Shown in pieces: positions 1 to 60,119 of a stretch of DNA of 60,119 bases (position 1 is its first letter; the number at the start of each line of letters is the position of its first letter). The DNA is taken from positions 1 to 60,119 of the forward strand of contig CAKZPS010000009.1 in assembly GCA_937139415.1 (NCBI GenBank), read 5' to 3'. The DNA is from an uncultured bacterium (GTDB taxonomy: Bacteria > Atribacterota > Atribacteria > Atribacterales > Caldatribacteriaceae). Below the pieces are notes generated by a model. It ran no database searches, had not been told where the DNA came from, and worked only from the letters and a program-made list of their open reading frames with translations. The position numbers and the translations under genes were made by a program.

Positions 1-14
1 AGTTAACGTAAAAA

Positions 15-36
15 TTCCCCACCGGTGCCTGGGGAA
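15..36 (+). terminator. Possible terminator hairpin of a gene upstream of the window
   Basis: A 7-bp stem (TTCCCCA at 15-21 with TGGGGAA at 30-36) closes a small C/G-rich loop. The following bases are A-rich with only a short T run, so this is a weak candidate. Confidence 0.25.
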
Positions 37-100
37 AAATCTTTGCAAAAATGGGGAGTTCCCTCTTGCAAAAAACAACGGGTAATTTTATGAATCGTTC

Positions 101-128
101 TTGACTTTTTCCTTGTAGTTTGTTAGCT
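101..128 (+). promoter_or_regulatory. Promoter of the first sugar-transport operon
   Basis: A -35 box TTGACT lies at 101-106. About 17 bases downstream is a weak -10 (TTAGCT/TAGCTT, 123-129). It is followed directly by the palindromes at 138-173, a layout matching the promoter of the SorC regulator at 8309. The -10 is poor, which would fit a regulated promoter. Confidence 0.45.
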
Positions 129-136
129 TATTAAAT

Positions 137-175
137 AACAATTATTGTGGAAATTTGTTCATGAACAATTGTTAC
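137..175 (+). promoter_or_regulatory. Putative SorC-type operator pair
   Basis: Two related palindromic sites follow the promoter: AACAATTATTGT (137-148) and AACAATTGTT (164-173). The second overlaps the perfect 14-bp palindrome TTGTTCATGAACAA (155-168). ACAATT cores are 27 bp apart. The ACAATTGT core occurs twice, 26 bp apart, in front of the SorC regulator (8345-8382). Inference: operators for that regulator, controlling this operon from a position downstream of the promoter. Confidence 0.55.
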
Positions 176-323
176 AAAAGAATCGGAAGATTATGGTTTT
201 TCTGGTGTGTGTTTAGTCTCTTGTTATTGGCTTATTTGTAAAGGGGGTGTTATTGGAAAAAGGAACTGTAATCTTGTAAGTGTATTTCTAATTCTTAATT
301 GAAGAAAAGGGGGAGGGAAATTC

Positions 324-1742
324 ATGAAGAGAATTTTTGTATCTATTCTTTTTGTGATATTGATTTCTAGCTTCTTTGGTCACGCTTTAGCTCAAGAACA
401 AATTACCCTTACTGTAGTTTGGCACGCGGGAATTTGTGCCGAAGCCTTGTTAGACGTGGCCAAAGATTATGAAAAATTGACCGGCGTAAAGGTGGTTGGA
501 GCCTTGGTTCCTTACGGACCCCAATGGCACGATAAAATTGCTTCAGAATTCGCCGCTAAAGGAAGTGGTTTTGACCTCGCTGCGTGGGATAGTCAATCAG
601 TGGCTGAATTCGCGGGTGGGGGACATTGTGTGCTTCTCAATCCCTATATGGAAAAATCTGACAAAGTGAATTTTGATACCTTTTTACCTGCGGCGCTCAA
701 AAGATATGGTGAATATCCTGACGGTAGTGGTAACCAGTACGCTTTGCCGGTAAATCAAGACTGCCTTGGGCTCATTTATCGTAGAGATCTTTTTGAAGAT
801 CCTAAGGAGAAAGAAGCCTTTAAAGCTAAATATGGGTATGAATTGGAGGTTCCCCAGACATACTCTCAACTCAGGGATATTGCTGAATTCTTTACAAGAC
901 CTGACCAGGGCTTGTATGGATTCGCTCAATATGGCGGTAGAGAATACGATTATTGTACAAGTATGTCTAACACCTTTATCTGGAGTTTTGGTGGTGCTCT
1001 GTGGAATCCTAAAACTTTCGAGGTAAAAGGCTATCTGGATAGCCCTGCTTCTATCGATGGAGTTAAATTTTTTGTTGACTTGTTTAAATTCTGCCCCCCT
1101 GGTTCAGAGACTTGGGGTTTCGACGAAGTGAATGTAGCTATGCAGCAAGGAAGAGTAGCTATGGCCATGCAATGGTTCTATTTCTTCGGATCTATGTTAG
1201 ACCCAAAAGTATCTACCATAGTGGATAAAGTTGGTTTTGCTATTCTTCCCGGTGGTGTGGGTCGTGATGGAAAATTCCGGAGAGTATTCAGCATGGGTGG
1301 TCAGGGTTTGGGTATTAACAAGTATTCGAAATACGTTGAAGAAGCGTGGAAATTTTTGGGATGGTATATGCAAAAGGATCAACAAATGCGCTATGCGAAG
1401 TTTTGTCAAACAGGAAATAAGCAAGTTCTCGAGGATCCCGAATGGTTGAAGCTTAACCCCTACAACGTGCTTTTTAAAGACGCCATGAACTACATTAATG
1501 ATTATTGGCATCTCCCAGAATACCCGATCTTGCTCGATATCATGCAAGAAGAAATTCATAACGCTATTACGGGCAAAAAAACTGTGGAACAGGCCCTCGC
1601 CGATTGTGCTGAGCGCCACGAGAGGGAGCTAAGAAGAGCAGGTTATGAAATTAACCGAACCGAGAATATTCCCGAAGTCCCTTATGAATTGGCTTACGGG
1701 GAACCTTATAGTGCTGAATTAGAAAAATACTATAACTACTGA
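324..1742 (+). CDS. ABC transporter sugar-binding protein (CUT1 family)
   Basis: Periplasmic solute-binding protein of 472 residues that delivers a carbohydrate or polyol to the permeases encoded downstream. An N-terminal signal peptide (MKR, hydrophobic core, HALA/QEQ cleavage near residue 24) is visible and has no lipobox cysteine, so the mature protein should be free in the periplasm. The body resembles family-1 extracellular binding proteins: the LTGVKV segment near residue 50, an aromatic-rich middle, and the C-terminal TVEQALADCAE helix. The start at 324 has the strong ribosome site GGGGGAGGG. It is the first gene of an operon behind palindromic operators. Substrate cannot be read from sequence; catabolic genes downstream suggest a polyol or pentose. 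Confidence 0.85.
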   Translation: MKRIFVSILFVILISSFFGHALAQEQITLTVVWHAGICAEALLDVAKDYEKLTGVKVVGALVPYGPQWHDKIASEFAAKGSGFDLAAWDSQSVAEFAGGGHCVLLNPYMEKSDKVNFDTFLPAALKRYGEYPDGSGNQYALPVNQDCLGLIYRRDLFEDPKEKEAFKAKYGYELEVPQTYSQLRDIAEFFTRPDQGLYGFAQYGGREYDYCTSMSNTFIWSFGGALWNPKTFEVKGYLDSPASIDGVKFFVDLFKFCPPGSETWGFDEVNVAMQQGRVAMAMQWFYFFGSMLDPKVSTIVDKVGFAILPGGVGRDGKFRRVFSMGGQGLGINKYSKYVEEAWKFLGWYMQKDQQMRYAKFCQTGNKQVLEDPEWLKLNPYNVLFKDAMNYINDYWHLPEYPILLDIMQEEIHNAITGKKTVEQALADCAERHERELRRAGYEINRTENIPEVPYELAYGEPYSAELEKYYNY

Positions 1743-1750
1743 TAGTGTTT

Positions 1751-1788
1751 TGGCGCCGATGGGGGATAAATCCACCTCATTGGCGCCA
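1751..1788 (+). other. Intra-operon hairpin between binding protein and permease genes
   Basis: TGGCGCC (1751-1757) pairs with GGCGCCA (1782-1788), and the stem continues inward through GATGG/CCTCAT, giving a long GC-rich hairpin. There is no U-tract, and the next gene has its own ribosome site just after it (GGAGGT, 1795-1800). Such hairpins usually protect the binding-protein mRNA 3' end and let it be expressed more than the permeases (inference). The second transporter has one in the same place. Confidence 0.6.
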
Positions 1789-1806
1789 GCTATAGGAGGT
1801 CCATTG

Positions 1807-2694
1807 ATGAATAACAATACTTATTACGAGAGTATCATTGAAAGAAAAAGTCGGTTAAGTGTTATTACGAGGATTATCATTTTAGGGCTTTTTCTTTCTT
1901 TCACCGTTTTTCCTCTTTTTTGGCTTTTTCTCTCTTCATTGAAAGATCGCTTGGATATTTTTGCCTTTCCTCCTCGGTTTCTTTTCAATCCGACTGTTGA
2001 AAATTACCGAGGCTTGTTCGTGAAAACTTTTTTAGAGGGAGGTGCTGGGCAAACCGACTTTGCTTTATGTCTTGCGAATAGTTTCATTACTGCCGGTTTA
2101 GGGACCTTTTTCGCAGTTGTTTTGGGTGTTATGGCTGGATATGCGTGTTCGAGGTTTCATTTTTTCGGTAAGAATGATTATCTCTTTTTTACTCTTTCTA
2201 CGCGCATGTTGCCGCCAGTAGCAGTTATTATTCCTATTTATATTATGTTCTCTCGATTAGGTTTGCAAGATACCCGTGTTGGTATGATTTTGCTCTATAC
2301 CATGGCTAACTTGGGCTTGGCTATATGGATTATGAAGGGTTTTTATGATTCTATTCCGACCCAATATGAGGAAGCCGGCTTAGTCGATGGCTATACCCGG
2401 TGGCAAATTTTCTGGAAAATTATTATTCCCTCAGTTAGGGGTGGAATTGCTGCTACTATGGGTTTTTGCTTCATTTTTGCTTGGAATGAATTTACCTTTG
2501 CTTCCATTGTGACTACGCGGTACGCTAAAACCCTACCACCTCGTATTGCTGCCGCATTAGGAGCAGCCGGACTGGATTGGGGACAAGTAGCGGCCGCCGG
2601 TTTTATTTTGATCATTCCCGTACTTGTTTTGTTTATTTTTATTCGTAATTATTTGTTGATGGGTATGACCTTTGGTGTTTTAGGAAGACGATGA
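1807..2694 (+). CDS. ABC sugar permease, MalG type
   Basis: Inner-membrane permease of 295 residues with about six hydrophobic segments. The cytoplasmic EAA loop near residue 187 (QYEEAGLVDG followed by a conserved IIIPS) docks the ATPase. The ending LLMGMTFGVLGR is typical of MalG-like partners. The ATG at 1807 was chosen over an upstream start at 1750 because GGAGGT lies 7 bases before it and the upstream extension would run through the hairpin. The stop overlaps the next start by ATGA. It should pair with the MalF-type permease at 3785. Confidence 0.85.
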   Translation: MNNNTYYESIIERKSRLSVITRIIILGLFLSFTVFPLFWLFLSSLKDRLDIFAFPPRFLFNPTVENYRGLFVKTFLEGGAGQTDFALCLANSFITAGLGTFFAVVLGVMAGYACSRFHFFGKNDYLFFTLSTRMLPPVAVIIPIYIMFSRLGLQDTRVGMILLYTMANLGLAIWIMKGFYDSIPTQYEEAGLVDGYTRWQIFWKIIIPSVRGGIAATMGFCFIFAWNEFTFASIVTTRYAKTLPPRIAAALGAAGLDWGQVAAAGFILIIPVLVLFIFIRNYLLMGMTFGVLGRR

Positions 2695-3776
2695 AAAATA
2701 TTCTTGTCACCTTTGGGTTGGTGATTTTTGTTGTTGCCCTTGGTCAAGCTTACGGTAATTCCGGTGAATTGTATTTTGAAGAATTGCAGAAACTTTTGGA
2801 ACATTTTTCATGCCCGGATTTAGAGGATTATTCTTTGCCTCTTTTTGATTATCGGGGGCGAATGGTTGGGCAAGTTATGGGTTGCCATTGGAATGAGAAT
2901 GTTTATGAATTTGTTGTCATTGGCGATCGAATACTAGGAATTGGGATGGGAAATTATCTCCACGCGCTCGTGGAAGAAGCCAAAAGCCTTGCGTGTCAAA
3001 CATTAACACGTCGCTTTGGAAACGGTGTAAGGGTTGTGGAAGTTCGTTTGGTATATAGTAATCCGCTCCTTTTTTTCATTCAGGTTTTTTACGATCATGG
3101 AGGTATGATGTTCAATGACCTTTATCTGAGGTTTGATTCTCTAAGATTTACCTTGGACGGTTGTAAGGAAAATATGTTACCTGAACAATCAGATGCTGGT
3201 TTAGTTTCCCTAGAAAAGAAAGTTTGGTTTGAAATATCGTATGAATTTCCGTATTGGGAATACTATCTTAGTAGCTTTTCGAACGTCGTTGTGACTTTGG
3301 CTGATTATTGGAAATTCAAAAGCTGGATAAAAATGCCTATTTATCCTGAAGAACCAGACTTGATGCTACTCAATGCCCATCTCATGATGCAAGATGTGGA
3401 CATGCTTCGTCGAAAGTGTAAATGTGAGAACTCAGAAAGTGGCACTGCTTCTATTGTGGAACAATTTATTAATGCCCGAGGGGGTAATGTGAAGGTATTC
3501 CCGCGAAGATTTTCTTTTTCTACGGCAAACATGGAGGAAGTCATACAATTCTTAACGTCTTCTCTAGATCAGCCTTTGTTACTCGAGATTGAGGGAGTTT
3601 GTTATAACTTTTATGGCATTCTGCTTGGATATTTTACTCATTCAAGAGGGTTTTTTCTAAACTGTATTGTGCCCACGAAAGTGATTCAGGGGACAAGATG
3701 GGAACGTTATTTTCTCAACGCAGCGGTTCCTCGGTCTTGGGTTGTTTATCAAATTGTTGAGAAGCACGGGGAGTGA
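2691..3776 (+). CDS. Secreted protein of unknown function inside the ABC operon
   Basis: I do not recognise this 361-residue protein. It begins with a signal peptide (MKNILVTFGL to about AYG, residue 22), so it should be exported. It is rich in aromatic residues and has cysteines near residues 41 and 64 and a CKC pair around residue 243. The last 120 residues (SESGTASIVEQF, then a GVCYNFYGILLGYF stretch, then WERYFLNAAVPRSW) faintly resemble the layout of C39-like papain-fold domains with the active residues missing; this is a guess. It starts by a 4-base ATGA overlap with one permease and is followed 8 bases later by the other, so it is translated as part of the transporter. An accessory binding, processing or envelope role is possible. 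Confidence 0.7.
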   Translation: MKNILVTFGLVIFVVALGQAYGNSGELYFEELQKLLEHFSCPDLEDYSLPLFDYRGRMVGQVMGCHWNENVYEFVVIGDRILGIGMGNYLHALVEEAKSLACQTLTRRFGNGVRVVEVRLVYSNPLLFFIQVFYDHGGMMFNDLYLRFDSLRFTLDGCKENMLPEQSDAGLVSLEKKVWFEISYEFPYWEYYLSSFSNVVVTLADYWKFKSWIKMPIYPEEPDLMLLNAHLMMQDVDMLRRKCKCENSESGTASIVEQFINARGGNVKVFPRRFSFSTANMEEVIQFLTSSLDQPLLLEIEGVCYNFYGILLGYFTHSRGFFLNCIVPTKVIQGTRWERYFLNAAVPRSWVVYQIVEKHGE

Positions 3777-3784
3777 TGTGATTT

Positions 3785-4774
3785 ATGGATGGAAAATTTA
3801 AGGATTCTATTGATAAAGCGGTAGACGGAGATGCTATTGCTGAGTTGGCTCGAGAAAGTAGCCGATCTATCGTAGCCAGAAAACATTATGGTCTCTCGGA
3901 TCGGGCCTTTATGTTCATTTTTCTCCTTCCTAGTCTTTTCGTCTTGCTCTTTTTGGTGGGTTACCCTTTTATCACCCTTATTCGATCAGGCTTCTATAAC
4001 TTTTCGGTACTCAGGGCGACTACACCGGCGAAATTTATCGGGGTAGAAAACTTTTCTTTTATTTTGACGGACGCTTTTACTTGGGAACGATTTATTTTTA
4101 CCGGCAAGTTTGTGGTACTTAATGTTTTTTTTCAGTTCATTCTCGGTGTCGTTATAGCTTATCTCCTTCAAAAAAATTTTAGAGGGAGAAGCCTGGTTTT
4201 AACTCTTATTCTCATGCCTATGATGCTCTGTCCAATTGTAGTAGGTTTATTCTGGAAATATATGTTGAATACTGAGTGGGGAATTGTTAATTATGTATTA
4301 AGCCTGTTTGGTGTAGGAAAGGTGGAATGGTTAGCAAGGGAAAACGTGAGTATTTACAGTGTGATCTTGGTTGATACATGGATGTGGACGCCATTTATGA
4401 TCCTCCTCGCTTTAGCGGCATTTACCGCTATTCCCAAGTATCTTTACGAAGCAGCAGAAATTGATCGTGCTTCCTCTTGGTTTAAATTTCGGCATATTAC
4501 CCTTCCCCTTTCTGCACCGGTTCTTATTATCGCGGTTCTATTTCGGATGATCGATTCTATTAAGGCTTTTGATTTGGTTTATACACTTACCGGTGGAGGT
4601 CCGGGGAGTGCCACTCAGACGCTTTCTTTTGACTTATATAAAAGGGCATTTCAATACTTTTATACTGGTGAAGCCTCGGCTTATGGGGTAATTTTATTAT
4701 TGATTATCATGAGTTCGAGTTTGGTTTTCATCCGTTATCTCAACAGACTAGCGATGCAGAATGTGAGAAGGTAG
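3785..4774 (+). CDS. ABC sugar permease, MalF type
   Basis: A 329-residue inner-membrane permease. A hydrophilic N-terminal tail of about 40 residues precedes six or more membrane helices. The EAA loop near residue 220 (YLYEAAEIDRASSW, then FRHITLPL) contacts the ATPase. The late TGGGPGSATQTL motif is characteristic of MalF/UgpA-like permeases. The ATG at 3785 has GGGGAG about 12 bases upstream, a little distant. It partners with the MalG-type permease at 1807 and the ATPases at 4775 and 5887. Confidence 0.85.
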   Translation: MDGKFKDSIDKAVDGDAIAELARESSRSIVARKHYGLSDRAFMFIFLLPSLFVLLFLVGYPFITLIRSGFYNFSVLRATTPAKFIGVENFSFILTDAFTWERFIFTGKFVVLNVFFQFILGVVIAYLLQKNFRGRSLVLTLILMPMMLCPIVVGLFWKYMLNTEWGIVNYVLSLFGVGKVEWLARENVSIYSVILVDTWMWTPFMILLALAAFTAIPKYLYEAAEIDRASSWFKFRHITLPLSAPVLIIAVLFRMIDSIKAFDLVYTLTGGGPGSATQTLSFDLYKRAFQYFYTGEASAYGVILLLIIMSSSLVFIRYLNRLAMQNVRR

Positions 4775-5872
4775 GTGTTCTTTTTGGCTCGTGTGCGTCT
4801 TGAAAGCTTGAAGAAACACTACGGATCAGTAAGAGCAATAGATGGAGTAAGTATTAATATTGAAAGTGGTCAATTAGTAGTTTTGTTAGGGCCATCCGGC
4901 TGTGGAAAAACCACTACCTTACGATGCATCGCAGGGTTGGAACAGCCGACCATGGGTAAAATTTATTTTGATGACCGCGAAGTGACTCACTTGAGTCCCA
5001 GCGAAAGAAACGTTGGTATGGTTTTTCAATTTTATGCTTTATATCCGCACATGAACGTTTACGAAAATATTACCTTTCCCTTGCGAGCCTGTCGAGTTCC
5101 GCGGAAAGCCATTGAGACGAAAGTTAAAGAAGTAGTCCAGATTTTCCAATTAGGAGGGCTTTTACGATATAAGGCGAGTATTCTACCTCCCGGTGACCAA
5201 CAACGTGTAGCTTTAGCGCGGGCAGTGATCCGCGACCCTAATGTTCTTCTGCTCGATGAACCACTGAGCGCCTTAGATGAAAAGTTTCGTGAAGAGATGC
5301 GCAGTGAGTTAGGTAAACTTCAAAAAAGGATCGGCATTACTACCATTTATGTGACGCATGATCAGAGGGAGGCAATGGCCTTAGGCGATGTTATCGTGGT
5401 GATGAAAGATGGAGTCATTGTACAAATGGGTTCTCCTGAGGAGCTTTACGAACATCCCCAGTCAGTTTTTGTTGGGAATTTCTTGGGTACTCCGGGCATG
5501 AATTTTGTGGAGTGCTTATATGATAATGGGTTGTTGTTTCTCGAAGGGACTGAGCACCGGTTGTCTCTTAAAAGGAGTGATCTCTTCGCAAAGCTTTCCT
5601 CTTACCAAGGAAAAGAAGTTATTTTGGGAATTCGACCAGAATATGTGAGCCTTTTTGAAAAAAGTTTTGAGAACGGCTTATCAATCGCGATTCTGGCAAT
5701 TGAGCCGGCAGGAAGATATCGTTTAGTAGATTTTTTGATTGGAGAGAGGGTGTTTCGAGTGAGAACGGATTGGAGCTTACCGTTAATTGTTGGACATAAG
5801 GTCTATCTTTACTTCTCGGAGGATCATATTTGCCTTTTCGATCGAAGTAGTGGAGAGGCAATCGTAACCTAA
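4775..5872 (+). CDS. ABC sugar transporter ATPase with a degenerate signature motif
   Basis: MalK/UgpC-family ATPase of 365 residues with a C-terminal OB-type regulatory domain. Walker A (GPSGCGKTT, about residue 40), a normal Q-loop (VFQFYALYP), Walker B (LLLDEP) and the switch histidine (VTHDQ) are intact. The ABC signature, normally LSGGQ, reads LPPGD (about residues 135-139). In an ABC dimer the signature acts on the partner's ATP, so this subunit should spoil the site formed with the partner's Walker A. The next gene encodes that partner, with an intact signature. Start may be GTG 4775, immediately after the permease stop, or TTG 4784, which is better spaced from AAGGTAGG. Confidence 0.85.
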   Translation: MFFLARVRLESLKKHYGSVRAIDGVSINIESGQLVVLLGPSGCGKTTTLRCIAGLEQPTMGKIYFDDREVTHLSPSERNVGMVFQFYALYPHMNVYENITFPLRACRVPRKAIETKVKEVVQIFQLGGLLRYKASILPPGDQQRVALARAVIRDPNVLLLDEPLSALDEKFREEMRSELGKLQKRIGITTIYVTHDQREAMALGDVIVVMKDGVIVQMGSPEELYEHPQSVFVGNFLGTPGMNFVECLYDNGLLFLEGTEHRLSLKRSDLFAKLSSYQGKEVILGIRPEYVSLFEKSFENGLSIAILAIEPAGRYRLVDFLIGERVFRVRTDWSLPLIVGHKVYLYFSEDHICLFDRSSGEAIVT

Positions 5873-5886
5873 GAGAGGAGAATGAT

Positions 5887-7011
5887 ATGCTCGAGTTACG
5901 AGATATTACTAAAGCTTTTGGGGACATTGTAGCCGTTAATCATCTGGATTTAGAAGTAAAGAAAGGAGAGTTTTTCATTATTCTTGGCCCTACGGGTGCA
6001 GGTAAGACGACTACCTTGCGAATAACGATTGGTCTTGAAAAACCTGATTCTGGAAAGGTTCTCTATGAAGGCCAAGACATTACCCAGCTTTCGCCACCTT
6101 TGCGTGACTTCGCTTTTATGTTTGAGTCCCACAATTTGTATCCGGTTTTGAACGTCTACGATAATCTTGCATTCCCCTTACGTTCACCGCTTTTTAAGGT
6201 TCCCGAGAGTGAAGTGAAAAAGAGGGTAGAAGCGATTGCCGATGAGCTTCATATTACCCACCTCTTACCACGTAGAGTGAGTCATTTGAGCGGAGGGGAA
6301 CAACAACGTGTTGCTCTGGGTAGAGCTCTTATTCGGAGACCCAAAATTTATATTCTTGATGAGCCAATTAGCAGCTTAGATTATAAGTTACGAGAAGAAC
6401 TCCAAACCGAGTTTAAGCGAATTCACGAGGAATACGGTATCACCATTTTAAGTGCTACTCATGACAATGTTTCTGCCATGGCGATGGCCAGTCGAATTGG
6501 GATTATGGAAAATGGTCGTATTCTCCAGGTTGGAGCCCCGCGGGATATCTATACCAATCCCATGAGTGTTAGTGTGGCCCGAATTATCGGAGCTCCATCA
6601 ATGAATTTCATAGACTGTGTAGTGGGGGAGACTTCATTATGGATGCATGGTCATCAAGAGTTTGTTATTCCGCTTTCGCCTCCGATCGTGGGCATATTGA
6701 GAAGAGAATTGAAGGGGCAAGGCAGGATTTTGGTCGGTATTTGGCCAGAAGATATAATGGTTTCGGAAAAGATTCAGGAAGGTTATCTAAAGGCTCTTGT
6801 AGAAAATATCGAATACCATGGGGCAGAGAGATTTGTGAACTTGGCGTTAGGAGAAAGCCCTTTGAAAGCATTGCTTATAAGGAATTGTGTTCCTAAGCAT
6901 GGGGCGGAGATTTTCGTGTTCTTGCCTGAAGAAAAATTGTACTTTTTTCATCCTCAAAATGGTTTGAGAATATATGTACAATTGGGAAGGAATGGTCATT
7001 ATGCCTTTTGA
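5887..7011 (+). CDS. ABC sugar transporter ATPase, second subunit
   Basis: MalK/UgpC-family ATPase of 374 residues, paralogous to its upstream neighbour. Walker A (GPTGAGKTT), a canonical signature (LSGGEQQR), Walker B (YILDEP) and the switch histidine (ATHD) are present, but the Q-loop glutamine is replaced by glutamate (MFESHNLYP, about residue 79). A heterodimer with the 4775 product would have one site with canonical residues and one with both Q-to-E and LPPGD. The start at 5887 follows GAGAGGAG. It overlaps the small membrane-protein gene downstream. Confidence 0.87.
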   Translation: MLELRDITKAFGDIVAVNHLDLEVKKGEFFIILGPTGAGKTTTLRITIGLEKPDSGKVLYEGQDITQLSPPLRDFAFMFESHNLYPVLNVYDNLAFPLRSPLFKVPESEVKKRVEAIADELHITHLLPRRVSHLSGGEQQRVALGRALIRRPKIYILDEPISSLDYKLREELQTEFKRIHEEYGITILSATHDNVSAMAMASRIGIMENGRILQVGAPRDIYTNPMSVSVARIIGAPSMNFIDCVVGETSLWMHGHQEFVIPLSPPIVGILRRELKGQGRILVGIWPEDIMVSEKIQEGYLKALVENIEYHGAERFVNLALGESPLKALLIRNCVPKHGAEIFVFLPEEKLYFFHPQNGLRIYVQLGRNGHYAF

Positions 7012-7219
7012 AGAATCTCCTTTATCGTCGGGTTTACGTTTTGGAAAATACGAAAAGCGGAAATTTGTTAGTTTAGCTGAAATGGTCGGTATGGGGATTA
7101 TGGTATTCGGCATTGTTCTATTATTCCAGCCTTTTTATATTCAGCTCTTTAAATGGGGTTTCCCCTTTCTTCTCGTCGGTTACACAACGTATAACATTTT
7201 TGCTCATATACCTCGATAG
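7001..7219 (+). CDS. Small membrane protein, unknown
   Basis: A 72-residue protein with a polar, basic N-terminus (GKYEKRKFVSLAE) and two hydrophobic segments (about residues 30-46 and 50-66). I do not recognise a family. The ATG at 7001 lies 8 bases after GGAAGGAA and overlaps the ATPase gene by 11 bases, so translation is coupled to the transporter operon. ATG 6992 is an alternative. It could be a small regulatory subunit of the transporter, but nothing in the sequence proves it. Confidence 0.6.
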   Translation: MPFEESPLSSGLRFGKYEKRKFVSLAEMVGMGIMVFGIVLLFQPFYIQLFKWGFPFLLVGYTTYNIFAHIPR

Positions 7220-7287
7220 TATCTTGCTCTCGTTAGTGGATTATTCAAGGAGTATTACAATTTTTATATAAAGGAGAGTGACTTGCG

Positions 7288-8148
7288 ATGTTTCGTTTCG
7301 GAGTGGACACGTTTATCTGGACGGAAAAGTTTTCGGAGAAAGATTTATGGATTATTCCCCGGGCAAAAGAATTGGGGTTTGAGGTCATCGATATTTTTAT
7401 TTCTCACCCGGAGACCTTTCCCACGGAGCTCGTGAAGGAAAAAATAAAAGAGGTTGGCATCGAGCCTGTGACGACGACCACCCTCAGTAAAGAGACCAAT
7501 CTTATTTCTCCCGATCCTACCATCCGCGCTAATGGGGTAGAAAGCCTAAAAAAAATTATAGACATCAATGTGGCCATTGGTTCCAGAATTTTGGGAGGCG
7601 TGAATTACGCTGCTTGGGGATATTTGAGTGGTAAACCGCGCACCGAAGAGGAATGGGAGTGGTCGGTGAGTGCTATGCGTGAAGTGGCTGCATATGCACA
7701 GGAAAAAGGAGAAGTAGTTATATCGGTAGAACCGGTGCAGCGTTTCGAAACCCATTTTCTTAATATTGCTGAGGATGCAGTGCGTTACTGTCAGGATGTC
7801 GGTTTTGATAACGTCAAGATTCATCTTGATTCTTTTCATATGATTCGTGAAGAGCGAAGTTTTCGCAAAGCGGTTGAAATTTGCGGTAAAAAATATCTCA
7901 GTTATGTTCATGTCTGTGAAAGTGATCGAGGAATACCGGGAACGGGATTAGTTCCTTGGAAGGAATTTTTTACCGCTCTAAAGGATATCGGATACAGCGG
8001 CCCCTTAGTGATTGAGTCTTTCGATCCCAGTTTTGAAGAACTCAATAGACTCTGTGCGATATGGCGAAAGTTTGCCGAATCCGGTGAGGCCCTGGCTGTG
8101 GAAGGGCTAAAGAATTTGAAGGCCATTGCTCAGGAGATAGGTGTTTAA
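7288..8148 (+). CDS. Ketose 3-epimerase-like TIM-barrel enzyme
   Basis: A 286-residue xylose-isomerase-like TIM barrel close to the D-tagatose/D-psicose 3-epimerase group. The expected metal and catalytic residues can be traced: Glu in SVEPVQRF (about residue 151), Asp in HLDSFHM (about 184), His in YVHVCESDRG (about 210) and Glu in VIESFDP (about 245). The family epimerises ketoses, or related ketose phosphates, at C3. It follows the first transporter with ribosome site AAAGGAGAG and is closed by a terminator at 8155. In the context of tetrose/pentose genes it could also act as an erythrulose-phosphate epimerase/isomerase; substrate is inferred. Confidence 0.75.
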   Translation: MFRFGVDTFIWTEKFSEKDLWIIPRAKELGFEVIDIFISHPETFPTELVKEKIKEVGIEPVTTTTLSKETNLISPDPTIRANGVESLKKIIDINVAIGSRILGGVNYAAWGYLSGKPRTEEEWEWSVSAMREVAAYAQEKGEVVISVEPVQRFETHFLNIAEDAVRYCQDVGFDNVKIHLDSFHMIREERSFRKAVEICGKKYLSYVHVCESDRGIPGTGLVPWKEFFTALKDIGYSGPLVIESFDPSFEELNRLCAIWRKFAESGEALAVEGLKNLKAIAQEIGV

Positions 8149-8154
8149 AACTTT

Positions 8155-8191
8155 ACCCTCATGTTGCTACAAAACATGAGGGTTATTTGTT
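8155..8191 (+). terminator. Intrinsic terminator of the first operon
   Basis: ACCCTCATGTT (8155-8165) pairs perfectly with AACATGAGGGT (8173-8183), followed by TATTTGTTT. It separates the first transporter operon from the regulator gene. Confidence 0.8.
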
Positions 8192-8308
8192 TCCATTTTG
8201 CGGGTATTGATAATAGAATTCAGGGACTCGTTAGACATAGGTAACTATCTCGCTGATTTCCTCGGCTTTTGGTGGCGAATTTTTAGTTGTGAAGGGAGAG
8301 ATTTCTTC

Positions 8309-8337
8309 TTGACTTTTGTTCTTTTCTTTGATAAATT
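8309..8337 (+). promoter_or_regulatory. Promoter of the SorC regulator and second operon
   Basis: TTGACT at 8309-8314, a 17-base spacer and TAAATT at 8332-8337. The operator pair begins within ten bases downstream. Confidence 0.55.
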
Positions 8338-8344
8338 GTTAAAT

Positions 8345-8382
8345 GACAATTGTTATGATTTTTGTTAGACGACAATTGTTAT
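8345..8382 (+). promoter_or_regulatory. Putative SorC operator pair (autoregulation)
   Basis: The 12-mer GACAATTGTTAT occurs identically at 8345-8356 and 8371-8382, 26 bp apart, each with the palindromic core ACAATTGT. The same core lies at 165-172 in front of the first transporter operon. The second site ends a few bases before the start codon, so binding would block the promoter or the start region. Inference: autoregulation by the adjacent SorC-family protein. Confidence 0.65.
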
Positions 8383-8390
8383 AAAGGGGG

Positions 8391-9362
8391 ATGCGCTTGG
8401 AGGGACCGCTCAATAAAAGTCTGCTTGCCCAAATTGCTAAGCTCTACTATCTTGATGATTTGTCGATCATTGAGATTGCCAAGATTTTAGGAATGTCTCG
8501 CCAAAGGTGTTCAAGGTTACTCAAGAAAGCGAAGGAAGAGGGAATCGTTCAAATTGAGGTCATCGATCCGGCACAAGAAGGGGTCCTCAATTTAGAGAAA
8601 GAGTTCGAGAAGCGTTTTTCCCTGCGCAAGGTTCATGTGGTGAGTGTGTTTAGTAAGGACAGCGACCTCATTCGTAAAGCGGTAGGCGAGGCAGGAGCAC
8701 GATTTTTTTTGAAAGTCGTTGCCCCAGGCAATAAAGTTGGTATTGCTTATGGTCGGACTCTCTATGAATTTGTTCGCTACGTGAAACCCTCGTTTAGTGA
8801 AGGTAACCGGAATTTGAGCGTCGTGCAATTAATGGGGGGATTGAGTCGTATTTCGGCGAATGTCTTTGCTACTGAGATTCCAAAACGTTTGGCCGAAGCC
8901 TTAGAGGCACAAGTGTATTACCTTCCTGCACCTGCTTTCACCCGCGATCAGGTCACCCGAGATGCCATGCTGAAAGACGAAAATGTTCAGGCTACTTTGA
9001 GGGAGAAAATCGACATCGCTTTGGTGGGCATCGGGAGTGTTTCTCCCCATGCGATGTTGATTCAGACTGGTGCTATTACCCCGAGTGAATATGAAGAACT
9101 CCTTGCGAAAAAAGCGGTGGGTGACATTTGTGGAACCTTTTTCGACATCTCTGGAAATATCGTCGAGTTTAGTGGAAACGAAAGGAGAATTGCCGTCTCA
9201 TTAAGAGATCTACGGAAGAAGTGTCCCTTGGTGATCGGCATCGCAGGAGGGTTTGAGAAGGCCGAGGCTATTTTGGGAGCCTTGCGAGGAAGATTCCTCC
9301 ACGTTCTCGTGGTTGATAGTTTGACTGCAGAAGCAATTCTCAAGAAACTTGAGGAAAAGTGA
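8391..9362 (+). CDS. SorC/DeoR-type sugar-responsive transcription regulator
   Basis: A 323-residue SorC-family regulator. The N-terminal helix-turn-helix (SIIEIAKILGMSRQRCSRLL, about residues 25-44) binds DNA. The remaining 250 residues form the phosphosugar-binding domain, with family landmarks GIAYGRTLYEF and VQLMGG near residues 120-145 and a late GIAGG. The family senses phosphorylated sugars. It heads the second transporter/polyol gene run and has paired palindromes in its own promoter and in the first operon's promoter. ATG 8391 sits immediately after GGGGG, which is too close, so TTG 8397 may be the true start. Confidence 0.85.
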   Translation: MRLEGPLNKSLLAQIAKLYYLDDLSIIEIAKILGMSRQRCSRLLKKAKEEGIVQIEVIDPAQEGVLNLEKEFEKRFSLRKVHVVSVFSKDSDLIRKAVGEAGARFFLKVVAPGNKVGIAYGRTLYEFVRYVKPSFSEGNRNLSVVQLMGGLSRISANVFATEIPKRLAEALEAQVYYLPAPAFTRDQVTRDAMLKDENVQATLREKIDIALVGIGSVSPHAMLIQTGAITPSEYEELLAKKAVGDICGTFFDISGNIVEFSGNERRIAVSLRDLRKKCPLVIGIAGGFEKAEAILGALRGRFLHVLVVDSLTAEAILKKLEEK

Positions 9363-9387
9363 AAGAGAATAGTAAGGGAGGTGATAT

Positions 9388-9441
9388 ATGATTAATTACG
9401 CTCGATATGTGATGCGTGTGAATGGTGCAATAGTATGGTGA
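9388..9441 (+). CDS. Possible 17-codon leader peptide
   Basis: An ATG at 9388 follows an excellent ribosome site (GGGAGGTGA, 9376-9384) and opens a 17-codon frame ending at TGA 9439-9441, between the regulator and the second binding protein. The peptide (MINYARYVMRVNGAIVW) has no known family. It may be a leader peptide, a remnant or a fortuitous frame. Confidence 0.3.
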   Translation: MINYARYVMRVNGAIVW

Positions 9442-9484
9442 TGTGGCAAAAAAGAGTTGTTTCCAAGAGAGGAGGGCTTGAGAA

Positions 9485-10882
9485 ATGAAAAAAGTAGCGT
9501 GGTTGATTAGTGTAGTGGGATTGGTGTTCTTATTTGCAGTAGCTTTTGCTCAAGAAGACCCCTTAGCCTATTATCAACAAGCGAAAATCAACTGGAAAGC
9601 GTTTGAAGGAACCCAGTTGACCATTGGATTGAATAAGCACCCCTTCACGGAGTCTCTGCGACCACTCCTATCCATTTTTGAGCAGTTAACCGGTATCAAG
9701 GTTGCATACGTCATTCTTCCTGAGGAAGAGTTCTTTGAGAAACTATTGATTGACCTCTCCAGTGGCGGCGGTATTTTCGATGTCTATATGACTTCTCCGA
9801 TGTTCGAATGGCGCTACCAATACGCCGGTTGGATTGAAGATCTCAATACCTATTGGAATAACCCTGAACTTACCGACCAAGCGTGGTACAACCGCGAAGA
9901 CTTTTATGAAAAACCACTCCGAGCAAACATGTGGGATGGAACCATTGCTGGGGGATTGGGTCAGGGGAGATGGAATGGTATTCCGGTCATGGTAGAGTTC
10001 TTCTGTCAAGCATACCGTAATGATTTGCGAGAGAAGTGGGGTCTTACCGTTCCAACAACGTATCCGGATCTTTTGGACACGTTGACGAAGGCTGCAGAGT
10101 TGGGCAAGCAAGAAAAACCCCAAGTCTACGGAGTGGCTAACCGAGGTATCAAGAGCTGGTCGACGGTGCACTCGGGGTATTTTACCGCCTTTAGCACCTA
10201 TGGGCAGAAAGATTTGAACCCCGATTTGACCGCGGCGATTAATACTCCCCAAGCGAAGGAAATTACCAAAATTTGGGTAGATATTCTACAAAAAGCTGGA
10301 CCTCCAGGTTGGCCGAACTATACTTGGTACGATGCAAAACAAAATTTCGCTGCAGGGAGATTCTATGAAATTACCGACTGTGATTTCTTCGCCGCAACTT
10401 ATGAGAATCCGGCACAATCAGTTGTGGCAGGTAAGACTGGATATGCTTTACCACCTGCTGCTCCTGACGGAAACATCACCTCTAACATGTGGACTTGGTC
10501 TTTGGGGATGAGCGCGCTGTCCAAGCATAAAGAAGCAGCTTGGCTATTCCTCATGTGGGCAACTGCTCCTCAAACCATGCTCGATGGTACTCTCAAGTAT
10601 GATAATTTCAATCCAACCAGAAAATCAGTCTGGGAAAATCCTGCGGTAGTAGAGAAAACCATGAAGTGGGGAACCAAACCTGGAGAATATCGAGAAATTG
10701 TAGATGCTATGTATGCAAAATATGGTGATATCCGCTGGACACCTAATCCCGATGTTACCGCACTTGGTGATATCTGGGCAGAAGCGCTTCACGAAGCATA
10801 TGAAGGTAAGAAACCGGTTGAGCAGGCCTTGGATGACGCAGCAGTAAAAATCAACGAACTTATGACTAAGTGGAAGAAATAG
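9485..10882 (+). CDS. ABC transporter binding protein, polyol/sugar type
   Basis: A 465-residue periplasmic binding protein of the family-1 (CUT1) class. The signal peptide ends at AVAFA/QED near residue 22 and has no lipobox. The mature part has the LTGIKV segment, many Trp/Tyr residues typical of polyol or sugar pockets, and the C-terminal PVEQALDDAAVKINELM helix. ATG 9485 has GGAGGG upstream. It is followed by a hairpin and the permease genes. Its arrangement with two ATPase genes recalls the rhizobial glycerol system GlpSTPQV, and the downstream tetritol-type enzymes suggest a polyol ligand (inference). Confidence 0.85.
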   Translation: MKKVAWLISVVGLVFLFAVAFAQEDPLAYYQQAKINWKAFEGTQLTIGLNKHPFTESLRPLLSIFEQLTGIKVAYVILPEEEFFEKLLIDLSSGGGIFDVYMTSPMFEWRYQYAGWIEDLNTYWNNPELTDQAWYNREDFYEKPLRANMWDGTIAGGLGQGRWNGIPVMVEFFCQAYRNDLREKWGLTVPTTYPDLLDTLTKAAELGKQEKPQVYGVANRGIKSWSTVHSGYFTAFSTYGQKDLNPDLTAAINTPQAKEITKIWVDILQKAGPPGWPNYTWYDAKQNFAAGRFYEITDCDFFAATYENPAQSVVAGKTGYALPPAAPDGNITSNMWTWSLGMSALSKHKEAAWLFLMWATAPQTMLDGTLKYDNFNPTRKSVWENPAVVEKTMKWGTKPGEYREIVDAMYAKYGDIRWTPNPDVTALGDIWAEALHEAYEGKKPVEQALDDAAVKINELMTKWKK

Positions 10883-10894
10883 GAATAAAGTAAT

Positions 10895-10924
10895 GGCTGC
10901 AAGAGAAACGTTCCTCTTGCAGCC
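10895..10924 (+). other. Intra-operon hairpin after the second binding protein
   Basis: GGCTGCAAGAG (10895-10905) pairs perfectly with CTCTTGCAGCC (10914-10924). No U-tract follows and the permease ribosome site comes directly after. The position equals that of the 1751-1788 hairpin in the first transporter, which supports a role in mRNA stability or differential expression. Confidence 0.65.
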
Positions 10925-10947
10925 AGGTGAAGGTGAGGTGACGAGGT

Positions 10948-11850
10948 TTGGCCAACGGTATGGAACTGCGCCGAAGTTTTTGGAGTAGAAACATCGCTTT
11001 ACTCCTTTTCTTGCCTGCTTTTCTTCTGACGGTAGGAATCTTGGTTCCTTTTGGATATTCGGTAGTCATGTCATTTACCAACTTTAATCTCACCACCGGT
11101 ACTTCTGATTTCATTGGAATTGGCAATTACCTAAAACTTACCAGAGATCCCGAATTCTGGAATTCCCTCAAGGTGACGCTCCTTTTTACGGTTGGAGCGG
11201 TCATTTTCGAGGTTGGAATTGGATTCATTGCTGCGTACTTGCTGAATCTGGGTCTTTTGGGGCAGAAGATATGGCGTACCCTGTTTTTATTGCCAGTCAT
11301 GCTTCCGCCCACGGTGGCGGCGATCATGTGGAAATTAATGATGGCCCCCATTCAAGGTGTATTTAATTATCTTTTGCAGCTGGTGGGGTTTGCGGGTTCG
11401 GAGTGGTTGGGAGGGTCGAGTACGGCACTCTTATCGGTGATTCTCATTGATGCTTATGTTTTTGTGCCTTTTGCCGGTATGATCTTTCTGGCTGGTGTGC
11501 AAAACTTGCCCAAGGAGCCTTACGAAGCTGCCGCAGTTGATGGAGTTTCAAATTGGTTTACTTTTCGGAAATTAACTATTCCTCTTCTCAAGCCGGTGAT
11601 TCTCATCGTTTTGCTCTTTCGCATCATGGACTGTCTCAAACATTTTGATATTATTTATGCAGCGACCAAGGGTGGTCCGGCCAGTGCTACCATGACTCTC
11701 TCGGTACAAGCGTATTACCATAGTTTTCGTTGGACAAATATGGGCTATGCTTTTGCGCATCTCGTGGTTTTGTGGGCGATCGTTTATGTACTGAGTTACT
11801 TCTTGGTAGGACAATGGAAGAAAGCAGTGAGTGAGGTTCATGGCGGTTAG
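10948..11850 (+). CDS. ABC sugar/polyol permease, MalF type
   Basis: A 300-residue inner-membrane permease with six predicted helices. The EAA loop near residue 190 (PYEAAAVDGVSNW, then KLTIPLL) contacts an ATPase. A KGGPASATMTL motif follows, as in other MalF-type permeases. TTG 10948 fits the ribosome site AGGTGAGGTG; ATG 10960 is a possible shorter start. It belongs to the second transporter operon and pairs with the permease at 11868. Confidence 0.85.
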   Translation: MANGMELRRSFWSRNIALLLFLPAFLLTVGILVPFGYSVVMSFTNFNLTTGTSDFIGIGNYLKLTRDPEFWNSLKVTLLFTVGAVIFEVGIGFIAAYLLNLGLLGQKIWRTLFLLPVMLPPTVAAIMWKLMMAPIQGVFNYLLQLVGFAGSEWLGGSSTALLSVILIDAYVFVPFAGMIFLAGVQNLPKEPYEAAAVDGVSNWFTFRKLTIPLLKPVILIVLLFRIMDCLKHFDIIYAATKGGPASATMTLSVQAYYHSFRWTNMGYAFAHLVVLWAIVYVLSYFLVGQWKKAVSEVHGG

Positions 11851-11867
11851 TTGAGGGGGTTAGTGTC

Positions 11868-12734
11868 ATGGAGAACAACAAGAAAATTTCGTCAACCAAG
11901 TTGATATCTACTGTTGGGTTGATTATCCTCATGTTGTGGACTGCTTTTCCTTTATATTGGGTATTGAACATGTCTATCCAGACCCCCTTGGATGTTATCT
12001 CCTATCCTCCAAAATTTGTTTTTGATGCGACCTTAGAGAATTATTCCGTGGTTCTTTTGGGTAGAGCATGGTTGGGAAAGTATGAAACGGTGCAAACTGA
12101 TTTTCCTCGGTATTTCTTGAACAGCCTCATCGTTTGTTTTGGAGCAGTGGGACTGAGCATGTTAGTTGGCGTGCCAGCAGCATATTCCTTGGCACGTTAC
12201 AACTTTAGAGGAAAAGAAAATTTCGCTTTCACTCTTTTGAGTTTTCGATTCGCCCCTGGATTAATTGTGATTTTGCCTCTCTTCGTCATTTTTAGGAGAA
12301 TAGGAATATATGGTACCTATCATGGGATGATGCTGGCTTATCAGCTCATCACCCTTCCTTTCGCAGTGTGGCTGATGAGAGGTTTTTTCGAAGATATTCC
12401 TATGGAATTAGAACATGCTGCGCGTATTGATGGATATTCTTGGTGGGGTATCTTTCGAAAGGTTGACCTACCCTTAGTCGCTCCAGGAATTGCGGCAACG
12501 GCGATTCTTTCCTTCATTTTTGCTTGGAATGAGTTTTTGTTCGGGTATATTCTTTCCTCCGATGTGACTCGACCGGTTACCCCTTCTCTCATGGGATTCA
12601 TCTCCTATGAGCAAGTGTTGTGGGGACAAATGGCTGCAGCAGCAATTGTTACCCTTTTGCCTTCCTTGGTGCTCGCTATTTTCATTCAAAGGTATCTCGT
12701 GCGAGGTCTGACTTTCGGTGCAGTGAAAGGATAG
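11868..12734 (+). CDS. ABC sugar/polyol permease, MalG type
   Basis: A 288-residue inner-membrane permease. Six hydrophobic segments are visible, the EAA loop (MELEHAARIDGYSWW, about residue 180) is present, and the end reads RYLVRGLTFGAVKG as expected for MalG-like proteins. It lies 17 bases after its MalF-type partner with GAGGGGG as ribosome site, and 14 bases before the ATPase pair. Confidence 0.85.
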   Translation: MENNKKISSTKLISTVGLIILMLWTAFPLYWVLNMSIQTPLDVISYPPKFVFDATLENYSVVLLGRAWLGKYETVQTDFPRYFLNSLIVCFGAVGLSMLVGVPAAYSLARYNFRGKENFAFTLLSFRFAPGLIVILPLFVIFRRIGIYGTYHGMMLAYQLITLPFAVWLMRGFFEDIPMELEHAARIDGYSWWGIFRKVDLPLVAPGIAATAILSFIFAWNEFLFGYILSSDVTRPVTPSLMGFISYEQVLWGQMAAAAIVTLLPSLVLAIFIQRYLVRGLTFGAVKG

Positions 12735-12748
12735 TAGGGGGAAGCGCT

Positions 12749-13873
12749 ATGGTGGAGTTAGAGTTACGCAAAGTGACTAAGAAGTATGGAGATGTGGTGG
12801 CGGTAAAAGACCTGTCTTTTAAAACCCGAAAAGGGGAAATGCTTGTTTTGCTTGGGCCTCCCGGTGCAGGAAAGAGCTCAACCTTGAAAATGATAGCAGG
12901 GATTGAAGAGGTAACCGCCGGAGAGATTGTAATGGATGGTCAAGTCATTAACCATATCGATCCTGCAGAGCGCGATGTGGCCATGGCGTTCGAAACCTAC
13001 GCTCTCTATCCTCATCTTTCAGTTTTTGAGAATATTGCCTTTCCCCTTCGTTCGCCCAAAAGAGCACATGTCTTTTCTGAAGAGGTGATCAAAAATAAGG
13101 TGGTAGAAGTAGCTCAGTTTTTAGAGATTGACATGCTTTTGGAACGGAAACCGAAAGAGTTGAGTGGTGGACAGCGCCAAAGGGTGAGTTTGGCCCGGTG
13201 TCTCGTACGGGAACCAAAAATGTTCCTCTTGGATGAGCCAATTGCTCATCTGGATGCGAAACTCCGTCACCGGTTAAGACGAGATTTGAAACGATGGCAA
13301 CGGGAGAGACAAACCACTACTGTATATACCACTACTGATTATCTTGAAGCGTTTTCGGTGGGGGATCGTATTGCCATTTTAAATAGGGGAATCTTGCAGC
13401 AGATTGGTACATGGGAAGAAATATATAACCAGCCGGCTGATACTTTCGTGGGGATGATCGTGAGCGATCCTCCTATGAATTATATGAATGCTCGAATAGT
13501 GCATGAGGGGGAAAGACTCTTTTTAGAAGCGAAAGGAGTACTTTTTCGGCTTTCTCTGCCGGTGCAGGAGAAGCTAAGGAGCATGAGAGAGGAAGAGGTC
13601 ATCGTGGGAGTTTTCCCGAGTAAGATTGCCCTTGTGGAAGAGCCATCCGTTGTTTCTTCGGGAACGGTTATTGATGGTGTAGTTAAGTTTGTGGAATTGC
13701 GGGGTTCGAGAAAGATTGCCTTTGTGTCCACGGGTCGTGACTTCAATTTTACTGTACAACTTGGAGTTGAAGAAAATGTAAGACCTGGGGATCAAATACG
13801 ATGCCTCTTTGGGGAGGAAGTTTTGCAAGTTTTTGATAAACAGTCAAGAAAGAATATTCTTTTCTTGAGTTAA
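12749..13873 (+). CDS. ABC transporter ATPase lacking the switch histidine
   Basis: A 374-residue MalK/UgpC-like ATPase. Walker A (GPPGAGKSS), a canonical signature (LSGGQRQR) and Walker B (FLLDEP) are present. The Q-loop has Glu instead of Gln (MAFETYALYP), and the H-loop normally reading VTHD is TTTD (about residue 195), so the catalytic switch histidine is missing. Its own ATP site should hydrolyse poorly, while its signature can serve the partner encoded next. ATG 12749 follows AGGGGGA; longer frames upstream merely overlap the permease gene. The C-terminal 130 residues form the regulatory OB-type domain. Confidence 0.87.
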   Translation: MVELELRKVTKKYGDVVAVKDLSFKTRKGEMLVLLGPPGAGKSSTLKMIAGIEEVTAGEIVMDGQVINHIDPAERDVAMAFETYALYPHLSVFENIAFPLRSPKRAHVFSEEVIKNKVVEVAQFLEIDMLLERKPKELSGGQRQRVSLARCLVREPKMFLLDEPIAHLDAKLRHRLRRDLKRWQRERQTTTVYTTTDYLEAFSVGDRIAILNRGILQQIGTWEEIYNQPADTFVGMIVSDPPMNYMNARIVHEGERLFLEAKGVLFRLSLPVQEKLRSMREEEVIVGVFPSKIALVEEPSVVSSGTVIDGVVKFVELRGSRKIAFVSTGRDFNFTVQLGVEENVRPGDQIRCLFGEEVLQVFDKQSRKNILFLS

Positions 13874-13885
13874 GGTGATGAAAAA

Positions 13886-15007
13886 ATGGCTGAAGTGAAG
13901 GTAGAACATGTTTGGAAGTTTTACCGAGAGGAAGCCGGAGCAGGCCAACGGGTAGAGGCGGTAAAGGACGCTACCTTTCATTGTAATGATCAAGAATTCT
14001 TATGTCTTTTGGGGCCTTCGGGTTGTGGTAAAACTTCGACTCTGCGAATGATTGCCGGTCTTGAACATATTTCTCGAGGGGATATTTACATCAATAATCG
14101 GAGAGTCAACAACCTTTTACCCAAAGATCGGATGCTTGCCATGTCTTTTGAGTCATATGCGTTGTATCCTCCGCTTTCGGTGTACGATAATATTGCTTTC
14201 CCTTTACGGGCACGCAAATATCCAGAGCAGAAGATTAAGGAAAAAATAGCACTTGTGGCTGATCTTTTGGAGATAGGGGATATCTTGCATTTTCGACCGG
14301 CCAAACTGAGTGGAGGCGAACAACAACGTGTTTCTCTGGCACGGGCTTTGGTGCGTGAAGACGCCCAAGTGACCCTTATGGATGAACCCATATCGCATCT
14401 TGATGCACAACTCAAGGCGAAACTGCGCATTGATTTAAAGAGAATACAGCGAGAGTGGGGCCTCACGGTCATCTATGTCACTCATGATCAGTTGGAAGCG
14501 CTCAGTATGGCCGATAAAGTGGTGGTTATGAATTTAGGCGAAATCCAACAAGTAGGCACTCCAGATGATCTCTATGAAAAACCGGCCAACCTCTTTGTAG
14601 CCGGTTTTATTGGTGAACCGCCTATGAACTTTCTCGAGTGTGTGATGGTGAAAGAGTTAGATCGAGTGTACCTTCAGTTTCATGATTTCGCTTTTCCACT
14701 CGATCCTCAAATATCACAAGCAATCGAGAGAGAAAATCAGAGTAACGGTAAATGGGTTATCGGTATTCGTCCTGGGGATATCGTCCTTGGAGTAGAGTTA
14801 AAAGGGGCGTATTCTATGAAGGGGACGATATACAGTGTAGAACCATTAGGAGAATCTTCGATTGTGACCGTGGATGTTCATGGACAGAGAGTGCTTGTCG
14901 AAGTAGCTGGAACCTGTGCGGAGGAAGAAGGGAGAGTGGTCTCCTTTTTCTTCCGTAAGGAAAAAACCCACATTTTTAATGCTTTGACCGGAAAGGCTAT
15001 TCAATAA
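13886..15007 (+). CDS. ABC transporter ATPase, catalytically complete partner
   Basis: A 373-residue MalK/UgpC-like ATPase. Walker A (GPSGCGKTS), signature (LSGGEQQR), Walker B (TLMDEP) and switch histidine (VTHDQ) are all present; only the Q-loop is altered to Glu (MSFESYALYP). Together with the 12749 product it would make one largely canonical and one degenerate composite site. The start has the ribosome site AAGGTGATG 7 to 12 bases upstream. It is followed 17 bases later by the dehydrogenase gene, linking transport and catabolism in one transcript. Confidence 0.88.
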   Translation: MAEVKVEHVWKFYREEAGAGQRVEAVKDATFHCNDQEFLCLLGPSGCGKTSTLRMIAGLEHISRGDIYINNRRVNNLLPKDRMLAMSFESYALYPPLSVYDNIAFPLRARKYPEQKIKEKIALVADLLEIGDILHFRPAKLSGGEQQRVSLARALVREDAQVTLMDEPISHLDAQLKAKLRIDLKRIQREWGLTVIYVTHDQLEALSMADKVVVMNLGEIQQVGTPDDLYEKPANLFVAGFIGEPPMNFLECVMVKELDRVYLQFHDFAFPLDPQISQAIERENQSNGKWVIGIRPGDIVLGVELKGAYSMKGTIYSVEPLGESSIVTVDVHGQRVLVEVAGTCAEEEGRVVSFFFRKEKTHIFNALTGKAIQ

Positions 15008-15024
15008 TAAAAGAGGTGAGCACG

Positions 15025-16125
15025 ATGTACGTGGAGGCAATTCCTAATCTTCCTCGAACTATGAAGGCGGTGGTAGCTTATAAACCGGGTGATTACCGTT
15101 TCGAGGAAGTGCCCATTCCAGAAATTGGGGATGAAGAAGTTTTATTAAAGGTAGGGGGATGTGGTATTTGTGCTGGTGATGTCAAAGGGTATCATGGAGC
15201 GCCATCTTTTTGGGGTGGTGAGGGTCAACCTGCTTGGATTCAAGCACCTTTCATTCCCGGGCATGAGTTTTACGGGCAGGTAGTGGCCTTAGGGAAAGGT
15301 GCCAAGGAAAAATATGGTCTTTCCTTAGGAGATTGGGCGGTCTCAGAGCAGATCATCCCTTGTGAAAAGTGCCGTTTCTGCCGAGAAGGAAAGTACTGGA
15401 TGTGTGAGGTGCATAATATCTACGGATTTCAACGGGAGGTGGCCGATGGAGCCTATGCTGAATACGTACGTCTCCCTAAAACTGCACGCAATTACAAGTT
15501 GCCGGAAGGGTTTCCCTTGGACGTTGCTCCTTATGTAGAGCCGTTGGCTTGTGCTATTCATGCGGTGGAGCGGGGAGACATCCAGTTCAACGATGTCGTG
15601 GTAATTGCAGGATTGGGTTCTCTGGGATTAGGAATGGTGCAGGCGGCGAGACTCAAGAATCCGAAACTCCTCATTGCCATCGATGTGCGTGACAAGCGCA
15701 ATCTCTTAGCCAAAGAGTATGGTGCAGATTTAGTCATGAATCCCTTGAAAGAAGATGTGGTGGGCCAGGTGAAGTCCCTCACCGGCGGATATGGCTGTGA
15801 TGTATACATTCAAGCGAGCGGTCACCCCTCGGGAGCCATACAGGGATTACAGATGATCCGCAAATTAGGGAGGTTTGTCGAGTTTAGCGTGTATAACGAT
15901 CCGGTGACGGTGGACTGGAGTATTATCGGGGATCGCAAGGAATTAGATTTGCGCGGCGCCCACTTGAGTCCCTATACTTATGAAACCACCATTCGTTTCC
16001 TGCATGACGGTCGGATCAAGGCTGATAAGATTATCACTCATCGCATGCCTCTTGCCGAATTTGAGAAGGGATTCGAGATGGTAGAGAGAGGAGAGGAATC
16101 GATTAAGGTGGTACTCATTCCTTGA
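15025..16125 (+). CDS. eltD: Zinc-dependent polyol dehydrogenase, erythritol/L-threitol dehydrogenase type
   Basis: A 366-residue medium-chain zinc alcohol dehydrogenase. Catalytic zinc ligands lie in GGCGICAGD and PGHEF; the structural zinc site is the four-Cys run CEKCRFCREGKYWMC. A Rossmann motif (GLGSLGLG) binds NAD(P). Segments such as HGAPSFWGGEGQP, DIYGFQ-like NIYGFQ and VDWSIIGDRKELD match my memory of mycobacterial erythritol/L-threitol dehydrogenase (EltD), which oxidises tetritols to erythrulose. ATG 15025 has AGAGGTGAG upstream. RpiB and DhaKL follow immediately, as expected for erythrulose phosphorylation and isomerisation. The exact polyol remains inferred. Confidence 0.75.
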   Translation: MYVEAIPNLPRTMKAVVAYKPGDYRFEEVPIPEIGDEEVLLKVGGCGICAGDVKGYHGAPSFWGGEGQPAWIQAPFIPGHEFYGQVVALGKGAKEKYGLSLGDWAVSEQIIPCEKCRFCREGKYWMCEVHNIYGFQREVADGAYAEYVRLPKTARNYKLPEGFPLDVAPYVEPLACAIHAVERGDIQFNDVVVIAGLGSLGLGMVQAARLKNPKLLIAIDVRDKRNLLAKEYGADLVMNPLKEDVVGQVKSLTGGYGCDVYIQASGHPSGAIQGLQMIRKLGRFVEFSVYNDPVTVDWSIIGDRKELDLRGAHLSPYTYETTIRFLHDGRIKADKIITHRMPLAEFEKGFEMVERGEESIKVVLIP

Positions 16126-16152
16126 AAAAAGTGTCTATAGGAGCGTGATAAC

Positions 16153-16611
16153 ATGTACTTGGCCGTTGCTTCCGACCATTTCGGATATCCTCTCAAAAGG
16201 GTTATCGTAGAGTACCTGCGGGAGAAGAAGGTTGAATTTGAAGATTTAGGGGTTTCTTCGGAGGAAGAAGTAGTAGATTATCCGGATGTTGCCCTCAAGG
16301 TATCTTTGGGAATTCGCGAGGGAAAGTATCAATACGGCATCCTCATTTGTGGAACGGGGATTGGGATGGCTCTTGCTGCCAATAAGGTTCCGGGAATTTA
16401 TGCTGCCTGTGCCCATGATATTTATTCTGCCGAGCGGGCAAAAAAGAGCAACAACTCCAACGTTCTCACTCTGGGTCGCCACATTGTGGGACCAGAATTA
16501 GCCAAAATGCTCGTCGATGCTTGGTTGTCAAGTGATTTTCAAGGTGGACGATCCTTGCCTAAAGTGGAAAAAATACGCGAGATCGAGAAAAAATTTATGA
16601 AGGAGGCTTGA
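16153..16611 (+). CDS. rpiB: RpiB-family sugar-phosphate isomerase
   Basis: A 152-residue RpiB/LacAB-type isomerase. Visible hallmarks are the N-terminal SDHFGYPLK, the active-site loop ICGTGIGMA with the catalytic cysteine (about residue 66), and NVLTLGRH near residue 100. RpiB interconverts ribose-5-P and ribulose-5-P; close relatives (EryI, DerI) convert D-erythrulose-4-P to D-erythrose-4-P in tetritol pathways. Its position between an EltD-like dehydrogenase and DhaKL makes the tetrulose role likely here, though a housekeeping role cannot be excluded. Confidence 0.88.
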   Translation: MYLAVASDHFGYPLKRVIVEYLREKKVEFEDLGVSSEEEVVDYPDVALKVSLGIREGKYQYGILICGTGIGMALAANKVPGIYAACAHDIYSAERAKKSNNSNVLTLGRHIVGPELAKMLVDAWLSSDFQGGRSLPKVEKIREIEKKFMKEA

Positions 16612-16613
16612 GC

Positions 16614-17612
16614 ATGAAGAAATTTATTAACCGCCCCGAAAACGTAGTTGAAGAGATGCTGGAGGGGTTTGTGATTGCCAATGCCGGGAAATTACGTCGA
16701 CTCCCTACGGAAAGGGTTTTAGTGCGTAAAGACGCTCCGGTGAAAGGGAAAGTTGGCATCGTTACTGGAGGTGGTTCGGGGCACAAACCGGCTTTTATAG
16801 GGTACATTGGGAAGGGGTTAGTTGATGCCGTAGCAGTGGGAGATATTTTTGCTGCCCCTCCGGTACAGAGAGTTTATGAAGCGATCAAGGCAGTTGATGG
16901 AGGGAAAGGGGTATTGCTCTGTTTAGGAAATTACTCGGGAGACGTCATGAATTTTGGCATGGCGCAAGAGTTAGCCCAGGCTGAAGGAATACCTGTTGAA
17001 AGTGTTATCGTGAACGATGACGTCGCTTCGAGTCCCAAAGATCGGATGGATAATCGCCGCGGCGTGGCCGGAGAGGTCATCCTGTGGAAGGTGGTCGGAG
17101 CGCTGGCGGAAGAGGGAGCTGATTTAGCGAAGATGAAAGAAGTAGGGACCCGGGCAGTTTTTAACACCCGTAGCCTCGGTGTGGCCCATACCCCCTGCAT
17201 CATGCCCTCCTCAGGGAAGCCCAGCTTTGAAATCGGTGACAATGAAATGGAGATCGGTGTCGGTCACCATGGTGAACCGGGGATCAAGCGTATGTCCATG
17301 ATGAGCGCCGATGAGGTTACCGAACTCATCACCTTGCAGGTTATCGAGGACCTACCTTTTCAATCCGGTGACGAGGTAACGGTGCTCATCAACGGACTCG
17401 GTTCTACCTCTCTTCTGGAAATGTATATTTGTTTCCGCAAGGTGGCGCAGATTCTCGCTGACCATTCGATTAAGATTTATCGGACCTATATCGGAGAATT
17501 TTTCACTTCCATGGAAATGGGTGGATTCTCGGTAACCCTCACCAAAATGGACGATGAACTCAAGAGACTCATGGATGCACCATGTGATGGAGTGCATTTT
17601 ATCCAGCATTGA
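16614..17612 (+). CDS. dhaK: Dihydroxyacetone/erythrulose kinase subunit DhaK
   Basis: A 332-residue substrate-binding subunit. The GGGSGHKP motif (about residues 50-57), GNYSGDVMNF with the active-site Asp (about 108) and VGHHGEPG, containing the histidine that binds the ketose covalently as a hemiaminal, are present. It acts with DhaL (next gene). No PTS protein DhaM lies nearby, so the pair is probably ATP-dependent or depends on a distant DhaM. DhaK relatives (LerK, DerK) phosphorylate erythrulose in tetritol pathways. ATG 16614 has AGGAGG 7 bases upstream. Confidence 0.85.
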   Translation: MKKFINRPENVVEEMLEGFVIANAGKLRRLPTERVLVRKDAPVKGKVGIVTGGGSGHKPAFIGYIGKGLVDAVAVGDIFAAPPVQRVYEAIKAVDGGKGVLLCLGNYSGDVMNFGMAQELAQAEGIPVESVIVNDDVASSPKDRMDNRRGVAGEVILWKVVGALAEEGADLAKMKEVGTRAVFNTRSLGVAHTPCIMPSSGKPSFEIGDNEMEIGVGHHGEPGIKRMSMMSADEVTELITLQVIEDLPFQSGDEVTVLINGLGSTSLLEMYICFRKVAQILADHSIKIYRTYIGEFFTSMEMGGFSVTLTKMDDELKRLMDAPCDGVHFIQH

Positions 17613-17627
17613 GGGAGGGAAATCATC

Positions 17628-18287
17628 GTGGCTATTCCCTTTGAAAGAGTGAGACTCGCATTTTCTCAGATTTTGGAAGCGTTGGAAAAAAATCGTCAGT
17701 ATCTCAACGACTTGGATGCTCCTATTGGTGACTCTGACCATGGGGAGAGTGTCACCAATGCTTTTCGCAAGGTAAAGGAAGCTATTGATAAACTCCCCCC
17801 TGAAGAGAGAGACATCGGGAAACTCCTCCAGGAAGCGGGAAAGTCCATCATTTTCTCCGGTGGCGCGGCTATGGGTCCCCTCTACGGAACGGCCTTCATG
17901 GATGCCGGCAAGGTGGTGAGTGGGAAGACGGAGCTCACCAGAGAAGATCTGGTGGCTTTGTGGGAAGCCTTTGCCGGAGGGATCGCCCGTCGAGGGCAGG
18001 CGAAGGTGGGGGAAAAAACCATGTATGACACCATTTACCCTATGGTAGAGGCGTTAAAAAAATCCCTTGCCGAAGGGAAAGACTTGTCGATCATGATTGA
18101 GGAGGCTATCGAAGCAGCTCGCCGAGGGATGGAATCCACAAAAGACATGCTCTCTTTGCGTGGTCGCTCGAGCCGCTTAGGAGAACGGAGTATTGGACAT
18201 ATCGATCCCGGCGCGGCCTCGAGTTTTATCGTGGTACGGTCCTTTATGGAAACTTTACTGGAGAAAGGGGGAGGAGTTCGTGAATGA
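17628..18287 (+). CDS. dhaL: Dihydroxyacetone/erythrulose kinase subunit DhaL
   Basis: A 219-residue nucleotide-binding subunit of the Dha kinase family. The Mg-ADP aspartates are in LDAPIGDSDHGES (about residues 28-40). GGAAMGPLYGT (about 79) and GRSSRLGERSIGHIDPGA (about 180) match DhaL landmarks. The start is GTG 17628 after GGGAGGG. It forms the kinase with DhaK, phosphorylating a C3/C4 ketose in the cytoplasm. Its 3' end overlaps the next gene's GTG start by 8 bases. Confidence 0.88.
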   Translation: MAIPFERVRLAFSQILEALEKNRQYLNDLDAPIGDSDHGESVTNAFRKVKEAIDKLPPEERDIGKLLQEAGKSIIFSGGAAMGPLYGTAFMDAGKVVSGKTELTREDLVALWEAFAGGIARRGQAKVGEKTMYDTIYPMVEALKKSLAEGKDLSIMIEEAIEAARRGMESTKDMLSLRGRSSRLGERSIGHIDPGAASSFIVVRSFMETLLEKGGGVRE

Positions 18288-19044
18288 AGTTGACCTTTCC
18301 TGCAATTTGCGAGAAAAGGTGGCATTGATTACCGGTGCAGCGCGAGGCATTGGGAAGGCGATCGCCTTCCTCTTTGCCCAAAATGGTGCACATACTTCTT
18401 TGGTGGATCTCGATCCCGAAGTGGAGAAACTCGTTCCTGAGGTAACGCAATGGGGCACGCAGAGTGTCACCGTTATAGGAGATGTGACCAAAAAGGAAGA
18501 TGTGGAGCGGATGGTAGGGGAGACGCTCAAAGCCTTCGGAACGATTGATATCTTGGTGAACAACGCCGGAGTTGCTTACCTTGATGAGGCAGAAAATCTC
18601 TCTGAGGAATATTGGGATAAAACTATGGCGGTCAACCTGAAAGGACCCTTTCTCCTCTCCCAAGCGGTAGGGAAAGTGATGATCCAAAAGAAGCGGGGAA
18701 AGATTATCAATATCTCTTCTCAAGCCGGCATTATTGCCTTAGACCGCCATGTTGCCTATTGTACCAGTAAAGCTGGGCTCATCGGTATGACCAAAGTGTT
18801 GGCCTTAGAGTGGGCGGAATTTGGCATCCAGGTCAATGCCATTGCTCCCACGGTCATCCTTACCGAGTTGGGAAAAAAAGCCTGGGCGGGAGAAGTAGGT
18901 GAAGCCATGAAGCAAAAAATTCCTCTGCGTCGTTTTGGATACCCAGAAGAAGTAGCTGCAGCGGCTCTCTACTTGGCAAGTAGTGCCTCGGACCTTGTGA
19001 CCGGAACGATTTTGGTCATCGATGGGGGATATACCATCCAATAG
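18280..19044 (+). CDS. Short-chain dehydrogenase, polyol/sugar type
   Basis: A 254-residue classical SDR. The cofactor motif TGAARGIG, the NNAG motif and the catalytic Ser with YCTSK are in order, and the C-terminus ends with the common GGYTIQ. GTG 18280 has GGGGGAGGAG upstream and overlaps dhaL by 8 bases, so it is coupled to the kinase. Likely an NAD(P)-dependent sugar alcohol or ketose oxidoreductase in the same pathway; substrate unknown. Confidence 0.82.
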   Translation: MNEVDLSCNLREKVALITGAARGIGKAIAFLFAQNGAHTSLVDLDPEVEKLVPEVTQWGTQSVTVIGDVTKKEDVERMVGETLKAFGTIDILVNNAGVAYLDEAENLSEEYWDKTMAVNLKGPFLLSQAVGKVMIQKKRGKIINISSQAGIIALDRHVAYCTSKAGLIGMTKVLALEWAEFGIQVNAIAPTVILTELGKKAWAGEVGEAMKQKIPLRRFGYPEEVAAAALYLASSASDLVTGTILVIDGGYTIQ

Positions 19045-19052
19045 TGTTGCTT

Positions 19053-19071
19053 TGAGGATTTTCTTTCCTCA
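19053..19071 (+). terminator. Weak hairpin between the two dehydrogenase genes
   Basis: TGAGGA (19053-19058) pairs with TCCTCA (19066-19071) around a T-rich loop. It lies in the only sizeable gap (158 bases) of the polyol gene run, so the second dehydrogenase may start a separate unit; a possible -10 (TACAAT) lies at 19169-19174 without a good -35. Confidence 0.3.
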
Positions 19072-19202
19072 GGGAAATGTCTGGTAAAGGCCCCTTATTG
19101 GTATGACGGTTAGAAGTTTCGTGGTATGATTGAATTGATCAAACCTCGGAAGAAGCGTTGTTTTGAGATACAATGGAGAAAAGAGATAAAGGGGGTTAAA
19201 AC

Positions 19203-19955
19203 ATGCGCTTGAAGGACAAGGTTGCCATTGTTACCGGGGCGGCGAAGGGTATCGGCCGGGCCATTGCCGAGGGTTTTGCGCGGGAAGGAGCTAAAGTGGT
19301 GGTCAATGACCTTTTGGAAGAGGCGTGCACGAGGGTAGCGCATGAGTTACAGGAAAAGTATAGCGTGCCGGTCATTCCGGTGGCAGGAGATGTGAGTTTG
19401 CGGGCCACTGCAGTGAAGATTAAGGAGGAGACCCTGAAAGCATTTGGAACGGTGGATATTTTGGTCAATAACGCGGGGATCATGATTTCGGGGCTCGTCT
19501 TGGATTATAGAGAAGAGGATTGGGATAAAATTTTCGCGGTGAATGCGAAGAGTGTTTTTCTCATGTGTCAAGAAATTGGGAGAATCATGGTCGAAAAACG
19601 TTATGGGAAGATCATCAACGTAGCTTCCATTGGGGCAAAAGACGGTGCGGTAGCCCAAGCAGCCTATGCTGCAACCAAGGCTGCAGTGATGAACTTTTCT
19701 CGTGCCCTCTCCAAAGAATTCGCTCCTTATAACGTGAATGTGAATGCCATTTGTCCAGGAGTGGTCGATACCGAACTAGGGCAAGTGAATCTGGCTGATC
19801 CGGAAAAGCGAAAAAAATTCATCGCCATGACTCCCAAGGGGAGAATTAGTGTCCCTGAGGATTTAGTAGGGATTTCCATTTTCTTAGCGAGTGACGAGTC
19901 CGATTTCATCGTCGGACAGGCGATCAATATCGATGGTGGGATACTCTATTACTAA
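19203..19955 (+). CDS. Short-chain dehydrogenase, pentitol/sugar type
   Basis: A 250-residue classical SDR with TGAAKGIG, NNAG, catalytic Ser and YAATK motifs and a C-terminal INIDGG. The ATG at 19203 follows GGGGG. It is transcribed with the FGGY kinase (16 bases downstream) and AraD, so oxidation of a pentitol to a ketopentose is the likely role. Its substrate cannot be read from sequence. Confidence 0.82.
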   Translation: MRLKDKVAIVTGAAKGIGRAIAEGFAREGAKVVVNDLLEEACTRVAHELQEKYSVPVIPVAGDVSLRATAVKIKEETLKAFGTVDILVNNAGIMISGLVLDYREEDWDKIFAVNAKSVFLMCQEIGRIMVEKRYGKIINVASIGAKDGAVAQAAYAATKAAVMNFSRALSKEFAPYNVNVNAICPGVVDTELGQVNLADPEKRKKFIAMTPKGRISVPEDLVGISIFLASDESDFIVGQAINIDGGILYY

Positions 19956-19970
19956 CGGAGGAACCTTCTT

Positions 19971-21482
19971 TTGTCGGACTCCTATCTCCTGGGCGTTGAC
20001 CTTGGAACTTCGTCGCTAAAGGCTACTCTGCTCCCCCTTCGTGGTGAGGGTATAATTACCCATTCGGTAGAACTGAGTGTGTCATACCCGGATTCGTATT
20101 CCGCAGAGCAGCATCCTTACGAGTGGTGGGATACTTTTGTTTGCCTTTTGAAGGGTATTAGAGAGAAAATCGGCGATTTAAGAAAGATTGAGGCGATTGG
20201 TCTCTCCGGGCAGATGTTGGGGTTGGTGCTCCTCGATGAAAAGGGAGAACCGGTACGACCGGCAATTATTTGGTGTGACCAGCGGAGTTTCGCCGAGGTA
20301 GAATACCTGAAAGAAACCTTAGGCATGGAGAAATTGCTCGAATACACTGCTAATACTCCTCTCACCGGGTACTGGCTTCCCAAAATTTTGTGGTTGAGAA
20401 AGCATGAACCGGAAGTGCTGACCAAGACCAAGAAATTTCTCCTCCCCAAGGATTATCTCCGTTTGCGCCTTACCGGAAATTACGTGACCGAAGTTTCTGA
20501 TGCTTCGGGGACATTGATCTTTGATGTCAAGAAGAGACGTTGGTCACCAGAGATTATCTCCTCTTTTGCTTTACCGCAAGAGCTCTTTCCGGAAGTGGTC
20601 GAATCCCCGCAGATTACCGGGTACGTGAGTGAGAGCGTTTCTTTCGAGACAGGCTTAAGAGAGGGGATTCCGGTAGTTGGTGGTGGAGGAGATCAATCGA
20701 GTGGTGGGATCGGACTCGGGGTAGTAAAAAAGGGGGTTATTTCTTGCGTTTTGGGAACCTCAGGGGTGGTTATGGCCATGACCGAGGTTCCGCAAATTGA
20801 CTCTCAGAATCGAGGGCTCCATTCCTTCTGTTACTCTATTCCTCACACTTGGTTCCTCATGGGATGTACCTTGGCGGCAGGGGGATCGTATCAATGGCTC
20901 TTTCGCACCCTGCAAGTCCTCCGAACCGATTTGCGGTATGAAGAGCTCAACGATTTAGCAGAACAGGTCGAAGCGGGGAGTCAGGGCGTACTCTTTTTGC
21001 CGTATCTCATTGGTGAACGGACTCCTCATTCCGATCCCCAGGCGCGGGGAGTGTTTTGGGGAATGAGTTATCAGCACGATGTGCGTCATCTTATTCGGGC
21101 GACCATCGAGGGAGTAGCCTTCAGTCAAAGGGAATCGGTGGAAATTCTCCGGGAATTCGGTTTAACCGGAGATCGCGTGGTGGTCTCTGGGGGTGCAGCA
21201 CGGAGTCATCTCTGGTGTCAGATTCTTGCCGATGTTATTGGATTACCCATGGTGACCACCAACGTTGAAGATCCAGCTTCTCTGGGTGCCGGTATTATCG
21301 CCGGAGTAGGAACGGAGTATTTTACCTCGTTTCCGGAAGGGTGCGCACGGTACATTCGGCAAAGGGAAACCTTTGTCCCGGTGGAAGAGAGGAGGACTCT
21401 GTATGATGAGCTCTTCGGAGAATATCGTCGGCTCTATCAGGAGCTCAAGGAATTTAATCATCGGTTTCCACTTTTTCGCTAA
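19971..21482 (+). CDS. xylB: FGGY-family sugar kinase, xylulokinase-like
   Basis: A 503-residue FGGY carbohydrate kinase. The ATPase-fold landmarks LGVDLGTSSLKA (N-term), GLSGQM, WCDQR and GGGGDQSSGGIG (about 240) are present, with the C-terminal FGGY-type VVSGGAARSHLW motif near residue 403. It phosphorylates a ketopentose such as D-xylulose or L-ribulose. The start is TTG 19971 after GGAGGAA. AraD follows with overlapping stop and start region, suggesting L-ribulose or a related ketose as substrate; I keep the xylulokinase name only as nearest family. Confidence 0.8.
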   Translation: MSDSYLLGVDLGTSSLKATLLPLRGEGIITHSVELSVSYPDSYSAEQHPYEWWDTFVCLLKGIREKIGDLRKIEAIGLSGQMLGLVLLDEKGEPVRPAIIWCDQRSFAEVEYLKETLGMEKLLEYTANTPLTGYWLPKILWLRKHEPEVLTKTKKFLLPKDYLRLRLTGNYVTEVSDASGTLIFDVKKRRWSPEIISSFALPQELFPEVVESPQITGYVSESVSFETGLREGIPVVGGGGDQSSGGIGLGVVKKGVISCVLGTSGVVMAMTEVPQIDSQNRGLHSFCYSIPHTWFLMGCTLAAGGSYQWLFRTLQVLRTDLRYEELNDLAEQVEAGSQGVLFLPYLIGERTPHSDPQARGVFWGMSYQHDVRHLIRATIEGVAFSQRESVEILREFGLTGDRVVVSGGAARSHLWCQILADVIGLPMVTTNVEDPASLGAGIIAGVGTEYFTSFPEGCARYIRQRETFVPVEERRTLYDELFGEYRRLYQELKEFNHRFPLFR

Positions 21483-21499
21483 TGGTTGAGGTGAGAGAG

Positions 21500-22192
21500 A
21501 TGCTTGAAACGTTGAAGGAGAAAGTTCTTGAAGCAAACTTAGAGTTACAAAGGAAGGGTTTGGTCCTCTATACCTGGGGGAATGCGAGCGAAATCGTGCG
21601 GGAAGAGGGATTGGTGGTCATCAAACCCAGTGGAGTTCCCTACGAAGAGTTAACTCCCGAGTCCATGGTGGTGGTCGATTTGGAGGGGAGAGTAGTCGAG
21701 GGAACCTTGAGGCCCTCGGTAGATACAAAGATCCATCTCGATCTGTATCGTGCGTTTCCCGAGATTGGGGGCGTCGCCCACACCCATTCGACCTACGCTT
21801 GTGCCTGGGCACAAGCCAAAAAAGATATCCCTTGTCTTGGGGGAACTCATGCCGATTACTTCTTCGGTCCTATTCCTTGTACTCGTCCTTTGACCGAAGA
21901 AGAGGTGGAACGATCCTTCGAAGGAGATACGGGAAAAGTAATTGCCGAGAGGTTTATCCACCTGAAACCTCTCCAAGTCCCGGGAGTTTTGGTCGCTTCA
22001 CATGGGCCGTTTACCTGGGGGAAAGATTGCATGGAGGCCGTTTTCCATAGCGTGGTTTTGGAAGAAATTGCGCGGATGGCCTTTTTGACCCTCAATATCG
22101 ATGCCTTAACCGAGCCCATGGGAGCAAAGCTCTTAGAGAAGCGCTATTTCCGTAAACATGGGAAAAACGCCCACTACGGACAAAAGGGCTGA
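21500..22192 (+). CDS. araD: L-ribulose-5-phosphate 4-epimerase (class II aldolase family)
   Basis: A 230-residue AraD-type enzyme converting L-ribulose-5-P to D-xylulose-5-P. Zinc ligands are the two His in HTHSTYA (about residue 95) and a later His in ASHGPFTWG (about 170). The block GGTHADYFFGPIPCTR is diagnostic of AraD rather than fuculose aldolase. ATG 21500 fits the family N-terminus and has GAGGTGAG upstream; ATG 21482, overlapping the kinase stop, is the alternative. With the kinase and dehydrogenase it completes entry into the pentose phosphate pathway. Confidence 0.87.
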   Translation: MLETLKEKVLEANLELQRKGLVLYTWGNASEIVREEGLVVIKPSGVPYEELTPESMVVVDLEGRVVEGTLRPSVDTKIHLDLYRAFPEIGGVAHTHSTYACAWAQAKKDIPCLGGTHADYFFGPIPCTRPLTEEEVERSFEGDTGKVIAERFIHLKPLQVPGVLVASHGPFTWGKDCMEAVFHSVVLEEIARMAFLTLNIDALTEPMGAKLLEKRYFRKHGKNAHYGQKG

Positions 22193-22252
22193 AACATTCA
22201 CTTTGACGGAGGAAAGGTAAACCCTCCTCATGAGTGCAGGGAACCAAAGGGG

Positions 22253-23062
22253 GTGAAGGGATTGGAATATCGAGAGATATATGGAGCAAAAATCCCGGTG
22301 ATCGGTCTTGGAACTTGGGATTTGCGAGGCAAGGCGGGAGAAAAAGCAGTTCGTAGCGCCTTAGAAATTGGTTACCGCCACATTGATACTGCCGAATTTT
22401 ACGATAACGAAGAATACGTGGGACGGGCCATCCAGGAATCGGGAATTCCACGAGAGGAAATATTCTTGGTCACCAAGGTGTGGTACACCCATCTCCGTCA
22501 TGGAGAGGTTCGCCGAGCCTGTGAAGCTTCGCTCAACAAATTGAGGACCGATTACGTGGATCTCTATCTCATTCACTGGCCTAACCAAGAAGTGCCGCTC
22601 CAAGAGACCATCCAGGCGATGGAAGAGTTACAGAAGGAAGGGAAGATTCGTTTTATAGGAGTGAGTAATTTTGAGGTACCTCTACTCGAAGAAGCTCGTC
22701 GCCTTGCTACTTTACCTATTGTGACCGATCAGGTAGAGTATCATCCCTATCTTTCCCAAAAAGAGCTCGTGGACTACTGCAAGAAGCACCAAGTGGTACT
22801 CACCGCTTATTCTCCCTTGGCTCGAGGGCGGTTCAGACACGACCAGGTGCTCTTTCGGATTGGAGCGAAATACGGGAAATCACCCAATCAAGTTGCCCTA
22901 CGTTGGCTCATTCAACAGGACATGGTGGTGGCAATCCCCAAAGCACAGAGTGTGCAACATCAGAGAGAAAATCTCGACATTTTCGATTTCACCTTGACCC
23001 CAGAGGAAATGGAAGAAATCGGTCGCCTCGATCGGGGCGAGAAAGTTGCTTCACGGTTATAG
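22253..23062 (+). CDS. Aldo/keto reductase (AKR family)
   Basis: A 269-residue AKR TIM barrel. The catalytic tetrad is visible: Asp in HIDTAEFY, Tyr in the same segment, Lys in VTKVW, and His in LIHWPN. The C-terminal IPKAQSVQHQREN binds NADP(H). It reduces sugars or aldehydes, or in reverse oxidises polyols. GTG 22253 follows GGGGG; TTG 22262 is possible. It ends the polyol gene run and is 1 base from the phosphatase start. Confidence 0.85.
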   Translation: MKGLEYREIYGAKIPVIGLGTWDLRGKAGEKAVRSALEIGYRHIDTAEFYDNEEYVGRAIQESGIPREEIFLVTKVWYTHLRHGEVRRACEASLNKLRTDYVDLYLIHWPNQEVPLQETIQAMEELQKEGKIRFIGVSNFEVPLLEEARRLATLPIVTDQVEYHPYLSQKELVDYCKKHQVVLTAYSPLARGRFRHDQVLFRIGAKYGKSPNQVALRWLIQQDMVVAIPKAQSVQHQRENLDIFDFTLTPEEMEEIGRLDRGEKVASRL

Positions 23063-23063
23063 A

Positions 23064-24320
23064 ATGAACTGGAAGAAGTGTCTTTGCTGGGGAATTATCC
23101 TCCTCTTTTTTTGGGGTGTAGTTCCCCAAAGTGATTCTTTTCCTTGCCGTTTTTTCTTTCTTTTTATCGGTGATGGCATGGGAGAAGGTGATATATCTTT
23201 GATAGAGAAGTACTTTGAATACCGAGGAGAACCCTCCGTTTTCTCCTCCTTTCCTACCAAAGCTTTGGTAGGAACGAAAAACGGCGAGGGAACCATTACC
23301 GATTCCGCTGCGGGTGGCACGGCTTTGGCCTGTGGAGTGAAAACCCGGAACGGCGCGATAGGCCTTGATATCTCCGGGAAACGGGTTACTTCGCTTGCCG
23401 AAATCGCTCACTGTAAGGGGATGAAGGTGGGAATTATCACTAATGTCACCCTCAACGATGCCACTCCGGCAAGTTTCTACGCCCATCAGTCCTCACGGAG
23501 GGCGTACTACGATATTGCTCTCGAGATGGTGGAGAGTGATTTTGACCTTTTTGTCGGTTGGGGGATCGCTTCTCCAACGGGGGAAGGGAAACGACCAAAT
23601 GTTCTCGGTCTGGCTAAGGAGAAGGGGTACCATGTGATTCAAGGGTGGCATGATTTTATGGGTACTTCCGTCCTTCCTCTCCTTGCACTTGTACCTTTTC
23701 CCTTTGCCCTGGATCGCCCTCCAGATATGCCTTCTCTTCCCCATGCGGTGAGGCGAGGGATTGAACTCTTAGAGGGTACGCAAGGTTTTTTTCTTGTGGT
23801 TGAAGGAGGAAAAATCGATTGGTGCAAACATATGAACGATGCCGGCAGTCTCCTCCGAGAACTCGAGGATTTTGCTCAGGCGGTGCACGAGGCGATCCGT
23901 TTCGCCAAACGTTATCCCGAAGAGACAGTGATTGTGGTCACCGCTGACCATGAAACTGGGGGCTTCGGGATAGAGGATGAAATTGCTTTTGAAGTGCTCG
24001 AGGAACAAACTTTTTCCTATCAGACTTTTCTCAATCGAGTAGCCAAGGGAGAGGATCCTTTTTCTCTTCTCTGGGAGTTGTGGGGTTTTACTCGGGGAGA
24101 GATGAGCGCGCTCGTTAGTCCTGTAGAGGACCCTCAGAGGATGTTCATCGCTTTAGCTCAGGAGTATGCTCGCCGGGTGGGCGTCACATGGCAGACGACT
24201 CACCACACCGCCGAGAAGGTTCCGGTTTTCCTCTGGAATGGAGAGGAATTTAGGGGAAAAGAGAATGTAGATATTTTTGCTTTCTTTCGGACCCTCCTTG
24301 AAGGAGATACACCTCTCTGA
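23064..24320 (+). CDS. Alkaline phosphatase, PhoA superfamily
   Basis: A 418-residue exported metal phosphatase. An N-terminal hydrophobic segment (CWGIILLFFWGVV) is the signal or anchor. Metal ligands and nucleophile appear in order: IGDGMG, TITDSAAGGTA with the catalytic Ser, VEGGKIDW, TADHETGG and the C-terminal THHTAEKVP. ATG 23064 immediately follows the reductase stop with a weak ribosome site, so coupling is likely. It is shorter than the second phosphatase (526 residues) on the opposite strand. It may release phosphate from sugar phosphates in the periplasm. Confidence 0.82.
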   Translation: MNWKKCLCWGIILLFFWGVVPQSDSFPCRFFFLFIGDGMGEGDISLIEKYFEYRGEPSVFSSFPTKALVGTKNGEGTITDSAAGGTALACGVKTRNGAIGLDISGKRVTSLAEIAHCKGMKVGIITNVTLNDATPASFYAHQSSRRAYYDIALEMVESDFDLFVGWGIASPTGEGKRPNVLGLAKEKGYHVIQGWHDFMGTSVLPLLALVPFPFALDRPPDMPSLPHAVRRGIELLEGTQGFFLVVEGGKIDWCKHMNDAGSLLRELEDFAQAVHEAIRFAKRYPEETVIVVTADHETGGFGIEDEIAFEVLEEQTFSYQTFLNRVAKGEDPFSLLWELWGFTRGEMSALVSPVEDPQRMFIALAQEYARRVGVTWQTTHHTAEKVPVFLWNGEEFRGKENVDIFAFFRTLLEGDTPL

Positions 24321-24322
24321 CT

Positions 24323-24359
24323 AAAAAAGCCTGGGGCATAGTCTGCCCCAGGCTTTTTT
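24323..24359. terminator. Bidirectional intrinsic terminator between two phosphatase genes
   Basis: AAAAAAGCCTGGGGCA (24323-24338) pairs perfectly with its complement at 24344-24359, giving a GC stem and six T on either strand. It serves both convergent genes. Confidence 0.93.
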
Positions 24360-24373
24360 AGAGGTAGGGATAC

Positions 24374-25954
24374 TCACGGTTTGGCCGGTTCTTTAGTAGC
24401 AGGCATTGCGATTAGTTCGAGATTCATCACCATGGTAAACTTGGTGAAGAAGTCGGTATTATCGAAGTATCCACCGAAGAGCTCACTCCCTGCACCTATG
24501 GAAAAGACCAGCGTAGGAGTGGCGAGGTGAGAGTAGGTAGTCCAACCGATTCCTGCTTTGGCGTTAAGAATGTGCGAACAAGCCATGGTCACCGGCTCGT
24601 ATCCACCATAGGCAAGATATGCTTCCTCACCTTTTGCTCGTTCGTCTTTCTTCTTCATCGATTCGCTGAAAGCCTCGCGGAGGATTTTTTCTTCCCGAGG
24701 AGTAAGGCTCATATGGAGTTTCATTGCTGCTTCCTTATCCCCGGTTTTTGCTTTTTCATTGAGAGCATTTCGTTCCTCTTCGGAGATGAGGAGTAAACCG
24801 TAGAAGTCGCCAATGGTGGGGAAGAAGTCCTCAAAAGAGGCCTTTTCACCAGGAGTGTTTTCACGGTATTTGCGCACGAGTTGGTCGAAAGCGAGATACG
24901 ACCCTTTTTGTTGTTTTAATACCTCCAAATAGAGTTCGTATCGGGTCAGGGCTTGTCCGAGACTCATCCCTCCGTTATCGTGATCGGACGTGACCACGAT
25001 CAGGGTATCGTTGGGATGTTGTTTATAGAATTTCACTGCTTCCTTGATGGCCTCATCAAAGGCGAGGACATCGTAGATGACTGCTTTCGCATCGTTCGCG
25101 TGGCTGGCCCAATCGATCTTCCCACCTTCTACGAAGATGAAGAAGCGGTCTTGTCCCTGGAGCATTTCGATGGCTTTGCGGGTGTAGTCAGCGAGAGAGA
25201 GGTCCTCAGCGGCACGGTCAATTTCGTAGGGCATGGCTGCATCTTCGTCGAGTACTCCGTTGATGAGGAGCGCCTTCTGTCCGGGGGTAACCTTGGCCAG
25301 GTCTTCCCGAGAGGCGATCGTCACTACTTGGTACCCTTTTTCGGCAATGATTTCGAGCGCATCACGCTTATCCTTTTCTTTTCCCTTCGGTTGACGTAGC
25401 CCTCCTCCGGCAAAGAAATCGAAGTTGCTTTCCCCCATTTCTAAGGCAATGTCATAGTAATTATTACGGGATTTATTATGGGCATAGAAACCTGCAGGAG
25501 TGGCGTGGTCAAGAGAAACGCTGGAGAGTACCGCCACTTTCCATCCTTCTTGCTTAGCCAATTCCGCAAAGGTGGTGAGCTTTTGCGAAAGGGAAGGATC
25601 CATGTTTAAAACTCCGTCGTTCGTTTTGTGCCCGGTGGCGATTGCAGTAATCGCAGAGGCGGAATCGGTGATGAGGGTATCCGCCGCATAAGTGGTATTG
25701 AGGCCTACAATGGGGAAGCTGGTAAAGGTGAGCTTCGAAGGAGTTTCCTTCCCTTCAAGAACCACACCTTTGTAAAGTTCAGTGGCGTGGATGTGGTTGA
25801 TGCCCATACCGTCACCGATAAAGAAGAACACGTATTTAGGAAACGATCCTTGGTAACCTTGTTCTTGAGCGAAAACTGTGGTAGCGAGGAGAGCTCCGAA
25901 AATAAGTAAGGTGGTAAGAATACCGATCCATGGTTTTCCCCGATGTCTCCACAT
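24374..25954 (-). CDS. Alkaline phosphatase, PhoA superfamily
   Basis: A 526-residue periplasmic alkaline phosphatase. A signal peptide ends at TTVFA/QEQ near residue 29. Metal/catalytic motifs are IGDGMG, LITDSASAITA with the nucleophilic Ser, VEGGKIDWASHAND, TSDHDNGG and a late TYSHLATPT. ATG 25954 (minus strand) lies about 9 bases after AAGGGG; a GTG three codons earlier overlaps that site. It has its own promoter (25993-26022). It is convergent with, and related to, the 23064 phosphatase. Confidence 0.88.
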   Translation of the reverse strand: MWRHRGKPWIGILTTLLIFGALLATTVFAQEQGYQGSFPKYVFFFIGDGMGINHIHATELYKGVVLEGKETPSKLTFTSFPIVGLNTTYAADTLITDSASAITAIATGHKTNDGVLNMDPSLSQKLTTFAELAKQEGWKVAVLSSVSLDHATPAGFYAHNKSRNNYYDIALEMGESNFDFFAGGGLRQPKGKEKDKRDALEIIAEKGYQVVTIASREDLAKVTPGQKALLINGVLDEDAAMPYEIDRAAEDLSLADYTRKAIEMLQGQDRFFIFVEGGKIDWASHANDAKAVIYDVLAFDEAIKEAVKFYKQHPNDTLIVVTSDHDNGGMSLGQALTRYELYLEVLKQQKGSYLAFDQLVRKYRENTPGEKASFEDFFPTIGDFYGLLLISEEERNALNEKAKTGDKEAAMKLHMSLTPREEKILREAFSESMKKKDERAKGEEAYLAYGGYEPVTMACSHILNAKAGIGWTTYSHLATPTLVFSIGAGSELFGGYFDNTDFFTKFTMVMNLELIAMPATKEPAKP

Positions 25955-25992
25955 GCATGTCACCCCTTTTTCGTTTTTTGTACAAATGATAA

Positions 25993-26022
25993 TTTATACC
26001 AATGATAAATCCCTTTTTTCAA
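25993..26022 (-). promoter_or_regulatory. Promoter of the minus-strand alkaline phosphatase
   Basis: On the minus strand TTGAAA (26022-26017), an 18-base spacer, then TATAAA (25998-25993). No recognisable Pho box was found nearby. Confidence 0.6.
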
Positions 26023-26079
26023 GGTAGCGTGAAGAGAACGTTAAGGTTTTTTAACTGAGAGTGGTCTTGGCGATAGAGG

Positions 26080-26085
26080 TATAAT
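26080..26085 (+). promoter_or_regulatory. -10 element of rseC
   Basis: A perfect TATAAT lies only 15 bases before the rseC ATG, so the mRNA leader would be very short (about 9 bases). No good -35 is visible. Confidence 0.4.
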
Positions 26086-26100
26086 AAGTATGGTGAGAGT

Positions 26101-26553
26101 ATGCGTCGTCCAGGAGTGGTCATCGCAACGAAGGGAATGTTCGCGCAGGTTCGAATGAAACGGGGAGCAGGCTGTGGCGCAAAAGGATGCCCTTGGGATT
26201 CCTCGTGGTTCGATGATTCGCGGCGGGATTTCTACCTCGTTGAGGCACGCAATGGTATCGGGGCACAAATAGGCGATGTGGTAGCAGTAGAGGTTTCGGA
26301 TCAGCTCCTCTTTGTGGCGGCCTTTTTCCTCTATCTTTTCCCCCTTTTGAGTGTCTTGGGTGTTTATGCTCTGCTCCATTTTCTCTCTGTTCCCCTGAGT
26401 TATCAGATTGGGGGAGTTTTGGGGAGTATTGTTTTGGTGGCTCTCTTTCTCCGCTGGTATGACCGCCATTTTTCCCCACGGTATCAGATTGTCGAGCTCA
26501 TGCAGGTAGAAAAGTACTCGGGCTGTCCTCTATTGACGGTAGGGAGTGAGTAG
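26101..26553 (+). CDS. rseC: RseC/MucC-like SoxR reducing system protein
   Basis: A 150-residue membrane protein. An N-terminal domain has a cysteine pair in GCGAKGCPW (about residues 25-31), followed by two membrane helices (about 70-90 and 95-115) and a C-terminal tail. RseC-family proteins work with Rnf complexes or the SoxR reducing system. No rnf or sigma-E genes are in the window. GGTGAGAG precedes the ATG closely. Family call is from cysteine pattern and topology. Confidence 0.75.
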   Translation: MRRPGVVIATKGMFAQVRMKRGAGCGAKGCPWDSSWFDDSRRDFYLVEARNGIGAQIGDVVAVEVSDQLLFVAAFFLYLFPLLSVLGVYALLHFLSVPLSYQIGGVLGSIVLVALFLRWYDRHFSPRYQIVELMQVEKYSGCPLLTVGSE

Positions 26554-26562
26554 CTCGAGGCC

Positions 26563-26591
26563 TTGACAGAGACAAGGTTTTTTTCTATAAT
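26563..26591 (+). promoter_or_regulatory. Consensus promoter of the sulfur/Fe-S operon
   Basis: TTGACA (26563-26568), a 17-base spacer and TATAAT (26586-26591): a perfect sigma-70 match. The following AT-rich stretch (26592-26616, CTAAATTAATTAACATTATAG region) lies over the transcription start and is a plausible operator for the Rrf2 protein encoded next. Confidence 0.85.
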
Positions 26592-26635
26592 ACTACTAAA
26601 TTAATTAACATTATAGATTTTGGGAGGGAAGTCGT

Positions 26636-27076
26636 ATTCGTCTTTCAACCCGTTCACGATATGGTTTACGTTTTATGACCGAATTAGCCCTATTCTATCA
26701 CACCCGGGATTTAGTTTTTCTCAAAGAGGTTGCCGAAAGGGAGGGCATTTCCGAAAAATATCTCACTCAGCTCGTTATTCCTCTCCGTGCTAAAGGCTTT
26801 ATCGCTTCTCGTCGTGGAGCAGGAGGCGGGTATCGTTTGGCGCGACATCCTTCGCAGATTACTGTGCGGGAAGTCGTTGAAGTCCTTGAGGGAGGTATCG
26901 CTCTGGTAGAGTGTGTGGTCGAAGAAACGGCGTGTCCCCGTTCCTTTTTTTGTCCGGCGCGGAAAGTGTGGAAAACTGTGCAAGAGAGGGTCATGAAAAC
27001 CCTGGAAGAGTTTACTTTGGAGGACTTGGCGCAAATGTATCGGGAGAAAGACTTCTCCTTGGATTACACCATCTGA
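26636..27076 (+). CDS. Rrf2/IscR-type Fe-S regulator, apparent ATT start
   Basis: Rrf2-family regulator of 146 residues if it starts at ATT 26636. The family N-terminus (MRLSTRxRYGLR) is encoded from this ATT, and GGAGG lies 8 bases before it; no ATG/GTG/TTG is available at that place. The first ATG (26675) would remove 13 conserved residues of the first helix. A winged helix (EKYLTQL) follows, then three cysteines at about residues 93, 100 and 106, close to the Fe-S ligand spacing of IscR. It probably autoregulates the operon of sulfur-transfer genes through the AT-rich site behind the promoter. Confidence 0.85.
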   Translation: MRLSTRSRYGLRFMTELALFYHTRDLVFLKEVAEREGISEKYLTQLVIPLRAKGFIASRRGAGGGYRLARHPSQITVREVVEVLEGGIALVECVVEETACPRSFFCPARKVWKTVQERVMKTLEEFTLEDLAQMYREKDFSLDYTI

Positions 27077-27085
27077 GGAATGAAG

Positions 27086-28060
27086 ATGAAGGCCATTGGC
27101 TTGGTGTCGGGCGGGATCGATAGTGCCTTAGCGGTGTGGGTCATGAAACAACAGGGGATAGAAGTGATCGCTTTACACTTTTTGAGCCCTTTCTGGGGGA
27201 AAGGTGAGACGGCGAAGAAGATGGCGCAGGCAAGCGGGGTAACCTTGCGTGAGGTCGAAGTGGGAGAAGATTACTTCACTATGCTCAAGAATCCCCGTTA
27301 TGGTTACGGCACCCAAATGAATCCCTGTATTGACTGTAAAATTTGGATGTTGCGTCAAGCCAAGGCGATTATGGAAGCTGAGGGAGCAAGTTTTGTCTTC
27401 ACCGGAGAGGTTTTAGGACAACGTCCTAAATCGCAAATGCGGAATACCTTGCGACTCATTGAAAAAGAGAGTGGTCTTGCGGGTTTTTTGGTGCGTCCTC
27501 TCTCGGCTAAGCTCCTTCCCCCTACTGTTCCGGAGGAACGAGGGTGGATTATACGCGAGAGTTTGTTGGATGTTTCGGGACGTGGAAGATCGAAGCAGTT
27601 GGAGCTGGCCCAAGCGTGGGGGGTACAGTTTTTCTCTCCTCCTGCTGGCGGATGTCTCCTCACCGAGCCGAATTTTGCCCGTCGCTTGAGGGATTTATTG
27701 CGGAGTGGAGAAACATGGAATCGGGTGAACATAGAGCTCTTGAAAATCGGGAGGCATTTTCGCCTTACCCCTTCTTTTAAATTGATCGTGGGGAGAAATG
27801 AAGAGGAAAACGAGCGTTTGAAAGCGTTCTATCACACCGGTGACCTCTTCCTCTTCCCTCTTGGGGGGAAAGGACCGTGTGCCTTGGGTCGAGGGATATG
27901 GAACTTGGAATTAGAAAAAGAGGCTGCATCGCTTGTCGCTCGTTATGTTCGTTCTTTCCAGAGTGAGGTCGTCGTAGGCATTCGAGATCAAAGTGGGGAA
28001 AGAACGCTTACCGTGCATGAACGAATGAGCGAGTCAGTGGTGAAAAGGTACATGCTTTAG
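27086..28060 (+). CDS. ThiI-like PP-loop ATP pyrophosphatase (tRNA thiolation type)
   Basis: A 324-residue protein. The PP-loop SGGIDSALA is at the N-terminus (about residue 8). A NPCIDCKIW cysteine pair (about 74) and TGEVLGQRPKSQ (about 108) are as in ThiI/MnmA-like tRNA sulfurtransferases. SPPAGGCLLTEP (about 190) and a C-terminal DUF814-like domain follow. Such proteins activate a base with ATP and insert sulfur; the exact tRNA position is unknown. ATG 27086 has GAGGA 6 bases upstream. It sits between an Fe-S regulator and cysK/mnmA. Confidence 0.75.
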   Translation: MKAIGLVSGGIDSALAVWVMKQQGIEVIALHFLSPFWGKGETAKKMAQASGVTLREVEVGEDYFTMLKNPRYGYGTQMNPCIDCKIWMLRQAKAIMEAEGASFVFTGEVLGQRPKSQMRNTLRLIEKESGLAGFLVRPLSAKLLPPTVPEERGWIIRESLLDVSGRGRSKQLELAQAWGVQFFSPPAGGCLLTEPNFARRLRDLLRSGETWNRVNIELLKIGRHFRLTPSFKLIVGRNEEENERLKAFYHTGDLFLFPLGGKGPCALGRGIWNLELEKEAASLVARYVRSFQSEVVVGIRDQSGERTLTVHERMSESVVKRYML

Positions 28061-28087
28061 GGAGGTGAAGAACATGGCGGGGATAGG

Positions 28088-28267
28088 GTGGCAGTATGTC
28101 TCAAGTGTGGGAGGCTCATAATCGAGGAAGAAGCTGGTCTTCTCTCGTGTTGGGAGTGTGGAGAAATCTTCTTTGGTTTTGCGGGACGAAGGAAGGAGAC
28201 CGGAAATGAACATAGCGGAGAACATTACCCAACTCATCGGAAGAACACCCCTTGTGCGTTTGCATAA
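28088..28267 (+). CDS. Possible small zinc-ribbon protein
   Basis: A GTG-started frame of 59 codons contains CLKCG and, 17 residues later, CWECG, the four-cysteine pattern of a zinc ribbon; its second half overlaps cysK in another frame. Ribosome site GGCGGGG is only moderate. A better-placed ATG (28074, after GGGAGGTG) reads 15 codons in a different frame, so a sequencing or real frameshift is possible. No family recognised. Confidence 0.35.
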
Positions 28268-29117
28268 AATCGGGCATGGTCTTCCGGGGATGCTTGTGGC
28301 CAAGCTCGAGTCGTTCAATCCTTGTGGAAGCGTCAAAGACCGTATTGCGGTGTCCATGATTGAAGAGGCAGAACGACAGGGGTTATTGCAACCGGGTTCG
28401 TTGGTGGTAGAGCCCACGAGTGGGAATACCGGGATTGGTCTTGCTTTCGTATGCGCCCAGCGAGGGTATCGCCTGCTTTTGACCATGCCTGAGAGCGTTT
28501 CCATGGAGCGGAGGAGGATTTTAGCATGGTTTGGTGCCGAAGTGATCCTCACTCCGGCCGAAAGAGGCATGCGGGGAGCGGTGGAAAAGGCTGAGGAGAT
28601 TCTCAAAAACCATCCTCACGCCTTCATGCCCCAACAGTTCAAAAACCCTGCCAACCCTAAAATTCATCGCGAGACCACGGCAATTGAAATCTGGGAAGAC
28701 ACCGAAGGGAAGGTGGATATTCTCGTAGCCGGAGTAGGTACTGGAGGAACTATTACCGGAGTGAGTGAGGTGATTAAAGCGAGGAAGTCCAGTTTTCGTG
28801 CCGTGGCAGTAGAACCGAGTCGTTCGCCGGTTCTCTCCGGTGGGAATCCGGGGCAACATCGTATCCAAGGCATCGGAGCAGGGTTTGTCCCAGAGGTCTT
28901 ACGACGCGATTTGATTGACGAAGTGATTACCGTGGATGACGAAGAGGCCTTTGAGATGGCCTCGCGTTTGAGTAAGGAAGAGGGCATTCATGCCGGCATT
29001 TCCTCGGGGGCGGCATTGGCCGGGGCACTGAAGGTGGCGTCACGGGAAGAGAATCACGGAAAGCTCATTGTAGTCATTTTCCCCGATACCGGAGAACGAT
29101 ATCTGTCTCTGTGGTGA
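28206..29117 (+). CDS. cysK: Cysteine synthase (O-acetylserine sulfhydrylase)
   Basis: A 303-residue PLP enzyme making cysteine from O-acetylserine and sulfide. The PLP lysine is in NPCGSVKDR (about residue 43), the substrate loop is PTSGNTG, phosphate-binding [10 protein letters not shown] is near 179 and GISSGAA near 264. ATG 28206 has AAGGAGA 8 bases upstream. It provides cysteine for the sulfur transfer and Fe-S genes around it. Confidence 0.92.
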
Positions 29118-29121
29118 GAAC

Positions 29122-30174
29122 ATGAGGAGAAAGGTTTTAGTCGCCATGAGTGGGGGAGTCGATTCCTCGGTGGCGGCATTGCTTTTAGTAGAACAGGGTT
29201 TCGATGTTGTGGGAGTAACCATGTGTTTGGGAGTGGAGAGAGAGGGACGCTCTTCCTGCTGTGGGAAGGAGGCTATTGAGGATGCTGCCCAGGTGGCGCG
29301 TACCTTAGACATTCCCCATTATGTCCTTGATTTCTCAAGAGAACTTGAGGAATTGGTGATTGCCGATTTTGTGGAACAGTACCGCCGAGGGAGAACCCCC
29401 AATCCATGTGTGGTGTGTAACCGATCGCTCAAGTTCGGGAAGCTTCTCGATTACGCCTTAGCGAGTGGTTTCGATTGCTTGGCTACCGGTCACTATGCGT
29501 GCCTGGTTGAAGAAGGAGGACGATTTCTTCTCCGTCGGCCGAGGGATCGGAGGAAAGATCAAACCTATTTTCTCTATGCCATCCCCAGTGATCGGTTTTC
29601 CTCTCTCCTCTTCCCTTTGGCTCATCTCACCAAGGACGAGGTGCGGAGTTTAGCTTTGCGGGCAGGTCTCCATGTAGCCGAGAAGGCACAGAGTCAAGAT
29701 ATTTGTTTTTTACCTTGGGGTGATTATCGAAGTTTTTTGAGCAAACGTCTGTCCTCTTCATCTGGTCCCATTGTCGATGTTACCGGGAGGGTTCTGGGAA
29801 AACACCGTGGTTACTTCCGCTATACCATCGGGCAGCGCAAGGGCTTAGGGCTTGCTTCTCCTCATCCTCTCTATGTACTTGCCATTCGTCCTGAGCGGAA
29901 CGAAATCGTGGTTGGAGAACGGGCCTCCTTACGAGTACGAGGTCTTTTGGCTTCTTCTTGTAATTGGTTGGTGGAGGAACTTCCGGAATCAATTTTTGCC
30001 CAGGTGCGGTATCTGCAAAGGAAAAGGCCCTGTGAGGTAGAGAGAGATGAAACGGGGAAAATGAAGGTGATCTTTCATGAACCGGTGGAGATGGTAGCTC
30101 CCGGACAGTCGGTCGTGCTCTATAGTGATGATACGGTTTTGGGTGGGGGAGTCATCGAAGAAGTTCTGGTTTGA
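29122..30174 (+). CDS. mnmA: tRNA-specific 2-thiouridylase MnmA
   Basis: A 350-residue enzyme that thiolates U34 of Lys, Glu and Gln tRNAs. It has the PP-loop SGGVDSSVA (residue 10), catalytic cysteines in NPCVVCN (about 96) and SQDICFL (about 195), and the TGHYA motif. It lies 4 bases after cysK. Length fits the family. Confidence 0.92.
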   Translation: MRRKVLVAMSGGVDSSVAALLLVEQGFDVVGVTMCLGVEREGRSSCCGKEAIEDAAQVARTLDIPHYVLDFSRELEELVIADFVEQYRRGRTPNPCVVCNRSLKFGKLLDYALASGFDCLATGHYACLVEEGGRFLLRRPRDRRKDQTYFLYAIPSDRFSSLLFPLAHLTKDEVRSLALRAGLHVAEKAQSQDICFLPWGDYRSFLSKRLSSSSGPIVDVTGRVLGKHRGYFRYTIGQRKGLGLASPHPLYVLAIRPERNEIVVGERASLRVRGLLASSCNWLVEELPESIFAQVRYLQRKRPCEVERDETGKMKVIFHEPVEMVAPGQSVVLYSDDTVLGGGVIEEVLV

Positions 30175-30191
30175 GAGAGAAGGGACGAGCG

Positions 30192-31100
30192 ATGGAAGAA
30201 GTGAAAAGGGATATTGAGCAACTCAAAAAGATGCGACGCGCGGTCATTGTGGCCCATAATTATGTCCTCCCTGAAGTTCAGGATGTGGCTGATTTTGTAG
30301 GAGATTCTCTGGGATTGAGCATCGCCGCGAGTACTATAAAAGCAGAGGTCATTGTTTTTTGTGGGGTTTTCTTCATGGCGGAAACTGCCAAGATTCTTTC
30401 CCCTCGGAAAATAGTATTACTCCCGGAAAGAGAGGCCGGGTGTCCCATGGCTGATATGATCACCCCTTCCGAGCTTCACACCCTCAAAGAACGTCACCCT
30501 GGGGCGACGGTGCTTGCTTATGTGAATACCTCGGCGGCGGTGAAAGCGGAGTGTGATTTTTGCTGCACCTCGGCCAATGCGGTGAAAGTGGTGCGGGAAG
30601 GTTTGTCGGGAGAAGAGGAGATTATTTTTATTCCCGACCAATATTTAGCCCACTACGTAGCGCAAAAAACAGGGAGGAGTTTCATCACCTGGCCAGGGTA
30701 TTGTCCGGTTCATGCACAAATCACCGCGGAAGAGGTAGAAAGGGCAAGGCGCCTCCACCCTCAGGCAGAAATCCTCATTCACCCGGAATGTCGTCCGGAA
30801 GTGGTCGAGTACGCTACTTGCGTTCTTTCGACCGAAGGTATGTGCCGATATGTTCGGGAATCCCAGGCGCGAGAGTTTCTCATTGGAACCGAAATCGGTA
30901 TCTTGCATCGTCTCCGGCGGGAGAACCCCGAAAAGGAGTTTTACCCGGTGAGTGAAGGTGCAGTGTGTACGAATATGAAGAAAATAGCTCTTGAGAAAGT
31001 GCGCTGGGCTTTAGAGACAATGGAATACCAGATCGAACTCCCTGAACTCGTTATTCACCGGGCACGTCGGAGTATTGAACGGATGCTTCAATTTGTGTAG
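30192..31100 (+). CDS. nadA: Quinolinate synthase A, [4Fe-4S] enzyme of NAD synthesis
   Basis: A 302-residue NadA converting iminoaspartate and dihydroxyacetone phosphate to quinolinate. Early VAHNYVLPEVQDVADFVGDSL and the cluster cysteines are visible: the Cys in KAECDFC (about 117-120), that in HPECRPE (about 199) and EGAVCTN (about 260). ATG 30192 was chosen for spacing from GAGAAGGGA; a TTG at 30171 overlaps the mnmA stop. nadB and nadC are not in the window. Its place in an Rrf2-headed operon fits its need for an Fe-S cluster. Confidence 0.9.
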   Translation: MEEVKRDIEQLKKMRRAVIVAHNYVLPEVQDVADFVGDSLGLSIAASTIKAEVIVFCGVFFMAETAKILSPRKIVLLPEREAGCPMADMITPSELHTLKERHPGATVLAYVNTSAAVKAECDFCCTSANAVKVVREGLSGEEEIIFIPDQYLAHYVAQKTGRSFITWPGYCPVHAQITAEEVERARRLHPQAEILIHPECRPEVVEYATCVLSTEGMCRYVRESQAREFLIGTEIGILHRLRRENPEKEFYPVSEGAVCTNMKKIALEKVRWALETMEYQIELPELVIHRARRSIERMLQFV

Positions 31101-31131
31101 CACTCTCCTCCCTTCGGAGGGGAGGAGAGTG
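31101..31131. terminator. Hairpin between convergent nadA and the fusion gene
   Basis: CACTCTCCTCCC (31101-31112) pairs with GGGGAGGAGAGTG (31119-31131) around a TTCGGA loop. A strong stem without a U-tract, in the 35-base gap of two convergent genes. Confidence 0.6.
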
Positions 31132-31135
31132 AGGG

Positions 31136-33064
31136 TTATTCTCCGTTCCCGAGGCGTTTGAGGCTTGCTTTGAGCATGGTTTCGAGCATTTGAGGATAGG
31201 TAAGCCCGGCGAAGCGAGCCATTTGGGCTAAGTGCCCATCCCAACACCATCCTGGATTAGGATTGACCTCGAGGAGATAGGGGTGTCCTTCTCGATCTAA
31301 ACGCCAATCAAAGCGGGCGTAGTCTCGACATTCCAAACGTTCAAAGAGCTTGAGGGAACTTTCGACGATAGTCTTTTCCACATTTTCCGGAAGTTTACAG
31401 GGCATTGAAGTTACTCTGCCGTATGGGGACTGAGGAAGCCATTTGGCTTCGTACCCACAAATGGGAGGAAGCCCAGGAGGGAGAGTGCTGTAATCTTCTT
31501 CGCTCACGGGGAGAATCTGATATGAATCGGGAGGATTTCCGATAATGCCCACGCTCAGGTCGTTCCCGGTGAGGAATTCCTCTACCAGAATGAGTTGATC
31601 GTATCCGAATTTCCCCCGAATTTCTGAGATGGCTTGCGTGAAGTCATCGAAATGAGTCACAACGCTCCTTTGAGTAATTCCGAAACTGGAATCACCGAAA
31701 TTGGGCTTGACTATTACCGGGAATGAGAAGGGAAGGGTAAAAGTGGAATCATCGGGTTTGATCAGTAGTGCCCGAGGAACCGGGATACCCATTTCTTTGG
31801 CAATGCCTCGGATGAGCGACTTGTCATAGCAGTAAGCAAGGCACTGGGGACCAGAACCGGTATAGGGAAGACCGAGAATTTCGAGGAGCGCAGGAATGTG
31901 TAATTCTTGACGGGCATTGTTGTAGAATCCTTCGTCGCAGAGATTGAATACGAGATCAATCTTTCCTTTGAGCCTCACCAAATCCTGGACGAAGGTGGCA
32001 TGTCGATCGAGGTAGCGGAATGAGTATCCTTCCAGAGTATGGAGAGCCTCTTTGAGAGTACTCACAGTGTAGAGATCGTCTTCGTCAAAAACTGTGGTAG
32101 GCTTCACCGGGTCCGGTTGGTGAGGATCTCCTAAGAGGACGGCTACCTTGATGGTTGTTTTTGGAGGGTTTTTCCGTGGGGGAGTTGGTTGTTTATGTAC
32201 TTGGGCGCTCAAGAAAATTCTTTGTTCCATCATCCCCAAATCTTGGCGACGGGAAGAGGGGGCGGCATAGTTACCGTGGAAGACAATGTTCTGAAACTCG
32301 CTTTGAGCGAGAATATGTTCCAGGTCCTCTCGGGAATACAAGCGTTCGGCGTAGAATTGATCGACCAAAACCCCCTGTTCGACGTGGGTTATAATCTCGC
32401 GAGAGATCAAACGCTTGCCATCAGTAGAAAGAGATCGTTCCCGCAGAACGAACAATTTTTTCCCAATCCATTCCCAAGAACGGGGTTGAAAATGGTGACG
32501 CAAATATGTTCCGTCGGCAACGTCGAGGAAGAGTACTCCTTCTCGTTTGAGCACCCGGTATATTTCTCGAAGGACTTGGAGATCGTCTTGCACACTTTCG
32601 AAATAGCCAAAGCTATTACCTAAAAGAAGGACAATATCAAATTGTTCGGGAGGATAAGGAAGTTTACGAGCGTCACCTTCTTTGAATTGAAGGTTTAATC
32701 CCTCTTTTTTAGCCTGCTCGCGAGCCTTTTGAATCAGATACCGCGATCGATCTAAACCACAAATTTTGGAAAAACCGCGACGAGCGAGTTCTAAGGAATG
32801 TCTTCCCTGTCCACAACAGAGATCGAGAATGGTTTGCTCAGGGTGAAGATGGAGAACATTGATAAGGAAATCGACCTCTTTACGGGTGATTTCTGCGTCA
32901 TTGACCACATCGGCATCAGTCTTGAGATAGAAGGAGTTGAAGAGGTGTTTCCACCAGTCAGAACGAACGTGTTCTTCGAGGGAGGGAATGGGTCCTAAAG
33001 AACGGATTTTCTTGTGACCATTTTTGGTTGGAGAGAGACGCCGTTCTTCCAGTGTTTCTCTCAT
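31136..33064 (-). CDS. Methyltransferase fused to a D-Ala-D-Ala-ligase-like ATP-grasp enzyme
   Basis: A 642-residue two-domain protein. Residues about 60-250 are a class I SAM methyltransferase with motif I DLCCGQGRH and a later GNSFGYF. Residues about 315-642 are an ATP-grasp domain of the D-alanine-D-alanine ligase fold: VKPNFGDSSFGI, LVEEFLTGNDLSV, and the metal site ending LLEVNPNPGW. It may methylate and ligate the same small molecule, perhaps in peptide, osmolyte or cell-wall metabolism; substrate unknown. ATG 33064 (minus) follows AAGGGGGAAAG, better than an ATG nine codons upstream. It stands alone, with its own promoter. Confidence 0.8.
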   Translation of the reverse strand: MRETLEERRLSPTKNGHKKIRSLGPIPSLEEHVRSDWWKHLFNSFYLKTDADVVNDAEITRKEVDFLINVLHLHPEQTILDLCCGQGRHSLELARRGFSKICGLDRSRYLIQKAREQAKKEGLNLQFKEGDARKLPYPPEQFDIVLLLGNSFGYFESVQDDLQVLREIYRVLKREGVLFLDVADGTYLRHHFQPRSWEWIGKKLFVLRERSLSTDGKRLISREIITHVEQGVLVDQFYAERLYSREDLEHILAQSEFQNIVFHGNYAAPSSRRQDLGMMEQRIFLSAQVHKQPTPPRKNPPKTTIKVAVLLGDPHQPDPVKPTTVFDEDDLYTVSTLKEALHTLEGYSFRYLDRHATFVQDLVRLKGKIDLVFNLCDEGFYNNARQELHIPALLEILGLPYTGSGPQCLAYCYDKSLIRGIAKEMGIPVPRALLIKPDDSTFTLPFSFPVIVKPNFGDSSFGITQRSVVTHFDDFTQAISEIRGKFGYDQLILVEEFLTGNDLSVGIIGNPPDSYQILPVSEEDYSTLPPGLPPICGYEAKWLPQSPYGRVTSMPCKLPENVEKTIVESSLKLFERLECRDYARFDWRLDREGHPYLLEVNPNPGWCWDGHLAQMARFAGLTYPQMLETMLKASLKRLGNGE

Positions 33065-33101
33065 GTTTCTTTCCCCCTTAAGGGATATCATTTTAGAAAT
33101 G

Positions 33102-33129
33102 ATTATAGGAGGAGAGAGAGAAAAAACAA
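33102..33129 (-). promoter_or_regulatory. Promoter of the methyltransferase/ATP-grasp gene
   Basis: Minus strand: TTGTTT (33129-33124), 16 bases, then a perfect TATAAT (33107-33102). Confidence 0.55.
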
Positions 33130-33199
33130 CTCTTTTTTACGGCGAGGAAGAATATTTCTGGGAGAGAAGAAAGAGAAGGGGGTCGTCTGGATGTAGGGC

Positions 33200-33228
33200 T
33201 TGTAGGGTATCTCGTCGATTGGTACAAT
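33200..33228 (+). promoter_or_regulatory. Promoter of the acyltransferase gene
   Basis: TTGTAG (33200-33205), a 17-base spacer and TACAAT (33223-33228). Transcription would begin near 33235, right at the proposed start codon, suggesting a leaderless or almost leaderless mRNA. Confidence 0.5.
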
Positions 33229-33234
33229 GTGTTC

Positions 33235-34254
33235 ATGGAATGCATGATTGGTGAAGAAGTTTTGGACCGCATGCCCGGAGAAACCCTTTTATGGTCTCTG
33301 GGGAAGAAGTTTTTGGCACCTTATATTCTTTCCCGATTTCATATCCAGAGTGAAGGTTCGTTTCCTTCCCCACCTTTTCTCCTTGTTGCCAATCATTTAA
33401 GTGCCTTTGACCCCTTTCTCATAACTGCTCTCTCCCCCTATCCTGTTGTATGGGTAGCAAACCAGCTCATTTTTCAACATCCTTTTCTTGGTCCTCTCAT
33501 TCGAGGTATGGGGGCTCTCCCGAAACGGAAGGCCGTTCCCGACCCGCAGGTGGTTTTGAAGATGATGGATATTTTGGAGAAGGGTGGAGTGATAGGTCTT
33601 TTTCCGGAAGGAAGTGTTACTTGGGACGGAGTGAGTCAAGGCGTTGTGCCTTCAACCGAGAAGTTTCTTGCTCGTCTTCAGGTGCCGGTGGTCTTTGCTC
33701 GTATTCAAGGAACATGGATGCGAAAGCCGATATGGGCAAAGCATGCGCGCCGGGGGCTTATTCGAGTGAGCTTTACCCTTCTTTCGCCTCTTTCTCTCGC
33801 CTCTTTTTACCATTCAGAATGGGATTGGCAGAGAGAAAATGGTATTCCCTTTGAGGGAGAACGGAGTGCCGAGGGTATCGAACGAGTGGTCTTTTTCTGT
33901 CCCTCTTGTGGATCTTTTCGGAGTGTGAGAGGCCGAGGGAGAGAGGTTGTCTGCAGAGAGTGTAAACGCTCGTGGCATATTGATGCGTATGGATTTATTC
34001 AGGGGGAGACCCAACGGGAATTTACCGAGGGACAGGATTTTTCCCTTTCGCCGAGATGTGCGGGGTTAATACTTTTCTTGCGAAGGTTTTTGAATTTACT
34101 TGTGCTGGGAAAGCGTTTCGTGTTCATACCTCTCAGGATGCCTTTCTTCTCCTCTCGCTTTTTCAGGTATGGGAGGAGAAGCAGAGGTTACAGGAAGGTT
34201 CAACAGTCGCTTTGTAAGCTCTTTCCCTCTTCATCACGAGATGAGAAAGTTTAA
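33235..34254 (+). CDS. PlsC-like 1-acylglycerol-3-phosphate acyltransferase with zinc ribbon
   Basis: A 339-residue protein whose first 200 residues are a PlsC-type acyltransferase: NHLSAFDP (catalytic NHX4D, about residue 52) and the substrate motif FPEGS (about 125). It then carries CPSCG and CRECK, a zinc ribbon not usual for PlsC. From about residue 275 the sequence turns very basic (RRFLNLL to KVQQSLCK). Another frame over the same bases reads an acidic, helix-like tail ending at TAA 34215-34217, so a frameshift near 34050 is possible. The start is uncertain: no Shine-Dalgarno precedes 33235. A membrane phospholipid role is inferred. Confidence 0.72.
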   Translation: MECMIGEEVLDRMPGETLLWSLGKKFLAPYILSRFHIQSEGSFPSPPFLLVANHLSAFDPFLITALSPYPVVWVANQLIFQHPFLGPLIRGMGALPKRKAVPDPQVVLKMMDILEKGGVIGLFPEGSVTWDGVSQGVVPSTEKFLARLQVPVVFARIQGTWMRKPIWAKHARRGLIRVSFTLLSPLSLASFYHSEWDWQRENGIPFEGERSAEGIERVVFFCPSCGSFRSVRGRGREVVCRECKRSWHIDAYGFIQGETQREFTEGQDFSLSPRCAGLILFLRRFLNLLVLGKRFVFIPLRMPFFSSRFFRYGRRSRGYRKVQQSLCKLFPSSSRDEKV

Positions 34255-34273
34255 CCTCTTCTTTCCTGAAAGT

Positions 34274-34316
34274 TGAAAACCACACACTCGTCGTCAAGAG
34301 CGTGGCATGGTTTTCA
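34274..34316 (+). terminator. Hairpin after the acyltransferase gene
   Basis: TGAAAACCA (34274-34282) pairs with TGGTTTTCA (34308-34316), with further pairing inside. A T run occurs only 20 bases further on. Confidence 0.5.
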
Positions 34317-34368
34317 CCTCGAGATCGCCGTTCTCTTTTTGTTGGAAAAGTGTCTAAAAAGATTGAGT

Positions 34369-34377
34369 TGGTATAAT
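34369..34377 (+). promoter_or_regulatory. Extended -10 promoter of fur-feoAB
   Basis: TGG followed by TATAAT (34372-34377) forms an extended -10 element; no good -35 is seen. Confidence 0.55.
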
Positions 34378-34390
34378 GTTTAAGGTAATA

Positions 34391-34411
34391 TGAAATTGAT
34401 AATTATTTTCA
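34391..34411 (+). promoter_or_regulatory. Fur-box-like operator
   Basis: An imperfect 21-bp palindrome from TGAAA (34391) to TTTCA (34411) with centre GATAATTATT resembles the GATAATnATTATC Fur consensus. It lies just downstream of the -10, so Fur with iron would repress its own gene and feoAB. Confidence 0.6.
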
Positions 34412-34428
34412 CTTGGTGGTGACGCTGT

Positions 34429-34872
34429 ATGGCGGTGAAGAAAAAGTGGAGAGAAGCTTTCGAACGTTCCCATAGACGCATTACTTTTTCTCGTAAAGCG
34501 ATTATGAAAGTATTGCAGGAAAAGGGACAGCATCTCTCGGCGGAAGAGGTGTACAAATGCTTGAGAGAGAAGAACTGTAAGGTAGGTATTGCCACGGTGT
34601 ACCGTAATTTGAAGCTCGTGTCCCAAATGGGTTTGGTGAATCAGGTCAATTTTGGCGATGGAAAAGAGTACTATGAGATTGCCAAGGTTCCTGCTCTGCA
34701 CCACCATCATCTCGTGTGTACGGTGTGTGGAAAGGTGATTGACTATAGTGATTTTCGTGAGGAAGAAAATGAATTTGTAGACATTTTAGGGAAGAAGTTG
34801 GAAAAGATTTACGATTTTACCATCCAATCTCATCAACTCTATTTCTATGGAGTGTGTAAGGATTGTCGGTGA
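34429..34872 (+). CDS. fur: Fur-family metal-dependent repressor
   Basis: A 147-residue Fur protein. The winged helix contains AEEVYKCLREKN and the recognition stretch VGIATVYRNLKLV (about residues 52-64). The HHHHLVCTVCG block (about 87-97) and C-terminal YGVCKDC give metal and structural zinc sites. A Fur-like box precedes it and feoAB follows, so the sensed metal is probably iron; Zur or PerR specificity cannot be ruled out by eye. Confidence 0.88.
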   Translation: MAVKKKWREAFERSHRRITFSRKAIMKVLQEKGQHLSAEEVYKCLREKNCKVGIATVYRNLKLVSQMGLVNQVNFGDGKEYYEIAKVPALHHHHLVCTVCGKVIDYSDFREEENEFVDILGKKLEKIYDFTIQSHQLYFYGVCKDCR

Positions 34873-34902
34873 AAACACTCTTTTGACGAGTGAAGAGAAT
34901 GC

Positions 34903-35172
34903 ATGGTTACAGAAAAGATGGTGGTAACAATGGCCAAAAACGTAATCCCCATTACCGAAATGAGGATCGGGGAAGAAGGAACAATTGTGGGTATCAAAGA
35001 TAAAGAACCATTTCCTCGGCGGTTGTGGGTGTTGGGGTTGTTCCCAGGAAAAAAAATCAGGAAATTGAGCTCTTCCTTAGCGGGGGGTTCGGTAGTCCTT
35101 CGGTGTGGAACGCAAGAGCTTGCCTTAGGGAGGGGATTGGCAACCCGGATCATGGTTGAGGTAGAGAGATGA
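34903..35172 (+). CDS. feoA: FeoA-like SH3-domain protein
   Basis: An 89-residue cytoplasmic FeoA domain (EMRIGEEGTIVGI, LGLFPGKKI, GLATRIMVEV) that supports FeoB. ATG 34903 has GAGTGAAGAG upstream; ATG 34930, giving MAKNVIPIT, is an alternative start. The 3' end overlaps feoB by 4 bases (ATGA). Confidence 0.88.
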   Translation: MVTEKMVVTMAKNVIPITEMRIGEEGTIVGIKDKEPFPRRLWVLGLFPGKKIRKLSSSLAGGSVVLRCGTQELALGRGLATRIMVEVER

Positions 35173-36875
35173 AAAAGATTGTTTTGGTGGGGAATCCCAA
35201 CGTAGGGAAGAGCGTGATTTTTACTCAATTGACCGGAGTATACGCCATCTCCTCCAATTATCCTGGAACTACGGTTGATTTCTTAAGGGGGATGGTGAAG
35301 AAGAACGGAGAAGTGTGGGAACTGATCGATGCTCCAGGAACCTATGCCCTTTCCTCGGAAATCGAGGCGGAACGTATCGCCGGCCAGCTCGTGGACGAGG
35401 CCGATATAGTGATTAACGTGGTTGATGCAGGGAATCTCGAGCGCAATCTGTATTTGACCTTTGAGCTCCGCGAGCGCGGAAAACCGATGATTATCGCCCT
35501 CAACATGTGGGATGAAGCGAAAAAGAGGGGAATTGTGATCGATATCGCCAAGTTGGGTGCTCTTTTGGGGGTTCCGGTGATACCGGTTGTCGCTCCGAGT
35601 GGTGAGGGAATTCAAGAACTTTGGCACAATTTGGATCGGGCCACTCCTCCATATCCGGTTTCTGCCGATCATACCAATCGCTGGCAAGAGATCGGTAATC
35701 TCATCGAACTGGTACAGCATCTCTCCTATCAAAAACCGCGTTTTCTCGATTGGCTGCAGAAGTTTACCATTCATCCCGTCAGTGGTTTTGTGGTCAGTGT
35801 GGTGGTTCTTTTGGGGTCTTTCTTTACTGTGCGTGCCCTTGGCGAGACCTTGGTGGGGTGGTTAGAAAACTTATTCCATCACTGGTATCTCCCTCTTATT
35901 GAGCGACTGGTGCCCTGTCTCCGGGCTTTCCCTTGGATTGAGCAAATCCTGGTGGGACAGCTCATCGAAGGGCACATTGATCTTGAACAGTCGATGGGTA
36001 TTATTTCTACTGGTATCTACATCCCTTTTGGGGTGGTTCTCCCTTATATCGTGGCTTTCTACCTCCTCTTGGGTCTTTTGGAAGATGTGGGGTATCTTCC
36101 ACGGATAGCGGTACTTCTCGATGGGTTTTTCCACCGGATAGGACTCCACGGATACGCCATTGTTCCTACCCTTTTAGGTTTGGGTTGTAATGTTCCGGGG
36201 ATCATGGCCACAAGAATTCTTGAGAGTGAAACCGAGCGCTTTATCGTTGCTACCCTCATCTCGATCGGTATTCCTTGTGCTGCCCAACAGGCTCTCATTA
36301 TCGGCGCATTGGGTGATTACGGTCTTGGACCGGTAGGAATCGTGTACGGCACCTTATTCGCGGTATGGGTAGTCTGGGGGGTACTCCTCAAACACCTGGT
36401 CCCCGGTTTTCGTCCTGCTTTGGTGACCGAAATTCCTCCCTATCGATTGCCTTTCCCCAAAGCGATTTTAGCCAAACTTTGGCTCCGGTTGCGGGGATTT
36501 CTCAAAGAAGCCCTTCCGATTGTTTTTTTGGGTATTTTGGCGGTCAATGTGCTCCATTTGACCCACTTCTTCCACTGGTTCAGCGGGTTCTTGAGTCCTC
36601 TCTTTGCCCGTATTTGGGGTATTCCCGAAGAAGCGGTTCTCTTCATCATTTTGGGATTTCTCCGCAAAGATATGGCGGTAGGCATGCTCCTCCCCTTACA
36701 CTTGACGGTGAAACAGTTAGTGATCTCCAACGTGATTCTGGCGATGTTTTTCCCTTGTGTAGCGACTTTTGTAGTGGTCTTACGAGAATTAGGGTGGCGA
36801 AGATTATGGCAAGCCTTGGGTATTATGGTTTTCTCCGCGACTTTAGCGGGGTGGATTCTCAATCTGATGCTGTGA
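35169..36875 (+). CDS. feoB: Ferrous iron transporter FeoB
   Basis: A 568-residue inner-membrane Fe(II) transporter. The G domain shows G1 GNPNVGKS, G3 DAPGTY and G4 NMWD within residues 1-160. The membrane part contains the conserved GLGCNVPGIMATR and IPCAAQQ motifs of the iron path. It is shorter than the 650-770 residues common for FeoB. Expressed with fur and feoA, presumably induced by iron shortage under anaerobic conditions. Confidence 0.93.
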   Translation: MKKIVLVGNPNVGKSVIFTQLTGVYAISSNYPGTTVDFLRGMVKKNGEVWELIDAPGTYALSSEIEAERIAGQLVDEADIVINVVDAGNLERNLYLTFELRERGKPMIIALNMWDEAKKRGIVIDIAKLGALLGVPVIPVVAPSGEGIQELWHNLDRATPPYPVSADHTNRWQEIGNLIELVQHLSYQKPRFLDWLQKFTIHPVSGFVVSVVVLLGSFFTVRALGETLVGWLENLFHHWYLPLIERLVPCLRAFPWIEQILVGQLIEGHIDLEQSMGIISTGIYIPFGVVLPYIVAFYLLLGLLEDVGYLPRIAVLLDGFFHRIGLHGYAIVPTLLGLGCNVPGIMATRILESETERFIVATLISIGIPCAAQQALIIGALGDYGLGPVGIVYGTLFAVWVVWGVLLKHLVPGFRPALVTEIPPYRLPFPKAILAKLWLRLRGFLKEALPIVFLGILAVNVLHLTHFFHWFSGFLSPLFARIWGIPEEAVLFIILGFLRKDMAVGMLLPLHLTVKQLVISNVILAMFFPCVATFVVVLRELGWRRLWQALGIMVFSATLAGWILNLML

Positions 36876-37012
36876 GGACTTTTTCCATGGTATGGGCATT
36901 TTTGCCACGAGAGTGATCATCTCTGAGAAGTTCATCGAACTTTTCGATGGTACCGTTCGGTGGGAAGCGTTGCGAAAGAGCAAGACCCCCCGGGAACAAG
37001 GGTAGATACGCG

Positions 37013-38143
37013 TTACTGGAGAACTTCTTTCGCTTTTCTCAAAAGCTCCATAATGGGTAAATTCTGGGGACACTTTTCTTCGCAAGTACCGCATTGGATG
37101 CAGTTTTCCGCTCTTTCCTCCGGTGGCATCTCGTGGTGGTATGCCCAACGCGGTGCTTCAAAGTTAAAGTTGTATCGTACGCCTTCGTTGTACAGGGCAA
37201 AGTTGCGGGGAATATCCACTCCCTGAGGACAAGGAGTGCAATAGCGGCATTCCGTGCAGTCGATGGCTTTGATTTTGAGATAAGCTTCTTTTACCCGCTC
37301 GATGAGCTCAAGCTCGGTTTGGGTGAGCATTCCGACCTCTGCCTTAGCGGCAATGGCGATATTCTCTTTGACCTGTGCTAAGCTACTCATTCCCGAGAGG
37401 AGGAGGGTGACCTCCTTATGGTTCCAGACCCACAAAAGACCCCATTCGGTGTAAGAACGTGGTGCGGGGGCTTGGGCAAGTATTTCTCTCACCGGGTCGG
37501 GAGGATTGGTTAATCTCCCTCCCCGCAGGGGTTCCATGACGATAACCGCCATTTTCGGTGCGGCATACAGGAGACCTTCTTTCCCTGCTTGGTAGTCTTG
37601 GTCCATATAGTTGTATTGGATTTGGCAAAAATCCCAATGGTACGCGTCGACGATTTCTTTGAAGGCAGGAAGGTGGTCGTGGAAGGAGAATCCGAGAGAA
37701 CGAATGACTCCTTGGGCGATCTTCTTTTCTGCCCATTCTAAAACCCCAAGATCACGGACTTGGTACCAGCGTTCGCGGGTGAGAGCGTGGAGGAGGTAGA
37801 AATCAATCCAATCGGTCTTGAGGCGCTCAAGTTGCTCATGCAAGAGGCGGTCGAAGTCTTGGGAGTGTTGGGCGAGCCACACTGGGAGTTTGGTGGCAAG
37901 GTAGGTTTTCTGACGATACCCTCCTTGGAGGGCTTCTCCAACGAGAACCTCGCTCTGTCCTCCATGGTACCCATATGCGGTATCGATGTAGTTCACCCCG
38001 TGGTCGAAGGCATAGTGAATCATGGCTATGGCCTGAGCACGGTCGATGTTCGTTTCCTCATGGCCGATGGTAGGCAGACGCATGGCACCAAAACCCAAGA
38101 TAGAAGTTTGTATGTCAAGGTGACCAAATTTGCGATACTTCAC
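37013..38143 (-). CDS. Aldo/keto reductase with ferredoxin-type [4Fe-4S] domain
   Basis: A 376-residue protein. The AKR barrel shows YIDTAYGYHGGQSE with catalytic Asp/Tyr, ATKLP with Lys, and LLHAL with His. Two cysteine sets near the C-terminus (CTECRYCTPCPQGVDIP and CIQCGTCEEKCPQNLPI, the second a classical CX2CX2CX3CP) bind Fe-S clusters. This arrangement is widespread in anaerobes and suggests electrons pass between ferredoxin and a carbonyl substrate. It is a single gene on the minus strand next to feoB; substrate unknown. Confidence 0.88.
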   Translation of the reverse strand: MKYRKFGHLDIQTSILGFGAMRLPTIGHEETNIDRAQAIAMIHYAFDHGVNYIDTAYGYHGGQSEVLVGEALQGGYRQKTYLATKLPVWLAQHSQDFDRLLHEQLERLKTDWIDFYLLHALTRERWYQVRDLGVLEWAEKKIAQGVIRSLGFSFHDHLPAFKEIVDAYHWDFCQIQYNYMDQDYQAGKEGLLYAAPKMAVIVMEPLRGGRLTNPPDPVREILAQAPAPRSYTEWGLLWVWNHKEVTLLLSGMSSLAQVKENIAIAAKAEVGMLTQTELELIERVKEAYLKIKAIDCTECRYCTPCPQGVDIPRNFALYNEGVRYNFNFEAPRWAYHHEMPPEERAENCIQCGTCEEKCPQNLPIMELLRKAKEVLQ

Positions 38144-38242
38144 CGGAAAACCCCCTTTCTTCTCTTGTGATTGTAAGGGAAGGAAAGAGAAGATGCAAGA
38201 TCAGGGGGGATTTTTCGGTACGCAGAGGGAGGGTAAATCGTG

Positions 38243-38248
38243 TACAAT
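38243..38248 (+). promoter_or_regulatory. -10 element of the recombination operon
   Basis: TACAAT at 38243-38248 lies 28 bases before the sbcD start; no convincing -35 is present. Confidence 0.4.
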
Positions 38249-38275
38249 AGAATGACGAAAGAGGTGAAGAAAATC

Positions 38276-39433
38276 GTGAAGCCCAGGCTCAAAATTCTCC
38301 ATACCTCTGATTGGCATGTAGGGCTCTCTTCGTGGAAAACCCAGAGGGAAACCGACCGCTTAGAGGAACAGCGGGAATGTTTAGAGGAGATGTTCGCGGT
38401 AGCGAAAGACGCCAAAGTGGATCTCATCATTCATGCCGGAGACCTCTTCCATCACTCCTATCATCCCCCTCAAGAGGCGATCCGGGTAGTGGTTGACGCT
38501 CTGTTACAGTTTTCCAGCTTGGCTCCTTTTGTGTGGGTCGTGGGGAATCACGATTGGTATGCCGTGGAAGCCCTGCGTGATGTTTTCCCGAAAGGCGTTT
38601 ACGTGATTAAGGATCTCCAGGTTCGAGTTTTACAAGAAGTTCCCGTGGCTATCTTTCCCTTACCTTATTTGAGCTTAACCCGTCTTTTGGGAAGCGATTT
38701 GGGCGAGAGTCTGCAAGCCGTCGCCCAGGAGAAGCTTCACGGGTTTATGGAAGAGTGGAAAAAAAAGCGGCGTCCTGACACCTGGAATATTTTCGTTGCC
38801 CACGCCACCATTGAAGATTTGGCCTCCCGTTATTTGGAAGCGAATGCCCATCGGGAAGTTTTCTTAAAGAGAGGAGACTTGCCCTCCTTTTTCCACTACG
38901 GAGCCCTTGGGCATCTCCACGGCTTCATTCCCTTGGAAGACCCCTTTCCCATGTGTTACTCCTCTTCACTGGTGCTCGATAATTTTAAGCAGGCGGATCG
39001 GAGAGGAGGGAGTTTCGTTTTGGTGGAATTACAAGAGGGAGAACGGGCGAAAATTGAACCACACTTTTTCCACACCTCTTCGCTTATGAGTCTTGATCTT
39101 GAAGAGAGAATCGGAGAGGAAGAGTTGTGGAATCTCCTTACCCGGCAAGCGGTGGGGAAAAGGAATTACATTCGTCTGCGGGTGCGGGAAGAGATTCTCC
39201 AGCCTGAGTGGTGTCGAAATGTACGGAAACTGAAGGGAGAGAACTGGGAAGTGGTAATGGTAGAGGTACTCGCTGCGGAGGAAGTCACACCTCAAGGGGA
39301 AAACCACGTGGAATTGGAGAGTATTCCTGACCTTTTTGCCCGTTTCTGCCGGGAGAACCATTTTTCTGAAGAGGTAGTTACCCTGTTTCAGAATTACTAT
39401 CGACGGGTGATTGAGGAGAAGGGAGAGTTATGA
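38276..39433 (+). CDS. sbcD: SbcD/Mre11-type nuclease
   Basis: A 385-residue Mre11-family phosphoesterase that trims DNA ends with SbcC. Motifs in order: DWHVG, GDLFHH, GNHDW, VAHAT and GHLHG supply the two-manganese site. GTG 38276 has AAAGAGGTGAAG upstream and fits the family N-terminus (KILHTSDWH); an ATG at 38252 gives a longer form. The stop overlaps the sbcC start (ATGA). Confidence 0.9.
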   Translation: MKPRLKILHTSDWHVGLSSWKTQRETDRLEEQRECLEEMFAVAKDAKVDLIIHAGDLFHHSYHPPQEAIRVVVDALLQFSSLAPFVWVVGNHDWYAVEALRDVFPKGVYVIKDLQVRVLQEVPVAIFPLPYLSLTRLLGSDLGESLQAVAQEKLHGFMEEWKKKRRPDTWNIFVAHATIEDLASRYLEANAHREVFLKRGDLPSFFHYGALGHLHGFIPLEDPFPMCYSSSLVLDNFKQADRRGGSFVLVELQEGERAKIEPHFFHTSSLMSLDLEERIGEEELWNLLTRQAVGKRNYIRLRVREEILQPEWCRNVRKLKGENWEVVMVEVLAAEEVTPQGENHVELESIPDLFARFCRENHFSEEVVTLFQNYYRRVIEEKGEL

Positions 39434-42400
39434 GGCCGCTACGACTGGTGGTACGGAAATTCCTGGGATTAGAGCATGTGGCCATTGATTTTCAGGAGGG
39501 AGACCTTTTCGTCATTGTGGGACCCAATGGAGCCGGCAAATCTTCCATCTTGGAGGCGATTTTCTTTGCTCTCTACGGGCGGGGTATTCGCGCCGAGAGG
39601 GGACGGAGAGAACTCCTCCACCGGGGATTCCCTGACGGTTCGTTGCGGGTAGAGCTTGAGTTCGCGGTGGAGAATGCTTGTTTCCGGGTGGTGCGAGAGT
39701 TCTCCCTCCGGCGGGGCGGCGGAGCAGTGTTGGAACGGAAAGAAAAAGAAGGGGAAAGGGAAAGATGGAGGTTGGTAGAGGATAGAGAGCAGGGAGTCAA
39801 TCGAGAGATCGAAAAAATCTTGGGGTTCGATGCCAACACGTTCCGTTCTTCGGTTTTCTTGGCGCAGGGTGAGACCTTGCGCTTTGTCGAGGCGACCCCT
39901 GCAGAACGATTCCGGATTTTGAGTAGCCTCTTTGGATTGGATATTCTCGATAGCCTTCGAGAGTTGGTTCGAGAAGACTTTAACCGCTTAGAGGGAGAGC
40001 TCGCTCCCCAGGAGGAACGTCTCCGGATTTTGCAGGAGGAAGACCTCGAGGAAGAGAAAGTCTCTGCCCAAAGAGAGTTGCACGCCATCCAGGGAGAATT
40101 GGAAACCCTGAAAAAGCGTGAAGAAGAGACTCGTTTACGGATTCAGGATTTAGAAAAGCTCTGTGAGCGTTCCCGGTTCTTGGCTCAAGAGGAGGAACGG
40201 AGAAAGCATTTGCAGAGAGAACGGAGCGAAGCTTTAGAAAAGGTCAAGGAAGACCAAATGATTGACCAGGCTCGGCACGTAGAGGCGCATTTCTGGCAAG
40301 TCTGGCAAGAAAAGGTGAGAGAACGAGAGCGTATGGAAGAGGAGAGAGGAAAAAAAGAAGAGCGTTGGCAGGAAATCCAAAGAGACTATCTCCACTCCCT
40401 TGCCCTTTTAGAGGAGAGGAAACGGGTAAAGGAGTCTTTAGCTTCGGAACTCAATACCATGAGAGCAAAGAGAGAGGCCTTAGGAGAGATGGAGCCGATT
40501 CTCCAAGAAATAGCTCGTCTCAAGGTGAAAAAAGGTTTCCTCGCCAAAAAGCTCAACGAGGAGAGAGAACGTTATTCCTCCCTCCAAGAAGAGACTATCG
40601 CCCTTGAGCGGGAAGTGAGGACCTTGGAAGAAGAGCTTGCCGTTTCTGCAAAAATTTTCCGCAAGGAGGAGGAAGAACTCTTGCGCTGGAATGAGGGAGG
40701 AAGGAAAATCGAGCCTCTGTGGCAAGCCGTTTCCCTCTCCGTGAAGGAGTTAGAGTTGAAACGGAGAGAGATCCTTCGTCTTACGGAAGAGCTCGACAAA
40801 AAGAAGAAGCAGATTGAAGAGTGGAAGAGAGAGGCAGAACGAATTCGAGTAGGATTACAGGAGAAGCAGAAAGAGGAGCGAAAAGCGGGAGAGGAGTACC
40901 AGAGTGCCCTCCGTGCCTTTGTCGTGGCTGAGTTAGAGCGAAGGTGGGAAGAAGAAGGAAAGTGTCCAATGTGTGGGAGCTCCGTTCCTTTCCCCGGGAG
41001 AGTGCATGGGGCAAGGAGAGACTTCGTGGGTCTTGAGAGGCGATATGAAGCTCTCCGCGAGGAAGTGAAGAAGTATACTGCTCGGATGGAAGTACTGCAG
41101 GAAGGAATTGTTCGGCTCAGGAGGGAACTTGAGACCGTCGAGGAAGAGAAGCGGAGAAAGGAAGAAGAATTCGAAGAGGTGGAGCGGGCAAAGAAAACCG
41201 CTGAGGAAGCGATATGGAAAGTTCTCTCTGAGCTTTCCTGGAAGGAGCGAAGTTTTGACTGGAATCGCTTCCGCGAGGAGTATCGCCGTCGAGAAGAATC
41301 TCGGGAAGAGCTTCGTCGGAAGTACACTCAGAGAGAACAAAAACTTGCGCTCAATAGGGAAAAGAGCGCAAACGTCAAGCGCTGGCAAGAGGAACTTTTC
41401 GTTCGTTTGAATCACATGACCCGAGATTTAGAGGAACTCACCGGGGATTTAGAGAGAAAAAGGATTGAAGTGAAGAGAGCGCTCGCTGTGCAGGGTATAC
41501 CTGAGGATGATGATCTTCCAGAAAATCTTTTGGACAGGGTGATGAGGAGTATCTGGGAGGAGATAGAGAAGAAAGAAGCCCTTTTCAACCAGGTGCGTAC
41601 CGAAGAATGGGGTTTCATGGAAAGGGTACGGTTATTGGAGGGGAGCGGAAAGGATTTAGAAAAAGAAGTAGCGACCTTGGACGAGCAATTGAGGAAGTGC
41701 GCGAAAGAGGAAGAAGAGCGAAAAATCCTTTTCCAAGAGGAATTAACCCGTTTGGGATGGAGCGAAGCCCAGTTTTACGCTCTCATGGGCAAGGAGAAGG
41801 GCAATTGGCAAGAGAAACTGAGTAGCATTGAAGGAGCCTTGCGCCAAGTGGAAGAACGTATTCGTTCCTTGGAACAAGAGATCGAGGTGTTGCAAGAAAC
41901 ACTGAGAGTAGGAGAATTACTGTCTTCTTGCGCTCTGCATAGCAGTTACCAGCAGGGGAGAGGAGATTTCCAGTTGATGTTCCTGTCTCGGTTGGATCTC
42001 GAGTCCCTTCTTGAGTGGGAGCGTGAAGAGTGGAATACCCTCCGGCAAACCATGGGAGAGAAGGAGAATCTCCTCGGGAGTTTACGGATGAAGCTCCACC
42101 ACCTCGAGGAGAGGATCAGAGAACGCTCTCTCCTTGAGGGAGAGATACGAGCAAAGAGAGAAAAGAAGGGACTCTTAGAAACTCTCTTGAACGCTCTTGA
42201 AGCCCGTCAATTTAAGAATTATCTTTTGCGTATCCTCTTCCAGAAGTTAGAGGAAGAGGCTTCTCGTCTCCTCTTCTCTCTCTCGGGGGAGCGGTATGTG
42301 TTGCGCATGAGAAGCGAAAGTGGTGCTACGCAAATGGTAGTGGTGGATAAGCGGTACGGTCAGGAAGAGCGATTCATCCATGAGTGTTCAGGTGGAGAAA

Positions 42401-42687
42401 AGACGTTGATTGCCCTCTCTCTGGCCTTAGCCATTTCTCGCCTGTGGCTCAAAGAGCAAGGAAACAACCGTTCTGCCAATTGTCTCTTTATCGATGAGGG
42501 GTTTTCGCCTCTTGATCGGGAACATTTGGAATTGGTAGCCGATGCGATTTTACGTCTGGGGAAAAGTGGGAAGATGATCGGCATTGTGACCCATGATGAA
42601 CTCTTTGCCGATTACTTCCCTCTGCGTCTTGAGGTAAGGGAGGGACAGGTTACTTGGAAGAAGAAGCTCGACTCTTCGCCGATATAG
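39430..42687 (+). CDS. sbcC: SbcC/Rad50-type SMC ATPase
   Basis: A 1085-residue Rad50-family protein. Walker A GPNGAGKSS is at residue 37, long charged coiled coils run on both sides of the zinc hook CPMCG (about residue 514), and the C-terminal head has the signature CSGGEKTL and Walker B LFIDEGFSPLD. It binds DNA ends with SbcD. Start and stop both overlap neighbours, indicating tight coupling with sbcD and nurA. Confidence 0.93.
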   Translation: MRPLRLVVRKFLGLEHVAIDFQEGDLFVIVGPNGAGKSSILEAIFFALYGRGIRAERGRRELLHRGFPDGSLRVELEFAVENACFRVVREFSLRRGGGAVLERKEKEGERERWRLVEDREQGVNREIEKILGFDANTFRSSVFLAQGETLRFVEATPAERFRILSSLFGLDILDSLRELVREDFNRLEGELAPQEERLRILQEEDLEEEKVSAQRELHAIQGELETLKKREEETRLRIQDLEKLCERSRFLAQEEERRKHLQRERSEALEKVKEDQMIDQARHVEAHFWQVWQEKVRERERMEEERGKKEERWQEIQRDYLHSLALLEERKRVKESLASELNTMRAKREALGEMEPILQEIARLKVKKGFLAKKLNEERERYSSLQEETIALEREVRTLEEELAVSAKIFRKEEEELLRWNEGGRKIEPLWQAVSLSVKELELKRREILRLTEELDKKKKQIEEWKREAERIRVGLQEKQKEERKAGEEYQSALRAFVVAELERRWEEEGKCPMCGSSVPFPGRVHGARRDFVGLERRYEALREEVKKYTARMEVLQEGIVRLRRELETVEEEKRRKEEEFEEVERAKKTAEEAIWKVLSELSWKERSFDWNRFREEYRRREESREELRRKYTQREQKLALNREKSANVKRWQEELFVRLNHMTRDLEELTGDLERKRIEVKRALAVQGIPEDDDLPENLLDRVMRSIWEEIEKKEALFNQVRTEEWGFMERVRLLEGSGKDLEKEVATLDEQLRKCAKEEEERKILFQEELTRLGWSEAQFYALMGKEKGNWQEKLSSIEGALRQVEERIRSLEQEIEVLQETLRVGELLSSCALHSSYQQGRGDFQLMFLSRLDLESLLEWEREEWNTLRQTMGEKENLLGSLRMKLHHLEERIRERSLLEGEIRAKREKKGLLETLLNALEARQFKNYLLRILFQKLEEEASRLLFSLSGERYVLRMRSESGATQMVVVDKRYGQEERFIHECSGGEKTLIALSLALAISRLWLKEQGNNRSANCLFIDEGFSPLDREHLELVADAILRLGKSGKMIGIVTHDELFADYFPLRLEVREGQVTWKKKLDSSPI

Positions 42688-43733
42688 CTGAATTTCTCGG
42701 ATCGGTGAGGGTTCAATTGGACCATTGGTTCCAGGAAGAAGGAAATTTTACTCACTCTTTTGTTGGGGAGGAGAGAAAAACCCTTGCGCCATCCGAGTTT
42801 TGGGAGGTTCAGGATTGGAGCCAATGGGAGGCCAAGCCTCGGGATGAAGTGGAGGAAAAGGTGAGACGTGCCTATTTTGTCGATGGGAGAATGCGTATTC
42901 ACGCCCGCATTATTGCCGGGACTACGGTCATTTTACTCGGTGAAATTGTCGCTGGCTATAGCGAATGGGATGCAGAGAAAGGGATTTCCATGGGATTTTC
43001 TCCCCAAGAGAGACCTCTCTTGCGGAGAGTACTGGGGGTACCTCACGAACTCTTGCAAGGGCAGATTATTGAGAAACGAGATTTGGACTTGGGGGAGGGA
43101 TTTATCTTTCAGTTGGAGGAATCAACCCGAGTTCCACGTGATGCCCAAGCAGGCGAAACATCGCGGCAAGCGTTTTTCAACGCTTTGAGCCGTTTAGAGC
43201 GAGATGTGGTCATTGATCTTCTCAACCGAGGGTTCCCGGTGATTAAAGATGGTATTCTCCCTACCAGTGATCGATTACTCTCTTTTCGACCGGGGGTTGG
43301 TCCCGTAGGGATGGTGAAGAGGATTGAGCAGGTTCCTCTTTTGCCTGTAGGGGCGGAATCGCTTTTTCTTTTGAATCGGGGAGAGCGCACTCCTTTTGTC
43401 AGTGTTCTCTCGGGGGAGGACCCTTCGTTATTGAAAGTTTTTTCCTATCTCAAGTTGGTAGCTCGGGAAGAACATCACCCTTGGAAAGGTATTGTTCGTC
43501 TTGAGGTGGTGGTGAGGAAAGATGATTTTGCCTCGGTAAAGGATGACATAAGTGTTTTTTTTAACGAGATCGCTTGGTTTTTGCCGACCCTCACCGGCGA
43601 TTTTCCCTGGCGTCGCCTTCCGGAAAATCTTTTTCCCATTATCGCTTTGGAAGATTATTTGGGTCAATTCTTCGCTGCTTCTCCTTGGGTGCAGTATCTT
43701 TGGCAGAAAAAGTTTTGGGGGGAAAACCAATGA
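42654..43733 (+). CDS. nurA: NurA-domain 5'-3' nuclease
   Basis: A 359-residue NurA-family nuclease that works with HerA in DNA end resection. A metal-binding aspartate is in AYFVDGRMRI (about residue 82) and a second in VIKDGIL (about 202), as in archaeal NurA. TTG 42654 lies inside the end of sbcC after AAGGGAGGGA. The stop overlaps the herA ATG by ATGA. Confidence 0.8.
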   Translation: MEEEARLFADIAEFLGSVRVQLDHWFQEEGNFTHSFVGEERKTLAPSEFWEVQDWSQWEAKPRDEVEEKVRRAYFVDGRMRIHARIIAGTTVILLGEIVAGYSEWDAEKGISMGFSPQERPLLRRVLGVPHELLQGQIIEKRDLDLGEGFIFQLEESTRVPRDAQAGETSRQAFFNALSRLERDVVIDLLNRGFPVIKDGILPTSDRLLSFRPGVGPVGMVKRIEQVPLLPVGAESLFLLNRGERTPFVSVLSGEDPSLLKVFSYLKLVAREEHHPWKGIVRLEVVVRKDDFASVKDDISVFFNEIAWFLPTLTGDFPWRRLPENLFPIIALEDYLGQFFAASPWVQYLWQKKFWGENQ

Positions 43734-45691
43734 GTGAAATGATAGGAACGGTTACCGGGCTTCGCGAAATTACCCCTTACCGTTTTTGGATTCGTCTTCA
43801 CTCTTCGAGGAACAGAGTGTTTGGGTTAGATGAGGTGGTGAAAGTAGAGTACTCGTGGGGAGAACAGAAATTTGTAGCCTACGGGATGATTACCGAAATC
43901 GCTGCCTCCTGGGATGGGACCATCTCCAGTGGGTATCAAGAGGAAGCCTGTCTTGAGGGGATTTATGCCGCTGTTTCCCGCTATCTCGGGCAAGTAGTGG
44001 TGACGCGAATCCTCAAAAGAGACGGAGATGACATGGTCACCGTGGCACCTTTTTTCCCTCCACCGGTGGGTACACGGGTGTTCTCGGTAAGTGAAGAGGA
44101 AATCGATGTTGCTCTTGGATTCCATGAGTTGCGCAAAGGTGAGCGGGCTTTGCCCTTTGGCGTGCTCACGAGCGGCAAGGTTGCCTATCTCGATCTCAAA
44201 TATATCTTGGGAGATAACGGCGCTCACCTCAATATCAGTGGACAATCAGGTGTCGCGGCGAAAACTTCCTACGCTACCTTTCTCTTGTGGATGCTCCTCT
44301 ACTATCCCCGATATAGCGGGATGACCAACGCTCCCTTAGCCGATACTCTCTCCCAGAGTCGGGCGATTGTCTTTAACGTAAAGGGAGAGAGCCTGCTCTT
44401 CTTGGATCGGTGGAATCGAGAGTGGCAGGAGGCGCAAGAAACTCAAGGAGAGGAGCATCGTCGCTTTGAAGAGTGGTCGACGATGTTTCGGGCTTTTGGC
44501 GTCGAACCTCATCCTTTTGAGAACGTGAAGGTAATGGTCACCCCCAAGGATACCCGTGGAACACCCTACTTGCATCACGCCCGTGAGGGGGTGAGATCTT
44601 ACGGCTGGGATATTCTCGACGTCGTGGAGCTTGGACTTTTACCGCTCATGTTCGATCCAGAAGAAATAGAGCGGAATCCCAATTTCAGCTTGGCGGTGAG
44701 TGTCATTGAGGATCTCTTGCGGGATCGCTATGAGCGATTGGTGGAGGAAGCAAAGAAAGAGCTCGCCGACAAGAAGACCTATAACGTCACTTTGGAAATA
44801 GACGGTTTAGATGAGGAGAGTTTGGTGCGTGTGTATCTCCACGCCGTGAAACTCGCTTATGGAAATCCGGAAGACGTTCTCAAGCGGTTTGGTCTTCCCA
44901 ATGATTGCGGGGAACTCATCGATATGCTCCATAGCGATGAGGGAGGCGGGGAAGGCGAGGTCAGCATGGAGTTAAAAAAGGAGCGAATTGAAGATCGAAC
45001 TATTTTGGCCATTTCGCGAAGGTTGCGGATGGCTCGCCGCACTGGGCTCAACCATTTGTGGAGGAGAATTGAGGTGAAGCAGTTATCCGAAATTCGAGAG
45101 GTTCCTCAGCCCACCTACACCATTGACTGGAATCGACCGGGTGGGGTGACGGTGATCGACATCGCCAAGCTCACCCGTTGGGGTCAGTGTTTTGTGGTCG
45201 GTGCGCTCCTCAAAGAGGTCATGCATAGGAAAGAGACGAGTTTCTTGGATGAGCCGGTGTTCATCTATCTCGACGAACTAAATAAATACGCCCCTCGTGA
45301 AAGCGGAGGACTCTTAGGAAGCATTTTTCAGGATGTTGCGGAGCGAGGTCGTGCATTTCGCGTGGTTCTCTTGGGAGCGGAACAGACCGCTTCGCAGGTC
45401 GATTACCGGGTGGTTACCCAGGCTTCGACGGTGGTGGTGGGTCGCCAGAAGCTTGCCGAGTTGGGGAAACCGGAATACGCCCATCTTGATGGATCGCTCA
45501 AGGAGAGGACTTCCGGTCTTTTGCCAGGGGAAGTCATTGTCGAACAACCCTTCATGCGCATCCCTCTCATGGTCCGTTTCCCACTCACTCCGTGGGCCAT
45601 TTCCGAGGAGAATCGAGGCGAAATCTACGGGAAAGAAACCTCGGAAGTCGTCGCGGAGAAGCCGGAGGATTTTTTGGAGAGACTCTTGTAA
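43730..45691 (+). CDS. herA: HerA-like DNA translocase/helicase ATPase
   Basis: A 653-residue HerA-FtsK-type ATPase. An N-terminal HAS-barrel-like region (MIGTVTG to about 150) precedes the P-loop GQSGVAAKTS (about residue 172), in which the usual Gly before Lys is Ala; this variant recurs, as I remember, in bacterial HerA-like proteins. Walker B is IYLDELNKYAP (about 512). It should form a hexamer feeding DNA to NurA. The ATG at 43730 overlaps the nurA stop; longer upstream frames only shadow nurA. Confidence 0.82.
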   Translation: MSEMIGTVTGLREITPYRFWIRLHSSRNRVFGLDEVVKVEYSWGEQKFVAYGMITEIAASWDGTISSGYQEEACLEGIYAAVSRYLGQVVVTRILKRDGDDMVTVAPFFPPPVGTRVFSVSEEEIDVALGFHELRKGERALPFGVLTSGKVAYLDLKYILGDNGAHLNISGQSGVAAKTSYATFLLWMLLYYPRYSGMTNAPLADTLSQSRAIVFNVKGESLLFLDRWNREWQEAQETQGEEHRRFEEWSTMFRAFGVEPHPFENVKVMVTPKDTRGTPYLHHAREGVRSYGWDILDVVELGLLPLMFDPEEIERNPNFSLAVSVIEDLLRDRYERLVEEAKKELADKKTYNVTLEIDGLDEESLVRVYLHAVKLAYGNPEDVLKRFGLPNDCGELIDMLHSDEGGGEGEVSMELKKERIEDRTILAISRRLRMARRTGLNHLWRRIEVKQLSEIREVPQPTYTIDWNRPGGVTVIDIAKLTRWGQCFVVGALLKEVMHRKETSFLDEPVFIYLDELNKYAPRESGGLLGSIFQDVAERGRAFRVVLLGAEQTASQVDYRVVTQASTVVVGRQKLAELGKPEYAHLDGSLKERTSGLLPGEVIVEQPFMRIPLMVRFPLTPWAISEENRGEIYGKETSEVVAEKPEDFLERLL

Positions 45692-45722
45692 GAGGCGAAA
45701 GAGAAAGAGGTGGAGTCTGCGA

Positions 45723-46115
45723 ATGTATCGGGAATTCATCGTGCGAACCCGTAGTCGGGAAGAATGCGTTTCCATTACCTCAATCGTACAGGAAGCAGTA
45801 GGAAGTTCTGGAGTGAGCGAAGGAATATGCGTCGTGTATGTACCGCATACTACGGCAGGGGTCATGATTCAAGAGAGTGCCGATCCGGACGTAATTGCCG
45901 ATTGTTTGCAGGTTTTGAGACATATGGTTCCGGATGGCCTTGCCTATCGACATGGAGAAGGGAATTCCCCCGCCCATATGAAGGCCAGTCTCGTCGGTTC
46001 TTCGGTGACTGTTCTCGTCGAAAACGGGAGGCTCCTTTTGGGGACTTGGCAGGGGATTTTCCTCTGCGAGTTTGACGGTCCTCGTACCAGGCGGGTGTGG
46101 GTAATGGTTCGATGA
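45723..46115 (+). CDS. yjbQ: YjbQ/UPF0047 family protein
   Basis: A 130-residue protein with family motifs HTTAGVMIQE (about residue 44), HGEGNSPAHMKASL (about 78) and LGTWQGIFLCEFDGPR. YjbQ proteins have been linked to thiamin-phosphate-synthase-like activity; the cellular role is unclear. ATG 45723 has AGAGGTGGAG upstream, 31 bases after herA, so it may end that operon. Confidence 0.85.
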   Translation: MYREFIVRTRSREECVSITSIVQEAVGSSGVSEGICVVYVPHTTAGVMIQESADPDVIADCLQVLRHMVPDGLAYRHGEGNSPAHMKASLVGSSVTVLVENGRLLLGTWQGIFLCEFDGPRTRRVWVMVR

Positions 46116-46203
46116 AGATAGTAAAATGAATGATGAAATTTTTCTACCGATCTTAAAGAGGTAGTGACTTGTAATTACTATTATCAAAATATTTCAACGA
46201 ACA

Positions 46204-46231
46204 TTGACTTCTATGAGGAGCGTGATATAAT
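46204..46231 (+). promoter_or_regulatory. Promoter of the MtaA-like gene
   Basis: TTGACT (46204-46209), 16 bases, TATAAT (46226-46231) preceded by TGA, an extended -10. Confidence 0.75.
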
Positions 46232-46273
46232 GGATTGTAAAATTAAATGATTTATAAAATTGGGGTGTAGAGA

Positions 46274-47323
46274 ATGGCCCGACGGATGAAAGAGAGATTT
46301 TCCCTCCGTAACATGACCCTAACCCTGTGGGAGACGGGACGACGTCCTATCGTCCCCCTCATGGGGTATCCGGGATTGCAACTAACCGGAACGAGCATTA
46401 AACAGAACCAATTTAACCATCTCGTTCAATTTCAAACCTTGAGTCGCCTCTACGATCGTTTTCGCCCCGATGCCATGTTTTTCCTCATGGACCTCTCGGT
46501 AGAGGCGAGCGCCTTGGGCTTGCCGGTTCGTTTCCCATTAGAAGAAACCCCTTCGGTAGAGAGCCATCCGGTACAGACCCTGGCTGACCTTGCACAGTTT
46601 GAGAAGATCAACATTTTAGGGGATGGCCGGGTGATGGTCTATCTTGAAACCTTGCGCCACATGCGGGTTGCTTTGCCTTGCCCAGTGGGAGCGTATGTGA
46701 TCGGTCCCTTAACCTTGGCCGGACTCCTTGCGGGAGCGAATGAATTGGCACTCAAAAGCATCCTCGAAGAAGAGTTCTTTGATAAACTCCTCAATTTTTC
46801 CTATCGCGTGGTTATGCATTACGCATCTGCCTTACGAGAGGAGGGTGCCGACATGATCATGGTCCTCGAACCGACCGCAGTTATTTTCGGTCCCCAGCAA
46901 TTCCGTAAGAGTTTAACCCCTCTCTATCGGGAAATGGTGGGAGTTTTCGATGATGTGGAAATCATCCTCCACGTGTGTGGCGATACGACTCATCTCTTAC
47001 GAGAGATGGCCGATACCGGAGTAGCGGGATTGAGTTTAGATAGCATGGTCTCTTTGCCCCAAGCTGCCTCGGTAGCGGGAGAGAATGTGCTTTTAATCGG
47101 CAACATCAGCCCCGTGGGCATGCTCCAAAACACCGATCAGGAAATTTACGTAGAGACCTATCGCCTTCTGGAAGCAATGAAAAATTTCCCCCTCTTTGTT
47201 TTGAGTACGGGATGCGATCTCCCCCAGGACGTTCCTCTTACCAACATTGAGGCTTTTTTTAAAGCCGGAAGAGATTGGAGACAAGAAGAAAAAACGCTCC
47301 TTTCTCAGGCTCGTCAAAAATAA
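46274..47323 (+). CDS. Uroporphyrinogen decarboxylase-fold methyltransferase (MtaA/CmuA-like)
   Basis: A 349-residue URO-D superfamily protein. The zinc ligands of corrinoid-dependent methyltransferases are visible: His and Cys in LHVCGDTT (about residue 236) and Cys in STGCDLP (about 316). This separates it from haem-pathway HemE, which lacks them. It should move methyl groups between a corrinoid protein and a thiol or other acceptor. No corrinoid protein or reactivase is adjacent, so it is an orphan here. ATG 46274 has GGGGTG upstream. Confidence 0.78.
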   Translation: MARRMKERFSLRNMTLTLWETGRRPIVPLMGYPGLQLTGTSIKQNQFNHLVQFQTLSRLYDRFRPDAMFFLMDLSVEASALGLPVRFPLEETPSVESHPVQTLADLAQFEKINILGDGRVMVYLETLRHMRVALPCPVGAYVIGPLTLAGLLAGANELALKSILEEEFFDKLLNFSYRVVMHYASALREEGADMIMVLEPTAVIFGPQQFRKSLTPLYREMVGVFDDVEIILHVCGDTTHLLREMADTGVAGLSLDSMVSLPQAASVAGENVLLIGNISPVGMLQNTDQEIYVETYRLLEAMKNFPLFVLSTGCDLPQDVPLTNIEAFFKAGRDWRQEEKTLLSQARQK

Positions 47324-47350
47324 TCCTTTCCCCCGTAGGGGGAAAGGATT
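47322..47350. terminator. Hairpin between convergent genes
   Basis: AATCCTTTCCCCC (47322-47334) pairs perfectly with GGGGGAAAGGATT (47338-47350) around GTA. It overlaps both stop codons and lacks a U-tract. Confidence 0.65.
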
Positions 47351-48584
47351 AGGGGGTAAGGGTAAGAATCTTTTTCGCTTGCTTGGGATAGCGGGCGATG
47401 AAACGGAGTTCGTCTTCGGTGAGAGGTTTTTGTTTCTCCACATTGGCAAAACGCGCCAGTTCCAAGATTTCTCGTGCTTCTTCCTCGTTTTTGAACTCGA
47501 TCTCTAACTTTTCGTAGACATTGTAGAATCCCTTGATACCACTGTATTCTCCCACCACAATTTGTCTTCCCGTTTCGATGATTTCCGGTTCGCCACGTCC
47601 TAATTCATCAAAGTCGTAGAGCTCGTAGTTTTTGCGATCTTTGAGTACGCCATCGGCGTGGATTCCGGAGGAGTGAGCGAAGGCGTTGGCTCCTACACCG
47701 GGTTGGGTGATGGGAATGGGCACGCGGAACGCGTAAGACGCGTATTTGCAGGTTTTCCAAGCTGCTTTGAGATTCACCCGCTCATCGAGTACGTATTTCT
47801 GGTCGTCTAAACCACTCGCATATTTGAGGGCCAAAATAACCGATACGAGGTCCGCATTTCCCGCCCGCTCTCCAACACCGTTTATGGTGGTATTGATGAA
47901 CACATTGCATCCTGCATCGATGGCTGCCTTGGCACCGGCTACGGAATTCGCCACTGCCATACCGAGATCGTTATGGCAGTGGAGTTCAATGGCCATCTTG
48001 GTTTTCTCCGCAATTCGGAAAATGCGGTCATAAATGGTAAAAGGACTGTCGTATCCCAGGGTGTCGCAGTAACGGAATCGCTCGGCACCCGCTTCTTTTC
48101 CCGCTAAGGCGAATTCGATGAGGAAATCAACATTAGTTCGCGAGGCATCCTCAGCATTGACACCGATTCCTTCAGCTCCTAAGGCTTTGGCGGTTTTAAC
48201 CGCTTCGGTCATGGTATCGAGCAATTGTTCACGGGTCATTCTCCCTTGGAACTTTCCCTGGAGCATCTGGTCAGAGGTAGAAATAGAGAGATTGAGGTAC
48301 TTGAGCTGAGGAACCATCTTATAGGCGAGCTCGACATCGCTTTTCGTTGCTCGTAACCATCCACTCAAGCGGATGGGGGAAAGAACACCCATATTGTGCA
48401 ATTCTAAATTGGCGTTCAGGTAATTCGTTTCGTGGCGAGTAGTCGGGAAACCGAACTCACTTTGATAGATACCCATTTCGTTGAGGAAAAAGTTTATCAT
48501 GGTCTTTTCGATTTTGGCCAATCCCAAACGTGCCGTCTGTACCCCATCGCGATTGGTGACATCGAGTAGATAAATCTTAGGCAT
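47349..48584 (-). CDS. Homocitrate/Re-citrate synthase-like DRE-TIM enzyme
   Basis: A 411-residue DRE-TIM metallolyase that condenses acetyl-CoA with an oxoacid. The DVTNRDGVQ start replaces the usual LRDG motif of LeuA; metal ligands lie in ELHCHNDLGMA, NGVGERAGN follows, and SSGIHADG ends the catalytic part. No LeuA-type allosteric domain is present. The sequence resembles what I remember of clostridial proteins annotated homocitrate synthase, some of which are Re-citrate synthases. ATG 48584 has AGGAGGTGG upstream and overlaps the aminotransferase gene by 8 bases. Citrate or homocitrate synthesis is therefore open. Confidence 0.75.
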   Translation of the reverse strand: MPKIYLLDVTNRDGVQTARLGLAKIEKTMINFFLNEMGIYQSEFGFPTTRHETNYLNANLELHNMGVLSPIRLSGWLRATKSDVELAYKMVPQLKYLNLSISTSDQMLQGKFQGRMTREQLLDTMTEAVKTAKALGAEGIGVNAEDASRTNVDFLIEFALAGKEAGAERFRYCDTLGYDSPFTIYDRIFRIAEKTKMAIELHCHNDLGMAVANSVAGAKAAIDAGCNVFINTTINGVGERAGNADLVSVILALKYASGLDDQKYVLDERVNLKAAWKTCKYASYAFRVPIPITQPGVGANAFAHSSGIHADGVLKDRKNYELYDFDELGRGEPEIIETGRQIVVGEYSGIKGFYNVYEKLEIEFKNEEEAREILELARFANVEKQKPLTEDELRFIARYPKQAKKILTLTP

Positions 48585-49782
48585 TGGTTCCACCTCCTGA
48601 AAGTTTCAGTACAAAATCACGCAAGCGGGTCATGCCTTTTTCAATGTTTTCTTGTGATGTGGCGTAAGAGAAGCGTAAATATCCCTCCATGCCAAAGGCA
48701 ATACCCGGCACACAAGCGACATGTGCCTCCTCTAAGAGGAGTTCTGCCAATCTCACCGAAGTACGGATCTTTTCTCCCCGGAAAGAATGAGCAAGGTAAG
48801 GACTAAAGTCAGCGAAAATGTAAAACGCACCCTGAGGAACGGGAAAAACAACCTGGGGGATTTCTTGGAGATACTGGACCATAAGCTTTCTCCGCTCATC
48901 GAAAATGCGCACCATTTCGCGGATTAAAGATGGGTCCGAACGGAGAGCGTGAGCTGCTGCTTTCTGGCTGATTGAAGTGGGATTAGAGGTAGAGTGGTCC
49001 TGCAACTTTTCCATGGCTTGGATAACTTCTTCAGGCCCTGCGGCATACCCAATCCTCCACCCGGTCATGGAGAAACTTTTAGAAACCCCATTAATGATAA
49101 TGGTTCTTTCTTTCATCCCGGGGAACGTAGCAATACTTCGGGGAAAATCACCTTCATAGACCAAGTGTTCGTAAATTTCATCAGAAATGACGGTAAGATC
49201 GTTCTCACAGGCAATTTGGGCGATTTGAGCGAGGAATTCCTCATCGAGTACCACCCCACTGGGGTTGGAAGGGTTATTGAGAATGAGGAGACGAGTGCGG
49301 AGAGTGAGTTTTTTCCGTATTTCTTCACTCTCAAAAACCAAAGTTTGAGGGTGACAATCGAGGAGAACCGGTTTCCCTCCGGCTAACTTTATTTGTTCCA
49401 GGTAAGTGACCCAGTAGGGCTTGGGAAGAAGAACTTCATCCCCAGGGTTACAGAGCACCATCATGGCGTTATAGAGAGAGTGTTTGGCTCCACAAGAGAC
49501 GATAATCTCGCTTTTTTGGTATTGTAAGTTGTTTTCTCGACTGAGTTTATCACAAATGGCTTCCTTCAGTTCTTCGGTTCCCGAAGTAGGAGTGTACTTG
49601 GTAAAACCCTGGTCAAGGGCTTTCTTTGCCGCTTCTTTGATAGGAAGTGGGGTATCGAAATCGGGTTCTCCGGCGCTAAAAGAGACGACATCGAGTCCTT
49701 TCGCTCTCATGGCCCTGGCTTTCGTGGAAATAGATAACGTTGCTGATGGTTCGATTTGTTTTATTCGCTCGGCAATTCGCAT
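48577..49782 (-). CDS. Class I aspartate/aromatic aminotransferase
   Basis: A 401-residue PLP enzyme of the AspC gamma type. Landmarks: SAGEPDFDTP, TPTSGTEELK, NNPSNPSG, SDEIYEHL and the PLP lysine in VSKSFSMTGWRIGY (about residue 236). It likely interconverts aspartate and oxaloacetate. Overlap with the citrate/homocitrate-synthase-like gene suggests it supplies oxaloacetate or transaminates the product oxoacid. Confidence 0.88.
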   Translation of the reverse strand: MRIAERIKQIEPSATLSISTKARAMRAKGLDVVSFSAGEPDFDTPLPIKEAAKKALDQGFTKYTPTSGTEELKEAICDKLSRENNLQYQKSEIIVSCGAKHSLYNAMMVLCNPGDEVLLPKPYWVTYLEQIKLAGGKPVLLDCHPQTLVFESEEIRKKLTLRTRLLILNNPSNPSGVVLDEEFLAQIAQIACENDLTVISDEIYEHLVYEGDFPRSIATFPGMKERTIIINGVSKSFSMTGWRIGYAAGPEEVIQAMEKLQDHSTSNPTSISQKAAAHALRSDPSLIREMVRIFDERRKLMVQYLQEIPQVVFPVPQGAFYIFADFSPYLAHSFRGEKIRTSVRLAELLLEEAHVACVPGIAFGMEGYLRFSYATSQENIEKGMTRLRDFVLKLSGGGTNA

Positions 49783-49801
49783 CTTCTCTCCCCTCTACTC
49801 A

Positions 49802-49830
49802 TTGCTTTCCGCTACACTCGGGAGTATACT
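49802..49830 (+). promoter_or_regulatory. Promoter of the TIM-barrel isomerase gene
   Basis: TTGCTT (49802-49807), 17 bases, TATACT (49825-49830), in the gap to the divergent aminotransferase gene. Confidence 0.45.
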
Positions 49831-49933
49831 TGGTTACATAGGACTTATGTTCCACAAAAGGGGTGGAAAGTTTTATTCTTTCTTATACAGGAAGATCGAA
49901 AAAAAGTCAATAATTTCCAAGGAGGTGTTGGGA

Positions 49934-50896
49934 TTGAAAATTGGCGTGTTTTTGGTGCTCTTCCAGAGTGAACCGCTCGAAAAGGCTCTTGACTACGTGA
50001 GTAAGACGGGAGTGGAAGCAGTTGAGGTTGGCACCGGTGGCTATCCGAGTAATGCGCACTGTCAACCTGGGAAGCTCTTGAATGACCCTGAGGCCTTGCG
50101 TCGCTTTCAAGATGCTTTCTCCGTAAGGGGTTTGGAGATAAGCGCCTTAAGTTGTCACGGAAATTCTTTGCACCCCAATAAAGAGATAGCCGAAAAGCAT
50201 CGTCAAGAGCTCGAAAACACCATTCTCTTGGCGGAGAAATTGGGGGTACAAAATGTGATCACCTTCTCCGGATGTCCCGGAGATTCGGACAACGCCCGTT
50301 ACCCTAATTGGGTGACCTGTCCGTGGCCTCCGGATTTCTTGGAAGTGCTTCGCTGGCAATGGGAGGAGAAGGTCTTGCCGTATTGGAAGAAGGTAGGACA
50401 ATTCGCCAAAGACCATGGAGTGCGGATATGTTTGGAAATGCACCCCGGTTTTGTGGTGTACAACCCGGAAACGCTCTTGCGTCTGCGACAAGAAATTGGG
50501 GAAGTGATCGGAGCTAATTTTGATCCGAGCCACCTCTTTTGGCAGGGGATCGACCCCATTTTGGCGCTGCGGAAATTAGAAGGAGCAATATACCATGTTC
50601 ACGCCAAAGACACGAAAATTGATTCCCTCAATAGCCCGGTGAACGGAAATCTGGACACGAAACCATATACCGAGGAGGCGAAACGTTCCTGGTTATTCCG
50701 CACCGTAGGCTACGGTCATGACTTCAGTTTTTGGAAAGATTTTGTGAGTACTTTGCGCCTGATTGGTTATGATGGAGTCCTCTCCATCGAACACGAAGAT
50801 TCGCTCATGTCAGGGAGAGAAGGCTTTGAAAAGGCGGTTGCCTTTTTGAGGTTATTGGTTATTCGAGAGAAAACTGGACAAGCATGGTGGGTATGA
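49934..50896 (+). CDS. Sugar phosphate isomerase/epimerase-like TIM barrel
   Basis: A 320-residue xylose-isomerase-like TIM barrel (IolE/IolH type). Candidate metal ligands are Glu in CLEMHPGF (about residue 166), Asp in NFDPSHLFW (about 198), His in YHVHAKDT (about 224) and Glu in SIEHEDS (about 281). TTG 49934 is preceded at the right distance by GGAGGTG. It is not close to the 7288 enzyme in its motifs. Substrate unknown; an inositol- or sugar-related role is likely. Confidence 0.78.
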   Translation: MKIGVFLVLFQSEPLEKALDYVSKTGVEAVEVGTGGYPSNAHCQPGKLLNDPEALRRFQDAFSVRGLEISALSCHGNSLHPNKEIAEKHRQELENTILLAEKLGVQNVITFSGCPGDSDNARYPNWVTCPWPPDFLEVLRWQWEEKVLPYWKKVGQFAKDHGVRICLEMHPGFVVYNPETLLRLRQEIGEVIGANFDPSHLFWQGIDPILALRKLEGAIYHVHAKDTKIDSLNSPVNGNLDTKPYTEEAKRSWLFRTVGYGHDFSFWKDFVSTLRLIGYDGVLSIEHEDSLMSGREGFEKAVAFLRLLVIREKTGQAWWV

Positions 50897-50901
50897 GATA
50901 C

Positions 50902-50934
50902 CCTCTTGGGAAGACGACGTGTCTTCCCAAGAGG
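50902..50934 (+). terminator. Hairpin after the TIM-barrel gene
   Basis: CCTCTTGGGAAGAC (50902-50915) pairs perfectly with GTCTTCCCAAGAGG (50921-50934). No U-tract follows. Confidence 0.6.
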
Positions 50935-50958
50935 TAAAATAAGAGGTTTGATAGTCCT

Positions 50959-52197
50959 ATGGCAGGTTTGACCTATACCAAAAAAGTTTTCCCGTCTGGC
51001 TTTCGGGTGATCCATCGCAAAATATCTTCTCCTCTTGTCGCTCTTAACTTTTGGGTTCGGGTGGGGGTACGAGATGAAAAACCGGAGGATAACGGTTTAG
51101 CCCATTTTTTCGAACACATGGTATTCAAAGGAACTACCCATTTTCCGGGTACTCTCCTCACCCGCAAAGTACAGGCGATGGGGGGCGAACTCAATGCGGA
51201 GACTTCCCTCGATACTACCGATTTTTATTTAGTTGTTCCCAAAGAATATTGGAGAGAGGCACTTGAATTAGAAGCGGAGCTCCTCTTTCACCCTCTTTTG
51301 GATCCCAAAGATATCGAACGGGAGAAAATGGTGGTTATCCAAGAAATCCATTTGGACGAAGATGATCCCGAAGAACGGTTGAATCACCTCATCCATCAGA
51401 AAGTTTTTCTCGGAACACCTTACGGCATGCCGGTTTTGGGGAGAGAAGAAACGGTAAGGAATCTCGCCTTAGAAGATTTACTCGAGCACCAAAGGCGCTT
51501 TTATCACCTTGCCAACATGACCTGTGTGGTGAGCGGTGACCTGGAAGAGGCTGAGCTCTTCTCTTTTTTAGAAAAGGTGATCGATGGGTTTCCCACTCTC
51601 GAGCAGTGCGATTTGTGTTTCTTCCCTTCTTTCCCTTTCCCTATACGGCAAATTGTCGAGTGTCGCATGGATGTGTCTCGAAGCTACGGAGCAATTAGTT
51701 TTCTCTGTGGAGGGATCAAGAGCGAGGATTTCAACGTATTGCGCTTGCTTTCGGTCATTTTAGGGGATGGCATGGTGTCGCGGTTGAACATCGCCCTTCG
51801 TGAGGATCAAGGTTTGGTGGACACCGTTCATACTGCCTACTCCTACTACGAGAGAGCTGGTATTTTTTCCGTGTTTTACACTTTCTCCTCTGGTTCACGG
51901 GAAGCGGTTGAAGAAGCAGTACAAAAGGAGTTTGACCGGCTTTTTGAGCAGCCTCCTACCCAAGAGGAATTGGAGCGTGCTCGCAATCTCTTGCGCAGTA
52001 GCTTTTTCAGTGTTATCGAAACCACCCTAGGAAGTGCCGAACTTCTGGGGCGATTTGACATGATTGATAATGTGGATCACGCCCTGCAGATTCTCTTGTA
52101 TTTGGAACACTTGGATGTTGTCCATATCCTCGAAGTCGCCAAAAAGTGCTTTGACATGGAGCGAGCAACTTCTATTTTGATCGGTCCAGGAGACTAA
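50959..52197 (+). CDS. M16 zinc peptidase, catalytic subunit
   Basis: A 412-residue M16B peptidase. The inverted zinc motif HFFEH (about residue 49) and the downstream Glu in VVIQEIHLDEDD (about 133) form the active site. A second M16-like half (about 220-400) completes the clam-shell. No signal peptide is seen, so it is probably cytoplasmic. The partner gene begins 2 bases later. Confidence 0.9.
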   Translation: MAGLTYTKKVFPSGFRVIHRKISSPLVALNFWVRVGVRDEKPEDNGLAHFFEHMVFKGTTHFPGTLLTRKVQAMGGELNAETSLDTTDFYLVVPKEYWREALELEAELLFHPLLDPKDIEREKMVVIQEIHLDEDDPEERLNHLIHQKVFLGTPYGMPVLGREETVRNLALEDLLEHQRRFYHLANMTCVVSGDLEEAELFSFLEKVIDGFPTLEQCDLCFFPSFPFPIRQIVECRMDVSRSYGAISFLCGGIKSEDFNVLRLLSVILGDGMVSRLNIALREDQGLVDTVHTAYSYYERAGIFSVFYTFSSGSREAVEEAVQKEFDRLFEQPPTQEELERARNLLRSSFFSVIETTLGSAELLGRFDMIDNVDHALQILLYLEHLDVVHILEVAKKCFDMERATSILIGPGD

Positions 52198-52199
52198 CG

Positions 52200-53444
52200 A
52201 TGATGCAAGAGATCAAAGATCGCATAGAAAAAGTAGTCTTGAAAAATGGGTTGGTTCTCCTTCTCCTCCCCATTCCAGAGAGTGCTCTCTTTGCGGTGAA
52301 TTTGTGTCTGCATCTTGGTAATCTCTTCGAAAACGACAAAGAACGGGGCATCTCTGCCTTGATGCAAGAGGCCATTCTCAAAGGTACGACCAAGAGAAAT
52401 ACCATCGAATTTAACCAGGCGGTGGAGAGGTTAGGGGCTGCCATTCGCAGCTCTTCCAACTATTTCACTGGAAGGATTGCCATGGACGGTCCGGCCAATA
52501 AGAGTGTGGAGATCCTCAAACTCTTTTTCGAGGTCATTAAATCCCCGGCTTTCCGGAAAGAAGAAGTGGATAAAGAAAAGAAGTTTCTCGTAGGACTTTT
52601 ACGCTCCTTAGACGATGATCCTCTGAAAGCGGCTTTTCATCGTTTTCGCAGAGCCTTTTTTGGGAATCATCCTTACGCCTTCCCCACCTTAGGGGAAGAG
52701 AAGAGCTTACAAATTTTAGAGGTGGAAGAGATTTGGCAATGGTATCGGAAAATCTTTGTGCCGAATAACATGGTCGTTTCGGTGGTGGGGAACTTTGATG
52801 GGGCACGGGTGCGAAAGATTTTTGAAGACGAGCTCGGGGGCATGATTCCTCGCGAGAAACTTCGCCCCACCCGCAGTAGCTTTTTCCCCGCTTCGCTCAA
52901 AATCGTGGATCGTCGGGAAGTCCGAGATGCATGGGTAGTGATCGGTTTTCGAGCTCCGGGAATACTGGAAAAAGAGGAACGCATCGCTTTTGAAATCATG
53001 AATAACGCCTTAGGAGGAGGGATGTACTCTCGGCTCTTCCTCAAGATTCGTGAGGAGCGAGGTCTGAGCTATCAAGTGGGTTCTTCGTATCTGCCCCTCC
53101 TTGGTCCCTCTTTCATCTGCGCGTTCTGTGGTTTCCCCTTTGCCTATTTCGATGCCGTGGTGAGCCTTTTGAAGGATGAGTTTCGTAGCTTGGTGAATAT
53201 CGATGCCGAGGAGTTTGAGGAAGCGAAAAACTACACTCGAGGAATTTTCCTCCATTATTTTGAAACCGTCTCCTCGCTGGCTTCTCTCCTCTCTTTCTGC
53301 GAAGCGATAGGGTTGGGTTGGGATTTCCCCTGGCAATACGAAGCGACTCTACGTCGCTTTACTGTGGAGGAAGCAAGAACCATTTATCGCCGTTTCGTGG
53401 ACCAAAAAGAGTCGATGGGAGCAGTAGTTCCGGTCGTAGTGTAG
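52200..53444 (+). CDS. M16 peptidase homologue, inactive partner subunit
   Basis: A 414-residue M16-fold protein in which the HXXEH zinc motif is replaced by the SALMQEAILKGT context, so zinc cannot bind. The C-terminal half keeps the substrate-binding R and Y in REERGLSYQ (about residue 282-291). Paired active and inactive M16B subunits form heterodimers in other bacteria and in mitochondrial processing peptidase. ATG 52200 or 52203, after AGGAG. Confidence 0.88.
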   Translation: MMQEIKDRIEKVVLKNGLVLLLLPIPESALFAVNLCLHLGNLFENDKERGISALMQEAILKGTTKRNTIEFNQAVERLGAAIRSSSNYFTGRIAMDGPANKSVEILKLFFEVIKSPAFRKEEVDKEKKFLVGLLRSLDDDPLKAAFHRFRRAFFGNHPYAFPTLGEEKSLQILEVEEIWQWYRKIFVPNNMVVSVVGNFDGARVRKIFEDELGGMIPREKLRPTRSSFFPASLKIVDRREVRDAWVVIGFRAPGILEKEERIAFEIMNNALGGGMYSRLFLKIREERGLSYQVGSSYLPLLGPSFICAFCGFPFAYFDAVVSLLKDEFRSLVNIDAEEFEEAKNYTRGIFLHYFETVSSLASLLSFCEAIGLGWDFPWQYEATLRRFTVEEARTIYRRFVDQKESMGAVVPVVV

Positions 53445-53481
53445 AGACCACAAATTTTTTCTTCCCCCCTTTCGAGAATAC

Positions 53482-53509
53482 TTGACAGAAACCGGCAATC
53501 TTATATAAT
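53482..53509 (+). promoter_or_regulatory. Strong promoter in the gap after the M16 genes
   Basis: TTGACA (53482-53487), 16 bases, TATAAT (53504-53509). No start codon with a ribosome site follows; a strong terminator lies 75 bases on, defining a candidate small RNA. Confidence 0.7.
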
Positions 53510-53515
53510 TTCTTT

Positions 53516-53628
53516 CTGGAAATGGACATGTGAATAAAGGTACCCCACTAGCACCTCCTATAATAGAAGTCTTTCCCCTCCTTGCACCTAAGGGAGACCG
53601 GAGAAATCTGGTCTCCCTTAGGTGTTTT
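53516..53628 (+). ncRNA. Candidate small RNA
   Basis: A predicted transcript of about 113 bases runs from the consensus promoter (start near 53516) to a 15-bp perfect hairpin (53585-53599 with 53610-53624) followed by TTTT. No plausible short ORF is present. No known RNA family recognised. It could also be just a leader with terminator before the tRNA gene, or a late terminator of the M16 genes. Confidence 0.4.
53585..53628 (+). terminator. Strong intrinsic terminator
   Basis: CACCTAAGGGAGACC (53585-53599) pairs perfectly with its complement at 53610-53624, followed by TTTT. Confidence 0.85.
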
Positions 53629-53641
53629 GAGGACAAAACTC

Positions 53642-53670
53642 TTGTCGGTCTTTGGGCTTCTTGTTATAAT
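53642..53670 (+). promoter_or_regulatory. Promoter of tRNA-Pro
   Basis: TTGTCG (53642-53647), 17 bases, TATAAT (53665-53670), ten bases before the tRNA. Confidence 0.7.
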
Positions 53671-53679
53671 GACCACCGT

Positions 53680-53757
53680 CGGGGCGTAGCGCAGCCTGGT
53701 AAGCGCACCTGCCTTGGGAGCAGGGGGTCGGCCGTTCAAGTCGGCTCGCCCCGACCA
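53680..53757 (+). tRNA. tRNA-Pro (anticodon TGG), CCA encoded
   Basis: Acceptor CGGGGCG pairs with CGCCCCG, D-stem GCGC/GCGC, anticodon stem CCTGC/GCAGG around loop CTTGGGA giving anticodon TGG, T-arm with TTCAAGT, discriminator A and genomic CCA. An integrase scrap lies 48 bases downstream on the other strand. Confidence 0.95.
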
Positions 53758-53805
53758 GGTTTTTCAAGGGTTTGAGCGATTGACCCCTCCTCAAAATTCT
53801 TCCTA

Positions 53806-53928
53806 CTACTGCAGTTTTTGGGAATCCTTGGTAACGATGCTCCCCAAGACCTCTCCAATTTTCTTCACTGCCTGCTCTTTGAGTCTGGGCATGACTTTGG
53901 AGTAGGTGTCAAGGGTAGCCGCGATTCC
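53806..53928 (-). pseudogene. C-terminal remnant of a tyrosine recombinase/integrase
   Basis: On the minus strand a frame ending at TAG 53808-53806 reads IAATLDTYSKVMPRLKEQ and about 20 further residues. The TLDTYS block is the hallmark around the catalytic tyrosine of phage-type integrases. The upstream core (R-H-R-H region) is not recognisable, so only the tail survives. Its position beside tRNA-Pro fits an old tRNA-targeted integration. Confidence 0.65.
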
Positions 53929-53941
53929 CCACGACGTCGGT

Positions 53942-53985
53942 GTCCATCGCGAGATTCAGTATTCCGTACCGTGACCGTCTCATTC
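53942..53985. repeat. REP-like palindromic element, copy 1
   Basis: Ends resemble the widespread GTCATTGCGAGG...CCGTGGCAATCTCA element: TCCATCGCGAG at left and CCGTGACCGTCTCA at right. It is the first of three such units in 215 bases. Confidence 0.45.
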
Positions 53986-54061
53986 GAATTTTTGAAGGAG
54001 GAGAAGCTACGCTCTTACTTCGCCAAGTAATAAGATGAGGCTCGCAAAGGCGAAAAAGGGA

Positions 54062-54106
54062 GTCACTGCGAGGGGATTCGGTTTTCCTAATCCCCATGGC
54101 ACTCTG
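54062..54106. repeat. REP-like palindromic element, copy 2
   Basis: GTCACTGCGAGG at left, CCATGGCACTCTGA at right, with an inner GGGGATT/AATCCCC stem. Confidence 0.5.
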
Positions 54107-54111
54107 AAGAA

Positions 54112-54155
54112 GTCACCGCGAGGCGCATGTTTTCGCGCCGTGGCGGTCTCATGAA
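54112..54155. repeat. REP-like palindromic element, copy 3
   Basis: GTCACCGCGAGGCGC at left and GCGCCGTGGCGGTCTCATGA at right fold into a hairpin (GGCGC/GCGCC and ACCGC/GCGGT). Best match of the three to the common REP form. Confidence 0.55.
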
Positions 54156-54501
54156 TTCACTTCACTCCCCTCGGGAGGGTTTGCGGAGTAGAGAAAAAGC
54201 TTGCAGTGTAACAGCAACTCAAGAGAATTCTTCAATTTATCTCACTCGTTCTGATCTTCAAAGTGTTGTCAAATCCCCGTTGCTTCTTCTTTGAATCCGG
54301 CCGTGGCTTTGGAAGGACTACTTTCCTCTTTTCTCAGAGAACTCAAAAAGTGTAGTGTAATATAAGATTTGAAGAGAGGGGAGAGGACCTGGAGGGGAGA
54401 CTCTCGAAACATCCCACAGCCATAAACTGCAAACATTTTGGTAGTTTAGCCCCGGGTAGAGGCATTTCCCTGGTAAGGTATGGTTTTGAAGGTGTTCTGG
54501 T
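54156..54501. other. Gene-free spacer
   Basis: About 350 bases between the REP-like units and the decayed secreted-protein gene. I see no convincing gene, promoter or structural RNA; an open minus-strand frame at 54318-54944 crosses it but is antisense to the pseudogene. Confidence 0.5.
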
Positions 54502-55374
54502 GTGCGTTGGAAATGGGGATTGGTCACTTCATTCCTCTTTATAACCTTCGTGTTCTCGTCTTTCGCGAGAGCCGTGGCGAATATTGGGAAAGGAGGAGAC
54601 ATGCCTTCGATCTTGAGGTGAGGGCAAACGATCCTGAGCTTCCCGTGGAGCTCTCTTACCTCGTTCTCAACTCGGAGGGTACACCCGCTCACCCTACCAT
54701 GGGGGTGATATTCTATCCTGAGGGAGAGCATGAGACCGGTTAGGTCGGTGGACACCACTACACCGTACCGAAGAGAGGTGGTTGGTCTAAGCCGGAATTC
54801 AGGCCTAATCCGCAGTACTTTCCCCTTCCCCACTACCGTACTTGTATCCTGATGCTTGCCCGTTACAAGAAGGTGCATGTCATCTTCCTTCGAGAAAACG
54901 ATGGCCAACTCACCTACAAGGTCTGAGGGGGTGGACCTTTCCATGGACTCGATATACCGGGATTAGGGAGAGTAACCTGAAGAGGCAACCTTGGGGAATC
55001 CTCTCCTACGGTGATCCAATAGAAGTGGGGTTCTGTTTTCGAGGGCAGTATTTCCATGAGGAGGTAACCGGTTGGGCGCGACGGAGTTCAGAGAAAATCC
55101 CAAGTGCTATAACATTCCTCACTATGGAATGTTTATGCTTTCAATCGCCCGTTACGGTAAGCTCGGGTTGATCCCTCACAAGAGTAACGCCCCGCGTTTT
55201 GCTTCTCTATGTGACTCCTGTGATCCAGGGTATCACAGGCTTTTCCTGATCACCTTTGACAAACTGTACGATGGTCCGATCCTTCCTGCAGGTCAGCACA
55301 CCTATTTTTACTATGTGGTGAAAGACGAACCACAGGGCGAATGGCGGGCCTTCGAGGGCGGTACCGGCCCTTGA
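54502..55374 (+). pseudogene. Decayed gene for a modular secreted protein
   Basis: A GTG at 54502, 7 bases after GAAGGTG, opens a signal peptide (LVTSFLFITFVFSSFARA) that breaks after about 36 codons. The protein continues in a second frame (ANDPELPVELSYLVLN), reads through TAG 54741 and TGA near 54927, then shifts into the frame ending ...RAFEGGTG at TGA 55374. Two modules are related: KPEFRPNPQYFPLPHY...MLARY and ATEFRENPKCYNIPHY...SIARY. At least two frameshifts and two stops show it is dead. Family unknown; a beta-rich surface or envelope protein is likely. Confidence 0.6.
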
Positions 55375-55740
55375 GGGTTTTTTAAGGGATTTCCATCGTT
55401 CTTTTCTCGTTTCCATCCCACTATGGTGCGATTTTAACCAAGGATAAAATAGCGTAATGGTACAGGTTTATCAATACCCATGTGCAGCGAACCTCCGGTC
55501 GTGCAAAAATCTCGGGGGGGTTCGCTCCAGAAATTTTTCGTGGGGTTTCGTATCCCTTTTATAGGACAACTCCTCTCTCTCGTTATGTTCAAGTACAAAA
55601 GGAATGAAGTAATCTCAATGTCAAGAGACTGATTGCTTCAGGGGGGGACTTCTTTTCCCTTTTCCGGGAGCGTTCCTCAAGGAGTGAACGGAGGGAGAGA
55701 AAAGATTTCCCGGAAGGGCTTGTCTCCCGATGGGGGAGAG
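55375..55740. other. Gene-free spacer with an inverted repeat
   Basis: Between the pseudogene and the esterase. AGCGAACC (55486-55493) is complementary to GGTTCGCT (55519-55526), with extra C/G pairing inside, giving a possible hairpin. No gene is supported here; an upstream extension of the esterase frame to 55633 lacks a ribosome site. Confidence 0.4.
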
Positions 55741-56865
55741 ATGTACTCTTTCTTGTGGGTAGTTCATGAGTTTCGAGAGGGGAAAAGTTCGTTTTTCTCC
55801 GGTCTCAAACGGAGAATCGGGGAGAGGGGGAAAAGAGTGGTTGTTCGGAGTAGCATTGCGGTAATCATTTTCTTCATCATCTTTAGCTATATTTCTCTTG
55901 AGAACTTTCAAGAGACACTGCTTCGGGACCTTGAAGAGCGATTTGCCTTCTCGCTCGAAGAGAGCGAGAAGATGGAAGAGGACTTGTGTCACCTCTTAGG
56001 ACTTCCTGTTCCTCGGAAAAAAGGGAAAGATGTTCGCATGCCTCCTCAAGCCCTCGCACAGTATGCCCAGGGAGTGGTTTATAGGAACATTGCATATGGA
56101 AAGGAGAAGAAGCAACGTCTCGATGTGGTGATTCCGCTCTCTATTCGGGAGAGAGAAAGGCTTCCGGTTTTTGTCTTTGTTCATGGAGGGACGTGGATAG
56201 GAGGGAGTAAGGATGATTTATTTTATGCCCAAATCGCCCGCGAGATTATCCAAAATCGCCATGTCTTCGTCAATCTCGATTATCGGCTCTATCCTCAGGC
56301 TTCGATCCAAGAAATGACCGATGATGTTGTACGTGCCTTGCATTGGGTCTCGCAACATATTGAGGAATACGGGGGGAATCCCCAAGAGGTCGTGCTTGGA
56401 GGACATTCGGCGGGGGCACATCTTGTCGCCCTTTTAACGGTAAACAATCGTTCTCTACCTATTTCTCTCTCTTCTTCTATTCGAAAAGTGGTTCTCTTGA
56501 GTGGACCCTACGATTTACTCGCCTATGAGGGAACTTTGGATGTCAAAGGAGAGAAACTCTTAGAACTCTTTTTTACCAACATGTTCCGTGGGCGGAAAAA
56601 TCTCACCCGTTTTTCCCCTCTCTATCAGGTAGAGACCGTTTCTCGTTCTTTTTTTCTCATGGTAGGGGAAAACGATGAGCTCACTCCCCCCGCGCAAACT
56701 GAGCGTCTCTATCGTATACTCCGGGAGAAGGGCAATGACGCAGAATGTCATGTCCTCCCCAAAAGAGGCCATGGAGGGGTGCTCTTAGCCATCAACCCCG
56801 ATTTCGATTCTGTTTTTGCTCAGGAATTCTCTCGTTTTTTGAGTATGGGCCTTGACGGTAAGTAA
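55741..56865 (+). CDS. Membrane-anchored alpha/beta hydrolase (carboxylesterase type)
   Basis: A 374-residue protein. A basic segment and one membrane helix (SSIAVIIFFIIFSYI, about residues 38-52) anchor it; the rest is an alpha/beta hydrolase. The oxyanion motif VHGGTW, nucleophile GHSAGAH (about residue 221), acid Asp in GENDELTPP and His in KRGHGG form the triad, as in the HSL/BD-FAE esterase group. ATG 55741 follows GGGGGAGAG. Substrate unknown, probably an ester or acetylated sugar outside the membrane. Confidence 0.82.
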   Translation: MYSFLWVVHEFREGKSSFFSGLKRRIGERGKRVVVRSSIAVIIFFIIFSYISLENFQETLLRDLEERFAFSLEESEKMEEDLCHLLGLPVPRKKGKDVRMPPQALAQYAQGVVYRNIAYGKEKKQRLDVVIPLSIRERERLPVFVFVHGGTWIGGSKDDLFYAQIAREIIQNRHVFVNLDYRLYPQASIQEMTDDVVRALHWVSQHIEEYGGNPQEVVLGGHSAGAHLVALLTVNNRSLPISLSSSIRKVVLLSGPYDLLAYEGTLDVKGEKLLELFFTNMFRGRKNLTRFSPLYQVETVSRSFFLMVGENDELTPPAQTERLYRILREKGNDAECHVLPKRGHGGVLLAINPDFDSVFAQEFSRFLSMGLDGK

Positions 56866-56936
56866 CACGAGAATGATGAAGAGTTACAGAAAACAAAACT
56901 TTCACTTTCGCTTTATTTTTTTCTCCAAATTTCTCG

Positions 56937-56942
56937 TATAAT
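56937..56942 (+). promoter_or_regulatory. -10 element of the HAD phosphatase gene
   Basis: TATAAT at 56937-56942, 31 bases before the start; no clear -35. Confidence 0.4.
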
Positions 56943-56972
56943 AGAAATGATACCTTTTTACGAGGTCTTGTG

Positions 56973-57746
56973 ATGGCGAAGAAAGCGTTTCTCATCGACA
57001 TGGATGGAGTTCTGCTTTACGGTGATCGGGCAATCCCGGGAGCAAAAGAATTCATCGAGCGGTTACGGGAGAATGGGCATAAATTTCTCATTCTCACCAA
57101 CAACTCGCGATATACTCCTCGGGATTTACAACACCGCATGAATCACGCGGGGATTAATATTGGAGCAGAGCATTTCTTTAGTAGCGCGATGGCCACTGCG
57201 CATTTCGTAAGTATACAGAAACCGAAGGGGTCTGCCTTTGTTTTGGGAGGGACCGGCCTCTACCAAGCACTCAACGAAGTCGGATACTCCTTTACCGATT
57301 ACCGCCCTGACTTTGTCATTTTGGGAGAGATGGAATCGTACCCCTATGATAAGATTGTCCGGGCTTGTCAATTGGTTATGTCCGGTGTGCCCTTCATTGC
57401 CACCAATCCCGATCCCTCCGGACCGGGTGAAGGAGGTATCGTTCCTGCCTGTGGGGCGGTGGCGGCGCTTTTGGAAAAGGCTTCCGGATACACACCCTAC
57501 TTTGTGGGAAAACCTAACCCCCTTATCTTGCGGGCTGCTCTCCGTTACATCGGCGAGCATTCTGAAAACGCGGTTATGGTTGGGGATCGCATGGACACTG
57601 ATGTTAAGGTGGGCTTAGAGTCAGGACTGGAAACCATTCTCGTTCTCACCGGAGTTACCAAACTCGAGGATGTCAATCGCTTCCCTTATCGTCCGCATCA
57701 TATTGTGTCCTCAGTTGCAGATATTAAGCTCGACTCAGAAAGTTGA
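56973..57746 (+). CDS. NagD-type HAD-family phosphatase
   Basis: A 257-residue HAD phosphatase of subfamily IIA. Motif I DMDGVLL (residue 9), motif II TNNS (about 42), lysine in GKPNP (about 178) and motif IV GDRMDTD (about 205) are in order. Members hydrolyse small phosphate esters such as p-nitrophenyl phosphate, UMP or glycerol phosphate. ATG 56973 has GAGGTC upstream. It is followed by the tRNA-Arg promoter. Confidence 0.88.
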   Translation: MAKKAFLIDMDGVLLYGDRAIPGAKEFIERLRENGHKFLILTNNSRYTPRDLQHRMNHAGINIGAEHFFSSAMATAHFVSIQKPKGSAFVLGGTGLYQALNEVGYSFTDYRPDFVILGEMESYPYDKIVRACQLVMSGVPFIATNPDPSGPGEGGIVPACGAVAALLEKASGYTPYFVGKPNPLILRAALRYIGEHSENAVMVGDRMDTDVKVGLESGLETILVLTGVTKLEDVNRFPYRPHHIVSSVADIKLDSES

Positions 57747-57771
57747 CACGCTCTAAGGACTAAGATACAAT
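57743..57771 (+). promoter_or_regulatory. Promoter of tRNA-Arg
   Basis: TTGACA (57743-57748), 17 bases, TACAAT (57766-57771), overlapping the end of the HAD gene. Confidence 0.8.
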
Positions 57772-57788
57772 ATATGTACTCTATCGGT

Positions 57789-57865
57789 GCGCCCGTGGCT
57801 CAATTGGATAGAGCAACGGACTACGGATCCGTAGGTTGGGGGTTCAAATCCCTCCGGGCGCGCCA
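57789..57865 (+). tRNA. tRNA-Arg (anticodon ACG), CCA encoded
   Basis: Acceptor GCGCCCG pairs with CGGGCGC; anticodon stem ACGGA/TCCGT holds loop CTACGGA with anticodon ACG; T-arm GGTTCAAATC; discriminator G and CCA. Its 3' half and 19 bases beyond are repeated at 59741-59810. Confidence 0.95.
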
Positions 57866-57884
57866 GGGCTTGTGTGAGGCTTTG
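57827..57884 (+). repeat. Direct repeat, left copy (3' half of tRNA-Arg)
   Basis: 58 bases identical to 59753-59810, covering the 3' tRNA half plus 19 bases past CCA. Counting the anticodon arm (57815-57884 against 59741-59810), 67 of 70 bases match. A direct repeat of a tRNA 3' end is typical of an integrated element's attachment sites. Confidence 0.8.
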
Positions 57885-58466
57885 GAAGTTTTCCTTCTCT
57901 TGGGTTTTCCTGGACTTCCAAATTCACTTTCTTCTTTAAGCCGGATTGGAGAGCCGAAGCTTTCAGATATTCTGCTGCTTCCCTTGACCTTTTTGGCGTC
58001 TTCACTCCTGAGGGAGGCGCCTTCAGCTCATCTGAGTAGCTCTCGTTGCGTTTCTCCTTGCGGAAAGAGATTGAAGCCCGGGAGAGAAGAAAAGAGAACG
58101 CAACGAGAGAAAAAGGGGCCCCCAGTCTTGGGCAAGCTCTGTCGCTTCACTCCGAAAATTTCTCTCAGAAAAGCCTCACCTTCTTCGCCCAAGGCGGTTC
58201 AATCCCTGGGGATCACTCTCCGTTCCTATGGGTACTCGCTGCTTCTCGGAAGGACGATGAAATTCGAAGCCTCAGTGTCCTCGCTCGGCTGAGCGGATGG
58301 TAGGAGAGAAAGTAATAGAATGCACATGATGGGAAATTTTTGTCCTCTGGGTTGGTGGAGGAAAGAGGGGGGAATGGAGTAGGGTCCTCATCTTTTTATT
58401 CCATCTTGGGGTATAACACTCCGAAATGGGCACAGAGCAAAATTTGGGAGAGGAGTGCCGAGCCCC
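57885..58466. other. Spacer between tRNA-Arg and the toxin gene
   Basis: No convincing gene. A perfect 13-bp inverted repeat (CTCTCGTTGCGTT at 58040-58052, complement at 58097-58109) encloses 44 bases with further pairing (TTTCTCC with GGGAGAGAAGAAA), so a long hairpin or a miniature element is possible. Confidence 0.5.
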
Positions 58467-58823
58467 TCAAAATTTCTCCCCTCGATGAGTTTCTAAAATT
58501 TGGTGTACTACTACTAAAAGTTCCTTCAATTCCTTGTGAATAACCTTCCATACTATTTCAAGGTCGACTCCAAAGTACTCGTGAATCAACACATTTCGGA
58601 AGTCTTTTATATCTCTCCAAGGAATATTTCGATAGTGCATTTTTACATCCCTTGGTATTCTCGCTACTGCTTCTCCTATGATTTCAAACTCCCTTATCAC
58701 TGCCATATAGGTTTTTCTGTCACCCTTAAACTGTTCAAAATCCATATCTTTTACGTAATCTAAAATGGCATTCCCCGATTCCCAAATGTCCTCAGGATAC
58801 TGACTTATATCCTTTTCAGGCAT
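58467..58823 (-). CDS. hepT: HEPN-domain toxin (HepT-like, DUF86)
   Basis: A 118-residue helical HEPN protein. The RNase motif RX4HXY appears as RNVLIHEY (about residue 83), including the tyrosine that the MNT partner modifies in known pairs. Earlier helices show EIIGEAVARIP, typical of the family. ATG 58823 (minus) overlaps the antitoxin gene by 8 bases. In characterised modules HepT degrades RNA unless AMPylated by MntA. Confidence 0.85.
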   Translation of the reverse strand: MPEKDISQYPEDIWESGNAILDYVKDMDFEQFKGDRKTYMAVIREFEIIGEAVARIPRDVKMHYRNIPWRDIKDFRNVLIHEYFGVDLEIVWKVIHKELKELLVVVHQILETHRGEKF

Positions 58824-59163
58824 AGCGAATGTTCTCTGCAACCTTTGCTCGGATGAGAGGTTTCATATTTTCCAAAAAACCTAAGTCAACTTTCCTGCGA
58901 AAATTTCGCTCCAAGTACCTTTTCAAGGCAAAAAAGTGGCGAAGGTCTTTAAATTCCTTTTTCATCTCTACAACGATATCGATGTCGCTTCTTCTGGCGA
59001 CCTTGCCTTGGGCAAAGCTTCCGAAAACCCCAATTTTGGTGACACCAAAATGGGTAAAAAGAAATTCCCTGTTTTCCCTCAGAAAACCAATGATGTCATC
59101 TATTGAACTATACTGCGAGCTTATTTGTTGACCTAAAACCCCTCTTAAACGATTTTCCTTCAT
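58816..59163 (-). CDS. mntA: MNT-type nucleotidyltransferase antitoxin
   Basis: A 115-residue minimal nucleotidyltransferase. GSFAQGKVARRSDIDI (about residue 48) gives the GSX10DXD catalytic motif, and a later Asp is in KVDLGFL. ATG 59163 (minus) has GAGAGGGAAAG upstream; longer forms lack one. It precedes and overlaps the HEPN toxin gene, the classical order of MNT-HEPN pairs. Confidence 0.87.
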   Translation of the reverse strand: MKENRLRGVLGQQISSQYSSIDDIIGFLRENREFLFTHFGVTKIGVFGSFAQGKVARRSDIDIVVEMKKEFKDLRHFFALKRYLERNFRRKVDLGFLENMKPLIRAKVAENIRYA

Positions 59164-59203
59164 AGAAATCTTTCCCTCTCCGAGAATAGAATGGTAAATG
59201 AGA

Positions 59204-59456
59204 CTATAGGTCTTGCATCTCCTCACGGTCTTGAAGAGGCGTCACCGAGATAGCTCTGGCTGTGTCTGCCCTGATGAGATTCACAGAAATTACGGTATCA
59301 TGATCTCCGATAAACGCCAGATTGAGCCGCAAAAAGGTCTATGTCACCTGGCTTTGTGTCCCTGCAGACAGAGAAGCCAGAGAGCACCATCTCTTCGGAG
59401 CCGGTTACCTCGGCAATCCTTGCTTGGATCTTTTCAGATTTCTTGAGAAGTGTATT
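59204..59456 (-). pseudogene. Frameshifted gene fragment upstream of the MNT-HEPN pair
   Basis: On the minus strand one frame reads LLKKSEKIQARIAEVTGSEE and on to DTKPGDIDLFAAQSGVY; a second frame continues LAFIGDHDTVISVNLIRADT to the stop at 59206-59204. The two overlap around 59305-59330, so a single frameshift separates them. Both look protein-like, but I recognise no family. It ends about 40 bases before the antitoxin start. Confidence 0.45.
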
Positions 59457-59740
59457 TTAAGAGACCGTAATCTCTTCTCTCCGATTTAGCACTTTATTTT
59501 TTTCTATCGGTATCATACTACGAGAACGACTCTTTGGAAAAGAGCAAAACCAGTGAAATATTCCGAAAGCTTTTTCTTGGTGCCTCGAGATTCTTCCTCT
59601 TTCTGTCACCTTTTCGCAACCCCTCGGTTGAGCGTTCGAAAGATTTGTTCACTATTTCGAGGAACTCCTTTTGATGGTTCGAGGGGAAACGTTCTTTCGG
59701 CTCGCTTCTCAAGAGAGGGGGAATCAAGAAGAGAATAGAG

Positions 59741-59791
59741 AACGGACTCCAAATCCGTAGGTTGGGGGTTCAAATCCCTCCGGGCGCGCCA
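59741..59791 (+). pseudogene. 3' half-tRNA with Trp-type anticodon loop
   Basis: From the anticodon arm to CCA this matches the tRNA-Arg gene except for three bases, all in the anticodon loop: CTCCAAA instead of CTACGGA, i.e. anticodon CCA (Trp). The 5' acceptor strand and most of the D-arm are absent upstream, so it cannot fold as a full tRNA. Confidence 0.75.
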
Positions 59792-59810
59792 GGGCTTGTG
59801 TGAGGCTTTG
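59753..59810 (+). repeat. Direct repeat, right copy
   Basis: Identical 58-base partner of 57827-57884; bounds a 1.9-kb segment with the toxin-antitoxin genes. Confidence 0.8.
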
Positions 59811-59920
59811 AGCCCTCTCTTTTTCCAGACTTTTTTGAGGACAACGGACTCGCCCGTTACCTATCTTTTCCTCTACCAAGCCCAGCTACTCCCTTCCTCT
59901 CATCACTGTTTCCCCTAAGC

Positions 59921-60119
59921 TCACTGTGCACACCCCACTTTAGCCTCAGTTTTAGCGTCGGAGATTTCGCTTCTGGCTTTAGCCAAGACGTCTTTTAGAT
60001 AATCGATGGCCACTTGAGCTTCTCTCATCCAGGGAATTGGGCAGTGTATCGTATTTTGGGTAGACATCCGAATAGAAGAAGAAAAAAAAGACCTCCTGAT
60101 CGGTAAAATGGAAGGCCAA
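59921..60119 (-). CDS. Partial hypothetical gene at the window edge
   Basis: A minus-strand frame open to the window end stops at 59923-59921 and ends with MREAQVAIDYLKDVLAKARS followed by about 14 residues, a plausible charged helix. The neighbouring frame (FHFTDQEVFFFFFYSDVYPKY) also looks protein-like, so the gene may be frameshifted. No family recognised. Confidence 0.3.
   Translation of the reverse strand, partial: WPSILPIRRSFFSSSIRMSTQNTIHCPIPWMREAQVAIDYLKDVLAKARSEISDAKTEAKVGCAQ

Follow-up and report, generated by a model that had tools for sequence, protein, structure and literature searches.

CUT1 importers are normally described as consisting of a substrate-binding protein (SBP), two permeases, and a pair of ATPases. 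The periplasmic loop P2 of MalF makes contact with the binding protein in cis. P2 belongs to the permease, and MalM, a member of the maltose regulon, is encoded outside the permease pair. C39-like peptidases carry a stretch of the DCGPxxxxMxLxYW type, and the C39-like domains (CLDs) of exporters are cytosolic. One report presents degenerate C39-like domains as dead peptidase modules that are used for binding in ABC exporters (PMC6363468), and another records C39_2 genes in the vicinity of ABC permease genes and sugar PTS genes (PMC10318531).

Here, a gene located between the two permease genes of a CUT1-type importer was analyzed in a window of 60,119 nucleotides, i.e., the whole stretch of DNA under study, which is contig 9 of a host draft genome of 2.32 Mb with 96% completeness. 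The named relatives of the locus belong to Candidatus Atribacteria MAGs, and an Atribacterota bacterium is accordingly assumed as the host. The gene (2691..3776, + strand) encodes a 361-residue, putatively secreted protein of an unnamed family, with a signal-like segment, a prodomain-like domain, and a papain-like domain in which the catalytic residues appear to be lost. On balance, this protein is probably a secreted pseudo-peptidase that acts as a dedicated, non-enzymatic, extracytoplasmic accessory of its importer, where the fold is a predicted one and the interaction is one that we infer.

Operon layout and gene order

The importer genes from 324 to 7011, and the features mapped within the 361-residue protein, lie on the forward (+) strand. 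The SBP of the importer (324..1742; SBP_bac_1, Pfam PF01547, E 5.6e-30) is followed by PermG, a MalG-like permease (1807..2694; BPD_transp_1, E 4.1e-20), the gene of the 361-residue protein, and PermF, a MalF-like permease (3785..4774; BPD_transp_1, E 7.9e-18). The top NCBIfam matches of the permeases, namely, MalG for PermG and GlcT/UgpA/MalF for PermF, were under their cut-offs. As PermG starts with ATG at 1807 and stops with TGA at 2692-2694, the start codon at 2691 overlaps the PermG stop in an ATGA. The initial annotation had described a 361-residue exported protein that is ATGA-coupled between two importer permeases, and this description agreed with the sequence.

Two MalK-like ATPases follow, ATPase 1 at 4775..5872 (Pfam ABC_tran, E 7.9e-32) and ATPase 2 at 5887..7011 (ABC_tran, E 1.8e-32). 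The signature of ATPase 1 was read as LPPGDQ instead of LSGGQ, and the same reading was obtained for G001 and G004 and, by eye, for G024. ATPase 2 kept an LSGGE signature, but the Gln of its Q-loop was replaced by Glu (FESHNLYP) in 4/4. These readings suggest an asymmetric ATPase pair with one degenerate ATP site, which would be unusual for a sugar importer. Glu was also found at the Q-loop position of both ATPases of a second importer (window 12749-15007; FETYALYP and FESYALYP). An 81-residue hydrophobic reading frame at 6974-7219 shares 38 bases with the end of the ATPase 2 gene; no Pfam family was found for it above the cut-off.

The order PermG, 361-residue protein, PermF was found in all six operons (window, G001, G004, G024, G359, and G019), where the operons of G001 and G004 are split between contigs inside PermG with the SBP on another contig, G359 rests on a single 4,379-base contig, and the first 81 residues of the G019 PermF run into the contig end. 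Thus, the position of the gene in related genomes, for which a check had been proposed, is conserved. At the junctions between the gene and the permeases, everything from an overlap of 4 bases to a spacer of about 10 bases was seen. In the paralogous operons, the order was PermF-PermG in 12 of 12 complete cases, with at most 13 bases between the permeases and no gene between them; the first operons of L078 and L079, which are incomplete or unresolved, do not enter this count.

The tight coupling to both permeases in 6/6 operons, together with a permease order reversed relative to the 12 paralogous operons, would also suit an assembly or stoichiometry factor, i.e., a periplasmic chaperone that meets nascent PermG and PermF and is not part of the working transporter. 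However, the paralogous importers have no gene between their permeases, and no periplasmic chaperone was recognised among the structural matches listed for model 1, although absence from that list excludes nothing. Such a factor was considered unlikely, while being the best placed of the rival explanations.

Distribution and co-occurrence with the importer

Five other genomes carry an orthologue of the protein at the corresponding position, with 22-44% identity; four belong to the phylum and one (G359) to another phylum. A search with the family profile detected the gene in five of the 50 phylum genomes (host included) and, within a wider set of 386 genomes, in six, with one copy in each of the six and none in the other 380. 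The phylum of the sixth member yielded one carrier among 17 genomes, and sampling around that member yielded one among 386, a sample that overlaps the other 386-genome set. Nine extra matches with E values of 0.01 to 0.5 were discarded as short fragments; none of them was confirmed in the profile search of the phylum. As the orthologues share their place, lack internal stops in all six genomes, and show a dN/dS of 0.18 in the one unsaturated pair, the reading frame is not a chance one.

The SBP followed the same pattern. An SBP at least 74% identical to that of the window was present in the same six genomes and in no others among the 386. The orthologues in the five other genomes were 74-92% identical (E below 1e-240 for all six, the query included), and the next-best match was 42% identical, a gap that holds for best matches because at most the four best candidates were scored per genome. 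All six operons with an orthologous SBP also carry the gene; its absence from otherwise conserved transporter operons, which had been named beforehand as an argument against an accessory, was not seen. Within the 386 genomes, the gene is encoded with, and only with, one importer, which is the co-occurrence expected of an accessory subunit of an ABC importer.

Downstream cluster and possible cargo

A catabolic cluster is located at 7288-18287 of the window. It encodes a TIM-barrel protein resembling D-psicose 3-epimerase, a SorC-type regulator, the second CUT1-like importer, a zinc alcohol dehydrogenase, an RpiB-type isomerase, and DhaK/DhaL kinase subunits. Measured against the DerI equivalog, whose cut-off is 240, the RpiB-type isomerase reached 158 bits; the score of the TIM barrel, 173, likewise stayed below its cut-off of 300. 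The enzymes LerK, LerI, and DerI are described for tetritol catabolism (PMC10733421). Since a dehydrogenase, a kinase, and two isomerases together are reminiscent of tetritol catabolism, the cargo of the importer may be a small polyol or a ketose, which is a reasonable assignment but a weak one, and the cluster may be a tetritol or small-polyol pathway. Further downstream, at 23046-25963, two neighbouring convergent proteins appeared alkaline phosphatase-like by eye.

Signal-like segment, domains, and sequence searches

The N-terminus of the protein (MKNILVTFGLVIFVVALGQAYG) showed a mean hydropathy of 2.44 over 17 residues, and a basic segment followed by a hydrophobic one (hydropathy 2.2 to 2.65) was found in all six orthologues. 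Export is predicted from this segment, which covers residues 1-22 (2691..2756) and would be cleaved after AYG. An N-terminal alpha/beta domain (residues 45-155; 2823..3155) contained strands and a helix in both structure models described below and was prodomain-like in model 1. The C-terminal domain (residues 187-361; 3249..3773) was papain-like in both models. Across the six orthologues, 34 residues were invariant, of which 13 fell among the 111 residues of the N-terminal domain, 21 among the 175 of the C-terminal domain, and none in the 31-residue linker. They include A262-R263-G264, the only invariant triplet, and the CxC of Cys243 and Cys245 (3417..3425), the only cysteines invariant in 6/6.

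The protein had been annotated as belonging to no recognised family, and the searches led to the same view. It had no match in Pfam, NCBIfam, or PHROGs (best stray PHROG at E 0.18), and at a Pfam threshold of E 10, no family, PF13529 and PF01640 included, was returned for the five members scanned (5/5). PADLOC yielded nothing for the protein other than a stray Cas10 at E 0.047. No match was accepted from PDB sequence searches, where two growth-factor-like matches at E 0.02 were judged to be chance. Plasmids and phages searched by tblastn gave no match, a search of GTDB contigs with the single protein returned nothing, and the viral protein fold library held no usable match.

For profile-profile comparison, the six-sequence alignment was compared by hhalign with ten C39_2 proteins from Atribacterota and elsewhere, which were picked from 31 matches, 20 of which were taken as loci and 19 of which yielded a readable reading frame. 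The scores were not above those of 30 column shuffles, either for the whole length or for the C-terminal half. Accordingly, the basis of the papain-like assignment is the predicted structures together with a motif alignment, and does not include profile homology.

Predicted fold

Two models were built from four-sequence alignments, and their confidence was middling. Model 1 (AlphaFold2, four aligned sequences) had a pLDDT of 63.4 and a pTM of 0.64, and model 2 (AlphaFold, led by the G019 orthologue, locus L046) had a pLDDT of 54.6 and a pTM of 0.43; both showed the same order of structural elements. Foldseek returned no match at E <=0.001 for either model. Its best match for model 1 was UfSP (E 0.046), and its top rows for model 2 were SAS-6 head domains (E 0.03), a similarity that was ascribed to the N-terminal domain alone.

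The 1000 best Foldseek chains for model 1 were re-aligned by VIA-align, and the best 50 were listed. The SpeB zymogen (1dki) was aligned over 208 residues at Z 9.7 and an rmsd of 4.8, spanning residues 34-357 of the model. UfSP (145 residues) also reached Z 9.7, followed by prostaphopain B (Z 9.2; 198 residues) and prointerpain A (Z 9.1; 199 residues). Judged by entry titles, 50/50 of the matches listed for model 1 were papain-fold proteins, with Z 6.9 at rank 50, compared with a stated background whose top Z is 7-8 and whose Z at rank 50 is 4-5. In the case of model 2, 50/50 of the matches listed were again papain-fold, with a best Z of 9.4. In both models, the C-terminal domain is predicted to have a central helix on an antiparallel sheet, as in the papain-like fold. 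A papain-like fold (clan CA) of the C-terminal domain is thus likely by modelling, and a prodomain-like nature of the N-terminal domain is plausible. The proposal that the tail may be a degenerate C39-like fold fits both models, as all listed re-aligned matches are papain-like.

Catalytic positions

The catalytic positions were assigned by motif and not by residue-level structural alignment. Residues 194-207 (SSFSNVVVTLADYW; SDFSTCLLMLADYW in G019) align by motif with the C39-like stretch, and the central helix begins at 195-196 in the models, which fits this assignment. In the C39_2 proteins of Atribacterota, the corresponding stretch reads NCGxAxAxMxxAYY, with Cys and His kept by eye. At codon 195 (3273..3275), where the catalytic Cys is expected, the six orthologues had S/S/S/D/D/D, Ser being that of the window. 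At codon 307 (3609..3611), six residues before the conserved glycine of a GY, F/N/S/N/V/R were found in place of the expected catalytic His. The residue before the invariant P328, where Asp is expected, was V/L/L/F/F/L.

No His was located at or next to position 307, and no Asp or Asn before P328, in any of the six. Columns 300-332 contained no His in five orthologues, and the only one of the window protein lies off-site at 317. On this alignment, the catalytic Cys and His expected of an active papain-like cysteine peptidase appear to be missing in 6/6. A processing component, one of two roles offered by the initial annotation, is therefore unlikely.

An active papain-superfamily enzyme, or one with new chemistry, would process the SBP or a substrate before import. 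The papain-like models with their zymogen-like prodomain would agree with it, as would the residues invariant in 6/6 (S194, S197, C243, C245, R263, E299, and Y308), with Ser194/Ser197 or the CxC as candidate sites. Moreover, 3/6 orthologues have Cys199, roughly one turn of the helix away from where the catalytic Cys is expected, which makes a shifted active site conceivable in those three. However, the expected Cys is Ser or Asp, the His and Asp/Asn positions carry other residues as described above, and fast divergence would be unusual given a fixed small substrate. An enzyme was accordingly judged improbable, more so than an assembly factor.

The other role offered, a second substrate-binding component, is unsupported because none of the matches listed was described as a binding protein. 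The export signal and operon place would be expected of a second substrate-binding protein or receptor, but the importer already has a highly conserved SBP at 324, the 361-residue protein matched no SBP profile in Pfam, and papain-like folds were listed with no importer SBP among them, an absence that by itself excludes nothing. A second SBP was considered very improbable.

Evolutionary rate

The dN/dS of the gene was 0.183 for the pair G001-G004, which belong to the same genus and form the only unsaturated pair, and the gene is thus under purifying selection. For the same pair, the neighbours gave 0.010 (SBP), 0.022 (PermG, from 137 codons only), 0.064 (PermF), and 0.046 and 0.062 (ATPases). 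Between G000 and G359, i.e., across phyla, identity was 73% for the SBP, 69% for PermG, 59% for PermF over its first 132 aligned residues, and 22% for the 361-residue protein; local BLAST put the four at 73%, 69%, 57%, and 23%, respectively. Within the order, the SBP was 85-92% identical to that of the window. These cross-phylum identities and the shared place indicate that the position of the gene is conserved while its sequence diverges fast. Compared with the neighbouring proteins, divergence of the 361-residue protein is much faster, yet under constraint. Very fast divergence relative to the neighbours might also suggest a decaying or selfish passenger that has no transport role and is kept by operon integrity, but the gene is open in 6/6 genomes over two phyla with its invariant residues, is selected against amino acid change, and is present in 6/6 orthologous operons, which makes a passenger the least credible of the explanations weighed.

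Proposed role

A dedicated extracytoplasmic accessory without enzymatic activity is the reading preferred here. The initial proposal of a dedicated accessory stands in this form, as gene place and co-occurrence fit it, and is unlikely in its substrate-binding and processing versions. The protein would be made from the importer operon in translational coupling to both permeases and exported via its signal segment. Its two domains would be an alpha/beta one that is prodomain-like and a papain-like (clan CA) one whose catalytic Cys, His, and Asp/Asn have been lost. The protein would stay outside the cytoplasmic membrane and bind its own importer, on the extracytoplasmic side of the PermG-PermF pair, at the SBP, or at both, and may serve there as a docking, gating, or assembly module. 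Such a role would parallel that of the degenerate C39-like binding modules of ABC exporters or, in cis, that of the P2 loop of MalF. We infer both that the protein binds the transporter and that it takes part in docking or gating.

A bolder version, which is tentative and rather doubtful, would make the protein a new class of importer subunit: a secreted, dead papain-type zymogen fold that the importer requires as its third extracytoplasmic component, working in trans as a P2 docking domain set free from the permease would, and evolving fast against a changing surface partner or threat while the SBP is nearly fixed. A near-fixed SBP beside a fast-changing partner raises the question of what this partner meets outside the membrane.

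The gene represents a real, previously unnamed family. Its predicted scaffold is of a known kind, and its setting was not found described in the literature searched. No such importer subunit was named there, which is no proof of its absence from print. If the proposal is true, an extra secreted dead-peptidase subunit would be an unexpected importer part, and another papain-type scaffold would be used for binding, here on the import side. Moreover, a putative function class would be obtained for a protein that was nameless in every library searched.

Comparison with known systems

The C10/C47 zymogens (streptopain SpeB, interpain A, and staphopain B) are secreted and combine a prodomain with a papain-like domain, as is predicted for the 361-residue protein. 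Unlike them, the latter lacks the catalytic Cys and His at the expected positions in 6/6 and has no C10 profile match, and its gene lies inside an importer operon. The C39_2 peptidases (PF13529) are likewise papain-like and exported; however, they keep Cys and His by eye, whereas the 361-residue protein has neither a PF13529 match nor profile-profile similarity to them.

The CLDs of exporters such as HlyB resemble the protein in being papain-like dead modules tied to an ABC transporter, and the C39 domain of PCAT1 was among the structural matches (Z 8.5 and 8.6). A CLD is an N-terminal extension of an exporter, whereas the 361-residue protein would be a separate, exported protein of an importer. 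As with P2 of MalF and MalM, the protein would be an extracytoplasmic part beyond the SBP and the channel.

Follow-up and report, generated by a model that had tools for sequence, protein, structure and literature searches.

An operon on a contig from a heat-loving anaerobe of the Atribacterota most likely serves the use of four-carbon sugar alcohols. We put at roughly 0.7 the probability that it is a tetritol catabolic operon, predicted from its genes to take erythritol and/or D-threitol to erythrose-4-phosphate. The window is the whole 60,119-nucleotide stretch of DNA that was analyzed (contig CAKZPS010000009.1, assembly GCA_937139415.1). An earlier note on this DNA had proposed the tetritol reading, which the clade of the medium-chain dehydrogenase (MDR), a dedicated RpiB and active-site differences in DhaK now support. 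The same cassette is found in many other bacterial phyla, unrecognized under generic names.

Structure of the operon

The operon runs on the + strand in the order ABC transporter, MDR, RpiB, DhaK and DhaL, with a SorC-type regulator in front. The adjacency of the four enzyme genes claimed earlier was borne out, with all four in place and backed by Pfam domains (ADH_N/ADH_zinc_N for the MDR, LacAB_rpiB, Dak1 and Dak2; E-values of 1e-18 to 1e-123). Their spacing is operonic: the zinc-dependent MDR (15016, GTG, or ATG at 15025, to 16125) is separated by 27 bp from RpiB (16153–16611), which overlaps DhaK (16608, TTG, or ATG at 16614, to 17612) by 4 bp, and after a further 15 bp follows DhaL (17628–18287), with its LDxxIGDxDHG motif intact. 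The four-gene list thus stood but was incomplete, as it overlooked a short-chain dehydrogenase (SDR) of the GolD/DthD family (about 18280–19044), which DhaL overlaps, and a xylulokinase module. These follow in the same direction, the module comprising a second SDR (19203–19955; predicted pentitol/polyol dehydrogenase), the xylulokinase XylB (19971–21482; TIGR01312, 521 bits against a cut-off of 380), which would supply xylulose-5-P, and an AraD-like L-ribulose-5-P 4-epimerase (21482–22192; NF006047, 338 bits against 257). The second SDR is a neighbor of XylB in eight related Atribacterota loci.

The regulator (8391–9362, +) is of the SorC/DeoR sugar-binding type (Pfam Sugar-bind, 6.2e-66), and SorC-type regulators adjoin DhaK cassettes in several other loci. 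Immediately 5' of it lies a candidate operator (8343–8382, no strand assigned) made of two copies of ACAATTGTTAT 26 bp apart. This sequence has 7 matches in the window where 1.5 are expected, and it also occurs in locus L032, 5' of the SorC gene there. A hairpin at 8155–8183 sets the regulator apart from a ketose 3-epimerase-like gene (7288–8148, +; PF01261), a possible partner of the operon as an erythrulose or pentulose 3-epimerase. Relatives of this gene at 64–67% stand beside DhaK or one gene from it in six loci (L070, L074, L105, L106, L113 and L117). EryC was considered as its counterpart and rejected at merely 22% over 161 residues.

The ABC transporter (9485–15007, +) consists of a solute-binding protein (9485–10882; SBP_bac_1), predicted to bind a tetritol (polyol), two permeases (10948–11850 and 11868–12734) and two ATPases (12749–13873, UgpC/MalK type, and 13886–15007). 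Its earlier description as polyol-type is a fair one, since the best solved relative of the binding protein binds sorbitol (4rya, 2.6e-21). Relatives of the binding protein hold the same position in L119, L122 and L099, as do relatives of the permeases (39–40% and 42–49%, respectively) in these three loci and in L175, and the two-ATPase arrangement is conserved.

Enzymes of the cassette

The MDR carries the structural-zinc motif CEKCRFCREGKYWMC and belongs to a clade of 40 rows with 99% SH-aLRT support, whose next relatives have about 35% identity or less. Within it, a subclade of 34 rows (98% SH-aLRT) unites the window with DhaK/RpiB-linked loci. Among matches on plasmids, identity drops from 53.5% straight to about 35%, and the top plasmid match is annotated as erythritol/L-threitol dehydrogenase. 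Another member comes from an actinobacterial locus of the EltD type; it is this locus and the annotated name that tie the MDR to EltD, not M. smegmatis EltD itself. A search with the MDR by itself retrieved DhaK loci, on plasmids of Klebsiella, Salmonella and Halomonas and for three of four actinobacterial matches, most of them with RpiB and transketolase or transaldolase. The earlier note had named clustering with unrelated alcohol dehydrogenases as grounds for refutation; none was seen, and the well-supported clade holds both the annotated erythritol/L-threitol dehydrogenase and MDRs from other RpiB/DhaK/transketolase loci. From this placement, the MDR is predicted to oxidize erythritol to D-erythrulose.

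The strongest curated assignment in the operon is that of the DthD-family SDR, missed in the earlier note, which scores above the NCBIfam cut-off for GolD/DthD, D-threitol dehydrogenase (NF005309, 363.8 bits against 286), a family that includes GolD as well as DthD. Among named proteins, its nearest relatives belong to Listeria gol and to a cassette on a Salmonella plasmid, and the closely related Listeria GolD is reportedly a glycerol dehydrogenase. We predict that the SDR takes D-threitol to D-erythrulose. Across Atribacterota, RpiB-DhaK-DhaL forms a constant core while the dehydrogenase alternates between MDR and DthD, as expected if both give the same ketose.

DhaK and DhaL carry Dak1 and Dak2 domains and keep the equivalents of the catalytic His56, Asp109 and His218. 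Beside these residues, DhaK has F/G/H (F63, G107 and H220 in its own numbering) where the solved dihydroxyacetone (DHA) kinases of E. coli, L. lactis and C. freundii show H/K/I (H60/K104/I217 in E. coli), an indirect hint that it may prefer erythrulose over dihydroxyacetone. Atribacterota DhaKs with the DHA-kinase triad (L050, L051) have no RpiB nearby, and the partners of the MDR are spread over several separate DhaK lineages. DhaK narrowly misses the model for PTS-dependent DHA kinases (TIGR02363, 400.8 bits against a cut-off of 406.25). No DhaM was recognized in the operon and no HPr was found in this 96%-complete assembly; because HPr is absent, DhaKL should not be PTS-driven and is presumably ATP-driven. 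DhaL is closest to PTS-type DhaL although the cell lacks HPr, and the DhaL type is therefore no guide to the phosphate donor.

The cassette RpiB is a dedicated paralogue, one of four in a genome that has a separate housekeeping RpiB; the RpiB tree is thin in housekeeping sequences, so its separation is seen only from this genome's own paralogues. It passes the generic models (TIGR00689, 161.8 bits against 88.3; NF004051, 176.6 against 135) and scores below the cut-off of the one curated DerI model that it matched, a rhizobial one (158.3 against 240 bits). RpiB of the actinobacterial EltD-type locus is likewise under this cut-off (150 bits), and that of the Sinorhizobium ery locus is above it (259.9 bits). 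RpiB is predicted to play the DerI role, converting D-erythrulose-4-P to D-erythrose-4-P.

Occurrence in other genomes

The gene order is kept well beyond chance. MDR-RpiB-DhaK-DhaL stands behind the same transporter in Paenibacillus (L119, L122), and also in a Clostridia MAG (L099), where a kinase-like gene interrupts the series. RpiB was present in 39 of 43 related DhaK loci with full flanks from other phyla, and a gene for an erythrose-4-phosphate-consuming enzyme in 16 of the 17 such loci with the MDR compared to 3 of the 26 without it; many of the 43 are related Bacillaceae, so these counts overstate independence. TKT, TAL and GlpX neighbors would fit a pentose phosphate product too. A minimal cassette in Bacillaceae and Enterobacteriaceae comprises MDR, transporter, RpiB, DhaK and DhaL, mostly with no adjacent XylB or AraD. 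RpiB-DhaK-DhaL is also found with no MDR in Bacteroidales and other phyla; in Lachnospiraceae-type genomes and spirochaetes it is accompanied by a homologue of ketose 3-epimerase.

Halanaerobium polyolivorans, which lacks ery genes yet grows on meso-erythritol (PMC10536098), was considered as a physiological test and dropped. Its genome has three DhaKs, including a 61% relative with the F/G/H triad that stands alone, and no EltD-clade MDR, and for these reasons it speaks neither for nor against our reading.

Discussion

We infer the substrates, stereochemistry, phosphate donor and regulation of the operon as follows. The transporter would import erythritol and/or D-threitol, which the EltD-like MDR and the DthD-like SDR, respectively, would convert to a common product, D-erythrulose. 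DhaK, as the ketose-binding subunit, and DhaL, as the nucleotide-binding subunit, would phosphorylate this with ATP to D-erythrulose 4-phosphate, and the dedicated RpiB would yield D-erythrose 4-phosphate. The genome carries its own transketolase and a transaldolase/FSA-family enzyme, through which the product could enter the non-oxidative pentose phosphate pathway; the XylB module could add xylulose 5-phosphate, a co-substrate of transketolase.

LerI belongs to the TIM family, and this 96%-complete assembly has a single TIM gene with no second one found. In the published pathway, EltD and LerK take erythritol to D-erythrulose-4-P and DerI converts this to erythrose-4-phosphate, so that an RpiB-type isomerase suffices for the erythritol route, and L-threitol needs LerI (PMC10733421). 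The published activities of EltD and DthD meet at D-erythrulose, and DhaKL and RpiB would therefore reach erythrose-4-phosphate without LerI. Given the one TIM gene, the earlier prediction of erythritol or threitol use can be kept for erythritol and D-threitol, with L-threitol less likely.

A pentitol pathway is one alternative: the dehydrogenases would oxidize ribitol or D-arabinitol to D-ribulose, DhaKL would phosphorylate this to D-ribulose 5-phosphate in the manner of a ribulokinase, RpiB would make ribose 5-phosphate by its textbook reaction, and XylB and AraD would handle sister pentuloses. The generic rpiB models passed by RpiB, the presence of XylB, AraD and the second SDR in the operon, and the TKT/TAL neighbors of related cassettes are all consistent with this. 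We nevertheless consider it unlikely, as the housekeeping role is already covered by another RpiB of this genome, the MDR groups with an annotated tetritol dehydrogenase, the minimal cassettes mostly do without XylB or AraD, and we know of no DhaK-family ribulokinase. Improbable to a similar degree is a glycerol pathway of the kind proposed for Listeria gol, in which the dehydrogenases would turn glycerol into dihydroxyacetone and DhaKL would make DHAP from it, while RpiB would stand by and belong to the pentose phosphate pathway. Homology of DhaK and DhaL to PTS DHA kinases and the nearest named relative of the SDR in gol would fit, but the genome lacks HPr, the DhaK triad is unlike that of three DHA kinases, RpiB adjacency (39/43 loci) has no role in glycerol use, and the Atribacterota DhaKs that do bear the DHA-kinase triad lack a nearby RpiB.

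The cassettes without the MDR, and those with a ketose 3-epimerase alongside, could also point to another short or branched ketose as the DhaKL substrate, for instance L-erythrulose imported unchanged or D-apulose derived from apiose; the dehydrogenases would then act on side substrates. This seems to us quite improbable, because two polyol dehydrogenases in the operon argue for an alditol; the E. coli apiose kinase is of the FGGY type with split transketolase genes adjoining, and neither a split transketolase nor an apiose isomerase was recognized in the operon. D-apiose was rejected as a substrate; the E. coli FGGY-type apiose kinase has 25% identity to XylB of this operon.

The tetritol reading has its closest counterparts in the pathways of M. 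smegmatis, described with EltD, DthD, DerK/LerK, LerI and DerI (Huang et al. 2015, doi 10.1021/jacs.5b08968, as presented in PMC10733421 and PMC12780249). The same enzyme families appear in the same roles, although here the kinase consists of separate DhaK and DhaL proteins instead of a fusion, a TIM-type LerI was not found, two dehydrogenases and a xylulokinase module share one operon, and the host is an anaerobe of another phylum. The actinobacterial EltD-type locus L175 likewise combines SBP-permease-permease-ATPase-ATPase with MDR, DhaK-DhaL kinase and RpiB. The Listeria gol locus (L052; dhaM2, dhaK2, dhaL2, TIM-like, rpiB, golD, fsa, tkt) resembles the operon in its DthD/GolD SDR (58% identity), RpiB (52%) and separate DhaK and DhaL, and differs by the presence of DhaM (PTS) together with a second TIM-like isomerase and by the absence of the MDR. 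It is said to be a glycerol pathway, a reading made doubtful by its gene content. The rhizobial/Brucella ery operon (L058) also leads to erythrose-4-phosphate through an RpiB-type D-erythrulose-4-P isomerase, but its route opens with a kinase of the FGGY type and a dehydrogenase resembling G3PDH. It also encodes a homologue of triose-phosphate isomerase and a sugar phosphate isomerase/epimerase, and is without DhaK or MDR. E. coli DhaKLM shares homologous DhaK and DhaL with the conserved catalytic residues, but it is PTS-dependent with DhaM, has no RpiB neighbor and differs in the triad.

More tentatively, and with the odds somewhat against it, F60/G104 of DhaK may mark a large family of kinases for erythrulose (C4) that spans several phyla, with this operon, Listeria gol and the Bacillaceae and Enterobacteriaceae plasmid cassettes among its members; the ketose 3-epimerase (7288–8148) could here stand in for the missing LerI by interconverting L- and D-erythrulose before phosphorylation. 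Such a family, if real, is now annotated as dihydroxyacetone kinases, and its short active-site signature would allow many database entries to be re-read. If the tetritol reading is correct, specific substrates could be assigned to enzymes now called ribose-5-phosphate isomerase and dihydroxyacetone kinase, and there would be a testable case that Listeria gol and the enterobacterial plasmid loci are tetritol pathways. Dedicated tetritol catabolism would then reach the strictly anaerobic Atribacterota in addition to aerobes like Mycobacterium and Brucella.

Gene organization around the cassette

Gene calls and family matches confirmed the four-gene cassette that the earlier note had described behind a polyol-type ABC transporter: an MDR dehydrogenase (15016-16125), RpiB (16153-16611), DhaK (16608-17612) and DhaL (17628-18287) are tightly packed on the + strand. 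They lie within a same-strand gene run that starts at the ABC transporter (9485-15007, +) and ends with an AraD homologue (21482-22192, +). Directly 3' of DhaL, and overlapping it, is an SDR gene that had been overlooked (18280-19044), which scored 363.8 bits in the curated GolD/DthD family model (cut-off 286); DthD reportedly makes D-erythrulose from D-threitol (work of Huang et al. in 2015). A second SDR (SDR2, 19203-19955), a xylulokinase above its cut-off (XylB, 19971-21482) and the AraD homologue follow. A convergent pair of alkaline phosphatase-looking genes (23046-24320, +; 24374-25963, -) lies directly 3' of the operon.

The run is preceded by a SorC-type regulator gene (8391-9362, +) with two copies of ACAATTGTTAT immediately 5' of it. 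The same motif lies 5' of the regulator gene in the closest relative, genome G017 (locus L032), and is a candidate SorC operator. Given a similar site at 164-175, 5' of an upstream ABC transporter unit (324-7011), this second unit possibly belongs to the same regulon as the cassette. Its 361-aa gene (2691-3776) had no Pfam match and no relative among the fetched loci.

Dehydrogenase and kinase

Against plasmid records, MDR identity dropped straight from 53.5% to about 35%, with no intermediate values, and the best plasmid match is annotated as erythritol/L-threitol dehydrogenase. Strong matches (49-52%) occurred in only 4 of 397 actinobacterial-phylum genomes; DhaK was nearby in three of the four, and RpiB too in two of those three. 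One of the four matches lies at locus L175, whose order, MDR-SBP-permease-permease-ATPase-ATPase-fused DhaK/DhaL-RpiB, is what we would expect for an EltD-type operon. One 40-row clade of the MDR tree (99%) contains a 34-row subclade (98%) in which the window MDR, that of L175 and the DhaK/RpiB-linked MDRs fall. At L047 (genome G007, about 10704), between RpiB and SorC, an MDR match over just one third of its length suggests a decayed copy.

Aligned to E. coli DhaK, the window DhaK keeps the catalytic His56, Asp109 and His218 and has Phe, Gly and His at positions 60, 104 and 217, where the DHA kinases of E. coli, L. lactis and C. freundii share His, Lys and Ile. Phe/Gly/His was also found in all 31 DhaKs with MDR within 6.5 kb. 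Because loci had been picked by their resemblance to the window DhaK, this frequency is biased, but the difference from known DHA kinases is not affected. Listeria gol DhaK2 and the actinobacterial fused kinase have Phe/Gly/Ile. Elsewhere in the compared set, His/Lys/Ile occurred in just two sequences, Atribacterota paralogues that cluster with E. coli DhaK and lack a neighbouring RpiB. With Gly in place of Lys104 beside the catalytic Asp, there could be space for a fourth carbon.

Related cassettes

Across Atribacterota, the invariant core is RpiB-DhaK-DhaL. It is joined to the window-type ABC transporter and MDR in two genomes (G023, G024), and to DthD, a different ABC transporter, SDR2 and XylB in five (G022, G019, G001, G002, G005). 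The window combines the MDR/transporter set with DthD, SDR2 and XylB, and G017 has both sets with both transporters. Such swapping of dehydrogenases before a constant kinase-isomerase core would be expected if MDR and DthD yield one ketose.

For phyla other than Atribacterota, 43 DhaK loci from named genomes had flanks of 6 kb or more in both directions; RpiB lay within 6 kb of DhaK in 39 and the MDR clade in 17, and transketolase, transaldolase/FSA or GlpX was found in 16 of the 17 loci with MDR versus 3 of the 26 without, counts inflated by kinship among Bacillaceae. In the DhaK tree, the MDR partners were spread over several separate lineages. Paenibacillus popilliae and P. dendritiformis (L119, L122) have the exact window order plus GlpX and TKT, and a Clostridia MAG (L099) has it with a kinase-like gene inserted between DhaK and DhaL. 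MDR was also present on enterobacterial plasmids of Klebsiella (L145, pCAV1042-183), Salmonella (L053, pSA20021456.1) and E. coli (H117, CP063469); two or more of these plasmids are typed as conjugative. Those of Klebsiella and Salmonella carry it with an MFS transporter, DhaK, DhaL, RpiB, transaldolase and a SorC-type regulator, L145 additionally with transketolase; these plasmid loci are candidate mobile tetritol cassettes.

Beyond the phylum, the DthD-type SDR has its nearest named relatives in the Listeria gol locus (57.6%) and on a Salmonella plasmid that also has MDR, DhaK, DhaL, RpiB and transaldolase. The gol locus has been described as a glycerol pathway. In L. monocytogenes NCTC7974 (L052; NZ_LR134402.1, 3799-11449) it holds two sugar-phosphate isomerases (TIM-like and RpiB), FSA, transketolase and a DhaK2 whose Phe/Gly signature is unlike that of DHA kinases, a gene content that reads like a tetritol pathway.

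A ketose 3-epimerase-like gene (7288-8148, +; PF01261, D-psicose 3-epimerase-like) lies ahead of the SorC-type regulator, with a strong hairpin (8155-8183, z -4.2) between the two. Relatives of the epimerase-like gene (64-67%) lie beside DhaK or one gene away in spirochaetes, Halanaerobiaceae and Lachnospiraceae-type genomes (L070, L074, L105, L106, L113, L117), in several of which their identity exceeds that of DhaK. The enzyme could interconvert L- and D-erythrulose, thereby substituting for LerI, or could serve a pentulose branch. L074, a Halanaerobiaceae MAG, groups SorC, 3-epimerase, DhaK, a ribose-type ABC transporter, a DeoC/LacD-type aldolase, TIM-like, RpiB and DhaL in one cluster, which looks like a complete tetrulose-phosphate set. 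In L105, L106, L113 and L117, the gene for a 401-aa protein with no Pfam or NCBIfam match (e.g. L106 7352-8554) adjoins the 3-epimerase-RpiB-DhaK-DhaL cluster.

Genome background and predicted pathway

The source genome, 2.32 Mb in size and 96% complete, falls among relatives of Candidatus Caldatribacterium, and the closest DhaK loci among named genomes are all from Candidatus Atribacteria or Caldatribacterium. It has a single DhaK, a single TIM gene, a full-length transketolase and one transaldolase/FSA-family gene; no HPr was found in it. Its four RpiB-family genes comprise a housekeeping copy adjoining prfA/prmC-type genes, one near deoC and an aldehyde-dehydrogenase-like gene (G000:C74, L003), one adjoining a GH4-type gene, and the cassette copy, which forms a group with DhaK-linked RpiBs from the same order (99% SH-aLRT), apart from the other three. 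Sugar-phosphate microcompartment loci have been reported for Atribacteria, and the L003 neighbourhood resembles them.

EltD and LerK convert erythritol to D-erythrulose 4-phosphate and L-threitol to L-erythrulose 1-phosphate; DerI is the D-erythrulose 4-phosphate isomerase, and LerI and DerI jointly convert L-erythrulose 1-phosphate to erythrose-4-phosphate (PMC10733421). LerI is therefore required for the L-threitol product only. The window genes apparently suffice for erythritol and D-threitol, and LerI is apparently absent; the prediction is therefore narrower than degradation of erythritol or threitol as proposed in the earlier note, with L-threitol less favoured. The phosphate donor of DhaKL would be ATP rather than a PTS. 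On the gene content and comparisons, we consider it probable (about 0.7) that the cassette is used for tetritol catabolism. The tetritol pathway family is already known; this would be a new phylum for it, with two dehydrogenases and a predicted kinase of two subunits that apparently works without a PTS.
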